Below the pieces are notes generated by a model. It was not told where the DNA came from. It ran no database searches and saw nothing but the letters and a program-made list of their open reading frames with translations. From positions 4,216,001 through 4,280,000 of the forward strand of contig CM074764.1 in the NCBI GenBank assembly GCA_037355855.1: a stretch of DNA of 64,000 nucleotides, written 5' to 3'. Both the position numbers and the translations under genes were made by a program. This document shows positions 1 to 64,000 of the stretch, in pieces; within the stretch, counting starts at the first letter, position 1; the number at the start of each line of letters is the position of its first letter. The DNA is from Pseudo-nitzschia pungens. Lineage: Eukaryota > Bacillariophyta > Bacillariophyceae > Bacillariales > Bacillariaceae.

Positions 1-1
1 G

Positions 2-1180
2 TCTTTTGATTATGTTTATGTCATCAGAAACATGATTTCTGCCCTGCCAATCTCTGTGCACTTTCAGTGGGTTCAGGGCCATCAAGCTGGATTCTTTCTT
101 GATTGGTGGGCCCTTCGCAATCATCAGGTTGACAGCATGGCAAAGGCATTTCTTTCTGTCCATAGAGCTTCTGCCCATCACTATCCCAGACTTGTGTTTG
201 AGCCCTGGGCCTTTTCTCTCAATGGAAGCAAGTGCTCAAGGTTTGATCAAAATGCTTTGCATGTTGCCATTTCTGGTCCTCCTCTTCTTCAATATTGGCA
301 GACCCACCATGACATTCCCATTCCACAACCTGTTTTGAGTTCCATCCATTGGTGTGCCCATCTGAATGCCTTCAAGCGTTTACCTCCTGGCATGCAAAGG
401 TGGTTTGTCAAATTTGCTTCTGGCAGTATTGGTGTTGGCAACCAACTACTTCACTACCAGTATCAGGATCACTCCAGGTGCCCATTGTGTGATGCAGACA
501 ACAAGAAGGTTTCTCATGTGCTCTCCTGCAAGGACACTGGGGCAGTACAGCACAGTGTGTCAGCTTTCAAGGGACTACTGCAGAAGAGGCTTGAAGTTGA
601 ACAAACTGATCCATCATTGGTTGCTGCCATTGTGGATCTTCTCACCAGAGTGCGGAAGGGCCAGAACATTTATCCATCATCTTACTCACTTGCAATTGCC
701 TCTGCTGTCAGAGCACAGAGGACTATTGGCTGGCACAACTGGCTTCTGGGTAGGTGGTCTCCTCGCTGGTACCAAATCCAGGCTGACTACTACTCCCACA
801 TTGGAAGCAAGCGCTCTCCCAAACGTTGGGCTACAGTTATCATCCATCAGTTCTTTCTTACCTCCTGGGATCTTTGGACCTATAGGAATGAACGACTCCA
901 TGGTCCTGGGGGTACCCTTGATGCTGAACAACACCAATCTCTTGATGCTTCCATCTCCTCTGAATTGGCCATTGGCGCAGCTGGTGCACTTCCCCAGTCA
1001 CACTCCCTGTTACAAACCCCTTTCCACGTCCTACAAGGTTACACCCTGACTGCCAAGCGGCAGTGGCTTGCAACCATCCACCTTGCAAGGAAGCAGTATG
1101 CAGCGCCTGACCCACCAGTGCAGCCATACCAACAAGAGGCTGCTCTTCTCAGAGCCTGGCTTACTGGACCTCAGGGTTGA
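2..1180 (+). CDS. C-terminal part of a non-LTR retrotransposon polyprotein (RNase H-like end plus zinc-knuckle tail), cut by the window edge
   Basis: The frame is open from base 2, so the protein starts outside the window; the first ATG inside is at 32. The beginning (HFQWVQGHQ, then D and NHQVDSMAK about 20 residues later) resembles the last motifs of a retroelement RNase H. A CPLC...HVLSC cluster (C-x2-C-x8-H-x3-C) follows near residue 150, as in the C-terminal zinc knuckle of LINE ORF2 proteins. The remaining ~220 residues, rich in Trp and His, are not recognised. The stop at 1178-1180 is followed by a ~300-bp 3' UTR ending in two hairpins and an ATT repeat. A damaged second copy lies at 44285-45475. 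The RNase H/zinc assignment is by motif only; LINE class is supported mainly by the tail structure. Confidence 0.6.
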   Translation, partial: SFDYVYVIRNMISALPISVHFQWVQGHQAGFFLDWWALRNHQVDSMAKAFLSVHRASAHHYPRLVFEPWAFSLNGSKCSRFDQNALHVAISGPPLLQYWQTHHDIPIPQPVLSSIHWCAHLNAFKRLPPGMQRWFVKFASGSIGVGNQLLHYQYQDHSRCPLCDADNKKVSHVLSCKDTGAVQHSVSAFKGLLQKRLEVEQTDPSLVAAIVDLLTRVRKGQNIYPSSYSLAIASAVRAQRTIGWHNWLLGRWSPRWYQIQADYYSHIGSKRSPKRWATVIIHQFFLTSWDLWTYRNERLHGPGGTLDAEQHQSLDASISSELAIGAAGALPQSHSLLQTPFHVLQGYTLTAKRQWLATIHLARKQYAAPDPPVQPYQQEAALLRAWLTGPQG

Positions 1181-1482
1181 TTACACTTTGTACCTTGGTT
1201 TTGTCTTCTGATCCTGCTTCTTATCCTGTCCCATCCCTTTTGATACTGGATCTTATCCCAATATCTTCATTCCCATTTCACTTTCTCTCAAGTCCCTATT
1301 TTGTGGGACTTGTTTGCCTTTTTCCCTGCTTGATGTTCAAGGTTTGTTTGAAAATTTGTCGTTCTACCACTTGGGGTCCTGACTCTATGATGGAGGCGAC
1401 GTTAAAGTCTGGTTACAGACTGAGTAATTTAGTTTCACCTTTGGTGATTAAAGTTATTTAAATACGTATATTATTATTATTA
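1181..1482 (+). mobile_element. 3' UTR and structured tail of the LINE-type element
   Basis: After the stop codon, ~220 bp of pyrimidine-rich UTR lead to a conserved tail. It holds a hairpin GTCTG-GTTA-CAGAC near 1407-1420, a second hairpin TCACC-TTT-GGTGA near 1436-1446, and an AT-rich end running into (ATT)n at about 1467-1482. The same order recurs at 45388-45475 and, diverged, at 50747-50817. Simple-repeat tails and conserved 3' hairpins are typical recognition signals for LINE reverse transcriptases. Confidence 0.65.
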
Positions 1483-1653
1483 TGCCTCCATTTTCTGTGG
1501 TAAGAGATTGGGTTTGGAAAGACAAAATTTCAAGAATTGGCAGCAGACGGCACAATTTGGGAGCCCGCAACAGAAAAAATAGGACTCTAGGCTTCAAATT
1601 TCTCATAAACCTTACCGTAATCTTACCCCTGGTACGTCGTAACTACTACTACT
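1483..1653. other. Short spacer ending in an ACT microsatellite
   Basis: No gene is seen. The last ~15 bases before the copia LTR are an ACT repeat, and an ACT repeat also follows the other LTR at 7982. The copia element therefore probably inserted into an ACT microsatellite, which hides its exact target duplication. Confidence 0.5.
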
Positions 1654-2039
1654 AACAAGTTGTATAACTGGAAATTATGAGCTCTTATTGTTCTATCTAT
1701 CGAATCATGTGTTTTCTCTCTTTACATGATAACTCTCGATAATTGTATGTTGCTCGGTTCTTTATCTTCTTCAGTTAATACTTCAACTGTGTTCTTTGGA
1801 TGTGTTCTTTGGATGTGTTCTTTGGATACTTCAATATCTTGCGCACCTCTGGGCGCGGCTTCTTTGTATGTGCGTGCGATACTGTTGCACGACTTCTTTC
1901 TGTTTCTACGCGCGATACTGTTGCGCTCACTTTCTGTTTCTACGCGCGATACTGTTGCGCTCACTGTCTGTTTCTACGCGCGGTACTGTTGCGCTCACTT
2001 TCTGTTTCTTATTACTTAACAACCTTGTTCTGTGTTGTT
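1654..2039 (-). repeat. 3' LTR of the copia element (386 bp)
   Basis: Matches 7689-7980 over its whole length, except that it has more copies of two internal tandem repeats: GTGTTCTTTGGAT (three here, two in the other LTR) and a ~35-bp unit containing CGCGATACTGTTGCGCTCAC (about four here, two in the other). The ~94-bp length difference is explained by these repeats. Confidence 0.85.
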
Positions 2040-2155
2040 CCCTCCTTAATATGTGCTGTAAGGATTCTAGAAATGAGGAACATAGAATGGCTGAGGCACA
2101 TATTACTGTTTCATGATTAAAATGTTTTTCTTATATAATTCTTTTTGCACTTATC

Positions 2156-5100
2156 TTATTTGGTCATGAATTCATTGACGAGACTGTGGAAGGCTGTTTG
2201 TCCCAAAGGCTTGGTGAGGATGTCTGCATAGTTATCTTGGGATCTGATGTGGTTGACAGAGATGACCTTTCCTGCTTGGTTCTCGCGCACAAAGTGGTAT
2301 GCCAAAGCAATTGATTTCTTATTCAAGGAGCTTGCAGGATTGGTTGAATTCAGCACCACACTCTTGTTGTCCACATAAATATCTGCTGGCTTGGTGATGG
2401 AAACTCCCATGGATCTCAAATGGTATCTCAATCTGATTGCCAAAGCCACTGCATCCTTCAAGGCTGTAAACTCAGCGCCGAAAGTACTGGTGTGAACTGA
2501 GGTCTGGCGTTTGGATTTCCAGTACACCGGTGTGGATCCAACAAATGCAATAAGTCCTGTAATGCTTCTGCCTGTCACCAAATCATGAGCATGATCACTG
2601 TCACAAAAGATTGTAATCTGCAATTCTTTTACCTTTGGAATTGGGAACATTGGATCAAGCTCCTCCTTATAATACTTGTATTGGTGAGTAAAATCCTCCA
2701 TCCGTGTTGGTTCTTCATTGACTGTAGTTCTTGGGGGTCTTGGATCCACGACTAGGCCTTTGTTTTTATACTTCTTGAGATATCCAAGTATATATCTTGC
2801 CATTTCAAGGTGATTCTTTCTGGGGCTCGCTGAAAATCTGGATAAGGAAGATACTGCATATGTGATATCAATTCTCCCGGTCAACACCACCCATTGGCAC
2901 AAACCTATGATATGTTGAAATTCCTTGTGCTCTGTTGCATCCAGGAATTTGGATGTATCCAGTTCTGGTCTGCAATCTGGATGCATGGGGACATGGTTTG
3001 GGTGAAGGGTGAGTCCATGCTTGATTTCATACTTCCTTAGAACTTCTGTGATGTAAGATCCCGAATTGAGAAGAATCCTGCCATCCTTGATTTGTCTCAC
3101 ACTTGTTCCAAGATAGTACTGTGGCTTTTCTTCAATATTTCTCAGGGCAAATTCTTGTTCAATGAGTGCAATCCAGTTCTCAGGTTTCTTCGCAACAACA
3201 ATCAAATCATCCACATGAGTTGCAATGTAACAATACCCTTCCCCTTCAGGCTCTGGGCGCATCCATAAATCAGGATCTGCGCGCGATGGTCTGAACCCTA
3301 AACCTGCAAGTGTATCGGCAAAGAAATCCATGTACGCTCTGCTGCTTCCAGCAAGACCATACAAAGCGCGTTGTACTTCAACTTTGCAACCCTTGTTTTT
3401 GCCAAAAACATCATCTGCCCAACACCATACCTTCTCTTGGTTAGGGGCTGTAGGAAATGCATTCCCCACATCTGCTGTCATTAAATCAAGCTTCTGATGC
3501 TGCGCAATTAGGAATAGCAGGAATACAGAGAGACTGTCCACTTGGCTGGAATAAGTGTTGACATGGCTGGAGTCAACCAAATGCCCTCCTGCAACTAAAC
3601 GCGATTTGTATCTTCGGTCTTCACTCTTTACATCCCAGATCATTTTGAGCTTGACTTCTTGCCATCCTTCGGATTCTGGGAATTCTGTTGCCGGATCATG
3701 GAATTTGAAACACTCCAATCTCTCCAAGTTTTCCATTTCCTTGTCAATGCTCTCTTGCCATTTCTTATTTCCAGCTTCCAGATCAAACTGCACACACTGC
3801 TGATAGGTGTTTGGAATCTTGATGCCAAATTTCTCTTGTTGCTTCTTTGCTGCAAGCCGTTGATTTCTGGATAACAATCTTTTCTTTTTCTTACTTGGAT
3901 TCTGCATGGCGCGTCGAAGTTTCTTTGGGAGTTTGACACATGCTCGTCTTTCTTGTGGTCTTGGCTGGACTCGTCTCATTCGTCGGATAATGTTACTGTT
4001 TTCCTTCAAAATTGAGTCAGCCCATGTACCCAATGGTCCACTTGAACGCCTGCTGCTGTTTTCCACGATGTACATCTTGATGTATTTGGCACAAGCAACT
4101 GGTTGATCTTTTTGCAGGACTGTGAGTGGGATGTCCATTACCACAGTCCCAACATCAGTGACAAACTGAGCCTTGAAAATCAACATCCCTTCTTGCCAAT
4201 GGTGGTTCAGAATCTTTCTAAATTCACTGTTCAAGTTTTTGTCAGTACTTTCAAGAATATCCAGGTGAGACTCTGCATTGTTGGTGCAATCCAAATCTTT
4301 TGGTAGGGCTTCTTCTTCATCAGGTTCAGCATCCTCTTCTTCAGTTGCATCATCATCCAAAACATCTTGGTCTTCCAGGTCTTCTGGGACGTCATCATCC
4401 TTGGTTTCCAAATTCTGTTGCAGAAAATCCTCCAAAGTGCTCGTAGAGTGTTCCATGCCAGTTGAATCAGCTGCAAATTCTTCCCCTGAAACCAAGATGG
4501 GGACCTCATCAGTGCTTTCAATGATAGTCCTTTCCTTTTCAGCAACAGTCAGTTCAAATCTGGCAGCGTTGGAGTCATCATTGAGGACTTCTTTTTCAGT
4601 TCCAATATTCTCCCTCCTAGTTCTGACAACTGAGCGCATGAGGATCTGGCGCTTGGTCTTCTTAGTATCTGGTTCTGTCAAAATATAATAAGTCATGGCA
4701 TCCCCACAGGAATCTGCAAAAGCAAGGAATCTCCCCTTCAACATGCTATCTTTTGGCGTCTTGTTCTGGGGTTGATAATACCAAATAGGCTCATAAAAAT
4801 GGAAGCGCAGGTGTGAGATATCAGGGGTCCATCCATGTGAGACTTCGGATGGGGTTTTCCAATTCAAAGATGCATGAGAACAAACATTATTCACTTGGCA
4901 AACCCATTTTGCACACCAATGAGCCAAGGATTTAGGAGCTTTGAACATTGCCAGACAGTTGGAAATCATCTTGCTAAGTCTCCCCCATTCTGGTTCAGCC
5001 GGATTTTGGTGTTGGTGATATGGTTGGCTTGTCCTGGATCTGGTGGCAACTCTAGCTTCCCTCAACACTTCACTCCACTTCACCCCTGTCTCTGCTTGCG

Positions 5101-7531
5101 CATTGTCACTGATCATTGTATCTGGAGCACCATGCTCTCTGAGATAATCCTTCAAGGCAGTAGTACATTGGGACACTTGTTTTAGTGGGTGAAAAGACCA
5201 CTTCTTGGACTTCACTCCAGAGAAAAACTGACCACCATTATGGCCTTGGCTGGTCTTTTCAGAGAAAAAGGTATAGTCAGTGGCAACTGGTTCATTCTGT
5301 CTGGTATAATGGAATGCTTTGAAACGCTTCCTGTAGTGCTTCCTGGGGATATCTCTGTTCGCTTCTTCAATCTCTGTATAGAATTGGGTTGTATTCTCTA
5401 ACGTTTTCTTCACCACTCTTTCAGGGAGCATTGCCATTCTCTTCCTTAATTCCAGCATGGGGAGTTGGGCGAAACTGAACTTTTGAAAATTCCTTTTGCG
5501 TCGGAGCATAGGATATTCCCTGAGATCTGGTGGTGCTGGGGAATTCAACTCAAACAGCTCCAGAGATTCCATGTCACCCTCTGTTGGTTTGGATAACTTG
5601 AAAAACACTTTCTCTTCATCATGCCAAAAGGGTAGAAACGTAGTGCCAATTTTGATGCCACAGTCTGGGTATTGGGGTTGCACACCAACTCTCACACCAT
5701 GATCTCCCATATCCATGGACGTTAACAAAGACTCTCCTTCAGTGCTGTCCCGGTCTTCAGTGATAAAGGTTGCATAGTGGACCAATAAGAGGACTGGGTC
5801 TTCTCTCCCGGGGACTGTTGCTTTGGTCACTGCACTCACAACTGGGTGTCCATCCATAACATCACTGGACATAAATGGTTTCACTGCTGAGGTCAATCCT
5901 GTTTCTCCTCCAACCCGAATCCATGCCTTCTCAGTCACGGTGGGTCGATTTCCACCTCCACTATCCATAAGTGCAATGTTCTCGCCCTTGGAGATTTTCA
6001 TGGGGAATCTTCTGGTGGTCTTTATTGCCTTCAGTCTCTGAATGCGTCGGGGCGTTGATATATGGGTTGAAACCTGCTGCTGCTGCGCTTGCTGCTGCTC
6101 TTGCTGCTGAAGCGTCTGCATCTCTTCTTGCTCCTTCCCCTTTTCAACCATGTAGAAGCGCACTGCTTTGAGAGGCACACTGCCGACGGGAAATAATTCG
6201 GATTCATCGATTGAGCCAATGCTGTGGACATCATCAGAGGCTTCAGGTAGGGCTGGTTCAGGAACTGCTGGTGGCGAGGGGGGTCCTGGAAGTGGAGGAA
6301 GCTTGACACCTGTCTCTTGGGGCGTGTCAGCAGCATCTGGCTCGTGGGGCGGATCGGCAACAGACACGGTGGCATCTAACATCACACGACGGACACGACG
6401 TGGACGGCCGCCACCGCGGCCATACAAGCGTCGGGGAACATCGGTATTGCCCATGCCATCATCTTTCGGTTCTCCAATCTTGATACCATTGACAGGGCTG
6501 GGGAATTCATCTGGTGGAGACTTGTGGCGGACAGCGTTGTTATATTTGAGGACAAAGGTACGTTCGGAATCTTGTAAATTTCTCCACGTCTCTGGGGGAA
6601 TCCTGAGAATACCAAGCATGTTAGGATGAAGTGTAGTGCCGCCCAAAGAGAGGGTTCCTTGGGCCATTTGTCCATCGATGCGCCGGCGCTTTCCTTCGTA
6701 CTGGAGCTGGAATGCCAATTCTTGGCGGCGTTTGGCTTCTGCACGACGAGCAATCCCTTTCCGAATATTCGCTTGTTCTTGCTTACGGAGTTTCAGGACA
6801 AGGTCTTTCAGAGTCAGAGTGGACTGATGTTCCACCATGCTGTTTGTGGTATAGTCCAAAGAGGAGTCATGGATATTCTGGATGAAGAGGCTCTTTGCTT
6901 CACATTCTCGGATACCAAAATTGGGGATACGGTGGAGCTCGTAGTAAATCAACTCAAAACGGTTGATATAATCTGCAATATCACCGCCTTCGTACAATTT
7001 GACGTTCGAGAGCTTCAGACGGAGCGTCTCAGCATGGGATTCTTGTTGAGATTTTGAGTCGTACCAGTTAAGGAGTTCGTTCCATACACCATGTCCGTCT
7101 GTCTCATCGCGGTATTGATTAACCTGTGAATAGGCCCGCCCGTTGCATGTGGCCGCTGCGATGGTGGAGTATAAGACGTGGTTTCGGTTTGGATCCTTGT
7201 CAGCTTCCTCTCTGCTGTTCATAACCTTTTTGAAGCCAGTACCGTATAACACACTCTCCGCTTCAGCTTTCCATTTGACCCAGTTCGATTGGCATCCGTC
7301 GAATGTCTTCACATCTCCTACACGGAGTGTCTGGAACCCTTCGCGTTCTTCTTTCTTTTCAAGTTCCTTCTCTAGTTTCGTGATCTTGTCTCGTAGGGTC
7401 TCTTCAGTACTCATGGGTTGAGGTTTAATGGTAGGTGTGAACAACCATTTGATGGCTCCTGTAATCGCTTGGGTGAAAGAGAAGTGGTATGTTTCGTTGG
7501 TGTTAACGGATAGGTCGGCGTCGAAAGACAT
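2156..7531 (-). CDS. Copia gag-pol polyprotein, 1791 aa, intact
   Basis: A single ORF starts at ATG 7529-7531. Order by approximate residue: Gag (about 1-300, with a retroelement Gag-like stretch around WNELLNWYDSKSQ), proline-rich linker, aspartic protease with MDSGGG near 520, integrase core with Asp in VATDYTF (~752), Asp in ISDNAQ (~808) and Glu in NPAEPEW (~848), a long acidic linker, reverse transcriptase with the HVDD active site (~1442), and RNase H with CDSDHAH (~1640) and YVDNKSV (~1720). The integrase-before-RT order defines Ty1/copia. No CCHC zinc knuckle is seen in Gag. The acidic D/E-rich segment between integrase and RT is conspicuous. All enzymatic motifs appear present, so the copy may be functional. 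Confidence 0.93.
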   Translation of the reverse strand: MSFDADLSVNTNETYHFSFTQAITGAIKWLFTPTIKPQPMSTEETLRDKITKLEKELEKKEEREGFQTLRVGDVKTFDGCQSNWVKWKAEAESVLYGTGFKKVMNSREEADKDPNRNHVLYSTIAAATCNGRAYSQVNQYRDETDGHGVWNELLNWYDSKSQQESHAETLRLKLSNVKLYEGGDIADYINRFELIYYELHRIPNFGIRECEAKSLFIQNIHDSSLDYTTNSMVEHQSTLTLKDLVLKLRKQEQANIRKGIARRAEAKRRQELAFQLQYEGKRRRIDGQMAQGTLSLGGTTLHPNMLGILRIPPETWRNLQDSERTFVLKYNNAVRHKSPPDEFPSPVNGIKIGEPKDDGMGNTDVPRRLYGRGGGRPRRVRRVMLDATVSVADPPHEPDAADTPQETGVKLPPLPGPPSPPAVPEPALPEASDDVHSIGSIDESELFPVGSVPLKAVRFYMVEKGKEQEEMQTLQQQEQQQAQQQQVSTHISTPRRIQRLKAIKTTRRFPMKISKGENIALMDSGGGNRPTVTEKAWIRVGGETGLTSAVKPFMSSDVMDGHPVVSAVTKATVPGREDPVLLLVHYATFITEDRDSTEGESLLTSMDMGDHGVRVGVQPQYPDCGIKIGTTFLPFWHDEEKVFFKLSKPTEGDMESLELFELNSPAPPDLREYPMLRRKRNFQKFSFAQLPMLELRKRMAMLPERVVKKTLENTTQFYTEIEEANRDIPRKHYRKRFKAFHYTRQNEPVATDYTFFSEKTSQGHNGGQFFSGVKSKKWSFHPLKQVSQCTTALKDYLREHGAPDTMISDNAQAETGVKWSEVLREARVATRSRTSQPYHQHQNPAEPEWGRLSKMISNCLAMFKAPKSLAHWCAKWVCQVNNVCSHASLNWKTPSEVSHGWTPDISHLRFHFYEPIWYYQPQNKTPKDSMLKGRFLAFADSCGDAMTYYILTEPDTKKTKRQILMRSVVRTRRENIGTEKEVLNDDSNAARFELTVAEKERTIIESTDEVPILVSGEEFAADSTGMEHSTSTLEDFLQQNLETKDDDVPEDLEDQDVLDDDATEEEDAEPDEEEALPKDLDCTNNAESHLDILESTDKNLNSEFRKILNHHWQEGMLIFKAQFVTDVGTVVMDIPLTVLQKDQPVACAKYIKMYIVENSSRRSSGPLGTWADSILKENSNIIRRMRRVQPRPQERRACVKLPKKLRRAMQNPSKKKKRLLSRNQRLAAKKQQEKFGIKIPNTYQQCVQFDLEAGNKKWQESIDKEMENLERLECFKFHDPATEFPESEGWQEVKLKMIWDVKSEDRRYKSRLVAGGHLVDSSHVNTYSSQVDSLSVFLLFLIAQHQKLDLMTADVGNAFPTAPNQEKVWCWADDVFGKNKGCKVEVQRALYGLAGSSRAYMDFFADTLAGLGFRPSRADPDLWMRPEPEGEGYCYIATHVDDLIVVAKKPENWIALIEQEFALRNIEEKPQYYLGTSVRQIKDGRILLNSGSYITEVLRKYEIKHGLTLHPNHVPMHPDCRPELDTSKFLDATEHKEFQHIIGLCQWVVLTGRIDITYAVSSLSRFSASPRKNHLEMARYILGYLKKYKNKGLVVDPRPPRTTVNEEPTRMEDFTHQYKYYKEELDPMFPIPKVKELQITIFCDSDHAHDLVTGRSITGLIAFVGSTPVYWKSKRQTSVHTSTFGAEFTALKDAVALAIRLRYHLRSMGVSITKPADIYVDNKSVVLNSTNPASSLNKKSIALAYHFVRENQAGKVISVNHIRSQDNYADILTKPLGQTAFHSLVNEFMTK

Positions 7532-7688
7532 GTTGAAATATATATATTTTTTTTTTTTTTTTTAAAGTAGGTAGTTAGTTTTAGGTTATGATCGTGTTCG
7601 TGCGCGTTTCGAAATGTTGAGTATCGAACGCGTCGGTTGAATAATTCGTGTGGTAGAGTAATTTTATTGCGATCTGCGACTGTTAATC

Positions 7689-7980
7689 AACAAGTTGTAT
7701 AACTGGAAATTATGAGCTCTTATTGTTCTATCTATCGAATCATGTGTTTTCTCTCTTTACATGATAACTCTCGATAATTGTATGTTGCTCGGTTCTTTAT
7801 CTTCTTCAGTTAATACTTCAACTGTGTTCTTTGGATGTGTTCTTTGGATACTTCAATATCTTGCGCACCTCTTTCTGTTTCTATGCGCGATACTGTTGCG
7901 CTCACTGTCTGTTTCTACGCGCGGTACTGTTGCGCTCACTTTCTGTTTCTTATTACTTAACAACCTTGTTCTGTGTTGTT
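7689..7980 (-). repeat. 5' LTR of the copia element (292 bp)
   Basis: Direct repeat of 1654-2039 with fewer internal tandem units. For the minus-strand element this is the 5' LTR, so it should carry the promoter. The leader between it and the start codon (7532-7688) contains a poly-T/A run at ~7545-7564 and the expected primer-binding region next to 7688, which I could not match to a tRNA. Confidence 0.83.
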
Positions 7981-8426
7981 AACTACTACTACGTAAATAC
8001 GAAGTACGTAGTAAAGTACCCGAAGTAAATAATAATACTACTCGTACTACTACTTCGTAATAATAATAGTCGTAAGGTTACCGGTAAGGCTTATTTTTTT
8101 ACTTCGTAGGTAAGATCTTGCTCAGAATCCTTATCTTGTGCGTAAAACTTGGACGATACCTGGTACGTGTACCCGGTAAGTAACCTTACGTACGTGTCAT
8201 AGCTTGTAATCCCTGCGATGGGGATACGAGTTACGATTTGGGATAAGGAACAACAAGGTTCGATGTTCGGTGAAACCGATCGACCGTAACGAACATCGTT
8301 GCAGATTGCTGCAACTTCGAAATCGTAACTGTACCTGTCGTCTGGGTTTTTCGGTAGCGTACACCAACCTGCCAAACCTTTTGGAATATAGTGTTTTGGT
8401 TGTAAATGTGGTAATGAGTGAAGCTA
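7981..8426. other. Intergenic region with ACT and TACCGGTA-type words
   Basis: No coding potential is recognised. The stretch has ACT/TAC microsatellite at 7982-8060 and GGTTACCGGTAAGG near 8076-8089. It must hold the promoter of the downstream phosphatase gene, but no element is assignable. Confidence 0.4.
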
Positions 8427-9697
8427 ATGATGAACAAACTTATGCTTTGGGAAATTCCGCTCGCAGTGGTGAGCCTTCTTGTTGCTGCCATGCGTGTGAA
8501 GGCTTTCGCTGGGAATTTTGGTGGCGCGATTGGATCGATAGAAGCCAAACGTTCGATCGGTTTAAAAGCTCTTGGTCAGGAAAATGTTGTAGGTGTTGAA
8601 GACGAAGACAATGATCGACTATTCGGTGGTGGCAACGAGAAAGTTGTCACCCGAAGGTCAGCGATGAGGAAGGCAATCGAATTGTCTACCGCCATGGCAA
8701 TGGTAGAGACTTTTGAGGCTAGTGCTAGTGCTGGAGAATTTCCGTCGAAGATACAAGATAATGTCATTGAACTGGATTGCTTGAAAGACCTGCCTCCGGT
8801 TTCGGAAAACAGCATCCGCATTTATCTGTGTCGTCACGGTCAGACTGAGAATAATCGTTTGCGAATTGTCCAAGGGGCTAGAGTCGATCCACCCATTAAT
8901 ATCAATGGTAAAAACCAGGCGACGAATCTTGGCCTTGCATTAGCACGTGCCGATCCCAAACCCGAGTTATTCTTTTCATCTTCCTTGCTCCGCGCGAAGA
9001 TGACAGCCGACATCGCGGCAAATGCGAACGACGGAGCCTCGGAAGTGAAGGCGTCAGGCAATCGTCTCGTACCACGAGAGCTACAAGTCTTGTCGGAAGT
9101 AGATTTTGGATCGGTTGCAGACGGTCAACCGATAAGTGTAGTTCAGGAGAAAATGACCAAAACGTACAGCAAATGGTCGATGGGCGAGGTTGATTACAGA
9201 CCCGAGGGAGGTGGCGATAGTGGGAGAGAGGTATGTCGTGCTATTTGTTTACGTATGTACCAATAGCTAATGGGTACTTTACTGTTTTGTTACTGTAAAT
9301 TTTTCGGGTTCCATCTCACGAACAACTTTCGTCGTTTTTGCTGTCGTGTATTAAGGTCCTTAATCGCGCATGCGAAGCTATTCAGACCCTTGTGAACGAA
9401 GCTAAAGCAGCGGACGTACAATGCGTAGCGGCAGTTAGCCATTCTGCGTATCTTCGTGTTCTAGTTGGGATGGTCTTGAATGAGCCACTCCTACAATCTT
9501 CTATCCGAAAGATTCGGAATGGGAGCGTGACTGTTATCGACGTGCCAAAAAACCTTCCCTCTAAGGCGATTGGGCCCAAACCAAACCTACTAGGGGGTTG
9601 GCTGTCACGCAAACCTAAAGATTTCGACTTGTCCATACCAACTTGCAAAGCAATACGCATCAACGAGGTTCGGCATCTACCTATAGATGTAATATAA
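8427..9697 (+). CDS. Plastid-targeted histidine phosphatase (phosphoglycerate mutase-like), 2 exons, 381 aa
   Basis: Exons 8427-9230 and 9356-9697 join in phase 0 across a 125-bp intron (GTATGT...TTAAG). The joined protein carries the histidine phosphatase RHGQTE motif (catalytic His137) and the second catalytic His in VSHSAYL (His297), so it should remove phosphate through a phosphohistidine intermediate; the substrate is unknown. The start is the first ATG of three in frame; a GTG lies 9 bases upstream. Residues 1-26 form a signal peptide ending KA|FAG, the alanine-phenylalanine site of diatom plastid preproteins. A second hydrophobic segment follows a twin arginine (Arg76-77) and ends in ASA before GEF, as in Tat-type thylakoid-lumen signals. 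Lumen location is inferred. Confidence 0.82.
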
Positions 9698-10799
9698 AAA
9701 GTTTAGTTTGGCCAAGCCTTTATCAAAGATGCAATTGATTCGAAATTAACATTTCAAGTTGTTGATGCCATTCACGAAAAGCCATTAATGACGTCCATCA
9801 CGTTGCTCTTAGTCTGCCAAGAATATGAATAATGAGGTTCGCTTTTGATCGTATTTCAGAATAATAGATTCGTCATGGTAGAGCAAGTGAAGAAAAAGAT
9901 AAGAAGTCCCTGGTACTTACTGTACTTCATAAGATCTTACCATTCTTGCTTCGTTTTTCTGTATCAGTTGGTGGAGAATCAAGAAATGTACGGTAACCTT
10001 ACGGTATGAATACCAAACAAGATCTTGTGCAATCATTTTCTTCGACGGAACTCCTTCTTAAACTTAGTGCCCGACTTACAATTTACAGTGTTTTTCAACT
10101 TCCTACCCGGCGTACGTGATTGTTATTACTGCCGTAGTTTCGTAATAAACTCGGGTTCAGCTCGGGTAAATTGAAAATAGCAAATTCATACCAAGAAAAT
10201 TCCATACAATTACACGTGCTGCACCAAAGGTTACTCTTACTCATGGAGCATCTTGAAATCGGTTGCACACTCGTGGTGAGAACCTGGTGGGAACTGGAAT
10301 TACGAGTAAGCTTACGGTCCTGCCGCTGCTCGACTTCGCAAGACTACTGACGTCACACGGAACGTGATTGATTGATTGATTCATGCACCGTATCCCGAAA
10401 GTTTCAAAACCAATAAGGTTACCGGTACGTACCAGGTACAGGTAGTGCAAAGTCCTACCGTTCATACGGTAATCTTACCGTACGAACTTGCTCTGAGATG
10501 TGTACCGTATGCCCTCAACAGTCATGACGTAGGGCCTACTACCGGTACCTGTAGACCCATAATCTCACACCGATCTCTCCTCTTGGCAATTTGGCACAGT
10601 GGACAATGTGCGGTAACTCAGTACGGGCAAGCCGCAAGCATCAATAAGGATTTCATCAATAATGATTCATTGCCGTGCCTCCTTCTGCAAAGTCGGCTCC
10701 ACAAACAATACTAATTCGATCGACGATCTACAAGTACTGCTCTGCCACAGCAATTGATAAGTATCAAGAAAGGCTCTGAAGTAGAGAGAAAATTTTGGC
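9698..10799. other. Intergenic region, no gene seen
   Basis: About 1.1 kb between two co-directional genes. It contains scattered palindromic words such as GGTTACCGGTACGTACC (near 10419) and CTACCGGTACCTG, but no ORF with recognisable content, tRNA or other RNA gene was found. Confidence 0.4.
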
Positions 10800-12149
10800 A
10801 TGAAGTTCACTTATCAAGTTCTGTTTTGGGTAGGAAAATTGTCGGCTGCCGGAATCATTCGGCATGTTGATGGATTTATCACTCCAACGCAATCGACAAC
10901 TAGTTTCTTATTACCAAACGGCCATCAACAGAGTATACAGACTCGACTACATCACTCGAACAGTGATGGCTCTCGCGATTGTGACCTAAGTGGTGCTGGG
11001 ATGCAGTCGAGAAGGGAAATGATGACGAAAACAGTAGCTCTTGCATCGGCTTCTTTCTTAACTGCAGCCACTGGCTTGCCTGAGTTATCTTCCGCAGCTG
11101 TAGGAACACTCCCGGAATTTTCTGACACAAATGCCATTGTACAAGGTCTAACAATCAATGTTGCAGATGCGTCTCAGCAGCAAACAATGATTGATTTCTT
11201 GGTGGGCGCATTTAGTTTTGAGGTACAAAGGCAACGAATACAAGGCACTGTGGAAGAGACGGTAAGTCGAGTTCTTGAAGTTGTCGACGAAGCAATTTTG
11301 AAGTGCGATGATTAATCCTTGGCTCAAATAAAGTTTACCTGCAATGTGGAACACGAATGGGAAAATATAGTGGCTTGGATTTGGTCCGGAGCAATTGAGT
11401 GTGCCCGATGATTTTGAACTTCCTGTCTCCTCGTTTGACAAATATGGCGGGCATGCTTCAATCAATGTCAGGTATGATTCGCAAGCAATAACACCGTTTT
11501 ATCGCCAAGGGGACGATGCACCTGGGAACAGTATCGCTTATCTTTCCTGTAAGTCTAAAAAGAGAAGTTTTGCAGATCTTCAGAGTTATTTTTTTCTGAT
11601 CTGGAGGTTTTCTTTCTTCAAAATGAACAATACGTGAAATGGATAGTGGGAGTCCCCGGTTACCGGATCAGTAAAATGACCGCAAATGGTGGCAAAATTT
11701 TGGACGCTTATGGACTTATCAACGTGATATCGCCCGCTGGGCTTCCAATTCGTGGCGTTGTTGGGATAGCCCCAGATCCAATCATGTATGTCGCAATCAA
11801 CTGTCAGGATGTAAACGAAAGCAAAGAGTTTTACGAAAAGCTCGGCTTTGTGGAGCAAGAAGTCCCGTATTCGCGACCTTCGAAGGGAACCACCATGTTC
11901 GAACCCGCACCACCAAAGAATTCCTACTACATGTCGCCTTCTCCGAACTGCATGGGGGTCCTTCTTCTGCAAGGGAAGAAGAAAAAGTCAATCACACCGA
12001 ATCCCGTCATTGACTCGTTGAATATTATCTACAACCCGTCGTCAGAGGAAACGACCGGAGAGGAGTTGGTGTTGAGAGATCCTTCGGGAGTCCCAATTAG
12101 GTTTCAGTCCGCTGCAACTTTCTCAAAGATTGAAAAGATTACGCGATGA
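10800..12149 (+). CDS. VOC/glyoxalase-fold protein with apparent thylakoid-lumen targeting, 3 exons, 380 aa
   Basis: Exons 10800-11261, 11371-11548 and 11647-12149 join in frame across GT-AG introns of 109 and 98 bp. The protein holds two vicinal-oxygen-chelate modules: one around residues 115-230 (GLTINVADASQQQ, WLGFGPEQLSVP) and one near the C-terminus (MYVAINCQDVNESKEFY, EKLGFVEQEVPYSR). This is the arrangement of two-module glyoxalase I or bleomycin-resistance-like proteins; substrate and metal use cannot be read. Residues 1-25 look like a signal peptide followed by Phe26. A twin arginine at 71-72, a hydrophobic stretch and SSAA near 97-100 match a lumen signal. The same targeting layout occurs in the phosphatase upstream. 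Confidence 0.78.
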
Positions 12150-12352
12150 AATTTATTTCTTTCGGATTCTCAACGAACAATGCTTCAGGTTGCAGTGAAC
12201 TGATTCAATTCGGTGAGATTCGAGGTCCACAGCTATACTCAAACATGAAACGTCACGCTTTGAAGTTTCTGCGCTAATAACGTTATACTAACACGTATTA
12301 TAGTTGCTGCAACATCGTGATAACAAAAGTACAGCGTTTACGTTCAGTTACA
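12150..12352. other. Shared 3' region of two convergent genes
   Basis: A 203-bp gap separates the VOC gene (plus) and BRX1 (minus), which end towards each other. No further gene is visible. Confidence 0.4.
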
Positions 12353-13644
12353 CTATCGAAATACTGAAGTCAAAGGATCTTCGGGAAGAACGTAATCCTC
12401 CTCTCGACTCTTCCGCATTTTCTGGCTTTCTTTCCTTAATTCGTAAGAACGCCCCTTCCGTTTCTTCTCGACGGCTCTAATCTCGTTCGGTGAGACAAAG
12501 TCCGGATTTTGAAACAGTGTTTGGCCACCGAAAGAACCCCGAAAGATTCGGATGGGATTGAGTACAAATCTGGGTCCAATTTCGACCAGGGATGCGCTCT
12601 GTTCCTGCCCTCCCCTTTTCTTCGCTTGCTGTGCTTCCAACGCGTTTGTCGGTTGCTCTTCTATTATCTGATAGTTGCGTACCCATATCTGTCACGAAAA
12701 GAGGAGCAGACACAATTGGCGTCAGGGTTAAGAGATCAAACGTTAGAAATTCCTCGAACCGATTTATCAACTCAATGATATGTTTCGTTGTGCTGGTTCA
12801 CTAAAAGTCTCATTCCATCGTAGTCTAATTTATGATGTTTTTCTCATCCCAAAAGGTCCGACATACGCTCATCATTTTTGTAATCAGGGACTCAAACCGC
12901 CGCACGCACGCTTAATTATTTTGATTCGATCAAATAATAATAGTAATGATGTTCACACGAAACCGTTCCATGACGACGCACCTTTTTGTCGGCATAGTAG
13001 AAAGCCATTACTCGATCAACGAATGGTTTGCTCTTCGGATGACCCCTTGGTGTTGCAAATACATCGGTGAAGAGTGACTTCAGAACCCGCAGATGACTCT
13101 CCCTCTCAAACGATTCATCAAATGTCAGCACAGGACGGCTTCCCTTCATGCAATTCCCTGTCAAGCGAAGCTCGTCCATTGTGTGTACATTAGTCAGGTG
13201 AAACTTGGCCGACGGGCCGTGGTTATCGCCTGTTCGACCAAGCCACAGGTACGCGTCTTGGCGCTTTCGACATTCCAGGAACAACACAGTGTTGCAGCCC
13301 CTCATCTGCGCAATGTCATTGACAGCAGAAGCAGCGCCACTCTTTCCCGAATCAAGTTTCGACTCCTTCTTGTGATGAGGCAGCAGAGTTCGCAAGTCTT
13401 CTAGTAAGTGCCTGTACCGTGCAGTGGCACCTCGTAGACACAGAACCAAGCAACGCTGCTTGTTTCGATACTTGCCGTCGCTTGTGGAAAATATTGACGC
13501 TTCCGCATTATCATCTTTGGCGGTTGGGAGTCCGTTTTCACCGTCGGATTCAACCGGTGTGGATTCCGTGGCTGCTTGTAGTTCCATCGTATCAACTTCT
13601 GTGATCTCTTGTGTGTTATCTTTGCTTTTCGACTTTTTCGCCAT
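12353..13644 (-). CDS. BRX1: BRX1, ribosome biogenesis protein of the Brix family, 2 exons, 332 aa
   Basis: Exons on the minus strand are 13644-12982 and 12688-12353, joined in phase 0 over a 293-bp intron (GTGCGT...GACAG). The joined protein has the Brix domain landmarks: CLVLCLRGATARYRHLLEDL, MRGCNTVLFLE, GPSAKFHL, then across the splice FYYADKK/IWVRNYQIIEE, then LVEIGPRFVLNPIRIFRGSF. These are closely similar to Brx1/BRIX1, a nucleolar factor required for 60S subunit assembly. The N-terminus is charged and low-complexity, and the C-terminus is basic, as usual. Length fits the family (about 290-350 aa). The final exon frame is easy to miss because the exon begins 24 codons before the first in-frame methionine. 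Confidence 0.92.
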
Positions 13645-15119
13645 TGCAGTGATCGATTCTTGTTACTTCGTACTAAATGGTTATCATTTGTCACTCCTGT
13701 GAATAATAAGAGAAGCGCTGCAAACGAAATGCAGGCGCAGGTCAACCTCGGCGTGAGAATTGAGATCACTGCATGAACCCTAGACCCGACCCTACTTGTA
13801 TAAGGTGCATTCACTGGTTTCACAGAAACCGAAACCGTAACAAGTAAGGTAACGAAAAAAATAATCGGTGGTTGTCCAAACAACGGAGAAAATCGGTTGG
13901 CGGCCAGATCAATCTGTTACTTCGTACTTCGTTTAGATGAACATCATAATCTTTGTACCACATACCGGTACGTACCGGTATGTTTTTTTTTCTTACAAGC
14001 CCATTTTCATTGTTTCCTAGGTGATGTTTTTGAAACTTCATAGCTACTGCACTTCCCCATATTGGTGTATTATCACTATTTCATGTCCCTCCATTCTTTG
14101 ACCAGGTGGAACAAAGGTGAAGCGAGGTGGTAGTCTGTTGCAGATGCTTTCAGATGACTGTAGTACTAATACAAACTAGTAGTGTTAGTACTAGTAGTAG
14201 TACTACTAGTAGTAGTACTACTACTAGTGTTACTAGTAGTAGTGATTGGACACACATGATTGTACACACATGATTGTTGTTGCAGTTGTGTTGCTGTTGT
14301 GGTGGGAACCTTGGTTATTACTGTGGCCAACAGTCCCATTGTCAGCATCATTACCTTGATCAGAATTGTATAACAAACGGTGCACCAATGGATTGTAAAA
14401 AAGTAGCAGCATACAGATGAAACGTAAATTCACATCTGACACCACTGCTGCTGTCCTCCTTGTTAGTACTCTGATTTCCTCTTTCAAGTTCTAGACTTTG
14501 AGCTCTTCTACTACTAGAGCCTCTTGCAGTTGTTGAGGAGCTCAAAGAAGTATCTGTTTTCTGACTTCTGGTGATGCTGATCCCAGTACTATTATAGTGC
14601 ACAAAATTCTGGACTTGATTTTTGGGAGCAGGAAGAATGACATACTACCACCATGGTTCCTGTCATTTCATCTTGGTTCACTGGGTGGTTATATCATCTT
14701 GTTGACATTTCCTGCAAGCATTGTATTGTTACCTTGACTGAAGGAAGAAAAATTGTACATCATTCATAATTTTAGTGTCTTCCAAGGGTTCATCATAATT
14801 TAGGCCTGCTGGTGGTACACAATTAAGGAGGAGGGCTTATGAAACACATGAAAAAGGAAGCCCAAAATACCCGCAAATAGCTGGGGTTTGTCTGCAGCCG
14901 TATGATGATACAGTTCCAAAATGACTTGGATGCAGTAGAAAAGTCCCCTAGCTCATTGAAAAGTATAAGTGTGCTACCTGCATTGGTCAACTACAGAATA
15001 TTAGTTTATGCTCACGGCATTCTCGTAGAATGATCCTATCAAGTTGTCTCCGATGTTTCCCATCAACTTGAGGTGATAATGAAGGGGTGGAACCAATGAG
15101 GAACTTCGACGGAACACCC
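13645..15119. other. Intergenic region with a perfect palindrome and ACT/AGT tract
   Basis: No gene is recognised in ~1.5 kb. Positions 13960-13983 form a perfect 24-bp palindrome (half ACATACCGGTAC). Positions ~14158-14245 are a mixed ACT/AGT tract able to fold back on itself. The remainder (14250-15119) is unremarkable AT-rich sequence. Confidence 0.45.
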
Positions 15120-15124
15120 AGTCA

Positions 15125-16069
15125 TGCGTTGATATCCGCTCGTCAGCGGTCTTCGGGGAACTTAATCGTAGATATAAACTGTCTTGTACTGGTCTAAAAA
15201 ATAGGGGAAAGCCTTAACAATAATAAGACGTAAAGTCCTGGCAAATCGTGAGTCTACAGTGGACTGTTCAAGGTCTATTGCATACACTTAAGCAATACAA
15301 GGCACTTCCCTAGAGGTACATCGGAATCGGTCGTAAGGGAGGGCATGATAGGTGTGTTTATTTTAGAGTGAAATATAAAGAGTGAATAAAGGGAGCTGAG
15401 CGCTCGCTCAGCTCGTATCGTGACATCGATCCGCTAACTCGCTAACTCGTATAATAACAGCGCTCCGTAGCTCTGGTACTGTATTCTACGGGTAGCGTAT
15501 CGGAGTATCGTCTATAATAACAGCGCTCCGTAGCTCTGGTACTGTATTCTACGGGTAGCGTATCGGAGTATCGTAGCGTAGCCAATCGTGTGCTAGCTCA
15601 CTTATGCTAGCACGTTTGGTAACTGTTTGGGCCGGGTATGCGGTCACGGTATATATTATACACCAATGACCCGACCCCGGCGGTAGCATCGTATCTTAGC
15701 ATGATATTATGGTATGTAGCACCATCAGTATCTCGTAGCATTAGCAACCCTAACCCTGTAGCATTTAGCTACACCATAAAAGGTGCTTTACTCGGGGTAC
15801 GTACGATTGGTACAAATCGTACGCGTCGACCCTAGTAAACTCTGCTAGCATCCATACTAAACAGGATAGTAGGATATAGGTCTGCTGCTAAGCCTGTTGC
15901 TAAGCCTGTTGCTAAGCCTGTTGCTAAGCCTGTATGCTACCAATTAGCACACATCTCAGCACTCAGCTCAGCACCTGTTAGTCAGCTACTGGGTGTTGCT
16001 GACTGTAGCCCCAGTAGCCCTTCTACACAGGAGCCTTAGCACAGATCATAGCACACTGGATATCTTCAT
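15125..16069 (-). repeat. 3' LTR of the host copia-type element (945 bp)
   Basis: Starts TGCGTTGATATCC and ends GGATATCTTCAT, giving short GATATCC inverted termini. It contains a ~75-bp tandem duplication (~15449-15575) and four GCTAAGCCTGTT units (~15891-15931); the partner LTR has one and three. Elsewhere the two LTRs differ at only scattered bases. Confidence 0.78.
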
Positions 16070-18511
16070 AGTCCCCGTGATTCATACCAGTGGCCCTGTA
16101 CTGAGCAATTATACTGGTCCCCGGAAACAGATACTCCCAGGGGAACACCAATACTCCTGCTTGTTGTACCAGGACACTTGGATGGATCATAACAGAATTC
16201 AGGGATGCTTCCATATAACTTGTCAGAGATCAAACTGCACCAAATATTGCAGTTCTTCTATCAGAGGCCCGGCCGATTTATTGTAGAAAAAAAAGAGGGG
16301 GTTGGACCGAAGGACATTTTGCCCTTGGTCCGATTCCTTAACACATATAAGGACATATCAATCGGCCTATTGTTGTTTCAAATCTTTATAGTCCCCGGAA
16401 CCGGTGTACCGGGAGACTCCCAATATATAACATATATCATAGGATCAGGTCGGATCGGATTCGAAGTCTGCTGCAACCAAATAATCCATCATCCGTAATC
16501 GGAATCGAAATCTGCTGCGTTCCGAAAGAAGGTTGCATCCGGAACAAGGTTGTATCCGAAATCGAAATCAACATCTGAGGCGTTTGAAGAATTCGTTGCT
16601 TCCGAAACACTGCATCCGAAACATTGCGTCCGAAACTGTTCGTAATCGAAACCGAAATCGAAATCGACTGCTTCCGAAAACGTTGCAACCGAAATCGAAA
16701 TCTTCTGAAATCCACTGCGTCCGAAAATCGTTGTGTCCGAGCTGCTTGTCAGCGTCCAAAGGTTCCTGAAATAGTGCAGCTGGCAGCTATTTGCCACATG
16801 CAACGCTCGCAGTGGCTCTTCAACATCGGACCATTAAGGTCCCCGGGACCATTGTCCCCGGGACATCGAAATAACAGATTGCATCCACACTGCTTGCCAG
16901 AGATCAAAGTACCTCAAATAGTGCAGCTGGAGCAATTACCACATGCATCAAGCGCAGTGGGCTTTCAAAGCCGGACCATTCAACAGTTTGGTGAATAAGT
17001 CAGCAATATCGGTCTCGCCAAGCTCCTTTGCAATTCGGATTGTGCCAGCAGCAATAGACTCTCTTGCTTTGTGGTAATGAGGCTAGTGGACATCGTTCAA
17101 GCACTCAGGGCCTTTTGCCCTACACACCAAAATAAATCATTCATCGTTTCGGTTCACTTGAACCACACTGGTTCATGAATGGTTGCTGTCGGACCGTGAC
17201 GGTCCCCGAACTGGTGGCTGTGTTAGTACAGCTCTCGTCGTGGTTAACATGACTCATCTGAGGGGTTGATTCAGCTGTTCTTGTGCATCCGCTTGTTCGC
17301 GCAGCTCGTGTCCTGCTTGGGCATAATCCCAGATCCGGAGCGCGCTGCTATTGCAATTCGTTTCGTTCGTTCGTTCGATCATGAGCAGGCTGTCCCCGGA
17401 ATTGTAGAACTGCAACTGTTCTACTCGATTCATTTGTAGGAACACTTCTCCACTCGTTATCATAGATCCAAAGTGAAACGCGCTGCTTTTGCAACTTGTT
17501 CATTCGTTCGGTCGTGAGTATCGGATCACGCCGCTCAATCGATATATTCAAAACCACGCTGCTCTTGTAACGGGATGACCGTTTCATTCGATGGTTGTCC
17601 CCGGAACGGCAGTTCTGTATTCATAGTATCGAACATAACAAATTCAGTACCACATCTTCAATACTGGCCTCTGCGTTGGACTGAATTGAGTAGTCTTCGA
17701 TAGATACATTCAATCGATACATTCAATCGATACATTCAATTGGCCGTATCAATTAGCGTCATTTGAAGTGACTGGTTTAAATACATTCAATTGGTCGTAG
17801 CAATCAGCATCATCCGAAGTATCTGAGGCACTGCTAGGTCGTGATTCCGCACGAGCATTTACCATGCGCTCGCCTAGCTGCCTGTCTCGTGTCAACCTCA
17901 ATGCTGTTTGCAATCGTCTGTTCGGTGCAACGCTGTTGCGGTTATCGTAGTTTTGTTACACGCAACACCGTCGCTGTTCTGTACAGTGTGTCCTCGTAAC
18001 GGGAGGATCGCCTAACACTACTTGGCTATGAGCAACGTCGTAAGCCTTCGTACGTCATGCAACTCCGTTGCGCTTCCATTGTTCAGCCTAACTAGTATTC
18101 AACCTGTAACAGGGACAGCATGTCCCCGTATCAGTATCATTCCACATATACAGGCTTGGTTCTTGCGAGGCTCGTACTCGGATAAATCACTGTTTAGTTC
18201 ACTTGGTGGCTCCAACCATATGAGCGTACGCATGCTTTGCTGTAGCGTCGGCGCTCCATCTCTAACAGAGACCACACGTCCCTGTATCTGGAGCGCTTAT
18301 GTTAGTCTAAGCGTCCTGGTAAGCGGAGCACTGTCAGCATTCAGGTTGGTTGCATCCGGCCATGGTCTTGCAACGGCAGTGAGCCACAGCTCTGTGTCTG
18401 CAGGCTAGATTCTCGGATAACATCAACTTTGTCCCCGCGAGTTTTCGATGGATCGCCGTGCGCAGCTGTAACACACCAGCTGTAACGTGTCGCTCCAGCA
18501 GCGCGCCACCT
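16070..18511 (-). other. Non-coding internal region of the host element with recurrent GTCCCCG
   Basis: No convincing ORF. The plus strand shows GTCCCCG at 16071, 16117, 16391, 16839, 16854, 17202, 17392, 17597, 18122 and 18431. Positions 16495-16740 are a degenerate CCGAAA/ATCGAA tract, and ~17698-17745 hold tandem copies of TCGATACATTCAA. Confidence 0.55.
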
Positions 18512-18696
18512 TGCCATACCCCGGGTCTACTAGTGATTAGAATAGTAGTGATATGCAAATTGTGAGCTCTATCAATTAGTCTATTGCTATTGCTTTCGAT
18601 TGGCATTTGGAATCGGCGATTCCAACGCCTCGCTAATTTATCCTCAACCTTAATCCAGTCCCGAGTAGACTCGTGACTGTATTCCGGTGCACGGCA
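18512..18696 (-). repeat. 3' LTR of gypsy copy 1 (185 bp)
   Basis: Direct repeat with 24182-24366, 184 of 185 bases identical by eye. TG...CA ends. Confidence 0.93.
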
Positions 18697-18720
18697 TGCT
18701 CCTCCATGGTACTGTAACAA

Positions 18721-21700
18721 TTACTTCTCTGGCTCAGGGCTATCCCTGCAATAATAGGGATGGACTCTCCTGATGTTAACCCGGTCAGTTACAAAAGGAG
18801 CAGTTTCAATAGTTACAGTTCCATTATCATGAGCCTTGAGCACCTTGTAAGGTCCTTGCCGTGGGAAGGATAGTTTTGGAATAATGCCCTTCCTTTCCAG
18901 GGTGACATAGTCTCCTTCTTTATAGACATGGGGGATCCTCTTCTGGTTTTCCCTGATGTTGCTCTTGTGGATGCTTTTCTGCTTCCTTGCTTGGATTGCT
19001 TCCCAATCCACTGGGAAGTTCACCGGCATGAACATGTCTCGCCCAAACACCAGTTGCGCTGGGGAGTACCCCAGGGTGGTATGGATGGCGCTTCTGATAG
19101 CATATGCTGCCTTGGTGGTGAATTCCTCAAAAGGGTCCTCCTCGTGGAGGTCCCTGTTTTCCAGGTTGAAGGACAACAGACAGTCCTTTAATACCTGATG
19201 GATCCTTTCCAACACCAAGTTGGATTGTGGGTTCCAAGCCCCACTGGGCTTTCTTTTCATCCCCATGTTCTCGCAGAGCTCTTGGAACTCTGCTTTGAAC
19301 TCACTCCCGCCATCAAAGCCAATTTCCTTTGGGCGCGGATATCTTGCCAGCCAGGTACTGTCCAACAATCGTTGAGTTTCTGCTGCATTTGGGGAGTCCT
19401 TCAGGTGAGCCAGTTCAAACCATCCGGTCACTGGATCCACCATGGTGAGGACATGGATTTGGTAGTCTTTACCATTTTTGTTGTGGACAGTTGCAGGTCC
19501 CCAGAGGTCCACATTGACCCTCTGCCATTTGGTGACCTCAGCTGCTTTTTCCGGTAGTAGTCCATACTTCTTCCGGCCACTCTTCTTAAACATCTGACAC
19601 GTGTGGCAGTGCTTACAAAGGTCCTGGACGTCCTTCCGTAGGCCTTTCCAGGTGAAGACTGAGCGTATGCTCTGTTCCATTCTCTTTTCTCCGGGATGGA
19701 CCAACATGCTGTGGTACCATTCCATAACTCTATCCTTGAGTTTATCGGGAATCAGAATCTTTCCTTCTTTATGGATTAGATTGTAGCCTTCCACCATTTT
19801 GGTGGTTAGTCGGTTGTCTTTTTCCAGAGCACTCATGATTCCTGTGTCCTTTTGCTGGTAGAACTGAATCATGTCCGGGGCAAGTGGGAATGCACTATTG
19901 CCCTGGAATTCTTCCGGCGCTTCTCCAAGCGGGAATAGGAGTTGCCGGAGGTGCTCTTCCTCATCCGCGTAGGTGAGGGGCTTATTTGGTGGTAGCCATT
20001 CCACTGTGTCCGCTGGGTCATCTGTGATGTCCAGGCGAGACAGCGCGTCTGCTGCATCGTTGTCTTTGCCAGCAACGTGCTTGACTACGGGGTGGAACTC
20101 CTCCATGAGGAGTCTCCATCGGACCATCCTTTGGGTGGGCATCTGCTGATAGAGCAGGTTAAGGTGGTCTGTGTGAATAATTACATCTTGTCCTCGTAGG
20201 ATTCCCTCAAACGCTTTCAAGCCTTCCACTATACCAAGGAGTTCTTTTTCCCCGACAGTGTAGTTGAGCTGCGCTGAGTTCAGTTTCCTTGTGTAGAAAC
20301 CAAGGGGCTTGCCATCTTGGCATACAGTTGCTCCCAGTTGCCGGTCACTGGCGTCTGAGTAGAGATGAAATGGTTTCGTAAAATCCGGGAATGCGAGTTT
20401 CGCTTCATCTGCGAGCATCCTCTTCACCTCCATGAAAGCTTTCTGCTCTGCTGGGCCCCAGTACCAGTTCAGTTTTCCCTTTTTCCCTGCAAGTTTGTTG
20501 AGGGGGGCCAGGATGTGGGAGCGGCGCTTCCACATGTCCCTGTAAAAATTTACCATCCCAAGGAACATCTTGAGTTGTTTGGTGTTCTTAGGGGCTTCCA
20601 GGCGCTTCATCGCCTCCAGTTTCTTTGGCTGGGGCTGAATGCCCTCTGTTGTTAATAGAAATCCCAGATATTCCACCTCTTTTTGCATGAAAAAGGATTT
20701 TCTGAGGTTTGCTCGGAAGCCGGCATCATCCAGTCTTTGGAGGACGGTATCGATTTTGTCGAGGTGATCCTGCTCAGATTCTCCCTCTCGTTGAATGATC
20801 AGGATATCATCAATATAGACAAGGACGTAGTCCAGGTCCCCTAGTAGGTTCATCATGACTGATTGGAAGATATCCGGAGCACACGCAATCCCCATTGCTA
20901 GTCTCTTGTAGGCATACTTTCCCCACGGCAGGATGGTGGAGCAGATTTTCTGGCTCTCTTTGCAGATGGGGATGGTATAGTATCCTTGGGACAAGTCCAG
21001 CGCCGTAGCTGATTGGAACTTCTGTAGCCGCTGGATTGTTTCCCCTATTCGTGGTAGTGGGAATGGTTTCCTCTGGATGGCGGCGTTCATTTTCCGGAAG
21101 TCTGTGAGGACTCGGATATCGCCTGTCTTCTTTGGTTGACAAAAGGTAGGGGATGCCCACGGTGAGTCATCATCGTGGGGGAGTTTCTCCAGGACTCCAA
21201 TCTCACAGAGCCTGGTGATCTCCTTTCGGAGTGCTTGTTCAAAGGCATGGGGCACAGAGTAGTACCTCTGCCGGACCGGTTTGACCCCTGGTTGGAGCTC
21301 AATGGACACCGGTTCTATATTTTTGAGTAGACCCAACCCTCCTCCAAAGAGTGTTGGGAATTTCTTCAGTGTTTTCTTCAAGGCTTCCTTGGACGTGTCC
21401 GTAATCTCCAGGTCATTGACCATGGCGTCTATATCGACTTTGGAGTAGTCTGCGTCCAAGATTTTGGCTTGCCTCTCTTCCTCCTGTTGGAGGATCGGAC
21501 TTTGTGTGTTGGCAAAGAATACTGCCTCACATTTGTCCGGGTCAGTGAGTTCCCCCATTCCCTTCATGGGGATGGAGTCACCCTGCCATTCGATGGTTCG
21601 GGAGCTGTATTTTATATCCAGTCCCAGTTGTGCCATCATGTCGGATCCTATGATCATGTCGTAGGGCACCTCCTCATGGTGATGATATTCATCCACTTGG

Positions 21701-21990
21701 AAGGTCCATTTGATGGTTTTGGAGTTTGAAAACTCTATCAACCTCAGTCCCACTGAAGCCGCAGACTTGGTTCGGAACTTGCCCCCATAGGTATTATAGG
21801 TGACGGATCTGTGGTCTCGGTTCGTTAGTTGACTTCGGTCGACAAAGTGCCTTAGTATGATGGATTTGGAGCAACCGGAGTCAAGTAGGCCCCGGAGCAT
21901 CCTCCCCCTTCCCTTGTGGTCCAATACCTCCACACAGACGTCTGCATATCTGTTGATGATGCGGGGTCCAGTGTGGATGGTATCGGCCCT
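18721..21990 (-). CDS. Gypsy copy 1 Pol: protease, RT, RNase H, integrase
   Basis: The frame is open from the codon after the Gag TGA (21991-21993) to the stop at 18721, about 1089 codons. The Pol ATG present in copy 2 is AGG here, so no ATG exists near the start. Order from the frame start: aspartic protease LLDSGCSKSII (~residue 36), RT with YVLVYIDDILI (~390), RNase H with YSDASDRQLG (~547), integrase zinc region (H...H then CKHCHTC), and integrase core with Asp in VDLWGP, Asp in GFDGGSEF and Glu in LERIHQ. The tail YKEGDYVTLERKG...RRVHPYY is the usual C-terminal integrase module; no chromodomain was noticed. All catalytic residues are present. Confidence 0.92.
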   Translation of the reverse strand, partial: RADTIHTGPRIINRYADVCVEVLDHKGRGRMLRGLLDSGCSKSIILRHFVDRSQLTNRDHRSVTYNTYGGKFRTKSAASVGLRLIEFSNSKTIKWTFQVDEYHHHEEVPYDMIIGSDMMAQLGLDIKYSSRTIEWQGDSIPMKGMGELTDPDKCEAVFFANTQSPILQQEEERQAKILDADYSKVDIDAMVNDLEITDTSKEALKKTLKKFPTLFGGGLGLLKNIEPVSIELQPGVKPVRQRYYSVPHAFEQALRKEITRLCEIGVLEKLPHDDDSPWASPTFCQPKKTGDIRVLTDFRKMNAAIQRKPFPLPRIGETIQRLQKFQSATALDLSQGYYTIPICKESQKICSTILPWGKYAYKRLAMGIACAPDIFQSVMMNLLGDLDYVLVYIDDILIIQREGESEQDHLDKIDTVLQRLDDAGFRANLRKSFFMQKEVEYLGFLLTTEGIQPQPKKLEAMKRLEAPKNTKQLKMFLGMVNFYRDMWKRRSHILAPLNKLAGKKGKLNWYWGPAEQKAFMEVKRMLADEAKLAFPDFTKPFHLYSDASDRQLGATVCQDGKPLGFYTRKLNSAQLNYTVGEKELLGIVEGLKAFEGILRGQDVIIHTDHLNLLYQQMPTQRMVRWRLLMEEFHPVVKHVAGKDNDAADALSRLDITDDPADTVEWLPPNKPLTYADEEEHLRQLLFPLGEAPEEFQGNSAFPLAPDMIQFYQQKDTGIMSALEKDNRLTTKMVEGYNLIHKEGKILIPDKLKDRVMEWYHSMLVHPGEKRMEQSIRSVFTWKGLRKDVQDLCKHCHTCQMFKKSGRKKYGLLPEKAAEVTKWQRVNVDLWGPATVHNKNGKDYQIHVLTMVDPVTGWFELAHLKDSPNAAETQRLLDSTWLARYPRPKEIGFDGGSEFKAEFQELCENMGMKRKPSGAWNPQSNLVLERIHQVLKDCLLSFNLENRDLHEEDPFEEFTTKAAYAIRSAIHTTLGYSPAQLVFGRDMFMPVNFPVDWEAIQARKQKSIHKSNIRENQKRIPHVYKEGDYVTLERKGIIPKLSFPRQGPYKVLKAHDNGTVTIETAPFVTDRVNIRRVHPYYCRDSPEPEK

Positions 21991-23430
21991 TCAGTTGTGG
22001 GATCCTTTCTTTTTAAAGGTCTTTCTGTACTTTCTTCTGTACTCTTTGAGTTCCTGTTCGGAGATGTCGATCTCGTCATCGGAGACTTCGTGGTCAGCTT
22101 GGGCCGTGGCCAGTACATAAGAGTACTCGTGGTTCGATAGATTCCTTCCCCAGTGGGGTTTGGAGTGTTGCTCAGAGTCTGAGTCTTGTTCTTTTGCCAC
22201 AAAGTGCTCCTTGAGCAGGTTGATGGTTTCCCGGTCGAACTTCCCCTTCTTGTGGGGACCACCGGTTAGTTTCCAGCATTTGCCGGCATGGACCTTGCCA
22301 CAGGTCTTGCATAGCTGTTTGTTGCTGTTGTCCACAGGGCGCTTCTTTTTGCCAGGGGATTTCCCGTGGTGGGTTCCTCCCCCAGATGCGGCCTTGGGAG
22401 TCTTCTTGGTGACACCGGTCTGCTTTTCGAGGTCGGTGATGCGTTGTTGCATTATTGCTTCCTTCCGGATGGTGATTTCCAGGTTTTCGAGCTTGTCGAT
22501 AGTGGTGTTAAAGGAGTGGGTGTAGAGGTCCCAACTAATGTGCTCCAATGTCTCGCGTTGGGAGTGGGTCATGTTGGAATCCAAGATTTCCTTCAGTTCT
22601 CCTTGGGTGAGACTTCTTGGTGTTTCCATCTGGTCACTGCCACATTCCCAGAGGCATTCTGGGAGATAGCTTTGGAGTTCGGCCATTCGATTGGCCCAGG
22701 CTCTGATGCCATGTTTGAGGTCCACGCGCATGCCTCGCATGAATCGGCGGAGGACGATATACGAGCGCTTGCCGTGTTGGTCATTGCCAAAGATTTTGAG
22801 CTTGAGGGCATGCATGCATTCCTCGATGACATCCTTTCTGTACTCCTGGGATTGGTAGTACTGGGTGAGGGCGCTTGCAACCCTTTTCTTTGGGATTGGA
22901 GACTCGAGGTTGTCGGTCTCCGATTCTTTGTCCGATCTCGCCGTGGCTGTGTCGGCTTTGTCGGCGTTTGGAGATTTCTCCTTTGCCGTCTCCTTGGAGG
23001 CTCCCGTGGGAGTTTCGGTGGCGTCTTGCCCCATTGATAGCAGGATGTTTGCTTGGTCCCTTTGCGCGATCTCTTGGATCTTGTTCTGTACGTGTCTGGT
23101 GTGGTGGACCTTGTGGGTTGGTTCGGCCAAGTAGGTCCGAGCGAGCGTTCGCTGGACAAGTGCGAGTGCCTCAGTAGAGAGAATTCTCTGTAGCACCTCC
23201 AATTTCTGGTCTCCGTGGAGTTTGTCATTGCCAGCAATTTTCTGGTCAAAGTCTCTCTTCCAGATAAGGAAGAGTTCTGGTCTTTCAGTACCATTGAGAA
23301 CCTTCAGGTAGTCGCTGAATGCGATTCCACCTTGTTCGCTGTCTACATTCATCTTTACGGTGGTGGCGTCTTCCGGCCAGTCCTCCCGTGTGATGTTGAA
23401 AGGTTTCAGTTTGGTTCCTTTGGTCGCCAT
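21991..23430 (-). CDS. Gypsy copy 1 Gag, 479 aa
   Basis: Starts at ATG 23428-23430 and ends with TGA 21991-21993, in frame with Pol. Near residue ~395 a single zinc-knuckle-like motif CKTCGKVHAGKC has spacing C-x2-C-x3-H-x3-C, one residue shorter at each of the last two gaps than the canonical CCHC. The preceding ~60 residues are basic and Gly-rich. The N-terminal two thirds are helical and capsid-like in composition. Confidence 0.85.
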   Translation of the reverse strand: MATKGTKLKPFNITREDWPEDATTVKMNVDSEQGGIAFSDYLKVLNGTERPELFLIWKRDFDQKIAGNDKLHGDQKLEVLQRILSTEALALVQRTLARTYLAEPTHKVHHTRHVQNKIQEIAQRDQANILLSMGQDATETPTGASKETAKEKSPNADKADTATARSDKESETDNLESPIPKKRVASALTQYYQSQEYRKDVIEECMHALKLKIFGNDQHGKRSYIVLRRFMRGMRVDLKHGIRAWANRMAELQSYLPECLWECGSDQMETPRSLTQGELKEILDSNMTHSQRETLEHISWDLYTHSFNTTIDKLENLEITIRKEAIMQQRITDLEKQTGVTKKTPKAASGGGTHHGKSPGKKKRPVDNSNKQLCKTCGKVHAGKCWKLTGGPHKKGKFDRETINLLKEHFVAKEQDSDSEQHSKPHWGRNLSNHEYSYVLATAQADHEVSDDEIDISEQELKEYRRKYRKTFKKKGSHN

Positions 23431-24181
23431 GGTGTTTTAATTAGTTGTTTATTAAGTTACTTTAGTTACACTATTTTTGTTATTTCATTGTTTGTGGTGA
23501 GACTGAGCAAAAAGTGATTGCTCAGTTCCTCCAGTTTTTCTTGCTGGATTTTCATTGCTCTCGTGATAACTCGTGTTGTAACTGATTTTCCCCCTGGTTT
23601 GTCCAGTGGTGGGAGTTGTTTCTCTCTTTAGTTCCCGGGAATCCTGTGGTTCTCCTGAGTTGTTTCTGTTTTTATACCGTGGGATTTGATTCCCGTGGTT
23701 CTCCGGCGTTGCTTCTCTATTAAGCAATCACCGGGCCGGTCCCACTTCCCGTTTCCCGTGGGATTGGTGGTGTTTAGGTATTCATTATATACCTTTCCGG
23801 ATATCCGTATACTTCGGTTTTGGTTGGCATCCCCTATTCGGTCTGTCCATCCACTCAGTGTTGGTCCAATTAGTCCACTCACTGGATTATGTGTCACTTT
23901 TTCGACACTTATTTCATTATTTCTTTGTTCGATTAATTCTGCTGTCGACCATGGTCCTGTTTAGGTACTTAGGTGTCTCTGTTGCTGCTGTTGCTCCCTC
24001 CTTTGGGCGCCAACAGTTGCTGGGGTCGGTCTTCCTTGTGCTGCAGACACTGGATATCCTTCTCCCTGTTTTTGCCTCTCTGTGCCTCCATTTTCTGGCA
24101 GTCTTTCGATATCGTCGGCGCCTTGGCCGATCGACCTCTTTCTGCTCATGGTCATCAGCACTCAGCTTGATTTTAAAATCA
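23431..24181 (-). other. 5' leader of gypsy copy 1
   Basis: A 751-bp untranslated leader lies between the 5' LTR and Gag. Directly at the LTR edge is a perfect palindrome, TGATTTTAAAATCA on the minus strand. A classic tRNA-Lys-like word, TTGGCGCCCAAAG, occurs at 24013-24001 but is ~168 bp inside the LTR boundary, so it is not in the normal primer position. Both features are conserved in copy 2. Confidence 0.6.
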
Positions 24182-24366
24182 TGCCATACCCCGGGTCTAC
24201 TAGTGATTAGAATAGTAGTGATATGCAAATTGTGAGCTCTATCAATTAGTCTATTGCTATTGCTTTCGATTGGCATTTGGAATCGGCGATTCCAACGCCT
24301 CGCTAATTTATCGTCAACCTTAATCCAGTCCCGAGTAGACTCGTGACTGTATTCCGGTGCACGGCA
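24182..24366 (-). repeat. 5' LTR of gypsy copy 1 (185 bp)
   Basis: Direct repeat with 18512-18696; promoter-bearing LTR for the minus-strand element. Confidence 0.93.
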
Positions 24367-24427
24367 CACCTGTTACTTCTCTGCATAACATTGGCATCGC
24401 ACTCTGCTGTACATTCCTTGAACGTCC

Positions 24428-26413
24428 TTATACTGAGGGCTCCTTGGTAGAACTGAACATGCTCTCAGCAATGATATTTGCAGTGTACTGCTCCACCGTA
24501 CCATCAGGGAGCTGCAAATCATACATTCGGGTATCAAGGATGGGGTTATCATTCCGCTTCCCAATCGGATTGCCATGAAGATCAGCAGGGCAATTCTTCA
24601 CAACACACCGCAGTCGTTTGTCGCCCTTCCGGATCATAGCATTGTTATCAATATACTCATCATAGTCATCCCCATCAGGTATGAGGTCTTCAATCTCAGG
24701 AATGGAGGCTTCCGGCTCGGCGAGCTCCCATCATTCTTGGTGTCCTTCAAATAACTCCGCAGGGGGATCAGGGTAGGTGGTTTGGAACTTCACGTCAGTG
24801 TCCTCAACCTTGTCCCCGATCTTGGATTCCACTGCTTGGTCAAATGAGTCCATTGCTCTCTTGACATCGTGAGCTCTCTATTCTGCTTCCTCAGTGATGG
24901 CTCTAACAGTGTTAGTGCTTACTGGTAGCGCAGATTCAGCAATGATCCAGTGGCGATCACAGCGTCCGAGCTTCCCTGTACTGTCGGAGGGATCAGTCCA
25001 ATAGACAAAATCATACCACTCGTGTGCTTTACTTTGCCTGATAGCTGCAACAAGCTCACCACAGAATGCCCATAGTCGCTTGGGGGATCTCTTTCTGGCA
25101 GTCTTCTTCCGAATGCTTCTTCCAAATGCTTCTGCTGAGATGCCCTATGCTGAGCTCTGCTCTGTTCTGGAAAGGACAGTGCGGCTGGATGAACGTCTGG
25201 TGGATATTGTTCTTTCTCGTGGTTAAAGATCTTCAGACCATCAGCCACTTGCCTGCCGCCGACCTCTTATTCCTAAAAACTCTGTGTCCGGAGTCTTCTA
25301 ACCAAAAGGATGCTGGGGGTTCCTGAATCCTTTCTGCGTGGTTACTCTGAGAGTTGCTCTTGCCTTCTCCGCTGATATGTCCCACATCTTCGAGAGCCAG
25401 TCCGAATCAATCTTGCAGTATCCCTGCAACGGGGATCCAGTTCAAAGCGCTCGCGTCCATCAGTGTAGGCGCGCTCGTACAGAGGGGTATGCAGGGCGTT
25501 GATTGTAAGACTTGGTACTGAATCCACGTCTACATCGTCTACATCGTCCCCGCAAGTCTTCAAGGAATCGCCCGAAAAGGGAGAAGATTAGCCGCGCATT
25601 TAAACGGTAGTCGGATGCGATCGCACATGGGGTCAGATCACGGCGGGTACAGAGTTGCTGGAGGCTCCGCAGCTTGTACTTCTCGTAGGAATCATGCGGC
25701 GGTAGAATCAGCTCGTCGCTCCAAAGAGGCTCGTCGTACAAATGGGGACTGAAATTGGACCGTGTTTCGACGGGTTCCAACTTAGGCTTGTTGGACTGCT
25801 TGGACTGCTTCGTGGTCATCTCAACGACATGATCGCATGTGGCCATCTCATGCTTGGTCGTATTGTCAGGGGATGCATCAGCACGATCGGGGTGGCAGTC
25901 CCGTTTCCGATTCGTGCAAATCAAGCTGTGATTAACTTTGGTCCGTTGTTGCTGCTGTTACTGTACGGCAGAAACAAACTTGGTCGAGTCGGGGAAATAT
26001 TTGTGATTGGTCAATCGCTGATTCAGCTTGCTGAAATTTCGGGCTTGCTGGATGCCAGGGGGCATCCCTTGTAGGAATTACATGGTAACAGGTATCCATC
26101 TCGTGCTTCGTGGGGCACCTGGAGGGAAGTAGAAGACAACACCATTAAGCAACAGCTTAATATCCAGTGTTCGGGGTTCCTCCCACTTCATCTCCATCCG
26201 ATGATTTGGAATCATACTGTCTTGGCGCTCGTCCACACAATTTTGACCACAATCCCTAATTTGGTTGGGGCATATCAGGCTGTGCTGTAGCCTGTCCCCG
26301 AAATAGAAAGCCTCATGGAAATAAATCAACCAAACCTTGCCCAATGTGTAAGCAGTGACGCATGTCGGATGAACATCCACATGGGAGGTAGCTTGGTCTT
26401 CCAATAAGATCAT
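24428..26413 (-). pseudogene. Decayed copia pol region (protease to integrase-RT linker)
   Basis: Open fragments on the minus strand resemble consecutive copia segments. At 26413-26078, FHEAFYFGDRLQHSL followed by NPNQIR matches the protease region of copia elements of this type. At 24637-24428, GNPIGKRNDNPILDTRMYD and DGTVEQYTANIIAESM match the segment just before reverse transcriptase. In between (25924-25460) a 154-codon Lys/Arg-rich ORF is not assignable. Frames are broken repeatedly. It belongs to the host copia-type element and is cut off on both sides by the two gypsy insertions. Confidence 0.65.
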
Positions 26414-26616
26414 GTTGCAATATCGGCATGGCTATCGAACTCACAGTTGCTCTCGTTTGGCCTTGCTGATCTTGCTGCTGGTACATTGATTTAATACATC
26501 AATGCTGAGGCAGATCGTTTGATACATCAATGCTGAGGCAGATCGACGGCGCTACACTCGTAACAGAGCCCGTCGCAGCAGGTCTATCAACGAGCGTCGT
26601 TGCTATCGCACATAGC

Positions 26617-26805
26617 TGCCATACCCCGGGTCTACTAGTGATTAAAATAGTAGTGATATGCAAATTGTGAGCTCTATTGATTAGTCTATTTGCTACAGTT
26701 CTAAGAGCCCTCCGAATCAGTGATTCTGTCGACTCGCCGATTGTTTTTATCCTTATCCTTAATCCAGTCCCGTGTGCGCTCGTGACTGTATTTTGGCGCA
26801 CGGCA
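26617..26805 (-). repeat. 3' LTR of gypsy copy 2 (189 bp)
   Basis: Direct repeat with 32266-32454; TG...CA ends; first ~75 bases nearly identical to the LTR of copy 1. Confidence 0.92.
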
Positions 26806-26823
26806 TACTCCTCCATGGTACTG

Positions 26824-29800
26824 TTACGATTTAATGGGACCCCTGCAATAATAAGGGTGCACTCTCCTAATGTTAACCCGGTCGGTTACAAAGGGAGCAG
26901 TTTCAATAGTTACAGTTCCATTGTCATGGGCCTTGACCACCTTGTAAGGTCCTTGTCGTGGGAAGGATAGTTTCGGAACAATGCCCTTCCTTTCCAGAGT
27001 GACATAGTCTCCTTCTTTGTAGACATGGGGAATTCTCTTCTGATTCTCCCGGATATTGCTCTTGTGGATACTCTTCTGTTTTCTTGCTTGGATTGCTTCC
27101 CAATCCACTGGGAAATTCACAGGCATGAACATGTCCCTTCCAAACACCAGTTGCACTGGGGAATATCCCAGAGTGGTGTGGATGGCGCTGCGAATCGCGT
27201 ATGCTGCCTTAGTAGTGAATTCCTCAAAAGGGTCCGTCTCGTGGAGGTCCCTTTGCTCCAAGTTGAAGGACAATAAACAATCCTTCAGGACCTGATGGAT
27301 CCTTTCCAGTGCTGAGTTGGATTGTGGGTTCCAAGCGCCACTGGGTTTTCTTTTCATCCCCATGTTGTCACAGAGCTCTTGGAACTCTGCTTTGAACTCA
27401 CTCCCGCCATCAAAGCCAATTTCCTTTGGGCGTGGATACCTTGCTAGCCAGGTACTGTCTAGCAAACGTTGAGTTTCTGCTGCGTTTGGGGAGTCCTTTA
27501 GGTGAGCCAGCTCAAACCATCCGGTTACTGGATCCACCATGGTGAGAACATGGATGTGGTAGTCTTTACCATTTTTATTGTGAACGGTTGCAGGTCCCCA
27601 GAGGTCCACATTGACCCTCTGCCATTTGGTGACCTCAGCTGCTTTCTCCGGTAGTAGTCCATACTTCTTCCGGCCACTCTTTTTGAACATCTGACACGTG
27701 TGGCAGTGTTTGCAGAGGTCCTGGACGTCCTTCCGTAGGCCTCTCCAAGTGAACACTGAGCGTATGCTCTGTTCCATTCTCTTTTCTCCGGGGTGGACCA
27801 GCATGCTGTGGTACCACTCCATAACTCTTTCCTTGAGTTTGTCCGGGATCAGGATCTTTCCTTCTTTGTGGATTAGACTGTAACCTTCCACCATTTTGGT
27901 GGTCAGTCGGTTGTCTTTTTCCAAGGCGCTCATGATTCCTGTGTCCTTTTGTTGGTAGAACTGAATCATGTCCGGGGCAAGTGGGAATGCACTATTTCCC
28001 TGGAATTCTTCCGGAGCTTCTTCTCCAAGTGGGAATAGAAGTTGCCGGAGGTGCTCTTCCTCATCCGCGTAAGTGAGGGGCTTATTTGGTGGTAACCATT
28101 CCACTGTGTCCGCTGGGTCATCAGTGATATCCAACCGTGATAGTGCGTCCGCAGCGTCGTTGTCTTTGCTGGCGACGTGCTTGACTACTGGGTGGAACTC
28201 CTCCATAAGGAGTCTCCATCATACCATTCTCTGCGTTGGCATCTGTTGATACAGTAGGTTCAGGTGGTCTGTGTGAATAATCACATCTTGTCCTCGTAGG
28301 ATTCCTTCAAACGCTTTGAGCCCTTCCACTATGCCCAGGAGTTCCTTTTCTCCTACAGTGTAATTGAGCTGCGCTGAGTTTAATTTCCTTGTGTAGAACC
28401 CAAGGGGCTTGCCATCTTGGCATACTGTTGCTCCTAGTTGCCTGTCACTGGCATCTGAGTAGAGATGAAATGGTTTCGTAAAATCCGGGAATGCAAGCTT
28501 GGCTTCATCCGCGAGCATTCGTTTCGCCTCCATGAAAGCTTTCTGCTCTGTAGGTCCCCAGTACCAATTCATTTTTCCCTTTTTCCCTGCTAGTTTATTG
28601 AGGGGGGCCAGGATGTGGGAGCGCCGCTTCCACATGTCCCGGTAGAAATTTACCATTCCAAGGAACATCTTGAGTTGCTTGGTGTTCTTGGGGGCTTCTA
28701 GTCGCTTCATCACCTCCAGCTTCTTTGGCTGGGGCTGAATGCCTTCTGTTGTTAGTAGAAAACCCAGATATTCCACTTCTTTTTGCATGAAAAAGGATTT
28801 TCTGAGGTTGGCTCGGAAGCCGGCATCGTCCAGTCGCTGTAGGACTGTATCGATTTTGTTGAGGTGATCCTGTTCGGATTCCCCTTCCCGCTGGATGATC
28901 AGAATATCATCAATATAGACCAGGACATAGTCCAGGTCCCCTAGTAGGTTCATCATTACTGATTGGAAGATATCCGGAGCACAAGCAATCCCCATAGCCA
29001 GTCTCTTATAGGCATACTTTCCCCACGGCAAAATGGTGGAGCAGATTTTCTGGCTCTCTTTGCAGATGGGGATGGTATAATATCCTTGGGACAAGTCCAG
29101 CGCCGTAGCTGATTGGAACTTTTGTAGCCGCTGGATTGTTTCCCCTATTCGTGGTAGCGGGAATGGTTTCCTCTGGATGGCGGCGTTCATTTTCCGGAAG
29201 TCGGTGAGGACTCGGATATCGCCTGTCTTCTTTGGTTGACAAAAGGTAGGGGATGCCCACGGTGAGTCATCATCGTGGGGGAGTTTCTCCAGGACTCCAA
29301 TATCACAGAGCCTGGTGATCTCCTTTCGGAGTGCTTGTTCAAAGGCATGGGGCACAGAGTAGTACCTCTGCCGGACCGGTTTGACCCCTGGTTGGAGCTC
29401 AATGGACACCGGTTCTATATTTTTGAGTAGACCCAACCCTCCTCCAAATAGTGTTGGGAATTTCTTCAGTGTTTTCTTCAAGGCTTCCTTGGACGCGTCC
29501 GTAATCTCCAGGGCATTGACCATGGCGTCTATATCGACTTTGGAGTAGTCTGCGTCCAAGATTTTGGCTTGCCTCTCTTCCTCCTGTTGGAGGATCGGGC
29601 TCTGTGTGTTGGCAAAGAATACTGCCTCACATTTGTCCGGGTCAGTAAGTTCCCCCATTCCCTTCATGGGGATGGAGTCACCCTGCCATTCGATGGTTCG
29701 GGAGCTGCATTTTATATCCAGTCCCAATTGTGCCATCATGTCGGATCCTATGATCATGTCGTAGGGCACCTCCTCATAGTGATGGTATTCATCCACTTGG

Positions 29801-30090
29801 AAGGTCCATTTGATGGTTTTGGAGTTTGAAAACTCTATCAACCTCAGTCCCACTGAAGCCGCAGACTTGGTCCGGAACTTGCCCCCATAGGTATTATAGG
29901 TGACGGATCTGTGGTCTCGGTTCGTTAGTTGACTTCGGTCGACAAAGTGCCTTAGTATGATGGATTTGGAGCAACCGGAGTCAAGTAGGCCCCGGAGCAT
30001 CCTCCCCCTTCCCTTGTGGTCCAATACCTCCACACAGACGTCTGCATATCTGTTGATGATGCGGGGTCCAGTGTGGATGGTATCGGCCAT
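26824..30090 (-). pseudogene. Gypsy copy 2 Pol, interrupted by one in-frame stop
   Basis: Pol begins at ATG 30088-30090, immediately after the Gag TGA. Protease, RT (YVLVYIDDILI) and RNase H are intact down to a TGA at 28219-28221, where copy 1 has CGA in the same context; this looks like a single C-to-T change. The frame then continues unbroken to 26824 with a complete integrase (CKHCHTC, VDLWGP, GFDGGSEF, LERIHQ). Integrase could be made only by readthrough of this second stop, so the copy is probably inactive on its own. Confidence 0.9.
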
Positions 30091-31521
30091 TCAGTTATGG
30101 GATCCTTTCTTTTTAAAGGTCTTTCTGTACTTTCTTCTGTACTCTTTGAGTTCCCGTTCGGAGATGTCGATCTCGTCATCAGAGACGTCGTGGTCAGCTT
30201 GGGCCGTGGCCAGTATATAAGAGTACTCGTGGTGTGATAGGTTCCTTCCCCAGTGGGGTTTGGAGTGTTGCTCAGTGTCTGAGTCTTGTTCTTTTGCCAC
30301 AAAGTGCTCCTTGAGCAGGTTGATGGTTTCCCGGTCAAACTTCCCCTTCTTGTGGGGACCACCGGTTAGTTTCCAGCATTTGCCGGCATGGACCTTGCCA
30401 CAGGTCTTGCATAGCTGTTTGTTGCTGTTGTCCACAGGTCGCTTCTTTTTGCCAGGGGACTTCCCGTGGTGTCCTCCCCCAGATGCGGCCTTGGGGGTCT
30501 TCTTGGTGACGCCGGTCTGCTTTTCGAGGTCGGTGATGCGTTGTTGCATTATTGCTTCCTTCCGGATGGTGATTTCCAGATTTTCGAGCTTGTCGATGGT
30601 GGTGTTAAAGGATTGGGTGTAGAGGTCCCATCCAATGTGTTCCAGCTTCTCGCGTTGGGAGTGGGTCATGTTGGAATCCAAGATTTCCTTCAATTCTCCT
30701 TGGGTGAAACTTCTTGGTGTTTCCATTTGGTCACTGCCACATTCCCAGAGGCATTCTGGGAGATAGCTTTGGAGTTCGGCCATTCGATTGGCCCAGGCTC
30801 TGATGCCATGTTTGAGGTCCACGCGCATGCCTCGCATGAAACGTCGGAGGACGATGTACGAGCGCTTGCCGTTTTGGTCATTGCCAAAGATTTTGAGCTT
30901 GAGGACATGCATGCATTCCTCCATGATATCCTTCCTGTACTCCTGGGATTGGTAGTACTGGGTGAGGGCGCTCGCGACCCTTTTCTTTGGGATTGGAGAC
31001 TCGAGTTTGTCGGTCTCCGGTTCCTTGTCCGATCTCGCCGTGGCTGTGTCGGTTTTGTCGGCGTTTGGAGATTTCTCCTTTGCCTTCTCCTTGGAGGCTC
31101 CCGTGGGAGTTGCGTCTTGTCCCATCGATAATAGTATGTTTGCTTGATCTCGCTTTTCGATTTCCTGGATCTTTTTCTGCACCCGTTTGGTGCTGTGGAT
31201 CTTGTGGGTCGGTTCGGCCAAATAGGACCGAGTGAGTGTCCTCTGGACAAGTGCTAGGGCCTCTCCAGAGAGGATTCTCTGTAGGACGTCCAGCTTCTGG
31301 TCTCCGTGGAGTTTGTCATTGCCAGCGATTTTCTGGTCAAAGTCTCTCTTCCAGATAAGGAAGAGTTCTGGTCTTTCGGTACCATTGAGAACCTTCAGGT
31401 AGTCGCTGAATGCGATTCCGCCTTGTTCGCTGTCTACATTCATCTTTACGGCGGTGGCGTCTTCCGGCCAGTCCTCCCGTGTGATGTTGAAAGGTTTCAG
31501 TTTGGTTCCTTTGGTCGCCAT
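30091..31521 (-). CDS. Gypsy copy 2 Gag, 476 aa
   Basis: Intact from ATG 31519-31521 to TGA 30091-30093, collinear with the copy 1 Gag and carrying the same shortened zinc motif CKTCGKVHAGKC. It is three residues shorter because of small in-frame indels. The stop is followed directly by the in-frame Pol ATG. Confidence 0.87.
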   Translation of the reverse strand: MATKGTKLKPFNITREDWPEDATAVKMNVDSEQGGIAFSDYLKVLNGTERPELFLIWKRDFDQKIAGNDKLHGDQKLDVLQRILSGEALALVQRTLTRSYLAEPTHKIHSTKRVQKKIQEIEKRDQANILLSMGQDATPTGASKEKAKEKSPNADKTDTATARSDKEPETDKLESPIPKKRVASALTQYYQSQEYRKDIMEECMHVLKLKIFGNDQNGKRSYIVLRRFMRGMRVDLKHGIRAWANRMAELQSYLPECLWECGSDQMETPRSFTQGELKEILDSNMTHSQREKLEHIGWDLYTQSFNTTIDKLENLEITIRKEAIMQQRITDLEKQTGVTKKTPKAASGGGHHGKSPGKKKRPVDNSNKQLCKTCGKVHAGKCWKLTGGPHKKGKFDRETINLLKEHFVAKEQDSDTEQHSKPHWGRNLSHHEYSYILATAQADHDVSDDEIDISERELKEYRRKYRKTFKKKGSHN

Positions 31522-32265
31522 GGTGGGTTAATCAGTTGTTTAATAAGTTATTTTAGTTATACTATTTCTGTTATCTTGTTACTTTGCGCTGAACTGGGCA
31601 AGAATGATTGCTCCAGTTCTTCCAGTTTTCATTTCTAGATTAAGTTGCTCTCGCGATAACTCGTGTTGTAACTGATTTTCCCCCTGGTCTGTTCAGTGGT
31701 GGGAGTTGTTTCTCTCTTTAGCTCACGGGAATCCTGTGGTTCCCCGGAGTTGTTTCTGTTTTTATTTCGTGGGATTCGATTCCCGTGGTTCTCCGGCGTT
31801 GCTTCTTTCTTAAGCTGTCACCGGGCCGGTCCCACTTCCCGTATCCCGTGGGATTAGTGGTGTTTGGGTATTTGGTTATATACCTTTCCGGATATCCGTA
31901 TGTTTCGGTTTTGGTTGGCATCCGTCTGCGGTCTGTTCATCCACTCAGTGTTGGTCCAATTAGTCCACTCACTGATTTATGTGTCACTTTTTCGGCACAT
32001 GTTTTCGTGTTTTTCGATTATTTCCTGTTGTCGACCATGGTCCTGTTTAGGTACTTAGGTGTCTCTGTTGCTGCTGTTGCTCCCTTCTTTGGGCGCCAAC
32101 AGTTGCTGGGGTCGGTCTTCCTTGTGCTGCAGACACTGGATATCCTTCTCCCTGTTTTTGCTTCTCTGCGCCTCCATTTTTGGCAGTCTTTCGGATCCGT
32201 TGGTCCCTGGTCCGATCGGTCCTTTCTGCTCATGGTCATCAGCGCTCAGCTTGATTTTAAAATCA
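31522..32265 (-). other. 5' leader of gypsy copy 2
   Basis: 744-bp leader, collinear with that of copy 1, including the palindrome at the LTR edge and the displaced TTGGCGCCCAAAG word near 32099-32087. Confidence 0.6.
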
Positions 32266-32454
32266 TGCCATACCCCGGGTCTACTAGTGATTAAAATAGT
32301 AGTGATATGCAAATTGTGAGCTCTATTGATTAGTCTATTTGCTACAGTTCTAAGAGCCCTCCGAATCAGCGATTCTGTCGACTCGCCGATTGTTTTTATC
32401 CTTATCCTTGATCCAGTCCCGTGTGCGCTCGTGACTGTATTTTGGCGCACGGCA
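32266..32454 (-). repeat. 5' LTR of gypsy copy 2 (189 bp)
   Basis: Direct repeat with 26617-26805, two differences by eye. Confidence 0.92.
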
Positions 32455-32852
32455 ATAGCATGCTGCTCGTGTTTTACACAGGTCCGCTGTGTACTAGGCG
32501 CACATGCCTTTGGTCATATCTTGTAAGTCACAAGCGCCGTGACGTCACATTGCTCCTGACGTTAGATCGTCTTCACTTTAACGCCCTGTCTCTAACAATG
32601 CGCTGCGGGTTCAAGCTGCGCTTGTCCTTCTGCTCCAAAACCATGCTTCCAGGCTGCTGTAGGCTTCTCGCCTGTCAGGGCATCGATGTTGTTCTCTTGT
32701 TGCTGCTACTGCTCTTTCGTCGCAAAGACATACATAAACATCGTTGTCCCCGCTGTTCTTCAGGGAGAGAGGATCAATCGGTCAACGCTGCGTCTAGCAT
32801 CCGCTGCGAATCCTCATTGCGATCGGTTCGTTGCTATGGATTTGGCTATCAA

Positions 32853-32970
32853 TCCGTTGCTATCGATCTGTTGCTATCGATCCGTTGCTATCGATCCGTT
32901 GCTATCGATCCGTTGCTATCGATCCGTTGCTATCGATCCGTTGCTATCGATCCGTTGCTATCGATCCGTT
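32853..32970. repeat. 14-bp tandem repeat (about 8 copies)
   Basis: The unit CCGTTGCTATCGAT repeats head to tail almost without change, inside the otherwise non-coding 32460-33196 segment of the host element. Long apparent ORFs across it are products of the repeat. Confidence 0.9.
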
Positions 32971-33196
32971 ACAGCACATCGTTTGCGCTCGTAAGGCAAT
33001 CTTCTTTCTCGTAGACCAGTCTTCGGGCACTACCGATGACACCTTTTCTTCCGTCACGAGAAACGATGGGCTTCTTGTTGAGGATACTGGTGGTTTCAGG
33101 GATACTTTTTTGCAAATACTTGCAAACATACAGGCCCTACTTGCCAACATACAGGCCTTTCGGCCGTCAAACGTCATAGACACTCAGATTCGCTGT

Positions 33197-34072
33197 CTAT
33201 AAGACATACAGGTCCTGCTGCTGCTGGTGCCCCTGCTCCTGTTCAATCTCAGATCCAAAGGTTGAGGTCTCGACAGTGGTCTGGCGTTTGCTGATCCACA
33301 GGATAGGGGCCCTGTGCGCTTCAGGAGCATCTGCCGGCAACACCTCCTTGGCGTCTGGGTAGAATTCACTCCAGTCGCGATCAGGGAATCTAGTCTCATC
33401 CACTTCAGGCAGGGTCTCATCAAACACTAACTTGGATCGTGCATGCGCCTTGAGATAAGCGAACATGTGCAATACTTGATTCAAATGCCCTGTTCTTGCT
33501 TGCGCTAGGTATCTAGACATGAGAGATACAGGCATGACCAAATCCAGTCTTCCAAGTTCACACAACCATCTCAAGACGCCAATCAGTCCTTGGTAGTAGT
33601 TCTGCTTGCTTGGATCCAGTTCGGCGGTTACATCAACTTCAGGTCGATAATCGGATGTCAACGGGGTTGAGACCTTGTTCGGAAGGTACTTGTAACCATA
33701 TTGCTCGGTGCCAAGCTCCTTTTCCACCGCGTCGATGGCTTTCTTGGCATATTTCTTGGAGGACACAGCAGCCATCCGGGCTGCATTCTCGTTGCGCATT
33801 GTTCTCAGTTCCTCAGCAACAGCAATCAGGATCATTTCAGATCGAGGTTGGATGTCGAGGTTTGGTTCTTGCTGGATCCTGGAGACTCCAAACGCAGCAG
33901 GGGCAACAGGAGGGACTCCAGGCGCTCCGGCAGGGGGCAGCGCTCCAACAACGGCGGCGCCAGCGACTTCAGGGACAGCGCCGCCTCCAGGGACAGCGTC
34001 TCCTGGGACATCTCCAGCAGTGCCAGCTCCGGCGGCGGCTGCAGCGATTTGTCTTTTAGTTTGCTTGGCCAT
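33197..34072 (-). CDS. Gag/reverse-transcriptase-RNase H fusion ORF of the host copia-type element, 291 aa
   Basis: Residues ~1-113 are Gag-like: a basic start (MAKQTKRQ), an Ala/Gly/Pro-rich stretch, then a helical segment. From about residue 115 the protein is the end of a copia reverse transcriptase and the start of RNase H: SSKKYAKKAIDAVE, LPNKVSTPLTSDYRPE, YYQGLIGVLRWLCELGRLDL, GHLNQVLHMFAYLKAH, WISKRQTTVETSTFGSE. The whole protease, integrase and RT active-site region is missing, and the protein stops soon after RNase H begins. An open frame despite this large deletion is notable. It cannot be catalytically active. Confidence 0.75.
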   Translation of the reverse strand: MAKQTKRQIAAAAAGAGTAGDVPGDAVPGGGAVPEVAGAAVVGALPPAGAPGVPPVAPAAFGVSRIQQEPNLDIQPRSEMILIAVAEELRTMRNENAARMAAVSSKKYAKKAIDAVEKELGTEQYGYKYLPNKVSTPLTSDYRPEVDVTAELDPSKQNYYQGLIGVLRWLCELGRLDLVMPVSLMSRYLAQARTGHLNQVLHMFAYLKAHARSKLVFDETLPEVDETRFPDRDWSEFYPDAKEVLPADAPEAHRAPILWISKRQTTVETSTFGSEIEQEQGHQQQQDLYVL

Positions 34073-34969
34073 GGTTGTCTTGCTTTGATTAGCTAATTCG
34101 CTTCAGTTTCTAAACCAAATTCTTTTGTGGTGGGGACTGTTTCCACCCAAGTATCGAAGGTCTGTATCGGTATCGATGACAACCAAAAGAAAAGGTATCA
34201 CGTCAGCGTTTCCATGTCAACAGTTTCGTGCCGACGTCTTCGTGTCAACAGTTTCGTGCCGACATCTAAAAGGTATCCACATCGATTGTTCCGAGTCGAT
34301 GGTTGGTTACGACCAAAAAAGAGAAGAATTCTATTTGGTCTTTCTGCTCTGGACCAATCGATTTGATTCTGAGATATGACAGATCTCAGGGTTCTTGGCT
34401 TGTCTGATTCCAAGTTCCCTTGGCTAAAAATCAAAAAATCGATGGTATGGCAGATTTGAGGTTGTCTGCGCCTCGTTATTCCGTTGGATGGGCCTGACGT
34501 CATGTCCTTGGTCTGCTGGACACTGTCTTCACTGGAAAGTACGTGGTGGTCTGTCTCCACGAAAATTCTTTTCTTTTTCCAGTGTGGTTCCATCCATGGC
34601 AAGCAAGCGTCCCCCTTGAATCCTGTAAAATAACAGGGAATCATGGACGCTGCTTTCTCCACGTCCTGCTCCTTCCCCTACCGGATCGAGCCTCCATGGT
34701 GCCACCATGACGCTCATCTACTGTATCAACAACTGCGTATCAACAGGCCCCAGAGGTGGATGTGTGGGCTCCGGTCGGTCGCGTGTCTGGGGAAGGGCTC
34801 CCCATTAACATCAGGGATCTCGCGATGTCAGCTGTAGGTCCAATAAGCTGATGTTTTACATCCAAGTGTAGGCATGGATGCCAGTGGTGATCAGCCAGCT
34901 GGGTTTCATCACGCGCTCTAGCCGGCGTCCCGGTTCGTAGAAGTGGGTCGAGCGGTGGGTCTGATAAAC
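34073..34969 (-). other. 5' leader of the host copia-type element
   Basis: Non-coding leader between the 5' LTR and the fusion ORF. Next to the LTR the minus strand reads GTTTATCAGACCC, a possible initiator-tRNA primer site. A short direct repeat, GTCAACAGTTTCGTGCCGAC, occurs twice near 34215-34262. Confidence 0.5.
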
Positions 34970-35870
34970 TGCGTTGATATCCGCTCGTCAGCGGTCTTCG
35001 GGGAACTTAATCGTAGATATAAACTGTCTCGTACTGGTCTAAAAAATAGGGGAAAGCCTTAACAATAATAAGACGTAAAGTCCTGGCAAATCGTGAGTCT
35101 ACAGTGGACTGTTCAAGGTCTATTGCATACACTTAAGCAATACAAGGCACTTCCCTAGAGGTACATCGGAATCGGTCGTAAGGGAGGGCATGATAGGTGT
35201 GTTTATTTTAGAGTGAAATATAAAGAGTGAATAAAGGGAGCTGAGCGCTCGCTCAGCTCGTATCGTGACATCGATCCGCTAACTCGCTAACTCGTATAAT
35301 AACAGCGCTCCGTAGCTCTGGTACTGTATTCTACGGGTAGCGTCTCGGAGTATCGTAGCGTAGCTTCGCTTAATTAAGCTTCGCTTAATTATATCCAATC
35401 GTGTGCTAGCTCACTTATGCTAGCACGTTTGGTAACTGTTTGGGCCGTGTATGCGGTCACGGTATATATTATACACCAATGACCCGACCCCGGCGGTAGC
35501 ATCGTATCTTAGCATGATATTATGGTATGTAGCACCATCAGTATCTCGTAGCATTAGCAACCCTAACCCTGTAGCATTTAGCTACACCATAAAAGGTGCT
35601 TTACTCGGGGTACGTACGATTGGTACAAATCGTACGCGTCGACCCTAGTAAACTCTGCTAGCATCCATACTAAACAGGATAGTAGGATATAGGTCTGCTG
35701 CTAAGCCCGTTGCTAAGCCTGTTGCTAAGCCTGTATGCTACCAATTAGCACACATCTCAGCACTCAGCTCAGCACCTGTTAGTCAGCTACTGGGTGTTGC
35801 TGACTGTAGCCCCAGTAGCCCTTCTACACAGGAGCCTTAGCACAGATCATAGCACACTGGATATCTTCAT
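34970..35870 (-). repeat. 5' LTR of the host copia-type element (901 bp)
   Basis: Direct repeat of 15125-16069, shorter by one ~75-bp tandem unit and one GCTAAGCCTGTT unit, with a private insertion of duplicated TTCGCTTAATTA near 35366-35390. Confidence 0.78.
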
Positions 35871-35962
35871 AGTCATAACTATTCGCACATTACCAGTTTA
35901 TTTCCCATTGATCATTTCTCATTTAATGTATCCACATTGTTTCAGACGAAATAGTTTGGGTT

Positions 35963-38523
35963 TCAATCAGAAATATGTTGACCAGACTTCCACGTCTTTC
36001 GCTCAAACACCCTCATTCTTTCCAATAAGTTTCTGCTTGTATTAATTTTTCTTCCCTTTGAGAACTGTTGGAATTGTGGTGCTCTAAATTGATGCGAATA
36101 TATATTTGAGTCAGATTCATGTGTTGCTAATGACACCTTTCTAGTGTTTCTAACGCCTTTTTGCAAATCCGATTTGAAATTCACCTGGTGGGACCGAGTG
36201 ACTTCAATCAAATCCGGTTTGGCTCTCAAGAGCTCAAACATGGTCGTTGCATATTCCTTTCTTGCTTTTCTATCCACTCCCCTCATGGTACTATTGTTAA
36301 ACTTTGAAGACTTTGAAGAGTACGTCAAGGATTTTTTTCTCGTCGGATGCGATTTCTCTTCTGTGTGTGTGACACCCTCGTGGTCGACTAGTCGTTGGTT
36401 GGTGGAAGAGACTGTTGTGAAATCTGAATTCGCAAGATTGAACGGTCGCCCAGCGATGCAGTGTTTTCTGTTTTCCTTCGATGTAACTGATGTCCCTGCC
36501 ATTCGCTCTCTCATATGACGCTGTTTCAATAGCAAAAGATTGTGCAAAAGACTCATTCCACCGTGTCCCTTAAACCGATTACTTGAACATGTGCGTTGTG
36601 ACGAATGAGTCGCACTCGCGCTCGGAACATTTCGTGCTTGGTACGGTGGGGTGGGATCCCCCCCTCCAATCAAGCTTAAGATGTGAGGATAAAGTTTCAC
36701 AGATATGATTCCTTTGCTTCCACTGAATAAAGCCGGGGGGTAAGCTCTCAACAGCGTCTTCATTCCATCGTTCCATGTTCTATCCCCAGCACGATCGGCA
36801 AGGACTAACGGTAAGCGTCCCGACCTTCCATGTGGAGTTTGCGCAGCTTGTGGGTAACGCTTCAGAAGAAGCCTAATAACCTTATCAAATGAAGCATTGC
36901 CACTTCCATTGTTGCCGTTTTTCTTTGTAGACCCCGAACTAAACAAGCTTACTATACTGTCAGAAAACACAGATGAATCTTCGTCCATAACACCATTGGT
37001 CGACGCGGTAGTTTTGAACGAAGATGCTGTAGCAGCGATGTGCAGCGGCTATAATGAACATGAATCAACGCCTAGAGTTAGTTGAAACGCCAGTGGGCCA
37101 CTCAGTTGATAACAAACGATGAGCAATATGTACTTACCAGATTTCCATCTTCGTCCATTTCTCTGACTTGGTTGGGGTAGATAGATATTGCCAATTTAAT
37201 CATTTCAGGTGGACAACCATATCCAGTCAACCCCACAGAAGCGTGGACAATTCGAAATTGTCGCTCCTTCGCGACTTCAAAATCATGATCAACTTTGAAT
37301 TTGCTTCTTTCTTGAATCTGAGAGCAGTTAGAAAACTGTTCCTTACTCCACGACGCCGCCAGCGACCAATGGTGTCCTGAATCCGAAGACTCGTCATCAC
37401 TTTCATCCGAAGTTCCAACTGCTGTTACCCCTTTCAATGTGTTAGTCGCCGAAGAAGAAAGTCGTTGATAACAACGCTGACGCTGCTGGTGTTGTAGCTG
37501 CTGGCATTCTTCTGATAACCGTACAACAACCAGTCGCGCTTTTCCCCATAGATGTCCTAGGTCTGCCTGGAGAGAGGACGAGCTATGGACACTGCTTGTT
37601 CCAGAATTTTTCAGTTGCTCCAGTATTTCAATGACACGCTTTACGCGCTCGCGATATCGACGAAACAGCAATCCGAGAGGAGTCTTGCCAGTGCTATCTT
37701 TCCACGTGACAACATTGTAATTGTCCTCATTTGAACCGTTACTTTCGATGCGTTCGTCTACTTTTCCGCCGTCAGGCTTCGTTGACCCTACATTTTCTGA
37801 AGAAGATACAAATCCCAAACCTGAAGATGAGTCAGCAATTGCACAAAGTGAGTCATTGTCGTTCATCAAGAGAGAAATCTCTTCGTCGTCCAACATATCA
37901 CCGCTGAAGTCCTCCGTTGTTTCTCGGATAACATCGATGAAATTGCTTATTTTCATATCGCATTTTGCGTTTCGCTCCGTGCGACCATGGTGGTGGTAGA
38001 GGTATTGCTGGTGCTCTTCTCTCAATCGGTGACTCTCTGCTAAAGTCTGTTCCAGTAGAACCTGAAAGGCGACCAAATCCAAACCTCGGTATGACATGCA
38101 AGCGTAGTGAATCGGTGTCCGACGCATTCTCGAGAGTCGGGAAAGCGCTCCCGGAAAAAAATCAATCAGCTTCTTTAACGCTTCAGCATTGCATCTATGA
38201 CTCGCAGCGATGTGAAGGGGTGTTCCTCCCCAAGAGTTCGTCTTCACAACTGCCTCCTTTAGAGAAAACAAAACATTGATGGGTGGATCATGTTGGCATG
38301 CAATGTGTAGTGGTGTATTTCCGTTGTCGTCAACCATCATTATTTCTTGTGGATGCGTTTTTGCTCTGTGAATGACAGAATCCCAATCGGAGGACTTGAC
38401 GTGCAAAAACAAGATACTCCTCGGGTTGTAGTGTGAAGCATTAGTGTTCCCATTATAACTTCGCCAAGATCCAAACGATGTGTAAACAGGGTTACCACGA
38501 GGATCGCAGATTAGGTGCCTCAT
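35963..38523 (-). CDS. Ankyrin-repeat protein, 2 exons, 823 aa
   Basis: Exons on the minus strand are 38523-37138 and 37048-35963, joined in phase 0 over an 89-bp intron (GTAAGT...TATAG). The start is the first ATG; a GTG lies 15 codons upstream. Ankyrin repeats are visible at about residues 65-160 (DDNGNTPLHIACQ, SWGGTPLHIAAS, RRTPIHYACM), and one is rebuilt exactly across the splice junction (DEDGNL/PLHIAA), which supports the model. A further degenerate pair follows (RSGRLPLVLADRAG, LLRAYPPAL). The C-terminal ~200 residues are basic, Ser-rich and probably disordered. No enzymatic domain was found; a protein-interaction role is all that can be said. The 3' end lies 87 bp from the copia nest. 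Confidence 0.85.
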
Positions 38524-39699
38524 GACAAAAACGAAGTCGGAATAGATGAACAATGCAAAAGATCTCACGTGTCAGTTTCGAGCAACTTGTTTGAAGTCGT
38601 TCTGATGGTAGAAATGAATACGCAAAAAAAAGCAAGAGCAGACTAAAAGAGATGCTTATTTACAAACTGAAAGTGCTATTGTACAGTCAATGGAATGGTT
38701 GTTCTCGGAAGGTGGAGACTGTTTGCATTGTGCTGTACGATAGTCGTATATTTTTTGTTCTTTGATTTCAACCACGCTTGTCGAGTTATACAAGTAGTAG
38801 TAAAAACCTTACGTGATTACTGTACTGTAAGTTAATTACTGTGAGTTCCATCAAAAACATCAACTTCCACGAAAGAATAATCATCTCATCAATCGAATCT
38901 GGGTCTGTTCGAAACCGAAGAAAACGAACGTGTGGAATCATGAAAAAGCAATTCTCCTTTTCAAATTTTCAAACATGCGCAAAAAAAGACTTTTTTCTGT
39001 TCTTATTCCCGTATTGATTACGAAGTACGAAGTATCTCAAGATATTGGTTACTTCTATTTTCAATCCCGTTAGGTAACTTACAAGTACAAGGATTGACTG
39101 CTAAGTGCTAGTTGAATGTACAGTAAGCCTTTAGACGCGACTAATTAACCTTACCATGCCAGTTGTAATATTTTTTAGAAATCTCAAAAAAATCGTGCAG
39201 TTCTTAGTGGTAAACCTTACGTACGTATCTGAAGTAAGCCTTAGAGTATGATACCAGTAAACTTACTGTCGTAAGAAGAAAAAAATATAACAATATTTAA
39301 AATAAAATAAAAAAAAAAAATTAAAATAAGAGAATATCGTGTTTTCCTATTTTTTCCGATTGCTCATGATGATACGGCACGAGAAGTCCTTCGTAAAAAT
39401 GGTGAGAGGTCAGAAAAATCCGTGGAAAAGATGTGTTTCTCGTTTCTTGCGGGATTGGTCACCTGATTATCATGCCATTTTTGAAAATAACAATGACAGT
39501 AATCTGCGACTAGAACAGTGTACCAGTACATATTGCGTTTTTCGAGGACTCGTTGCAGTAAAAAATAATACAGGCCCTCCTTTCAATAATTGATACTACG
39601 GTATTACTCGTGGTTGATTGCAGTTAATACAGTATTGAAAAGCCGAAATGAAGTCGTTACGTGTTTGATTTTGATTGAGAAACGAATTGCAATTTAGAA
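38524..39699. other. Divergent intergenic region
   Basis: About 1.2 kb between divergently transcribed genes, so it should contain both promoters. It is AT-rich with a long A-tract near 39287-39325 and CTTACGTACG/GTAAG words. No gene is seen. Confidence 0.4.
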
Positions 39700-40923
39700 A
39701 TGGGAAATATTGTTTCTGCTCTGGCGTTCCCGTCTCCTGACAAGGAATGGAGTCGAACGAACCTGTTACGACGGGAAAGATTGAACCAATTGATTTATTT
39801 GACGACTCGATCGGGTTACAGGTAAAATCTGATACGAAATAAGCTCGTTTGTCCGCTCTCGCTACGGTACATTATTTGTTCCTCAAATAATAATATAAAC
39901 CGTTCGTTGCTATTTGGTTCTCTTTCTTGTTTGCGCCGATGCTGTCTGAAGAATCCCAGCAGTACACATTCGAAGGATTGGCAATGATAGATTCACAATC
40001 ATATATTCCCATGGAAATGCAGAAGATGTTGGGCTGTCACTTCCATACCTTGATCACTTGAGCCAATGCTGCAATTGCAACGTGTTAGCTTACGAATATT
40101 GTGGGTACAGCATAGCAGATGGTGAAGCCTCCGAAAAGAATTGCTACGAGTGCATTGATGCAGCTTATCGGTACCTAGTCGAGGGGAGAGGAGCAGCGTT
40201 GAAGGGAAATAATGCGAGCGGTTCACAGATAAAAAATGACCGGGCTTCAGAGCAGGAATTTGCATCCGTGGATCCTTCCCGTATTGTGCTGTTTGGAAGA
40301 TCGCTGGGGACTGGTCCGACCGTGGATCTAGCCGCGAGACTACTTTCCAAAACAGGTGAAAACAACTGCATCGCCGGAGTCGTTTTACAATCACCATTGG
40401 TATGTGCTGAATTTTTTGTATGATAAGGTTCGAATTTGGGTTGTCTTTTACATGTCACGAGAAAGTGTCTTAGTACTAACCAGTAAAACTTCCGGTCAAC
40501 TTCATTGTGGTCTTTCGATCGATCGGTCGCCTGCGTCCTCATAAAAAGGAAAGCGCGGGACGATGTGTGATGAGTGAGGTGGCTTCAACCATGTTGTATC
40601 ACTTTGATTTGTTTCGAAATTACGAAAAAATCGAAAAATTGGCGCCCGTTCCCGTTTTCATTATGCACGGAATGAACGATAAAGTCGTGCCTTGTTCGAG
40701 TGGCAAAGCCTTGTACGCCTCATTGACGAAAGAGCGCAACAGACGACAAGCTCTAGAGGAAGAGATCACGATAAAAAACGGCACAGGCGGAAAGCCGTCA
40801 ATGGAATATTCACCGAAATGGATACCATATGTTGGGCATAACGACATGCCAGAAGTCGATTGCATGAATGATGTCACGAAATTTTTGCACTTTCTCGAAC
40901 TTAGACGGGACAATCTTCGGTAA
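39700..40923 (+). CDS. ABHD17-like alpha/beta hydrolase (putative protein depalmitoylase), 3 exons, 314 aa
   Basis: Exons 39700-39821, 39952-40399 and 40549-40923 join in frame over GT-AG introns of 130 and 149 bp. The fold and order match the ABHD17 family: IIYSHGNAEDVG (oxyanion region), nucleophile in FGRSLGTGP (Ser158), HFDLFRNYEKI, Asp234 in HGMNDKVVP and His287 in YVGHNDMP. ABHD17 enzymes remove palmitate from membrane-bound proteins such as Ras. The N-terminus MGNIVSAL fits an N-myristoylation signal, which would tether the enzyme to membranes; animal ABHD17 uses N-terminal cysteines instead. The first exon is short and has to be spliced to include this start. Confidence 0.88.
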
Positions 40924-41334
40924 AGATGAAAGACCGAATATTTCTAGATCGTTGCTTTCTCAAGGCTGTGGTGACTAATTTCTATCTTGACTGACGGCTA
41001 CAGTGTGTTAATTAATGCTGAATATTTAGAGACATTGTGATGATTTGATGTTATTAATACAATATTACACGCAGGGCACTTTGTTCTCCCAGATTACATG
41101 TCGGTTCTTCAGTTCACATCTGCGTTGGAGAAACTAATACAATGCAAACACGTTCCATTTGAACAAACGAGATAGATTGTAATCTTGGTTGTCGATTCCA
41201 CGCTGCAGCTTATCGAAGGTGTAGTTCACAATATGGAATACTTGTAGTGGTATTCTCGTGACGGCTGTGCGAACTCTACTAGTAGCGCAGTTTACAGTAG
41301 TGTTCGCTTTTTGTGCTGACATTAGTATTTGCTC
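40924..41334. other. Shared 3' region of convergent genes
   Basis: 411 bp between the ABHD17-like gene (plus) and the PEN-2 gene (minus). No gene is visible. Confidence 0.4.
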
Positions 41335-41855
41335 CTACCACCCCGTTGCAGCATATGAATTTGGATCTCGAACATACCATGACGCTGGGAGAGAATTCGG
41401 GAAAATTATTTGAACAAATAGTACCCATGCAAGCCATGCAGCAGAAACGACAACGGCGGAGTTTCTCCCACGTCTAACCCACATCTTTTCCGCTTCGGCT
41501 TGTTCACTGTCCATATCTCGTTCCGATTGCGATGTATCTGCAACCAAAAAAAAACATGATTCAAAAATGGAATGCGTGAGTGACACAGGAAGGCCCAGTA
41601 ATTATTCGCTCGTCGCAAACCATTCGAACCGGCGGCCTTCTAGGATAATGTTCCATTCTTACCATCAACGTCTTGTTCCTCTCGCAGAATTCTTTGTGCC
41701 TCCGCATTACGTTCTTTTCCCTGGAAGTGCAATGCATGAACAATCCAAAGCCAAGGAAGACCAAGCAACCCCCCATAGTAGAAACGCTTGCTAAGCTCGT
41801 CATCGCGGAGTCCCTCGTTAGAAGCCGACGATTCGTCGGTAGGCGTAGAAGACAT
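41335..41855 (-). CDS. PEN2: PEN-2, gamma-secretase subunit, 2 exons, 131 aa
   Basis: Exons on the minus strand are 41855-41663 and 41537-41335, joined through a split Asp codon over a 125-bp intron (GTAAGA...TTGCAG). After a Ser-rich N-terminus come ELSKRFYYGGLLGLPWLWIV (first hydrophobic segment, ~25-44), a charged loop, MWVRRGRNSAVVVSAAWLAW (second segment, ~88-110) and a short C-terminus ending DPNSYAATGW. This order matches presenilin enhancer 2, the small membrane subunit needed to activate presenilin proteolysis. The loop between hydrophobic segments is longer than in animals (family ~101 aa), which accounts for most of the extra length. Gene identity rests on the two conserved blocks. 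Confidence 0.8.
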
Positions 41856-42973
41856 GCTTTCTAATCTTTTTTATTCAACTGAATGATTTTTCTCTCGTCA
41901 CAGCAGATTGTTCCTAATGCAGCTGAAATTGTTTACGAAACAGAGAAAGCTGGTACTTTTTGTTCTTCGACCTCTTGTTGCGGTTTTGAATACAAGTTGG
42001 CCTATTCTTTGAAAATCAGACGACACCGCAAATTCAGTTCCGTGAACTGGATCGTAAACCTTATTGGTACATTGAGTTGCATGACAGCAAGATTGATGCC
42101 TCGTCATGTACAGTAACTTACTGTAGTGAGATCTCACCATGCAAGAGTTATGCTCCACTTCGTAGTTCGAACAGAAACAAATGCGATCAAACCTGTTTGT
42201 GACCGTTGTTAATTGTAATACCCGACGTGCTCGAGGATGGCGACCGTCCGGGACAAATTCGAAATATCGGACAGGCACCTTGTGGAGGACTGAGTTACGG
42301 TTGTTAACGCTTGGAAGGCCGCACACCCGACTGACACCTGAAAAACTAAAACAGTTCCTAATTTTCGGTTTCCGATTTTTTTAAAGTAAAATGATTGTTC
42401 CATAGCAACTATTAACCATTAAGTCTTTAGATAAAACAACCATTAGGTCTTCAGATAAATTAAAGATGGTAGTATACTACAGTAGTAGACGAGTTCAATT
42501 CTAAGCTAAAAATTGGACTGTTTGACTGGGATACCTATTCAATCCTGAGATATTGATAAGATTGGTATAGTACTAATGGTGTTTTGAATTGGCTGAGTGA
42601 TTAGATCTGGTTTACAATGGTAAACTGTTATAATGGTATACATTTCAGTGCTGACTCCAGTAATATTAGTTTACCAATATGAAACATTGCTAAGGATTGA
42701 ACTGGTATACCAGTTGGTTACTAGTCAAATCATTCTATTTGGAGTGAACAGTTCATTAGTATACTGCTGGTGTGCCCATCTTAGTTCTAGTAAAGCAGAC
42801 TGTAGTATCATACGTTTTCTATGATGGTGGTCTATCATCATATTTCTCTTGAGTCCAACACGTGTGTGGGATAAAGAGGGAATCATTTAGGGAACTCAAA
42901 TTGCAGCATGATACAAGGTGATTGCTGGTTTTGGTGAAGCCCGGGGCTTCTTGTTAGGTTTGGAGCCTTGACG
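41856..42973. other. Intergenic region, no gene seen
   Basis: About 1.1 kb of AT-rich sequence upstream of the PEN-2 gene. ORFs present are short and without recognisable motifs. Confidence 0.4.
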
Positions 42974-43335
42974 TCAGGGGAGCCATACAAGTTCCACATT
43001 GATGCTTCGTTTGGTTCGGCCACCATGTTCTGAATGGTATGATTCCATTGCTGCTTTCATGTGTGCTTGAAAGGACTCGTTGCTTCCAGGGATTAAGTGA
43101 GCTTCTGCATGGAAGGTTTCATTCTTGTTAGATGAATGGTTGGATCCCTTGTTGTAATTCTTGGAGAACTTGTTCTTTGGACATTCAGACCAATCATGTT
43201 GTGTCCAGGGATCCGGCATGGATTGGACTTCTTCTTATTGTGATTCCCTTTGGTGGAGTTAGTGTTGCGCTTGCGAGAGTTGTTGTTGTTATTTGCAGCG
43301 TTTGAGCATTTCTGTTGTTTGTTGTTGTTCTTGTT
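42974..43335 (-). pseudogene. Fragment of a copia Gag zinc-knuckle region
   Basis: Two overlapping minus-strand frames together resemble the end of a copia Gag: NPCRIPG in one frame, then TQHDWSECPKNKFSKN in the other, as in C-x-x-PGH-HDW-x-x-C knuckles of copia Gag, surrounded by Asn/Lys-rich sequence. The frame break and lack of flanking element parts make it a relic. It ends exactly where a retroposon 5' end begins. Confidence 0.5.
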
Positions 43336-43408
43336 ACAATTTTGCGACGCGCGATTTTGTCCGACGTTCCGATGTTCAAGTACTTAAAATACGTAGATTT
43401 CTACACAG
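43336..43408 (+). mobile_element. Truncated 5' end of the 49014-type retroposon
   Basis: Starts ACAATTTTGCG and continues with GTCCGACGTTCCGATGTTC and the hairpin GTAGATTTCTAC, matching 49014-49086 base for base apart from a few changes. It is cut where gypsy sequence begins. Confidence 0.7.
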
Positions 43409-43437
43409 ATTTCCCAAATGCAGCAGAAACTCAATGA

Positions 43438-44079
43438 TTGTTGGACAGTACCTGGCTGGCAAGGTATCCGCGCCCAAAGGAAATTGGCTTTGATGGTGGA
43501 AGTGAGTTCAAAGCAGAGTTCCAAGAGCTCTGTGACAACATGGGGATGAAAAGAAAGCCCAGTGGGGCTTGGAATCCACAATCCAACTCAGTGTTGGAAA
43601 GGATACACCAGGTCTTGAAGGACTGCCTGTTGTCCTTCAACCTGGAACAAAGGGAACTCCACGAGAAGGACCCCTTTGAGGAATTCACCACCAAGGCAGC
43701 GTACGCCATCAGAAGTGACATCCACACCACCCTGGGATATTCCCCAGCGCAACTGGTGTTTGGAAGGGACATGTTCATGCCTGTGAATTTCCCAGTGGAT
43801 TGGGAAGCAATCCAAGCAAGGAAACAAAAGAGTATCCACAAGAGTAATATCCGGGAGAATCAGAAGAGGATTCCCCATGTCTATAAGGAAGGGGACTATG
43901 TCACCCTGGAAAGGAAGGGCATTGTTCCAAAACTATCCTTCCCCCGGCAAGGACCTTACAAGGTGCTCAAGGCCCATGACAATGGAACTGTAACTATTGA
44001 AACTGCTCCCTTTGTAACCGACCAGGTTAATATCAGGAGAGTCCATCCCTATTATTACAGGGATCCCATTAAGCCGTAA
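43438..44079 (+). pseudogene. Gypsy integrase C-terminal fragment, 213 aa
   Basis: Starts within integrase: GFDGGSEF and LERIHQ (second Asp and the Glu of the catalytic triad), through the C-terminal module to RRVHPYYYRD and a stop. About 95% similar by eye to the other two copies. The first catalytic Asp and all upstream domains are absent. Confidence 0.9.
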
Positions 44080-44097
44080 CAGTCCCATGGAGGAGCA

Positions 44098-44284
44098 TGC
44101 TGTGCACCGGAACAGTCACGAGTCCGTTCGGGACTGGATTAAGGATAAGGATAAAAACAATCAGCGAGTCGACAGAATCGCCGATTGTTGGAGAGCTCTT
44201 AGAACTGTAGCAGATAGACTAATCAATAGAGCTCACAATTTGCATATCACTACTTCTAATCACTAGTAGATCCGGGGTATGGCA
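44098..44284 (+). repeat. 3' LTR of gypsy fragment 3 (187 bp)
   Basis: Starts TGCTGTGCACCGG and ends CGGGGTATGGCA, the reverse complement of the LTR type at 18512 and 26617. Confidence 0.88.
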
Positions 44285-45475
44285 CCATTGGTTATTTCCC
44301 AGAAGTCTTTTGATTACGTCTATGTCATCAGAAATATGCTTTCTGCCCTGCCAATCTCTGTGCACTTTCAGTGGGTTCAGGGCGATCTGCAAAGGTGGTC
44401 TGTCAAGTTTGCTTCTGGCTGTATTGGGGTTGGTAACCAGCTCTTTCACTACCAGTATCAGGATCACTCCAGGTGCCCCTTGTGTGATGCAGACAATGAG
44501 AAGGTGTCTCATGTGCTCTCCTGCAAGGATCCTAGGGCTGTCACACATAGTGTGTCTGCCTTCAAGGGTCCCCTGCAGCAGAGGCTTCAGGCTGAGCAGA
44601 CTGATCCATCCTTGGTTGCTGCCATTGTGGATCTTAGTTCGGAAGGGCCAGAACATTTATCCATCATCCTACTCCCCTGCAATTGCCTCGGCTGTCAGGG
44701 CACAGAGGACAATTGGTTGGCACAACTGGCTCCTTGGTAGGTGGTCTCCTCGCTGGTATCAAATCCAGGCTGACTACTACTCCCATATTGGAAGCAAGCG
44801 CTCCCCCAGACGTTGGGCTACAGCTATCATCCATCAGTTCTTTCTTACCTCCTGGGATCTTTGGACTTACCGGAATGAATGACTCCATGGTCCTGGGGGA
44901 ACACTTGAGGCTGAACAACACCAATCTCTTGATGCTTCCATTTCCTCTGAATTGGCCATTGGTGCAGCTGGTGCACTTCCCCAGACACACTCCCTTTTAC
45001 AAACCCCTTTCCAAGTCCTACAAGGTTACACCCTGACTGCCAAGAGGCAGTGGCTTGCAACCATCCACCTTGCCAGGAAGCAGTATGCAGCACCTGCACC
45101 CCCGGTGAAGCCATACCAACAAGAGGCCGCTCTCCTCTGTGCCTGGCTTACTGGACCTTAGGGTTGAGTCCACTTTGTACCTTGGTTTTGTCTTCTGTTC
45201 CTGCTTCTCATCATGTCCCATCCCCTTTGATACTGGGTCTTATCCCACTATCTTCTTTCCCATCTCACTTTCTCTCAAGTCCCTATTTTGTGGGACTTGT
45301 TTTTGTTCCTTTCCCTGTCTGATGTTCAAAGTTTGTTTACAAATTTGTCGTTCTACCACTTGGGGTCCTGACTCTCTGATGGAGGCAACGTTAAAGTCTG
45401 GTTACAGACTGAGTAATTTAGTATCACCTTTGGTGATTGAAGTTATTTAAATACGTATATTATTATTGTTACAGT
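44285..45475 (+). pseudogene. Damaged second copy of the LINE-type 3' region
   Basis: Collinear with 1-1482. It has a ~315-bp internal deletion (joining GTTCAGGGC to GATCTGCAAAGG), a small out-of-frame deletion near 44634, and a CGA-to-TGA change near 44878. The CPLC...HVLSC zinc cluster and the 3' tail with both hairpins (45388-45475) are retained. It abuts the gypsy LTR at 44284. Confidence 0.85.
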
Positions 45476-45716
45476 GAGACATGCCTTTGTTATTTGTGTT
45501 GCAAATACATGGTGCCAGAGAAAAAAGTGAGCAAAAATTTCGACTCGGAGATTTCAAACCTCTATCGATCGAAAATATGGAAGACCAACAGACGCTGTCT
45601 GTTGACGCAATGTAGAAAATGTACTGGGTTCTACGCTGTCACAACTATTTTAGCCACTAAACCCTTACCTGGTAGGTCCACCTCCCCAACAAAAAAATCT
45701 TCCCTTTTCTTTGTTA

Positions 45717-46318
45717 TTGTCTAGTGGCAGCGGTGCCCAGTATGTGGGATATATCCCATCGCTTTTTGGAAAAATCCTAACTTCTAAAGTATTGATCCAA
45801 TAGCAACAAGTAATGGCTCATTAGAAAGCTCTCACTCTCTTCTTTCCAAAGGTATATTGTTTTATACACTTCAGAGGTGCTCTTGTTGTTGAAAATACTC
45901 AATCAAGTATTCAAGCAAATATGAATTTTTAACAGTCCCCCGTTCCTGGGCATACTTTTTTACTAGTAAAGACTGGTTCCCCTGAAAAATTCTTACGTTC
46001 AATAACGGTTAGATTGTTAATCTTTTTAGTCAAATTTTACTCGTTTTCCAAAATTCTGGTTAGATTGTTAATCTCTTTAGTCAAATCTCGTGCTTCGCAC
46101 TCAAAGAGTTGCGATTTCGTTGATCTTACCTTTCATATGTACGATAGTTCTCAAAAGAAGAAATTACGTACTTTGTTATTGACCAATTTGACTAAAAAGA
46201 TTAACAATCTAATCGGGTTGGAAAGTAGGAATTTTTTAGTCGAACGAGTCTTTAATAGTAAAAAAGGATGCCCAGGATCGGGGGTTTTGCAGTTGCTATT
46301 TCCGCCGCCACTAGACAA
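45717..46318. mobile_element. Foldback MITE, TA-flanked, 602 bp
   Basis: Termini TTGTCTAGTGGCAGCGG (left) and, as reverse complement on the right, TTGTCTAGTGGCGGCGG match at 16 of 17 bases, and both ends are flanked by TA, as in Tc1/mariner-type elements. Inside, ~100-bp imperfect inverted arms lie at ~45936-46035 and ~46184-46290, including a perfect 27-bp match ending TTTTTAGTCAAATT on the left arm. A third, direct copy of that 27-bp block sits at ~46058. No transposase is encoded. Confidence 0.72.
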
Positions 46319-46320
46319 TA

Positions 46321-47030
46321 CGTATCTTACGTATGAATAGTTTTAGATACGGGTACGTAGGGTAATCATTCCGTAACCATAACCGTATCTGTAAAATGCA
46401 ACTAGTGACTACTTCGTACCTGGTACCCGGTAAATTACCGGTAAGGTTACGTGTACTCAGTAGGAAGTAATTTTTTTTATTCGATCTTGTCGAAGACAAA
46501 CCGTGAACGAATAGGAGCAAATAATTAACTCATGATTGAAAATTGTGAACCAATATCAAAATGAAGAACACTGTTTGTGTGACTGGGTAAATAGTGGTAA
46601 ATACTCGTACAGTAATAAGGAAAAAAGTTAGAGGAAAAAAATAATCTTCGAAGTAAAGAAATACTTGCACACATCCTTTGTTTCGGTACGAAGTATGTAA
46701 TATCATACAGCAATCTTACGTACGTGTACGAAGAAACCGTTTGGGAAAAAAATTAACAGCGATACCATCGAGCATCGACAAACTACAGAAGACACGGAAA
46801 CGATCAGCAGATATAACTAAACACTGAATTCCTGAGTAAAACAGATACAATAAATCTACTATAATCAATCATTTTCTTTTGGGACTAATCGTTTGACAAC
46901 GATAGCCTTAATCATTATTTATCATTCACGTCCGATGTGATGAATTGCCGTACAGGAAACAGTAACGGCAGATTTCGATCTGAACAAACAACAGTAGTAC
47001 GCACTACAAACCCCCCAAAGAAACCCAAAT
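46321..47030. other. Intergenic region, no gene seen
   Basis: Contains TACCGGTAAGGTTACG-type words near 46430-46452 and otherwise AT-rich sequence downstream of the histone gene. Confidence 0.4.
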
Positions 47031-47936
47031 TTACTGCTTCTTTGTGGATTTCTTGGTGGATTTCTTCTTCGTTGCTGTCTTGGTCTTTTTGGCCTTGGTG
47101 TCTGTCTTCTTCTTGGCCGTGGTCTTCTTGCTTGTAGCGGTTACCTTCTTGGTAGATGCCTTGCCCGTGGCGGACGCCTTTTTCTTAGTTGTAGTAGTGC
47201 TCTTTTTAGAGGCCGCGGGTTTCTTCTTAGTTGTGGTTGTGCTCTTCTTCTTGGATGTCTCTGCTTTCTTCGCGGCAGGCTTGGGTTTGGGCTTTGGCTT
47301 GGGTTTAGCAGTCATTGCCTTCTTTGCTTCGGCCGATAGCTTGTACGATGCTTTCACCTTAACGAGGACGCCGTCGGAAACACCCTTGGCAAGAGCGGCC
47401 TTCATTACGTGCTTCTTGATCTCCTTCTGCAAAGACGATTGACATGGGTGATCATCACGAGTGAGAGAAATGTTAAATGGTAGTGTGGAGGTCTGAAAGT
47501 CCCTACAAGCCGACGAAAGTCGGTGTCGTCGACGTCTCCTACTGGATCGTACGTGAATTTGCGTAGGCGCCTTCTGAAAGTATTTTCAGTCGCAGCGGTG
47601 ACAGGAATGGCTAACTCTTTCCACAACTTTGCATGCGTATTACCATGTTAGTTAACTGCAAGTATGTGGTAGTAGCATGGTCCAATTCGGATCCTGTTCG
47701 AAGAAATTCACTTCACCATTTCGGAGGGAACCTCAAAAAGTGTGCGGTTTTTGAAGTTCGGTTTTGTCGGCCGAAAATGTAAAACAACTCTGGGAAAAAT
47801 CGAACGAAGCTGCGACTTTCGTTTTTCGACGTACCTTTTCATTGGTTTCAATCCACTTGTTGATGGCAACAAGGGAGGATCCGGTGCGGTCCTTCAGCTC
47901 CAAGATGGCCTTTTTGACGATGGCAATGGTAGACAT
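47031..47936 (-). CDS. Linker histone H1, 2 exons, 165 aa
   Basis: Exons on the minus strand are 47936-47835 and 47426-47031, joined in phase 0 over a 408-bp intron (GTACGT...TTTGCAG), the longest in this window. The join rebuilds an H1/H5 winged-helix domain: MSTIAIVKKAILELKDRTGS, SLVAINKWIETNEK/KEIKKHV, then GVLVKVKASYKLS. The last ~95 residues are almost only Lys, Ala, Thr, Ser and Pro, including five KP dipeptides in a row, the usual H1 tail that binds linker DNA. The protein is small for an H1 and has almost no N-terminal tail. Reverse-strand ORFs over this gene are composition artefacts. Confidence 0.92.
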
Positions 47937-48989
47937 GATTGATGTTGATCAATTGGAAATATTTTTCTTTTCCGTAGTTTATGCGCGATGATGCGAGAGG
48001 GATAAAATCTGTCTTTTCCAGAAGAATTGTAAAAAGTGATTGCATCCCGAGTCTCGCGCCAGAGATTTCTGGGTCTGAAAAAGGTTCCAAAAATCAAAAA
48101 CTTCCTCTGTATCACGTAGTACTGTTCCTAAGTAGAAAAAAGGGGAAAAACGCGGTTCGCTCGCGAGCATGCACGGCTGTCTCCACCTACTGTAAAAACC
48201 GGCGCGGTCTGCACGGAGTAGTGGTGCGAGTAAAAACATGGAAGTGCAACGAACCTGAACAGGAAGATGACAATTATGCCGGTTGTAACAACGGTGTCGA
48301 AAGTCATAATAATATTGTCAGTCCTAAATACAAAGTATTCGTTGGGTCGGCTCAGTCGGACAGTGATTTGGTACAAACTGTTCTATCATACCGGTAAGAT
48401 TACCGGTACAAGTAAGTACCGGTAAGTCACGAAGCAATCTTAACCGTAAGCGATTGAAAAAACAGGTAACTTACTCGTACACCAGGTAAGATTACCCCGT
48501 AACCTTACGGACGTACCCGGCCAAAACTAATGTGAAGCAAGTTTTCCGAAATGAAGCAAATCATAAGGTTACCGTAAGGTTACTGTAAGGTTACGTTTAC
48601 TCAATCAACATGTTGTGCACTAATTTCATAGTTATGTCAACACGCTGTCACTTCAACAGGTTGGGTGCGTGTAGAAAATGTACCAACGTCTAAACTTTTG
48701 GAAATGAATGAACTTTTTGGAATTTGGCGATGGAAGGGCTAACAAACGTTGGCCAATGCTATGGACATATGTCTTTGATTGGAACAGGGGTTGTTGCAAA
48801 CAGTCAGTTTATACTCTTTACAAAATAAGTTGTAACTTGCTTTGAGGAGGTTTCCTTTGTTGGGGGGAGGTATTTGGTCTGATAGTAAGGGAACAATCTG
48901 TCACTAAAATATGATTCATTATAACTTTCCCAGGTACTGTAATACAGGTACACAAAAAAAAACAAAGTGGGAGATTTGACTTCATTTAT
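47937..48989. other. Intergenic region upstream of histone H1
   Basis: Holds the H1 promoter and, at ~48388-48600, a dense cluster of GTAAG/TACCGG words. No gene is seen. Confidence 0.45.
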
Positions 48990-49013
48990 TTATTTGTTAT
49001 TACTACTACTACT

Positions 49014-50817
49014 ACAATTTGCGCATCGCGCATTTTGTCCGATGTTCCGATGTTCCAGTACTAAAAATATGTAGATTTCTACATAACTTTACCATGCGAT
49101 ATCTCGCTCCCTTTTACACCCCCAATCACAACCCCAGGACCTACACATACTAACAGCGACCTCACCTCTTTGATTCTGCTTTTCGTTCAGTTGCTTGATG
49201 CTTTGTTTGGTTGAGTTGGTTGCCTATTCACCACTCGACGGACGATCGATCAGCAACAGCAGCAGCAGCAGCACCAAAACCGACACATAATTTTCTACAG
49301 CAATTCCAGTACAGATTCTCCCGTACAGCAAAACCGACAACAACGTACATGTCTATTGCATCGATCTGTTTCCCAGCTCCATCCCCCAAGGCCCCTAAGT
49401 ATATCTTATACTTAATGTTCTACACTGTTTCCAAGCTGCCTAAGTGATTATCACTTAACGTTCTACATTCTTCAAGGTTCCTTGCTAAGTTCCTTAAGTC
49501 TTTTCAAGGTGAAGTTCACAAACAGCCCTTTCCACTGTAGGAATATTTCTACAAGAAGTTCCAGCTGTCATCTGTTTTCAAGTCCATTGCCCGCCTGCTG
49601 GACCATAAGTGTTTTTGCTTATGGTCCTACTGTTTTTTGACCCAAGCCCCAAGGCCGCAAAGTACAGTTTGCTTAAGGCTCCACCACCTACATAACCCTC
49701 TCAGGTGTACAGTATAATTGTCATCTGTTTTCAAGTCTACTGCTGTGCTGGACCATAAGTGTTTTCGCTTAAGGTCCTACTATTTCTTGACCCAAGCCCC
49801 AAAGCCGCTAAGTACAGTTTTGCTTAAGACTCCATGACCTACATAACCCTCTCAGATGCATTCTTCAACTGACATCTATTGTCAAGTCTACTGCCCTGCT
49901 GGACCATAACTGTTTTTGCTTAAGGTTCTACTATTTCCTGACCCAAGCCCCAAAGCCGCTGAGTACAGCTTGCTTAAGGCTCTCCCACCTACATAACCCT
50001 CTCAGATGCATTCTTCATCTGTATCTGTTTTCAAGGAGTCTACTGCCCTGCTGTACCATAAGTGTTTTCCATTATGGACCTACTGTTTTTCTGACCCAAG
50101 CCCCAAAGCCGCTAAGTACAGGTTACTTAACGCTCCACCACCTACATATACCCCTCCAGTACACAGTACAGCTGCCACCTGTTTCCAAGCCTACAGCCCT
50201 GCTGGTCCATAAGTGTTCACTATGAGCCCTGTTTCCAAGCTACTATGAAGTTCTAACAGGAGGACAGCTGTTACGAATTCTGTAGTAGGCTCCACTGTCT
50301 CTATGTGTTCTACATAGGTACCAGTAGGTACCGTTTGGTAAGGAATGTGCTTGGGGATGACTACTTGCATTACTGCTGCTGCAATCCAGCATTCAGAGAG
50401 GAGTTTTGCTTTTGTACGCTGACCACTAGCATTACTGAATCTATGTATCTAGGGAAGGGTTTTGCTTGTGTCAGCTGATCACTAGCATTACGGATGCTGC
50501 ACACCAGCTTTGGAGGGACAGTTTTGCTTGTGTTTTTCCATTTCACGTTCTTGTTACCCCGTCTCCTGTACGCTTTGCAACAGCAGTGTCTGTTGTGCTC
50601 TGGACTGGTTCCTTTTTTCCCTGATTGTTTCAAAGGTTTGTTTGCAAAATTGTCGTTTTTACAACTTGGAGCCTAAACTCTCTTTGCTTGAGGCGACGCG
50701 TCGTTCTACAACTTGGGGCCTAACCTCTCTTTGATTGAGGCGACGATAAAGTCTGGTTACAGACTGAGTAGCTTTTAACCACCTTCGGTGGATTTTCCTA
50801 CTTAAATAAGTATGTTA
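49014..50817 (+). mobile_element. Non-autonomous retroposon (1.8 kb) with LINE-like 3' tail
   Basis: Bounded by an identical 24-bp sequence at 48990-49013 and 50818-50841 (starts TTATTTGTTATT, continues as ACT repeat), read as a target-site duplication. The 5' end ACAATTTGCG matches the truncated copy at 43336 exactly at its first base. The 3' end carries the two hairpins and AT-rich tail seen in the LINE-type copies. No ORF above ~90 codons has recognisable content. The interior has a ~151-bp tandem array (49566-50230). Part of the duplication is microsatellite, so it is not fully independent evidence. Confidence 0.68.
49566..50230. repeat. ~151-bp tandem array with built-in hairpins
   Basis: About 4.5 units, with the phrase GCTGGACCATAAGTG recurring near 49600, 49750, 49901, 50053 and 50204 (spacing 150-152). 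Each unit contains an inverted repeat GGACCATAAG...CTTATGGTCC (perfect at 49600) and a second one around CGCTAAGTA...CTTAAGGC. Smaller relatives upstream (TAAGTATA-TC-TTATACTTA near 49397, TAAGTGAT-T-ATCACTTA near 49442) extend the pattern. Confidence 0.85.
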
Positions 50818-50841
50818 TTATTTGTTATTACTACTACTACT

Positions 50842-52818
50842 GTATTACTATGTTACCTCTGTACCAAAATACTGGACCAATGACTCTTTAGTGTGAGTTA
50901 GTTTAGGAGAGCTTCATGGAAAAAGAACCAATTGAATTGGTTGAAAATTGATCCCAAGCACACTAATATCTGCTACATGACATGACCCAGTGTTACAGTA
51001 CAGAGGTAGTATTTATTATCATTTCTGGAAACACAAGAAGGAAAAAATATGCTGTTCAGCAATTTGACCTGTGTTTAACAGCTTTTCATCCCGCATCAAG
51101 AGTTATATAGTTTAATGCAAAAATAATGCTTTGAGTTCATTGAAATTTGATAGGTACAGAAGTTTTATGTGCCAAATGTCCAAATATTTTGGGAAAGGGG
51201 AAGTGGGAAGTGATGGGCTTCACCAAAAGAGTGAGTTTATCACCTTACTAGTACTTCTCCTAGTACATAAATCTTCTTGAAACTGCAGTTCCTGAAAGGC
51301 ATGCAGATTGGAACTATTAGAGGGGATTACCCTGTATCCCCATGTGGATTGTATGTTATTTTTCCTGTGGGACAAGACAAGACTGAGCTTCATGTGTGCT
51401 CCTCTTGTGTTTGTGTAGAAACAGATAATTTCTATGCGGTGTAATTTCTGTTGATTTTTGGCGATCTATCATTTTATATGGTGGATAACAAACTTTTTGC
51501 CAAAATAGCAATTTATTCTTATTTGCTTTTTGATTGAGAAGACAGAATAGACATGTTGGAGATTGTCTTTCAACACTGCATGACATACTTTGTAGCTTTA
51601 TTGTTTTCCAGTTCCAGAGTGTATTCCAACAAAATAACTGTATGTCCTTGACACACTAGGAGATACAACAATCACCAATGTGATATTTGTATCAGTCCAC
51701 ACTTTGGTCTGTACTACTGCTCAGATATGGATGCAAGCATGTATTGCATCTCTTTGTTACACAATCATTTGTCATCAGCTGTATCAGCAAAAATTAAACA
51801 TGTCTTGTAGTGTTTGTGTAATGAATTGAACACTAATTGGAAGTTGGAAAATATTTTTTTATTTTGTATTTTTACCAATGCACTGGCAAGTTGGTAAAAA
51901 AGGGTTTGAAGCCTAACACCTATCATGGAAGTGGTTAGAACACCAGAAATCATAATTGGCTCCATATTGTGAAAAGATCTTTCAAAATAGTACCATGGAC
52001 AAGAGACCCTCCTTGGGTTCAGCAGCATCTGAAGAAAACAAGGAGCTCTTTCAAGATTATTGCACTATTATGTTGCTCATAGTAGCAAAGAATACAAACA
52101 GGTACCAGACAAACACACACCAATATATCTCAGGGTAGTTATTGCTACAAATCAATTCAATATATAAAAGAATTATACTGAGGATGGTTCTGTTTCAATT
52201 CTTATAGAATGGATAAGTTGAGGCACAGGAATAAGTAGTATGCCTTCACACTCCTCCCTCACGGCAGTGAATAAGACTTGATGTTCCACAATGTCCACAG
52301 TATGTGTTTCAATTTAGTACACCAGTACTGGTACTTGCAGCAGCAGTTGTCAGAATGCTTTACAGTAATGCATGCAGCTTTTTTGCTCAATCTTCTTCCA
52401 ACTCCTGACTGAGAAAAACCATGGTGCCCCCCAATATCAACAGCTTGAGTGTTCCTCTACAGTACTACATGCAGTAGGGAAGCAAAGTTACGAAAGTATC
52501 TCCACGCTGCAATGGTGTCTAGTGCTCTATCTCTGCAATTTCATTCTTTGCAAATGCTTTGCATGCCACTATTGCTATTGCTAGGGCTATGTAGCTACTG
52601 TCTGGGGAGCAACATCTTTACAGCTCAATGGAACCACAAAAGTAAATTAATTTTTTTCCATAAATCTGCTTTCTAACATTACAATGTAGTCAAATTTAGG
52701 AAAAGTATGAAAAGAAAAAATGTTGTCTCTGACCAAGATTACATGTGATGTATGGAATTCAGAACCTATCCTGTGAATTATTCATGGTTTTCATTATTTC
52801 TGCTATGATTTTACATCG
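50842..52818. other. Long AT-rich intergenic region, no gene seen
   Basis: Nearly 2 kb without a recognisable coding region, RNA gene or repeat on either strand. Confidence 0.4.
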
Positions 52819-54513
52819 TTAGGAATCAAAACAAGCATAACTCCTCATTTGTGTCAGAAGATATCGGTTCTCACCCATGAGTCTTTTGAGTTGTCGATTA
52901 GAATTGCAGTAGAATTCATCTAATAGTTTCTTGGTTTTTGGTAGCATGGAGGGGTGAGACAACAGCTTCTTACTCTCGCCATCTCTACTAACCCCACCTC
53001 TGGTACTAGGTTTATTGCTGTTAAATTGATGGTTCAAAAAAGTGCCGAACGATCTCGAGAGCTCGACACGACCTGATTGTGGATCCCTTTTCAGCAAATT
53101 TTCGTAATCGATGTGGGGTAATCCCAAAACCTCCTGCAAGTTCGACATGGAAGTGACTACCTTATCCGGCGCAAAAAAATCTTCGGAAGGAATCAGAATC
53201 AAGTTTTGAGGGGAAAAATGGTCTAACCACCGCTCAACATATGGGCCATACAATCCTGCTGTCAAAATACGCTCACCACGACCATTCATTTTCCCAAGAA
53301 ACGGTATAGATGAAACAGAAGCTTGTCGACGAGCAGATTCATCGGAGACGAACGTATTGTTTTTCTGTATTGTTTCATTCTCCTTGTCGTATTTTGCAAC
53401 GGCGTACACGACATATCTGTGAAAATCTATTGGATTCGGTGGGTAGTCGACGTAGCACCACTCATCTGTCGTCACACTGCTTTTCGTGTTGCTGGATGGC
53501 GGTGCTATAGCCGACGGAACGAAACTTCCTCCTCTTCCCGGAGGCAATCTCTTCGTTTTCTTCCCCAAAGGATGAAGATCTCTGAAGTTGTCACCGATGT
53601 AACGAACATCACCTGTCACAACATTTTTCACGAAATAGCTTTTTGGCTGCCGGAAAACGGCCGACGCTGCATCCGGATAGTGCTTTGTGTACATTTGAAA
53701 CATCGAGTAAGCTCGCTGGGTAGGATTTCTCGTCACGAGCAACAGTTTCGCACCGGGAACCAAGTCAGAGAGCGCCAAAGGAGCGTATGGGTTGTGCGCA
53801 TATGCCGGAGACTTTTCCATAGTCCAGGTACGACCAAGCTCATCGAATGAAATCGAGGGAAGGGTTCGCAAGTAGTCATGCCAAGTGGATTCAAGGTTTT
53901 GCAATGTCTCTTGTGGATTCATATCGAAAAAGCGGCCCTCCATCCAACGAGTCCTCAAGCTCGGATGATGCGAAAGCCAAATGTTCAGAATCGTTGTCCC
54001 CGCCTTTTCAAAACCAATGACGTACAGAGACGGAAGACATCTCACTTTTTTCCCGAACGAAGGATACGATGGATTCTCGAAACACGTGTTGGCATCGACT
54101 TGATCTTTCCCGACATTTTTGTCCGAATTGACATGGAGTCTCCATGTTCTTGGCAATCTTGTCTGCGATGACAGTTGAACGTCGTTGTACAACGAAACGT
54201 TTGTGGTATTGTCAGCAGCCTTCAACCCGCTACGTGTACTTGTACGCCCCGCCCGACTCAATGTTGCCGTCTTGGGCGAACTTTTCTCCGCCCTATCGTC
54301 GTCATCACTACCCGTATTTGATACGATAACAACCCGGGTCTCTTCACCAGGATTAGTCCCAAAAGACAGCCCTACCGGTATGGAAGTCGCCGATGGAGAT
54401 TTTTTGCTCACGAGATCGACAAATGTGTAGTGTTGCCAAAGGAAGAAAACAACGCCCAGACATGCTATGAGACGAGTGCTTCTCAAAGAACGTCTCCTAG
54501 AATTATCAATCAT
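52819..54513 (-). CDS. Type II membrane sulfotransferase, 564 aa
   Basis: The start chosen is ATG at 54511-54513, because it gives a short basic tail and then a single membrane anchor (LIACLGVVFFLWQHYTFV, ~15-32), the Golgi type II layout; an in-frame ATG at 54669 would add 52 unlikely residues. After a Ser-rich stem comes the PAPS-binding loop GFEKAGTT (~167-174) and the 3'-phosphate site RNPTQRAYS (~262-270), the two hallmarks of the heparan-sulfate/carbohydrate sulfotransferase family. It should transfer sulfate from PAPS to a glycan in the secretory pathway. The acceptor is unknown. No intron is evident. Confidence 0.86.
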   Translation of the reverse strand: MIDNSRRRSLRSTRLIACLGVVFFLWQHYTFVDLVSKKSPSATSIPVGLSFGTNPGEETRVVIVSNTGSDDDDRAEKSSPKTATLSRAGRTSTRSGLKAADNTTNVSLYNDVQLSSQTRLPRTWRLHVNSDKNVGKDQVDANTCFENPSYPSFGKKVRCLPSLYVIGFEKAGTTILNIWLSHHPSLRTRWMEGRFFDMNPQETLQNLESTWHDYLRTLPSISFDELGRTWTMEKSPAYAHNPYAPLALSDLVPGAKLLLVTRNPTQRAYSMFQMYTKHYPDAASAVFRQPKSYFVKNVVTGDVRYIGDNFRDLHPLGKKTKRLPPGRGGSFVPSAIAPPSSNTKSSVTTDEWCYVDYPPNPIDFHRYVVYAVAKYDKENETIQKNNTFVSDESARRQASVSSIPFLGKMNGRGERILTAGLYGPYVERWLDHFSPQNLILIPSEDFFAPDKVVTSMSNLQEVLGLPHIDYENLLKRDPQSGRVELSRSFGTFLNHQFNSNKPSTRGGVSRDGESKKLLSHPSMLPKTKKLLDEFYCNSNRQLKRLMGENRYLLTQMRSYACFDS

Positions 54514-54842
54514 GTCGCAACCTTCTTTTTCCCTGGAAAGTCGGATCCGACACGAACGGATAGCCCTTCGTTCTTCTTCTGCCAAAAGGTACCAGGTATT
54601 GTAAACCTTACCAGGACCAGTATCTGGTGTCTTCGACCTAAAATCCGAACGGAAAGCGTACATCTCCACAGAACGCCTAAGATTACCGTATTTTTTGAAG
54701 GAAGTAAAATTACTCCATATGAAGGAAGGTTTTAAGGTTAAGTTACTTCTATGAAGTAACTTACTTGTAAGATTACGTAACCTTAATCTTACTCGTAATC
54801 TTACTTGTACAGGGTAAGTTAACCTTACTGGAACTCAGTGTG
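54514..54842. other. Intergenic region next to the transposon
   Basis: Contains a perfect hairpin AAGTTACTTC-TAT-GAAGTAACTT near 54738-54760 and many GTAAG/CTTAC words up to the transposon boundary. No gene is seen. Confidence 0.45.
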
Positions 54843-54845
54843 CAG

Positions 54846-55200
54846 GGCCCTCCGGAACTAAATAATTTGCGCGCGCATGCAATTTTGTGTCAACTCGGGA
54901 CTGATTTGTTTTGCGTGAACTTACATTCATTCTCCGTGACCGCCCCCTTTATTTTTTCCTCCCCCTAAAATACGTGGGTTTTTCACGGTGAAAAAAAACC
55001 CACGTTGCATTCGTGGGTTATTCACGGTGAAAAAGAACCCACGAATGAACCCACGTTAACCCACGTTAACCCACAAAAATAACCCACGAAAACCCACTAA
55101 AACCCACGAAAACCCACGAAAACCCACGAAATAACCCATGATAACCCACGACTTTTTTCCGTGAACCCACGAACCCATGATTAAAGAACCCACCTTCGAC
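54846..55200 (+). repeat. Left terminal region with ACCCACG array
   Basis: The outer ~14 bp mirror the right end. After a unique ~120 bp, from ~54972 onward come alternating GTGGGTTTTTCACGG and AACCCACG units, including AACCCACGTTAACCCACG and ACCCATGATAACCCACG, which recur in reverse complement at the right end. Confidence 0.85.
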
Positions 55201-55270
55201 CTCCGTGAATGTCCCATCACCTTTTCCGTCAACCCAACACCAATTGTGCGTGAACGTCGACTGAACTACC

Positions 55271-56218
55271 ATGGATAACGATCTTGTTGTCACCAAAGAT
55301 GACATGCTCATTGAAGGCCTGCTAATTGCAAACTACTCAAGAAAACAAATCGACCGGGGCAACGAAAAGAGCAACGGCGGTAGATTCAACTCAAAGTTTG
55401 GTGCCTCACCCGATGTGCTATGCACAATCTACAAGGATCTGCAGGCAGAGGAAGGGTTCGAAGTAAACTTTAAATGGTTTCTCCGTGCAGTTCTATACCT
55501 TCGAAAGTATCCCCTTGAAGACGATTTCGAAACATTATTCGGTTTGACTTCACGCTACGCTCGTGGCCCAATTTGGCAGATGATTGAAAAAATACAGGCA
55601 TTGAAAACAAGAAAGATAGTGTGGCCTGATGACTTGAGCTTTGGTGAAACATGGGTGATGACTGTTGATGGCACACATGTATGGATTGAAGAGCCCGGAC
55701 ATGAAATATATTCACAAGATTCGGAATACTTCAGTCATAAATTCAACAAAGCCGGTATCAATTATGAAATAGGAATTTCTCTCGCAACACGAAGAGTAAT
55801 ATGGATGAATGGTCCATTCAAAGCTGGAAGAAATGATTTGAATATCTTTGTTGAAGAAGGATTGGAAGAACGGCTACTAATGTTAAAGCAGAAGGCAATC
55901 GGAGATGGAATATACCGTGGCCACGACAAAACAGTTTCATACCCAAACCTTCATGACAGTTACGGAGTGAAGACATTCAAAACCCGAGCTCTCAAAGGAC
56001 ACGAAGATTTTAATGGGATGTGTAAGAGTTTTAAAGTTCTAAGCAGCAGATTTCGGCACGGTGTGGGAAAGATTGCTAATGCCTTTGAAGCTGTTGCTGT
56101 TATTTGCGAATACAAAATTGAGGCAAATGAACCTTTGTTTGACGTACTCATTGAAGATGTTGTCTTTGGTGGACCGGAGGATGAAGTTGCAGAATTGATG
56201 GCGTCATTGGAAATTTAG
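55271..56218 (+). CDS. DDE transposase, PIF/Harbinger-like, 315 aa
   Basis: Single exon from ATG 55271. The catalytic core reads MTVDGTHVWIEEP (Asp133), GPFKAGRNDLNIF (conserved Asp189, not catalytic), AIGDGIYRG (Asp212) and GHEDFNGMCKSFKVLSSRFRHG (Glu245). This is the D-D-E pattern of the Harbinger/DDE_4 endonuclease, with 78 and 32 residues between. The ~120 N-terminal residues may include a DNA-binding part but no known helix-turn-helix was recognised. It should cut and join the element ends. It is near the short end of the family's length range. It lies directly inside the left terminus and reads inward, convergent with the 923-aa gene. Confidence 0.82.
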   Translation: MDNDLVVTKDDMLIEGLLIANYSRKQIDRGNEKSNGGRFNSKFGASPDVLCTIYKDLQAEEGFEVNFKWFLRAVLYLRKYPLEDDFETLFGLTSRYARGPIWQMIEKIQALKTRKIVWPDDLSFGETWVMTVDGTHVWIEEPGHEIYSQDSEYFSHKFNKAGINYEIGISLATRRVIWMNGPFKAGRNDLNIFVEEGLEERLLMLKQKAIGDGIYRGHDKTVSYPNLHDSYGVKTFKTRALKGHEDFNGMCKSFKVLSSRFRHGVGKIANAFEAVAVICEYKIEANEPLFDVLIEDVVFGGPEDEVAELMASLEI

Positions 56219-56272
56219 AAGCATATCCATCACGTTTTGTGAAGGTGGTACTCGTAGTATAATTTACAAAGT

Positions 56273-59179
56273 TTACTTCATATTGGACCAAATGTTAGTA
56301 TGAAGATCGTCAATGACAGCACTGTTCGGATTGCGATTAGATTTCAGCTTCAACTTCTTGCCCCCTACACGTACTGATGTACTGATGAACGCAGGATTAT
56401 CAGGAGTACCAAACTTGCCATGGAGTTGTTCACGAAGCAGATTTCTACGAAATTGACCAGGAGGACGTTTCGGAAACTCATCCTCATCATCAGAACTCCA
56501 CTGTGGTGCCTCGTTGCGCTTCTGTCCGGGTGATGGTGATTTCCGCTGGTCAAGACCGGGTGGTGGGGGCTTGCGCTGCTGGTCAAGAGGACTGGGTGGT
56601 GGGGGCTTGCGCTGGTCAGGAGGACCGGGTGGTGGGGGCTTGCGCTGGTCAGGAGGACCGGGTGGTGGGGGCTTGCGCTGGTCAGGAGGACCGGGTGGTG
56701 GGGGCTTGCGCTGGTCAGGAGGACCGAGTGGTGGGGGCTTGCGCTGGTCAGGAGGACCGAGTGGTGGGGGCTTGCGCTGGTCAGGAGGACCGGGTGGTGG
56801 GGGCTTGCACTGCTGGTCAAGAGGACCGGGTGGTGGGGGCTTGCGCTGCTGGTCAAGAGGACCGGGTGGTGGGGGCTTGCGCTGCTGGTCAAGAGGACCG
56901 GGTGGTGGGGGCTTGTGCTGGTCAGGATTTTCAGGCGGTGAGAACCAATCTACAGTAATATTTGGCAGTTCAATGTCCTCAAGCATCTCATCAATTTCTT
57001 GACTATATTTTGCAAATGGAGATGGAGATGGAGCTGGCGGAGATGGAGCTGGCGGAGATGGAGCTGCCGGAGATGGAAAATCTATAGACTCCTGACCGTC
57101 TCCTTGCTCACCGGCTGCAGGACGTTGTTGCTCATCGGGAGAGTTTCTGGCAAGCTGACCGTGCCCACCAGACGTTCCAAAAGATGGCTGTGATGGTTGT
57201 GATAAGCTTGCAGACAAAGGTAGTGACGACGCAGACAAAGCAAAAGATGACTGTCCCGAAGCAAAAGATGGTTGCGATGAACTTACAGCAGACTGTCTCG
57301 AAGCAAAAGCAGACAGTCTCGAAGCAAAAGATGGTTGCGAGCTTGCAGCAGACTGTCTCGAAGCAAAACTTGCGGCAGTCGAAGCAAAAGATGACCTCGA
57401 AGCAAATGACCTTGCGGCAGTCGAAGCAAAAGATGAACTTGCAGCAGACTGTCTCGAAGCAAAAGATGACCTTGCAGCAGTCGAAGCAGAAGATGATTGC
57501 GATGAACTTGCAGCAGACTGTCTCGAAGCAAAAGTTGGTTGCGATGACTGTCTCGAAGGTTGCGATGAACTTGCAGCAGACTGTCTGGAAGCAAAAGATG
57601 GTTGCGATGACTGTCTGGAAGCAAAAGATGGTTGCGATGACTGTCCGGAAGCGAAAGATGGTTGCGATGACTGTCCGGAAGCGAAAGATGGTTGCGATGA
57701 CTGTCCCGAAGCGAAAGATGGTTGCGATGACTGTCTGGAAGCAAGTTGCGATGAGCTTGCAGCAAATGAGCTTGCCACAGACTGTCCACCTTTGGATTCC
57801 GTTGTTGGAGTTTGAAAGCTGACTACTCCTCCTGTTTCTGTTTTAGTTGTTTGCGAACTGACTCCTCCTGTTTCTGTTTTAGTTGTTTGCGAACTAGATA
57901 CATTATCTGGGCCGTCGGGAGGAGGTGATGGAGAACCTAGAAAAAAAAATGTTTAGTTTCGTATCATTGTGTTACTACCCATTATGCATTGAATTTACTA
58001 CCACTCACCCAGACGAAAAGCATCTGCAAATGCTGACTGTACTCGGTCGACTGAGGTCCTCTCAACAAGTTCAATTGTATTGGTGATGGCCAACTGGACA
58101 TAAAGTACAGCTTTCGTATGTGGATAACCTTCACGCAGAGAAGCATCAGATGAACGCGGATTTGGAGGTACCATCCAACCACTATACATTTCACATCTGA
58201 GATGAGTTGACCATAGTCCATCTGCCCCACAGTCGGGAACACCAACATTGCCTCCATTGACATTGTTGAAGTACTGGGTGGTCACATGGTAGCCGTGTGG
58301 TAGATGATACTCGATCCACTCCGTACGATCATCTCTTGTGACTTCATCCCGAGTGAGTTTCAAAGCAAAAGCCTTGTGTGCATCAATTGTCTGTGTATCA
58401 CACCCTACGAAGTTCTTATCACCACCGGTCATCAAGAAGTTGGGATGAAAGGGTGTTCGCGCATAAATGATCTTCCCATCTACGCTGACTTTCACGATGT
58501 ATCGACCCTGTGCCATATCAAGTCCATCAGTGAGGGGTGTAGACATGACAATCTTATCCATCTTAGCACCGCTTTCTGGGACATAGCAGTTATTGGCAAC
58601 AACAAACATCCACGGGCCATTCTTGTGTGGATTCTGCAAGTCAATATTGATCTTGCGCACAATGTTCATTGGAATCGTTGGAAAAACCGTAGGACCCATT
58701 TCTTCACTTGACTTTGGCGTTGGACGTGCTTCAGATTTAGAACGAGTCTCAAATGGTGATTGGAACAATACTCGTCGGGGGGATTGAAATGGCAGCTAGA
58801 AAGAAGTGAGATAACATTCACAGAAAATAAAATCAAGTTCACGGAAAAACAATCTCACCTCTGTTTCCTCTTCTTCTTCTTCTTCGTAGTCGTCCTCCTC
58901 GTCCTCCTCAGCCGTTCGATATCGTGCTGAATGCGGAAGAACATTCAAAGTTTTGAGAAGCTGTTCGTATTTCTTTTCTGGATAGCTTCTCCAGTTTTTC
59001 AACAAATCACGAATTGTTTTGCGTTTTGCTGTACCTCTCTTTCCGTAAGAACGTATATCCTGGTCAAGAAACTTTGAAAGTGTTTGATCGGCTCGATTAG
59101 CGTTGAAAAACTTGCCTAGTCCTCCAGCACTTTCAATTTTTTCTGCTAATTGCTTTTTCACTGCTATGGAAACAACCAT
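56273..59179 (-). CDS. Transposon accessory protein with Ser/Gln and Pro repeats, 3 exons, 923 aa
   Basis: Exons on the minus strand are 59179-58859, 58795-58009 and 57936-56273, joined by GT-AG introns of 63 and 72 bp in phases 0 and 1. Exon 1 has a helical basic region (KKQLAEKIESAGGLGKFF) and a Glu/Asp tract. Exon 2 codes a ~260-aa globular-looking domain (NGPWMFVVANNCYVPESGAK) of no known family. Exon 3 begins with two copies of SSQTTKTETGG, then ~190 residues of SQPSFAS-type repeats and about 14 PPPPGPPDQRK units (33-bp DNA repeat), ending in a basic tail. Probably a nuclear, multivalent protein; its role is unknown. The opposite-strand ORFs in the repeats are artefacts. Confidence 0.7.
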
Positions 59180-60207
59180 TGTGAGAGAAATGCGACGATC
59201 TAAAATTTGAGAAGTTCACTCTCGAGCGTCCAAACCCTGCCAATTGCGACAAAATTTGACGGGCACCAATTCGGTGCCCGTTCATTTTGCAGAAAACCAA
59301 TGACAATCAATGTTCAGCCATTCTCCGTGAACCTTGCTTCTTTTGAAAGAAGCAAGACAGTTTACGATTGCGGAATCAGTACACGACCAAGTGGCGGGTT
59401 CGTGGGTTTGTGGATCCTTCACGCGCAAAGAAGCAAGATGCACCCTTCTCCGTGAACCTTGCTTCTTTGAAAGAAGCAAGTTTACGATTCATTTTACTTG
59501 CGGAATCAGTAGAGTCGTGGGTTTGTGGATCCTTCACGTGCAAAGAAGCAAGATAGATGCACCCTCACGCTTAAAGAAGGAGCACTTTTTTCGTGGGTTA
59601 TTGTGGTTATCGTGGGTTATTGTGGGTTATCGTGGGTTATTTTTGTGGGTTAACGTGGGTTCATATGTGGGTGGTGGTAGTTCTGAAGCGCCTCAGCGTT
59701 AGCCAGCGATCCAACGTCCGGAGTATGCGCGCGGTTCAACCTATCAATTTTCATTCCTCCCAAGGGCACACGGGCCTATGTTGTTTTTTTTTACTGCCTC
59801 GCACTTTGGCTTATTCCTCGTGTTGGCTTTTCTTGGTCTTTGTTGGCGGGAAACATAAAGCACTACCTAGGTAACCTTACCACTACCACTGTGTAGAACG
59901 AATCAGCGCAAATTTTCTTCCGCTCCAGGCGATCCAACGGTCTATTAATTATGTTCCATTCCCACGCCAACATTTTTTGTGTTTTCATCAAAACCTTCAC
60001 GAAATATCACAACCGAAACGCATACTCCCAACATACTCATTATGTTCCATTCCCACGCCAACATTTTTTGTGTTTTCATCAAAACCTTCACGAAATCCGA
60101 AACATATACCATGAAAATCGTGACAAAAACTGAGCCATGATGTGAATATGCTGCTGCTGCTGCAGCAGAAGCTGCTGCTTTGGTAGGTCATAAACTAATT
60201 ATCCAGG
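59180..60207. promoter_or_regulatory. Divergent internal promoter region with repeats
   Basis: About 1 kb between two divergent genes of the transposon. It contains two copies of a ~120-bp unit with CTCCGTGAACCTTGCTTC and an 11-bp hairpin CTTGCTTCTTT/AAAGAAGCAAG (59331-59355 and 59457-59480), a third GTGGGTTA array (59589-59672) like the terminal ones, and a ~91-bp tandem duplication starting TATGTTCCATTCCCACGCC at 59949 and 60039. Confidence 0.6.
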
Positions 60208-61492
60208 ATGAAATTCTGCATTTGGGAGCAATATCTCAACTTGGCTTGGCCTGTTTCGATAGAAGGCAAATGCTTGGATGGTGAGTCAACCTGCTGTGAA
60301 GTCCAGTACTACTACGATGGAGACAAGGCTTCTGACATTCTTTTGTTTGGCTGTATTAGCGCAAGTGGAAGCAATCAAGGCTGCACGAAGGAACAAGGAA
60401 AGTTGTGAGCCCCCAAAGAAGAAACAAAAGCGTTTTCCAGAAGCAGAACATGTTGACAATGACAGGGGCGGAACTCCTGAGTTCAAGATTGTCAATGGTG
60501 AATGTGAAACTCCTGGGTTGGATCCTGAGTTCGATGAGAGCAACGGCAACGGCAACAATGCTGACGAAGACGAATTTGGGTATGGTGAAACTTCTGAGAT
60601 TGACAATGGTGAAACTCCTAATCGCAGCGACAAACCTGAGTTCGATGAGAGCAACGGCAACAGTGCTGAAACTCATCGCAGCAAAAGCAATGACGGTGAA
60701 CATTCGGATACAGAGGGAAAAAGCGATGGTCACGGTGACGATACAGGCAGCGATAACCTTGATACTGCGGATGAGGAGATCGATGGTATGGATTTGAAAG
60801 GGAAAACTGTTGAGGAGAAACTTCAAGTTATTCTATCATTGAGTTACGCTGATTTGGCTACCACAGTGAAGAGCTTGTATTCTGAGTTCCCAAATCGCAA
60901 GAGGAAGACATTCGAAGAAATGCTTTTTGATCATTATTCACTTCCTCATCCTACCAGCAAACAGAGGAAACAACTTTCAACAAAGAAAAAAAAAGGATAT
61001 AGGAGGTCTACTTTTTCAAGGCCATCTTCCTGTGCACAAGTGAAAGATGATGCGTCGTCCAGAAAATTTACCGTGTGTTCAGAGATGATCAAACAATTCC
61101 AGTATAGCACGACATGGGAAGCAGAAAAGCGCAATGGAAAGCCCAAACTTCAAACAATGATGGTTGTATTTGATGAAATGATTGCGCAACCAAGTCAAAT
61201 CAAGGGAAAGGCATCCAAAGATATGAAGCACTTTTTCCGACAAAACACTAGTGGAGAGCATCAACCTGAGCTATTTTTTCTTATCCCTGAAGACTTCGAC
61301 AAAAAGACTTTCGGTTCAATGTTGCAGAAGATTGGAAAAGATATGAAGCGATCGGAAACCTCATCTGGTAATAATTGGGCATTCACAGACAAAGTAGAAC
61401 GTTTTTTCAAATTTGTGTATGGGGAAAAATCATTTAAATCCCAAGGTACAAACAAACAAATGAAGAGAAAACGAATCGAAGAAGAATTGTGA
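60208..61492 (+). CDS. Transposon accessory protein, acidic N-half and basic C-half, 2 exons, 401 aa
   Basis: Exons 60208-60280 and 60360-61492 join in phase 1 over a 79-bp intron (GTGAGT...TATTAG); the spliced start MKFCIWEQYLNLAW replaces an unspliced ATG at 60291 or other in-intron starts. A likely nuclear signal, PPKKKQKRF, follows. Residues ~60-185 are very acidic with repeated DPEFDESNGN/KPEFDESNGN blocks. From ~190 on is a more ordered domain (TVEEKLQVILSLSYADLATT, NRKRKTFEEMLFDHYSLPHP) and a C-terminal Lys/Phe-rich region. No family recognised. It converges on the 263-aa gene. Confidence 0.68.
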
Positions 61493-61566
61493 TTCGAAAC
61501 AACCAATTCGGTGTACGGTAGGAATTTTGTGTCGCTGTAGTTATATTTTGTAGTGCACTATTTAAT

Positions 61567-62358
61567 TTATGCATATTTGTAAGTTGCCTGCTTGCCCCTT
61601 GTTTTTAATGTGTAGAAGTATTTCAATGTACGAATCTCTTGTTTAACCTTGTCACGGAATACATGCAGGGGGAAAGCTAAATATTCGTCTCTTGATTCCC
61701 ATAGATCTTTCTTTCGACTTCCGAATTCCTCCACAATTCCATCTTCAATGTCTTTCAACAACAATTTCTGCTGTTCCGACCCCTGCCATTGAATATAGCC
61801 TTTGTGACTGTAATATGAAATGGGGTTGTTTGCAATAAACAATTCAAAAGCTTTTTGGTCGGTCTCTGCTCTTTGATTGCTTGATTTGATTGTTTTGCGA
61901 AGGCTACTCAATCTACTTGAGAACTTACTGAAGTGATATTCCGCATATTCTGGATGCATCAAATATATTTCTTTTAGCGGCATTGTAATCCTCCGGTTAT
62001 GGTCTTTGGGTTCAAGAGGAACTACTCCGTTCATTATATCTTTGTACAATAGTTTCTTTGCTTTCGAATTTGCCCATGGAATACTAGGCTCTTGGTAGAC
62101 CTTACTAAAAAAAAGCATCGGATCTCCTTCTTTGACAACCTTCACAAAACGGCAAGGTCCAGTCATGGAAACAAAATCTTCGTTTCCTGATTCGTTGTCA
62201 TGAAGATAACAAAACTCATACTCATTTCCTTTGCGGCCTAGGAGCACTATGTTGCTCCGATGCTGTGGATTCGGAAGTAATTGAGGAGGTTTGATATATT
62301 TCGTAAGAATTGTTGCTTGAGCTCCCGATCCTGCTCTTAATTTCTGTGTTGTCGGCAT
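61567..62358 (-). CDS. Transposon accessory protein with an internal duplication, 263 aa
   Basis: Single exon; ATG at 62356-62358 chosen (a GTG lies two codons upstream). The protein carries two related ~55-residue modules: residues ~94-156 (IPWANSKAKKLLYKDIMNG ... MPLKEIYLMHPEYAEYHFSK) and ~200-252 (IQWQGSEQQKLLLKDIEDG ... LWESRDEYLAFPLHVFRDK). Shared pattern: W-x2-S, KLL-x-KDI-x2-G, then an aromatic/E-Y segment and F. Such paired helical modules could bind DNA or the termini, but this is a guess. Its upstream side faces a 60-bp tandem array and the right terminus. Confidence 0.68.
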   Translation of the reverse strand: MPTTQKLRAGSGAQATILTKYIKPPQLLPNPQHRSNIVLLGRKGNEYEFCYLHDNESGNEDFVSMTGPCRFVKVVKEGDPMLFFSKVYQEPSIPWANSKAKKLLYKDIMNGVVPLEPKDHNRRITMPLKEIYLMHPEYAEYHFSKFSSRLSSLRKTIKSSNQRAETDQKAFELFIANNPISYYSHKGYIQWQGSEQQKLLLKDIEDGIVEEFGSRKKDLWESRDEYLAFPLHVFRDKVKQEIRTLKYFYTLKTRGKQATYKYA

Positions 62359-62369
62359 TTTCACGGTTC

Positions 62370-62690
62370 ACGGAAAGTTGATGTCGATGTATAGAGCGTT
62401 CACGGAAATGAGCTGAGCACTCACTAGCTTCACGGAAAGTTGATGTCGATATAGAGCGTTCACGGAAATGAGCTGAGCACTCACTAGCTTCACGGAAAGT
62501 TGATGTCGATGTAGAGCGTTCACGGAAATGAGCTGAGCGCTCACTAGCTTCACGGAAAGTTGATGTCGATATAGAGCGTTCACGGAAATGAGCTGAGCGC
62601 TCACTAGCTTCACGGAAAGTTGATGTCGATATAGAGCGTTCACGGAAATGAGCTGAGCGCTCACTAGCTTCACGGAAAGTTGAGCTAATG
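62370..62690. repeat. 60-bp tandem array (about 5 copies) upstream of the 263-aa gene
   Basis: The unit is exactly 60 bp and nearly invariant. It contains two TTCACGGAAA-type words (CACGGAAATGAGCTGAGC and CTTCACGGAAAGTTGATG) and varies at a few bases (ATATAGAGC/ATGTAGAGC, GAGCACTC/GAGCGCTC). It lies in the promoter position of the 263-aa gene and next to the right terminus. Confidence 0.9.
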
Positions 62691-62729
62691 AGCGCTCACG
62701 TCTTGTCGGTGTAACATTCACCGAAAGTT

Positions 62730-63118
62730 GACCCACAATCGTGGGTTCGTGGGTTCACGGAAAAAAGTCGTGGGTTATCATGGGTTATTTCGTGGGTTTT
62801 CGTGGGTTATCGTGGGTTATCGTGGGTTATTTTTGTGGGTTAACGTGGGTTAACGTGGGTTCATATGAACCCACAATTATTCCATTCGTGGGTTCGTGGA
62901 GTCACGTGGGTTCAAGTGGGTTTTTCACGGTGAAAAAAAACCCACGTTGCAACCCGTGGGTTATTGATGGTGAAAAAAAACCCACGTTTTTTACCCCTTA
63001 AAAAATTATTTTCCCCCTTTTACATTAGGGAACGGCACGGTTGTAAAAATTGACATTTTTTAACGGGACTCGACACAAAGTGCGGTACGGGCGATTTTTT
63101 TTTCAGTTCCGGAGGGCC
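62730..63118 (-). repeat. Right terminal region with ACCCACG array
   Basis: Reverse-complement counterpart of 54846-55200: CGTGGGTTA units at 62740-62870, further GTGGGTT pairs around TTCACGGTGAAAAA (62925-62985), then a unique ~110 bp ending GTTCCGGAGGGCC. Confidence 0.85.
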
Positions 63119-63121
63119 CAG

Positions 63122-64000
63122 TAAGATCTTAGAGTTTTAATCTTTTCTTCGATTAACTTACTGTAACCTTACCGTAATTAACCTTACCCGTTCAGATCGA
63201 AGTGCAGTTCTTGGAAAAAAAAATGGTTACCGGTAAGTTACTGTAAGGTTAATCTTACTTCGGTTCCTTACCTCGTACGAAGTACGAAGTAAACCTTCGT
63301 ATTAATCTACTGTCAATGAAAACAAGCGATCCAATTATCCAATAAATAAGCCATTAAAATTACAATAATACGAAGTAAGGTTTTACGAAGTAACCTTAAG
63401 TTAACATTAAGGCTTACTGTACCCGTACCGGTATCCATTTTCAATTTTCAAAAAGGCGAATGGCACACTTTCTTACAGAAAAAATCCTTCCAGCTCTTAC
63501 CGGTAAGTTACTCTTTTGAGAAAAAAATTAAGTTTTTAAAATTACAACAAATATCCCCCTCTCAGACTCTGGTTCTACGATGATAGTCACGTACGTTGAA
63601 AAGCGTTTGGCCTAGAACATCGTTTACATCTACACTAATTTACTTTTACTGTACCGTACGTAAATCTGGACATTACCTTGCAGTACCGGTAACCTTACGC
63701 GAGGGCAATATTTTTTTTAACGGTCATAATAAAATTCGAAAGCTGCTTCCGCACATCGCTTCACTTCCGTTGCGTGGGTGCATACAGTAAACCTGAAGTA
63801 AACCTTAATACTGTACCGTAACCTTACGATAACCTTACCGTATTGTGATTTATTGTGCCTCATACCGTAAGGTTACTACCGGTAAGGTAAGATTGCCGTA
63901 ACTTACCGAATGGGTCCAAAGTGCTATGATATGGGACGTTGGACGGTAAGGTTACCTACCCTCCACCATGGTAAGGTTTACTGGTACTAACGTAAGCTAC
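63122..64000. other. Intergenic region with GTAAGGTTACCGGTA words
   Basis: No gene is visible up to the window end. The stretch is dense in palindromic and near-palindromic TACCGGTA/GTAAGG/CCTTAC words (for example near 63226-63250, 63420-63432, 63685-63700 and 63866-63890). Confidence 0.5.

Follow-up and report, generated by a model that had tools for sequence, protein, structure and literature searches.

The stretch of DNA analysed here (64,000 nucleotides of the diatom Pseudo-nitzschia pungens, hereafter the window) carries an 8.27-kb element that is probably an autonomous cut-and-paste transposon of the PIF/Harbinger-ISL2EU-Spy (PHIS) superfamily, representing a diatom lineage with CNG targets, mostly CAG or CTG, and a set of four genes. 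The genome also encodes several silicon transporters (PF03842, best E 4e-232), a family characteristic of diatoms and thus in keeping with the host. Judged from sequence comparison among six related families (A, that of the window, to F), the recurrent core of the lineage consists of the DDE transposase, the gene for a 263-aa protein with a duplicated module and the gene for a large repeat protein. The features of the window copy are collected in Table 1.

Table 1. Features of the family A copy in the window (window coordinates).
Feature	Position	Strand	Remarks
Whole element	54846-63118		8,273 bp; four intact gene models
Left target site duplication, CAG	54843..54845	.	From sequence; CNG match on both sides in 17/18 end-paired elements
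Left terminal inverted repeat, GGCCCTCCGGAACT	54846..54859	+	Exact 14-bp match
Left subterminal region	54974..55151	+	Array of 10-bp AACCCACGWW repeats plus hairpin-like units at 54974 and 55013
DDE transposase gene, 315 aa	55271..56218	+	D133-D212-E245; DDE_Tnp_4, 31.9 bits
Repeat-protein gene, 923 aa	56273..59179	-	Exons 59179-58859, 58795-58009, 57936-56273; spliced translation
Internal 10-bp repeat array	59591..59671	-	Between divergent repeat-protein and 401-aa genes
401-aa protein gene	60208..61492	+	Exons 60208-60280, 60360-61492; spliced translation
263-aa protein gene	61567..62358	-	Predicted beta N-terminus plus a pair of similar three-helix modules
Tandem repeats	62367..62683	.	About five 60-bp units with TTCACGG words, upstream of 263-aa gene
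Right subterminal region	62737..62991	-	AACCCA array, inverted, plus hairpin-like units at 62916 and 62956
Right terminal inverted repeat	63105..63118	-	Exact match to GGCCCTCCGGAACT
Right target site duplication, CAG	63119..63121	.	

The original prediction had delimited the unit by its inverted ends and a CAG duplication, and this delimitation held: the 14-bp ends are perfect, CAG stands on both sides, and the terminal sequence has exactly two exact matches in the window, both at the element ends. When up to three mismatches were allowed, six matches were obtained in the window against 3.3 expected, so only exact matches are meaningful there. In the genome (66.9 Mb, 28 contigs) 43 exact copies were found, nine of them unpaired and outside the end-paired set, and with up to one mismatch 66 matches were obtained versus 30 for a reversed control, for which reason we relied genome-wide on exact or paired end matches. 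Equal 3-bp CNG flanks were present in 17 of 18 end-paired elements of family A (CAG in 11, CTG in 5, CCG in 1), so that the duplication is CWG in 16 of the 17 matched elements and TWA in none of them. The remaining end pair, C5:378721-379826, was counted as a miss; it has one end mismatch, no AACCCA and unmatched flanks. The terminus of family A reads GGCCC after CAG or CTG, and the G shared with the target gives GGGCCC; whether the terminal repeat starts with GGG or GGC thus depends on the assignment of this shared G.

Family A comprises five large copies, the one in the window and four others, and 12 short ones, which at 894-1,226 bp have no room for the gene set. All have the same 14-bp ends, with one mismatch in one end of one short copy; further copies therefore share the ends of the window copy instead of showing different ones, as the original prediction expected. 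The other large copies (C1:4756323-4764503, C1:5076864-5085155, C9:3376776-3385257 and C1:4476097-4495379, the last interrupted by about 11 kb of inserted DNA) also have the same gene order, and segment-wise alignment to the window copy gave identities of 94.6-99.7%. A DDE protein 100% identical to that of the window is encoded at three further places; at a fourth the identity is 99%, with one stop. The window copy and the C9 copy (315, 263, 960 and 442 aa in the latter) retain four open frames; the 263 gene is broken in copy C1a, and the DDE and 401 genes are broken in copy C1b. From these sequences, the element was apparently active recently.

Two of the large copies with CAG duplications (C1:4756220-4765568 and C1:5076770-5086230) have common flanks within a CAG-rich tandem array, so that at most 16 independent insertion events are represented. 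As to empty sites, a weak candidate for two large copies was a 32-base match in the CAG-rich array, and for the other three of the five none was found at 26 bases within the loci retrieved. The flanks of a short copy (C8:2648870) and of a family F copy (C2:6350404) resemble the same array, which may be a favoured target or part of duplicated DNA. The flank of the split copy (C1:4495380-4495439) contains TTTTTTCCATAATGTTCCAG, resembling an end of family D, so this copy may have jumped beside or into a family D remnant.

Four intact genes had been proposed, one for a compact DDE protein and three for proteins of 923, 401 and 263 aa, and the splice models put forward for the repeat-protein and 401-aa genes indeed translate without an internal stop. 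The match of the compact 315-aa protein to DDE_Tnp_4 lies above the cut-off of 24.8 bits, and the residues named as its catalytic triad (D133, D212, E245) are invariant in all six aligned families. The repeat protein has conserved N-terminal and middle parts followed by long Ser/Gln/Ala and Pro repeats, and the 401-aa protein has an acidic middle, basic stretches and a conserved C-terminal domain. In the 263-aa protein the expected internal duplication could be recognised, as WANSKAKKLLYKDIMNGVV and WQGSEQQKLLLKDIEDGIV are identical at 10 of 19 residues. Its AlphaFold model is mediocre overall (mean pLDDT 64.7), with averages by blocks of ten residues of 59-87 in the first module and 84-88 in the second; fold matches to this model were weak and fell on the N-terminal beta part, so that they barely test the helical modules. 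The model of the 401 C-terminal domain was poor (pLDDT 52.3).

None of the accessory proteins gave a credible Pfam match. The claim that they have no recognisable Myb domain was borne out in the regions scanned: no Myb, SANT or MADF model was detected by hmmscan, even at E up to 10, in the window ORFs outside the Ser/Gln-rich part of the repeat protein (~57936-56987) and the 24-residue first exon of the 401-aa gene, nor at E up to 1 in the proteins of relatives that were scanned. The PF13837 Myb control matched nothing in this genome or in 14 control genomes and is hence uninformative. Between families A and B, pN/pS values were 0.17/0.79 for the DDE protein, 0.20/0.87 for the 263-aa protein, 0.46/0.75 for the middle of the repeat protein and 0.54/0.74 for the C-terminal part of the 401-aa protein, figures that serve as a rough guide because synonymous sites are saturated. 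By this measure the 263-aa protein comes close to the transposase in conservation, and of the four parts compared the C-terminal one of the 401-aa protein evolves fastest.

Five related families were examined, with transposase identities to that of the window of about 31-72%. Family B (C2:6581923-6591371; 9,449 bp; CTG/CTG) has all four genes, with a transposase 72% identical, a 263 homologue 65% identical, a repeat protein whose first two exons show 33% identity, and an open frame of 778 aa for a 401-type protein; its middle two genes are inverted as a block relative to family A. All four genes, in changed order, are also present in family D (about C7:1806229-1813869; CAG/CAG), which has near-identical inverted ends of about 600 bp and a transposase 33% identical. 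In family C the transposase, 263-type and repeat-type genes were found together twice, one of the two places carrying an insertion, apparently of Ty3/Gypsy type; the repeat-type matches are weak, with E of 1.5e-4 to 0.005, yet at both places they are located between the transposase and 263-type genes. In family E the same three genes stand in another order, the repeat-type gene having been read in one copy. In family F only the transposase and a 401-type protein were recognised, and no 263-type or repeat-type gene, within the 7.9 kb read, a partial sequence that does not reach the other end. Beyond the transposase-side end, the only end concerned, five of six family F copies have CTG, CTG, CTG, CAG and TTG, so that CWG occurs in four of these five flanks as well as in families B and D.

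Thus, 263-type homologues were found in families B, C, D and E, and 401-type homologues in B, D and F. The assignment of the repeat-type proteins was examined by profile comparison, in which families A/B against a D/E profile gave P 7.7e-6, against E alone 3e-5 and against D alone 6.8e-5, versus P of 0.05 or higher when E and D were each shuffled five times. In five of the six families (A-E) the transposase is accompanied by both 263-type and repeat-type genes and, because the gene order differs between families, this common content is not just inherited synteny. The proposal that the three accessory genes form one system with the transposase is supported, with a refinement: the 263-type and repeat-type genes recur with the DDE gene, whereas a 401 homologue was not recognised in the parts read of families C (all but ~4.6 kb of the element) and E (short of its far ends). 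A 4.5-kb piece of a family C element includes the putative Ty3/Gypsy-type insertion and no 401 homologue. Three candidates were rejected because their scores did not clearly exceed those of five shuffles: a 263-aa and a 213-aa protein of family E, compared with the 401 type, and a 176-aa protein of family F, compared with the 263 type. A 310-aa open frame (C2:5494602-5495531) adjoins the family C transposase and is possibly a different fourth protein of that family.

Linkage of the genes was then assessed across the genome. The prediction would sit badly with accessory genes never linked to a DDE gene, and the opposite was found: at 19 of 25 places a 263-type gene has a DDE gene of the element's lineage within 20 kb, and the same holds for repeat-type genes at 12 of 15 (11 of 14 without one place that was found by reading beside a DDE gene), compared to a chance expectation of 1.9%, the share of the genome covered by the 32 transposase places ±20 kb. 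No 263-type or repeat-type gene was found within 20 kb of the 58 other DDE_Tnp_4 loci listed, and a 401-type domain lies 4 and 16 kb away at two of 55 such loci. As the genome scan for DDE_Tnp_4 listed families D and F and missed A, B, C and E, these locus lists are lower bounds. One unlinked 263-type place, C2:5518961, narrowly misses the 20-kb limit, the nearby DDE_Tnp_4 locus (C2:5540092, unrelated) being 21 kb away.

These distributions bear on whether the accessory set is captured host DNA, Pack-type cargo with no part in movement. The accessory proteins have no known domain, two of them contain low-complexity repeats, and the six 263-type places without a lineage DDE gene within 20 kb could include host genes. 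Nevertheless, a repeat-type gene lies 8-12 kb away at three of those six places, as in a transposon whose DDE gene has been lost or hidden, and the same genes recur in changed order across families with strongly diverged transposases, so that we regard capture as very improbable.

The 401-type C-terminal domain behaves differently. It was found at a minimum of 82 places, a count that omits three fragments (C6:4442396, C7:1749524 and C9:2790571), and among those listed 20 of 82 have a DDE_Tnp_4-type gene within 20 kb and 62 have none; by these matches, the domain is not confined to the four-gene system. It recurs in a repeated family beginning MARHKKKK (about 20 places, at least 85% identity) and also, with no DDE_Tnp_4-type gene close by, in frames of about 500-900 aa. 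At one 401-type place, C7:4660000-4673000, open frames of 330, 248 and 777 aa occur without a recognised transposase, and none of the three has a Pfam match over the cut-off.

With respect to known systems, the DDE_Tnp_4-type transposase with its conserved triad agrees with the broad PHIS/PIF-Harbinger superfamily, so the PIF/Harbinger-like label given originally is right at that level; the narrow PIF/Harbinger group is excluded by the CNG target, since a TWA duplication marks that group and CWG marks NuwaI in the part of the PHIS survey cited here (Han et al. 2015, PMC4482050). Like NuwaI as described there, the element combines a CWG duplication and short G-rich terminal repeats, which in NuwaI usually start with GGG, with a DDE transposase lacking any other recognised domain. 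In that part of the survey, PHIS groups have one or two genes, and NuwaI is reported from animals only, averages about 4.5 kb and has in most candidates two ORFs, DDE and Myb/SANT; here, the host is a diatom, the elements measure 7.6-9.4 kb (families A, B and D) and carry four genes, and Myb/SANT was undetected. A second ORF with Myb/SANT, expected of both narrow PIF/Harbinger and NuwaI, gave no Pfam match in the proteins scanned, a diverged domain being possible. By target, which fits NuwaI, and by gene content, which differs, the element would be a new PHIS variant with NuwaI-like targets rather than a member of NuwaI.

The narrow PIF/Harbinger elements (Ping/Pong, Harbinger3_DR) share with the present one the separation of catalytic and (here putative) DNA-binding proteins, the short derivatives with the same ends and the motif repeats inside the ends, and differ by their TWA target and Myb-like partner, in place of which CNG and three unrecognised proteins are found here. 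ISL2EU is likewise a PHIS member whose second protein, with a YqaJ domain, is not Myb-like, so the partner can differ between PHIS groups; it differs in its AT duplication and its two ORFs with THAP and YqaJ domains, according to the passages of the survey used here (PMC4482050), and neither domain was matched in the window ORFs scanned with hmmscan. Harbinger-type elements of another stramenopile alga, Ectocarpus, comprise ANT-type (Pangu-like) and TNA-type elements with two tail-to-tail genes and ANT or TNA targets, in the portion of the report consulted (PMC12477816). Among the literature titles and abstract openings surveyed, none described a four-gene Harbinger-type element.

An ordinary two-gene element of NuwaI type would have the 263-aa protein as a diverged Myb, trihelix or MADF partner and the repeat and 401-aa proteins as passengers. 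The target site, the two predicted three-helix modules and a conservation close to that of the transposase all agree with such a partner. We consider this reading rather unlikely, given that eight isolated helical modules showed no Myb, SANT or MADF match at E up to 10, and that the repeat-type gene is retained in families A, B, C, D and E, which is unexpected of a passenger.

The outer ~340 bp of each end contain inverted arrays of a 10-bp AACCCA repeat. The left subterminal layout is identical in the other contiguous copies, and the arms at 55058-55182 and 62737-62861 are 88% complementary. Over 32 arms of 16 contiguous elements, AACCCA occurs 11-17 times per arm, at a spacing of exactly 10 bp in 211 of 428 intervals and in a dominant orientation (460 one way versus 74 the other), and an 18-base AACCCA dimer, with up to one mismatch, gave 229 genome matches versus 1 for the reversed control. 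The regulatory words said to be shared within the element were recovered: TTCACGG occurs 17 times on its + strand versus 0 in the other 55,727 bases of the window (reverse complement, 4 versus 2), and AACCCA 19 times versus 5 in the rest of the window (TGGGTT, 27 versus 21). In family B the repeated word near the ends is a different one, GTGCAAGTTT with close variants.

Both arms persist in all 12 short copies, suggesting that movement depends on the arrays. This observation also weighs on the idea that the accessory proteins act on the host, through anti-silencing or expression tuning, while the DDE protein and one partner suffice for movement. The many listed places where the 401-type domain has no DDE_Tnp_4-type gene nearby, the rapid evolution of its C-terminal part and the internal array between genes, where a regulator could act, are all consistent with a host-directed role. 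As arrays persist at both ends of short copies lacking room for the gene set, at least one array reader likely serves movement itself, and we hold the host-directed explanation to be unlikely, if the least so of the alternatives considered.

In the mechanism we prefer, the 315-aa DDE protein would cut and join at the terminal repeats, and the 263-aa protein would bind the AACCCA array at each end through its two predicted modules and bring the transposase to the ends. This is the role of the Myb-like protein of Harbinger3_DR, which, in the sections of the reports cited, binds a 9-bp subterminal motif and is required for nuclear entry of the transposase (PMC2836001, PMC9710019). The 263-aa protein probably replaces the Myb partner; that it is the reader of the AACCCA array is a guess from its modelled structure. 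The repeat protein, present in most families, may be a structural or scaffolding partner, and the 401-aa protein an exchangeable cofactor that helps with nuclear entry, with expression or in evading silencing; other repeated elements of the genome would also make use of its C-terminal domain. Because two accessory genes stay with the transposase in five of six families, a multi-protein transposition machine is suggested. The complete picture, that of a diatom PIF/Harbinger-type lineage whose Myb partner gave way to a new two-module DNA-binding protein reading 10-bp arrays about once per helical turn, together with a scaffold and an exchangeable third factor sharing its C-terminal domain with other mobile elements, is put forward tentatively, and some part of it may well prove wrong.

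The retention of three or four genes across deep divergence and changes of order makes it testable which extra proteins a DDE transposase needs, and the ways in which other proteins can take the place of a Myb partner become testable as well. NuwaI, with its CWG targeting, is reported from animals alone in the part of the survey used (PMC4482050); such targeting now extends to a diatom. An apparently recently active element with short derivatives is also a candidate transposition tool for diatom biology.

Other mobile elements were noted in and around these loci. The window contains two candidate Ty3/Gypsy-type retroelements with very similar proteins (18721-23430 and 26824-31521), a close relative of which lies inside the family C transposon (C2:5485914-5489998), and a 1,791-aa open frame (2156-7531) for a putative Copia-type polyprotein.
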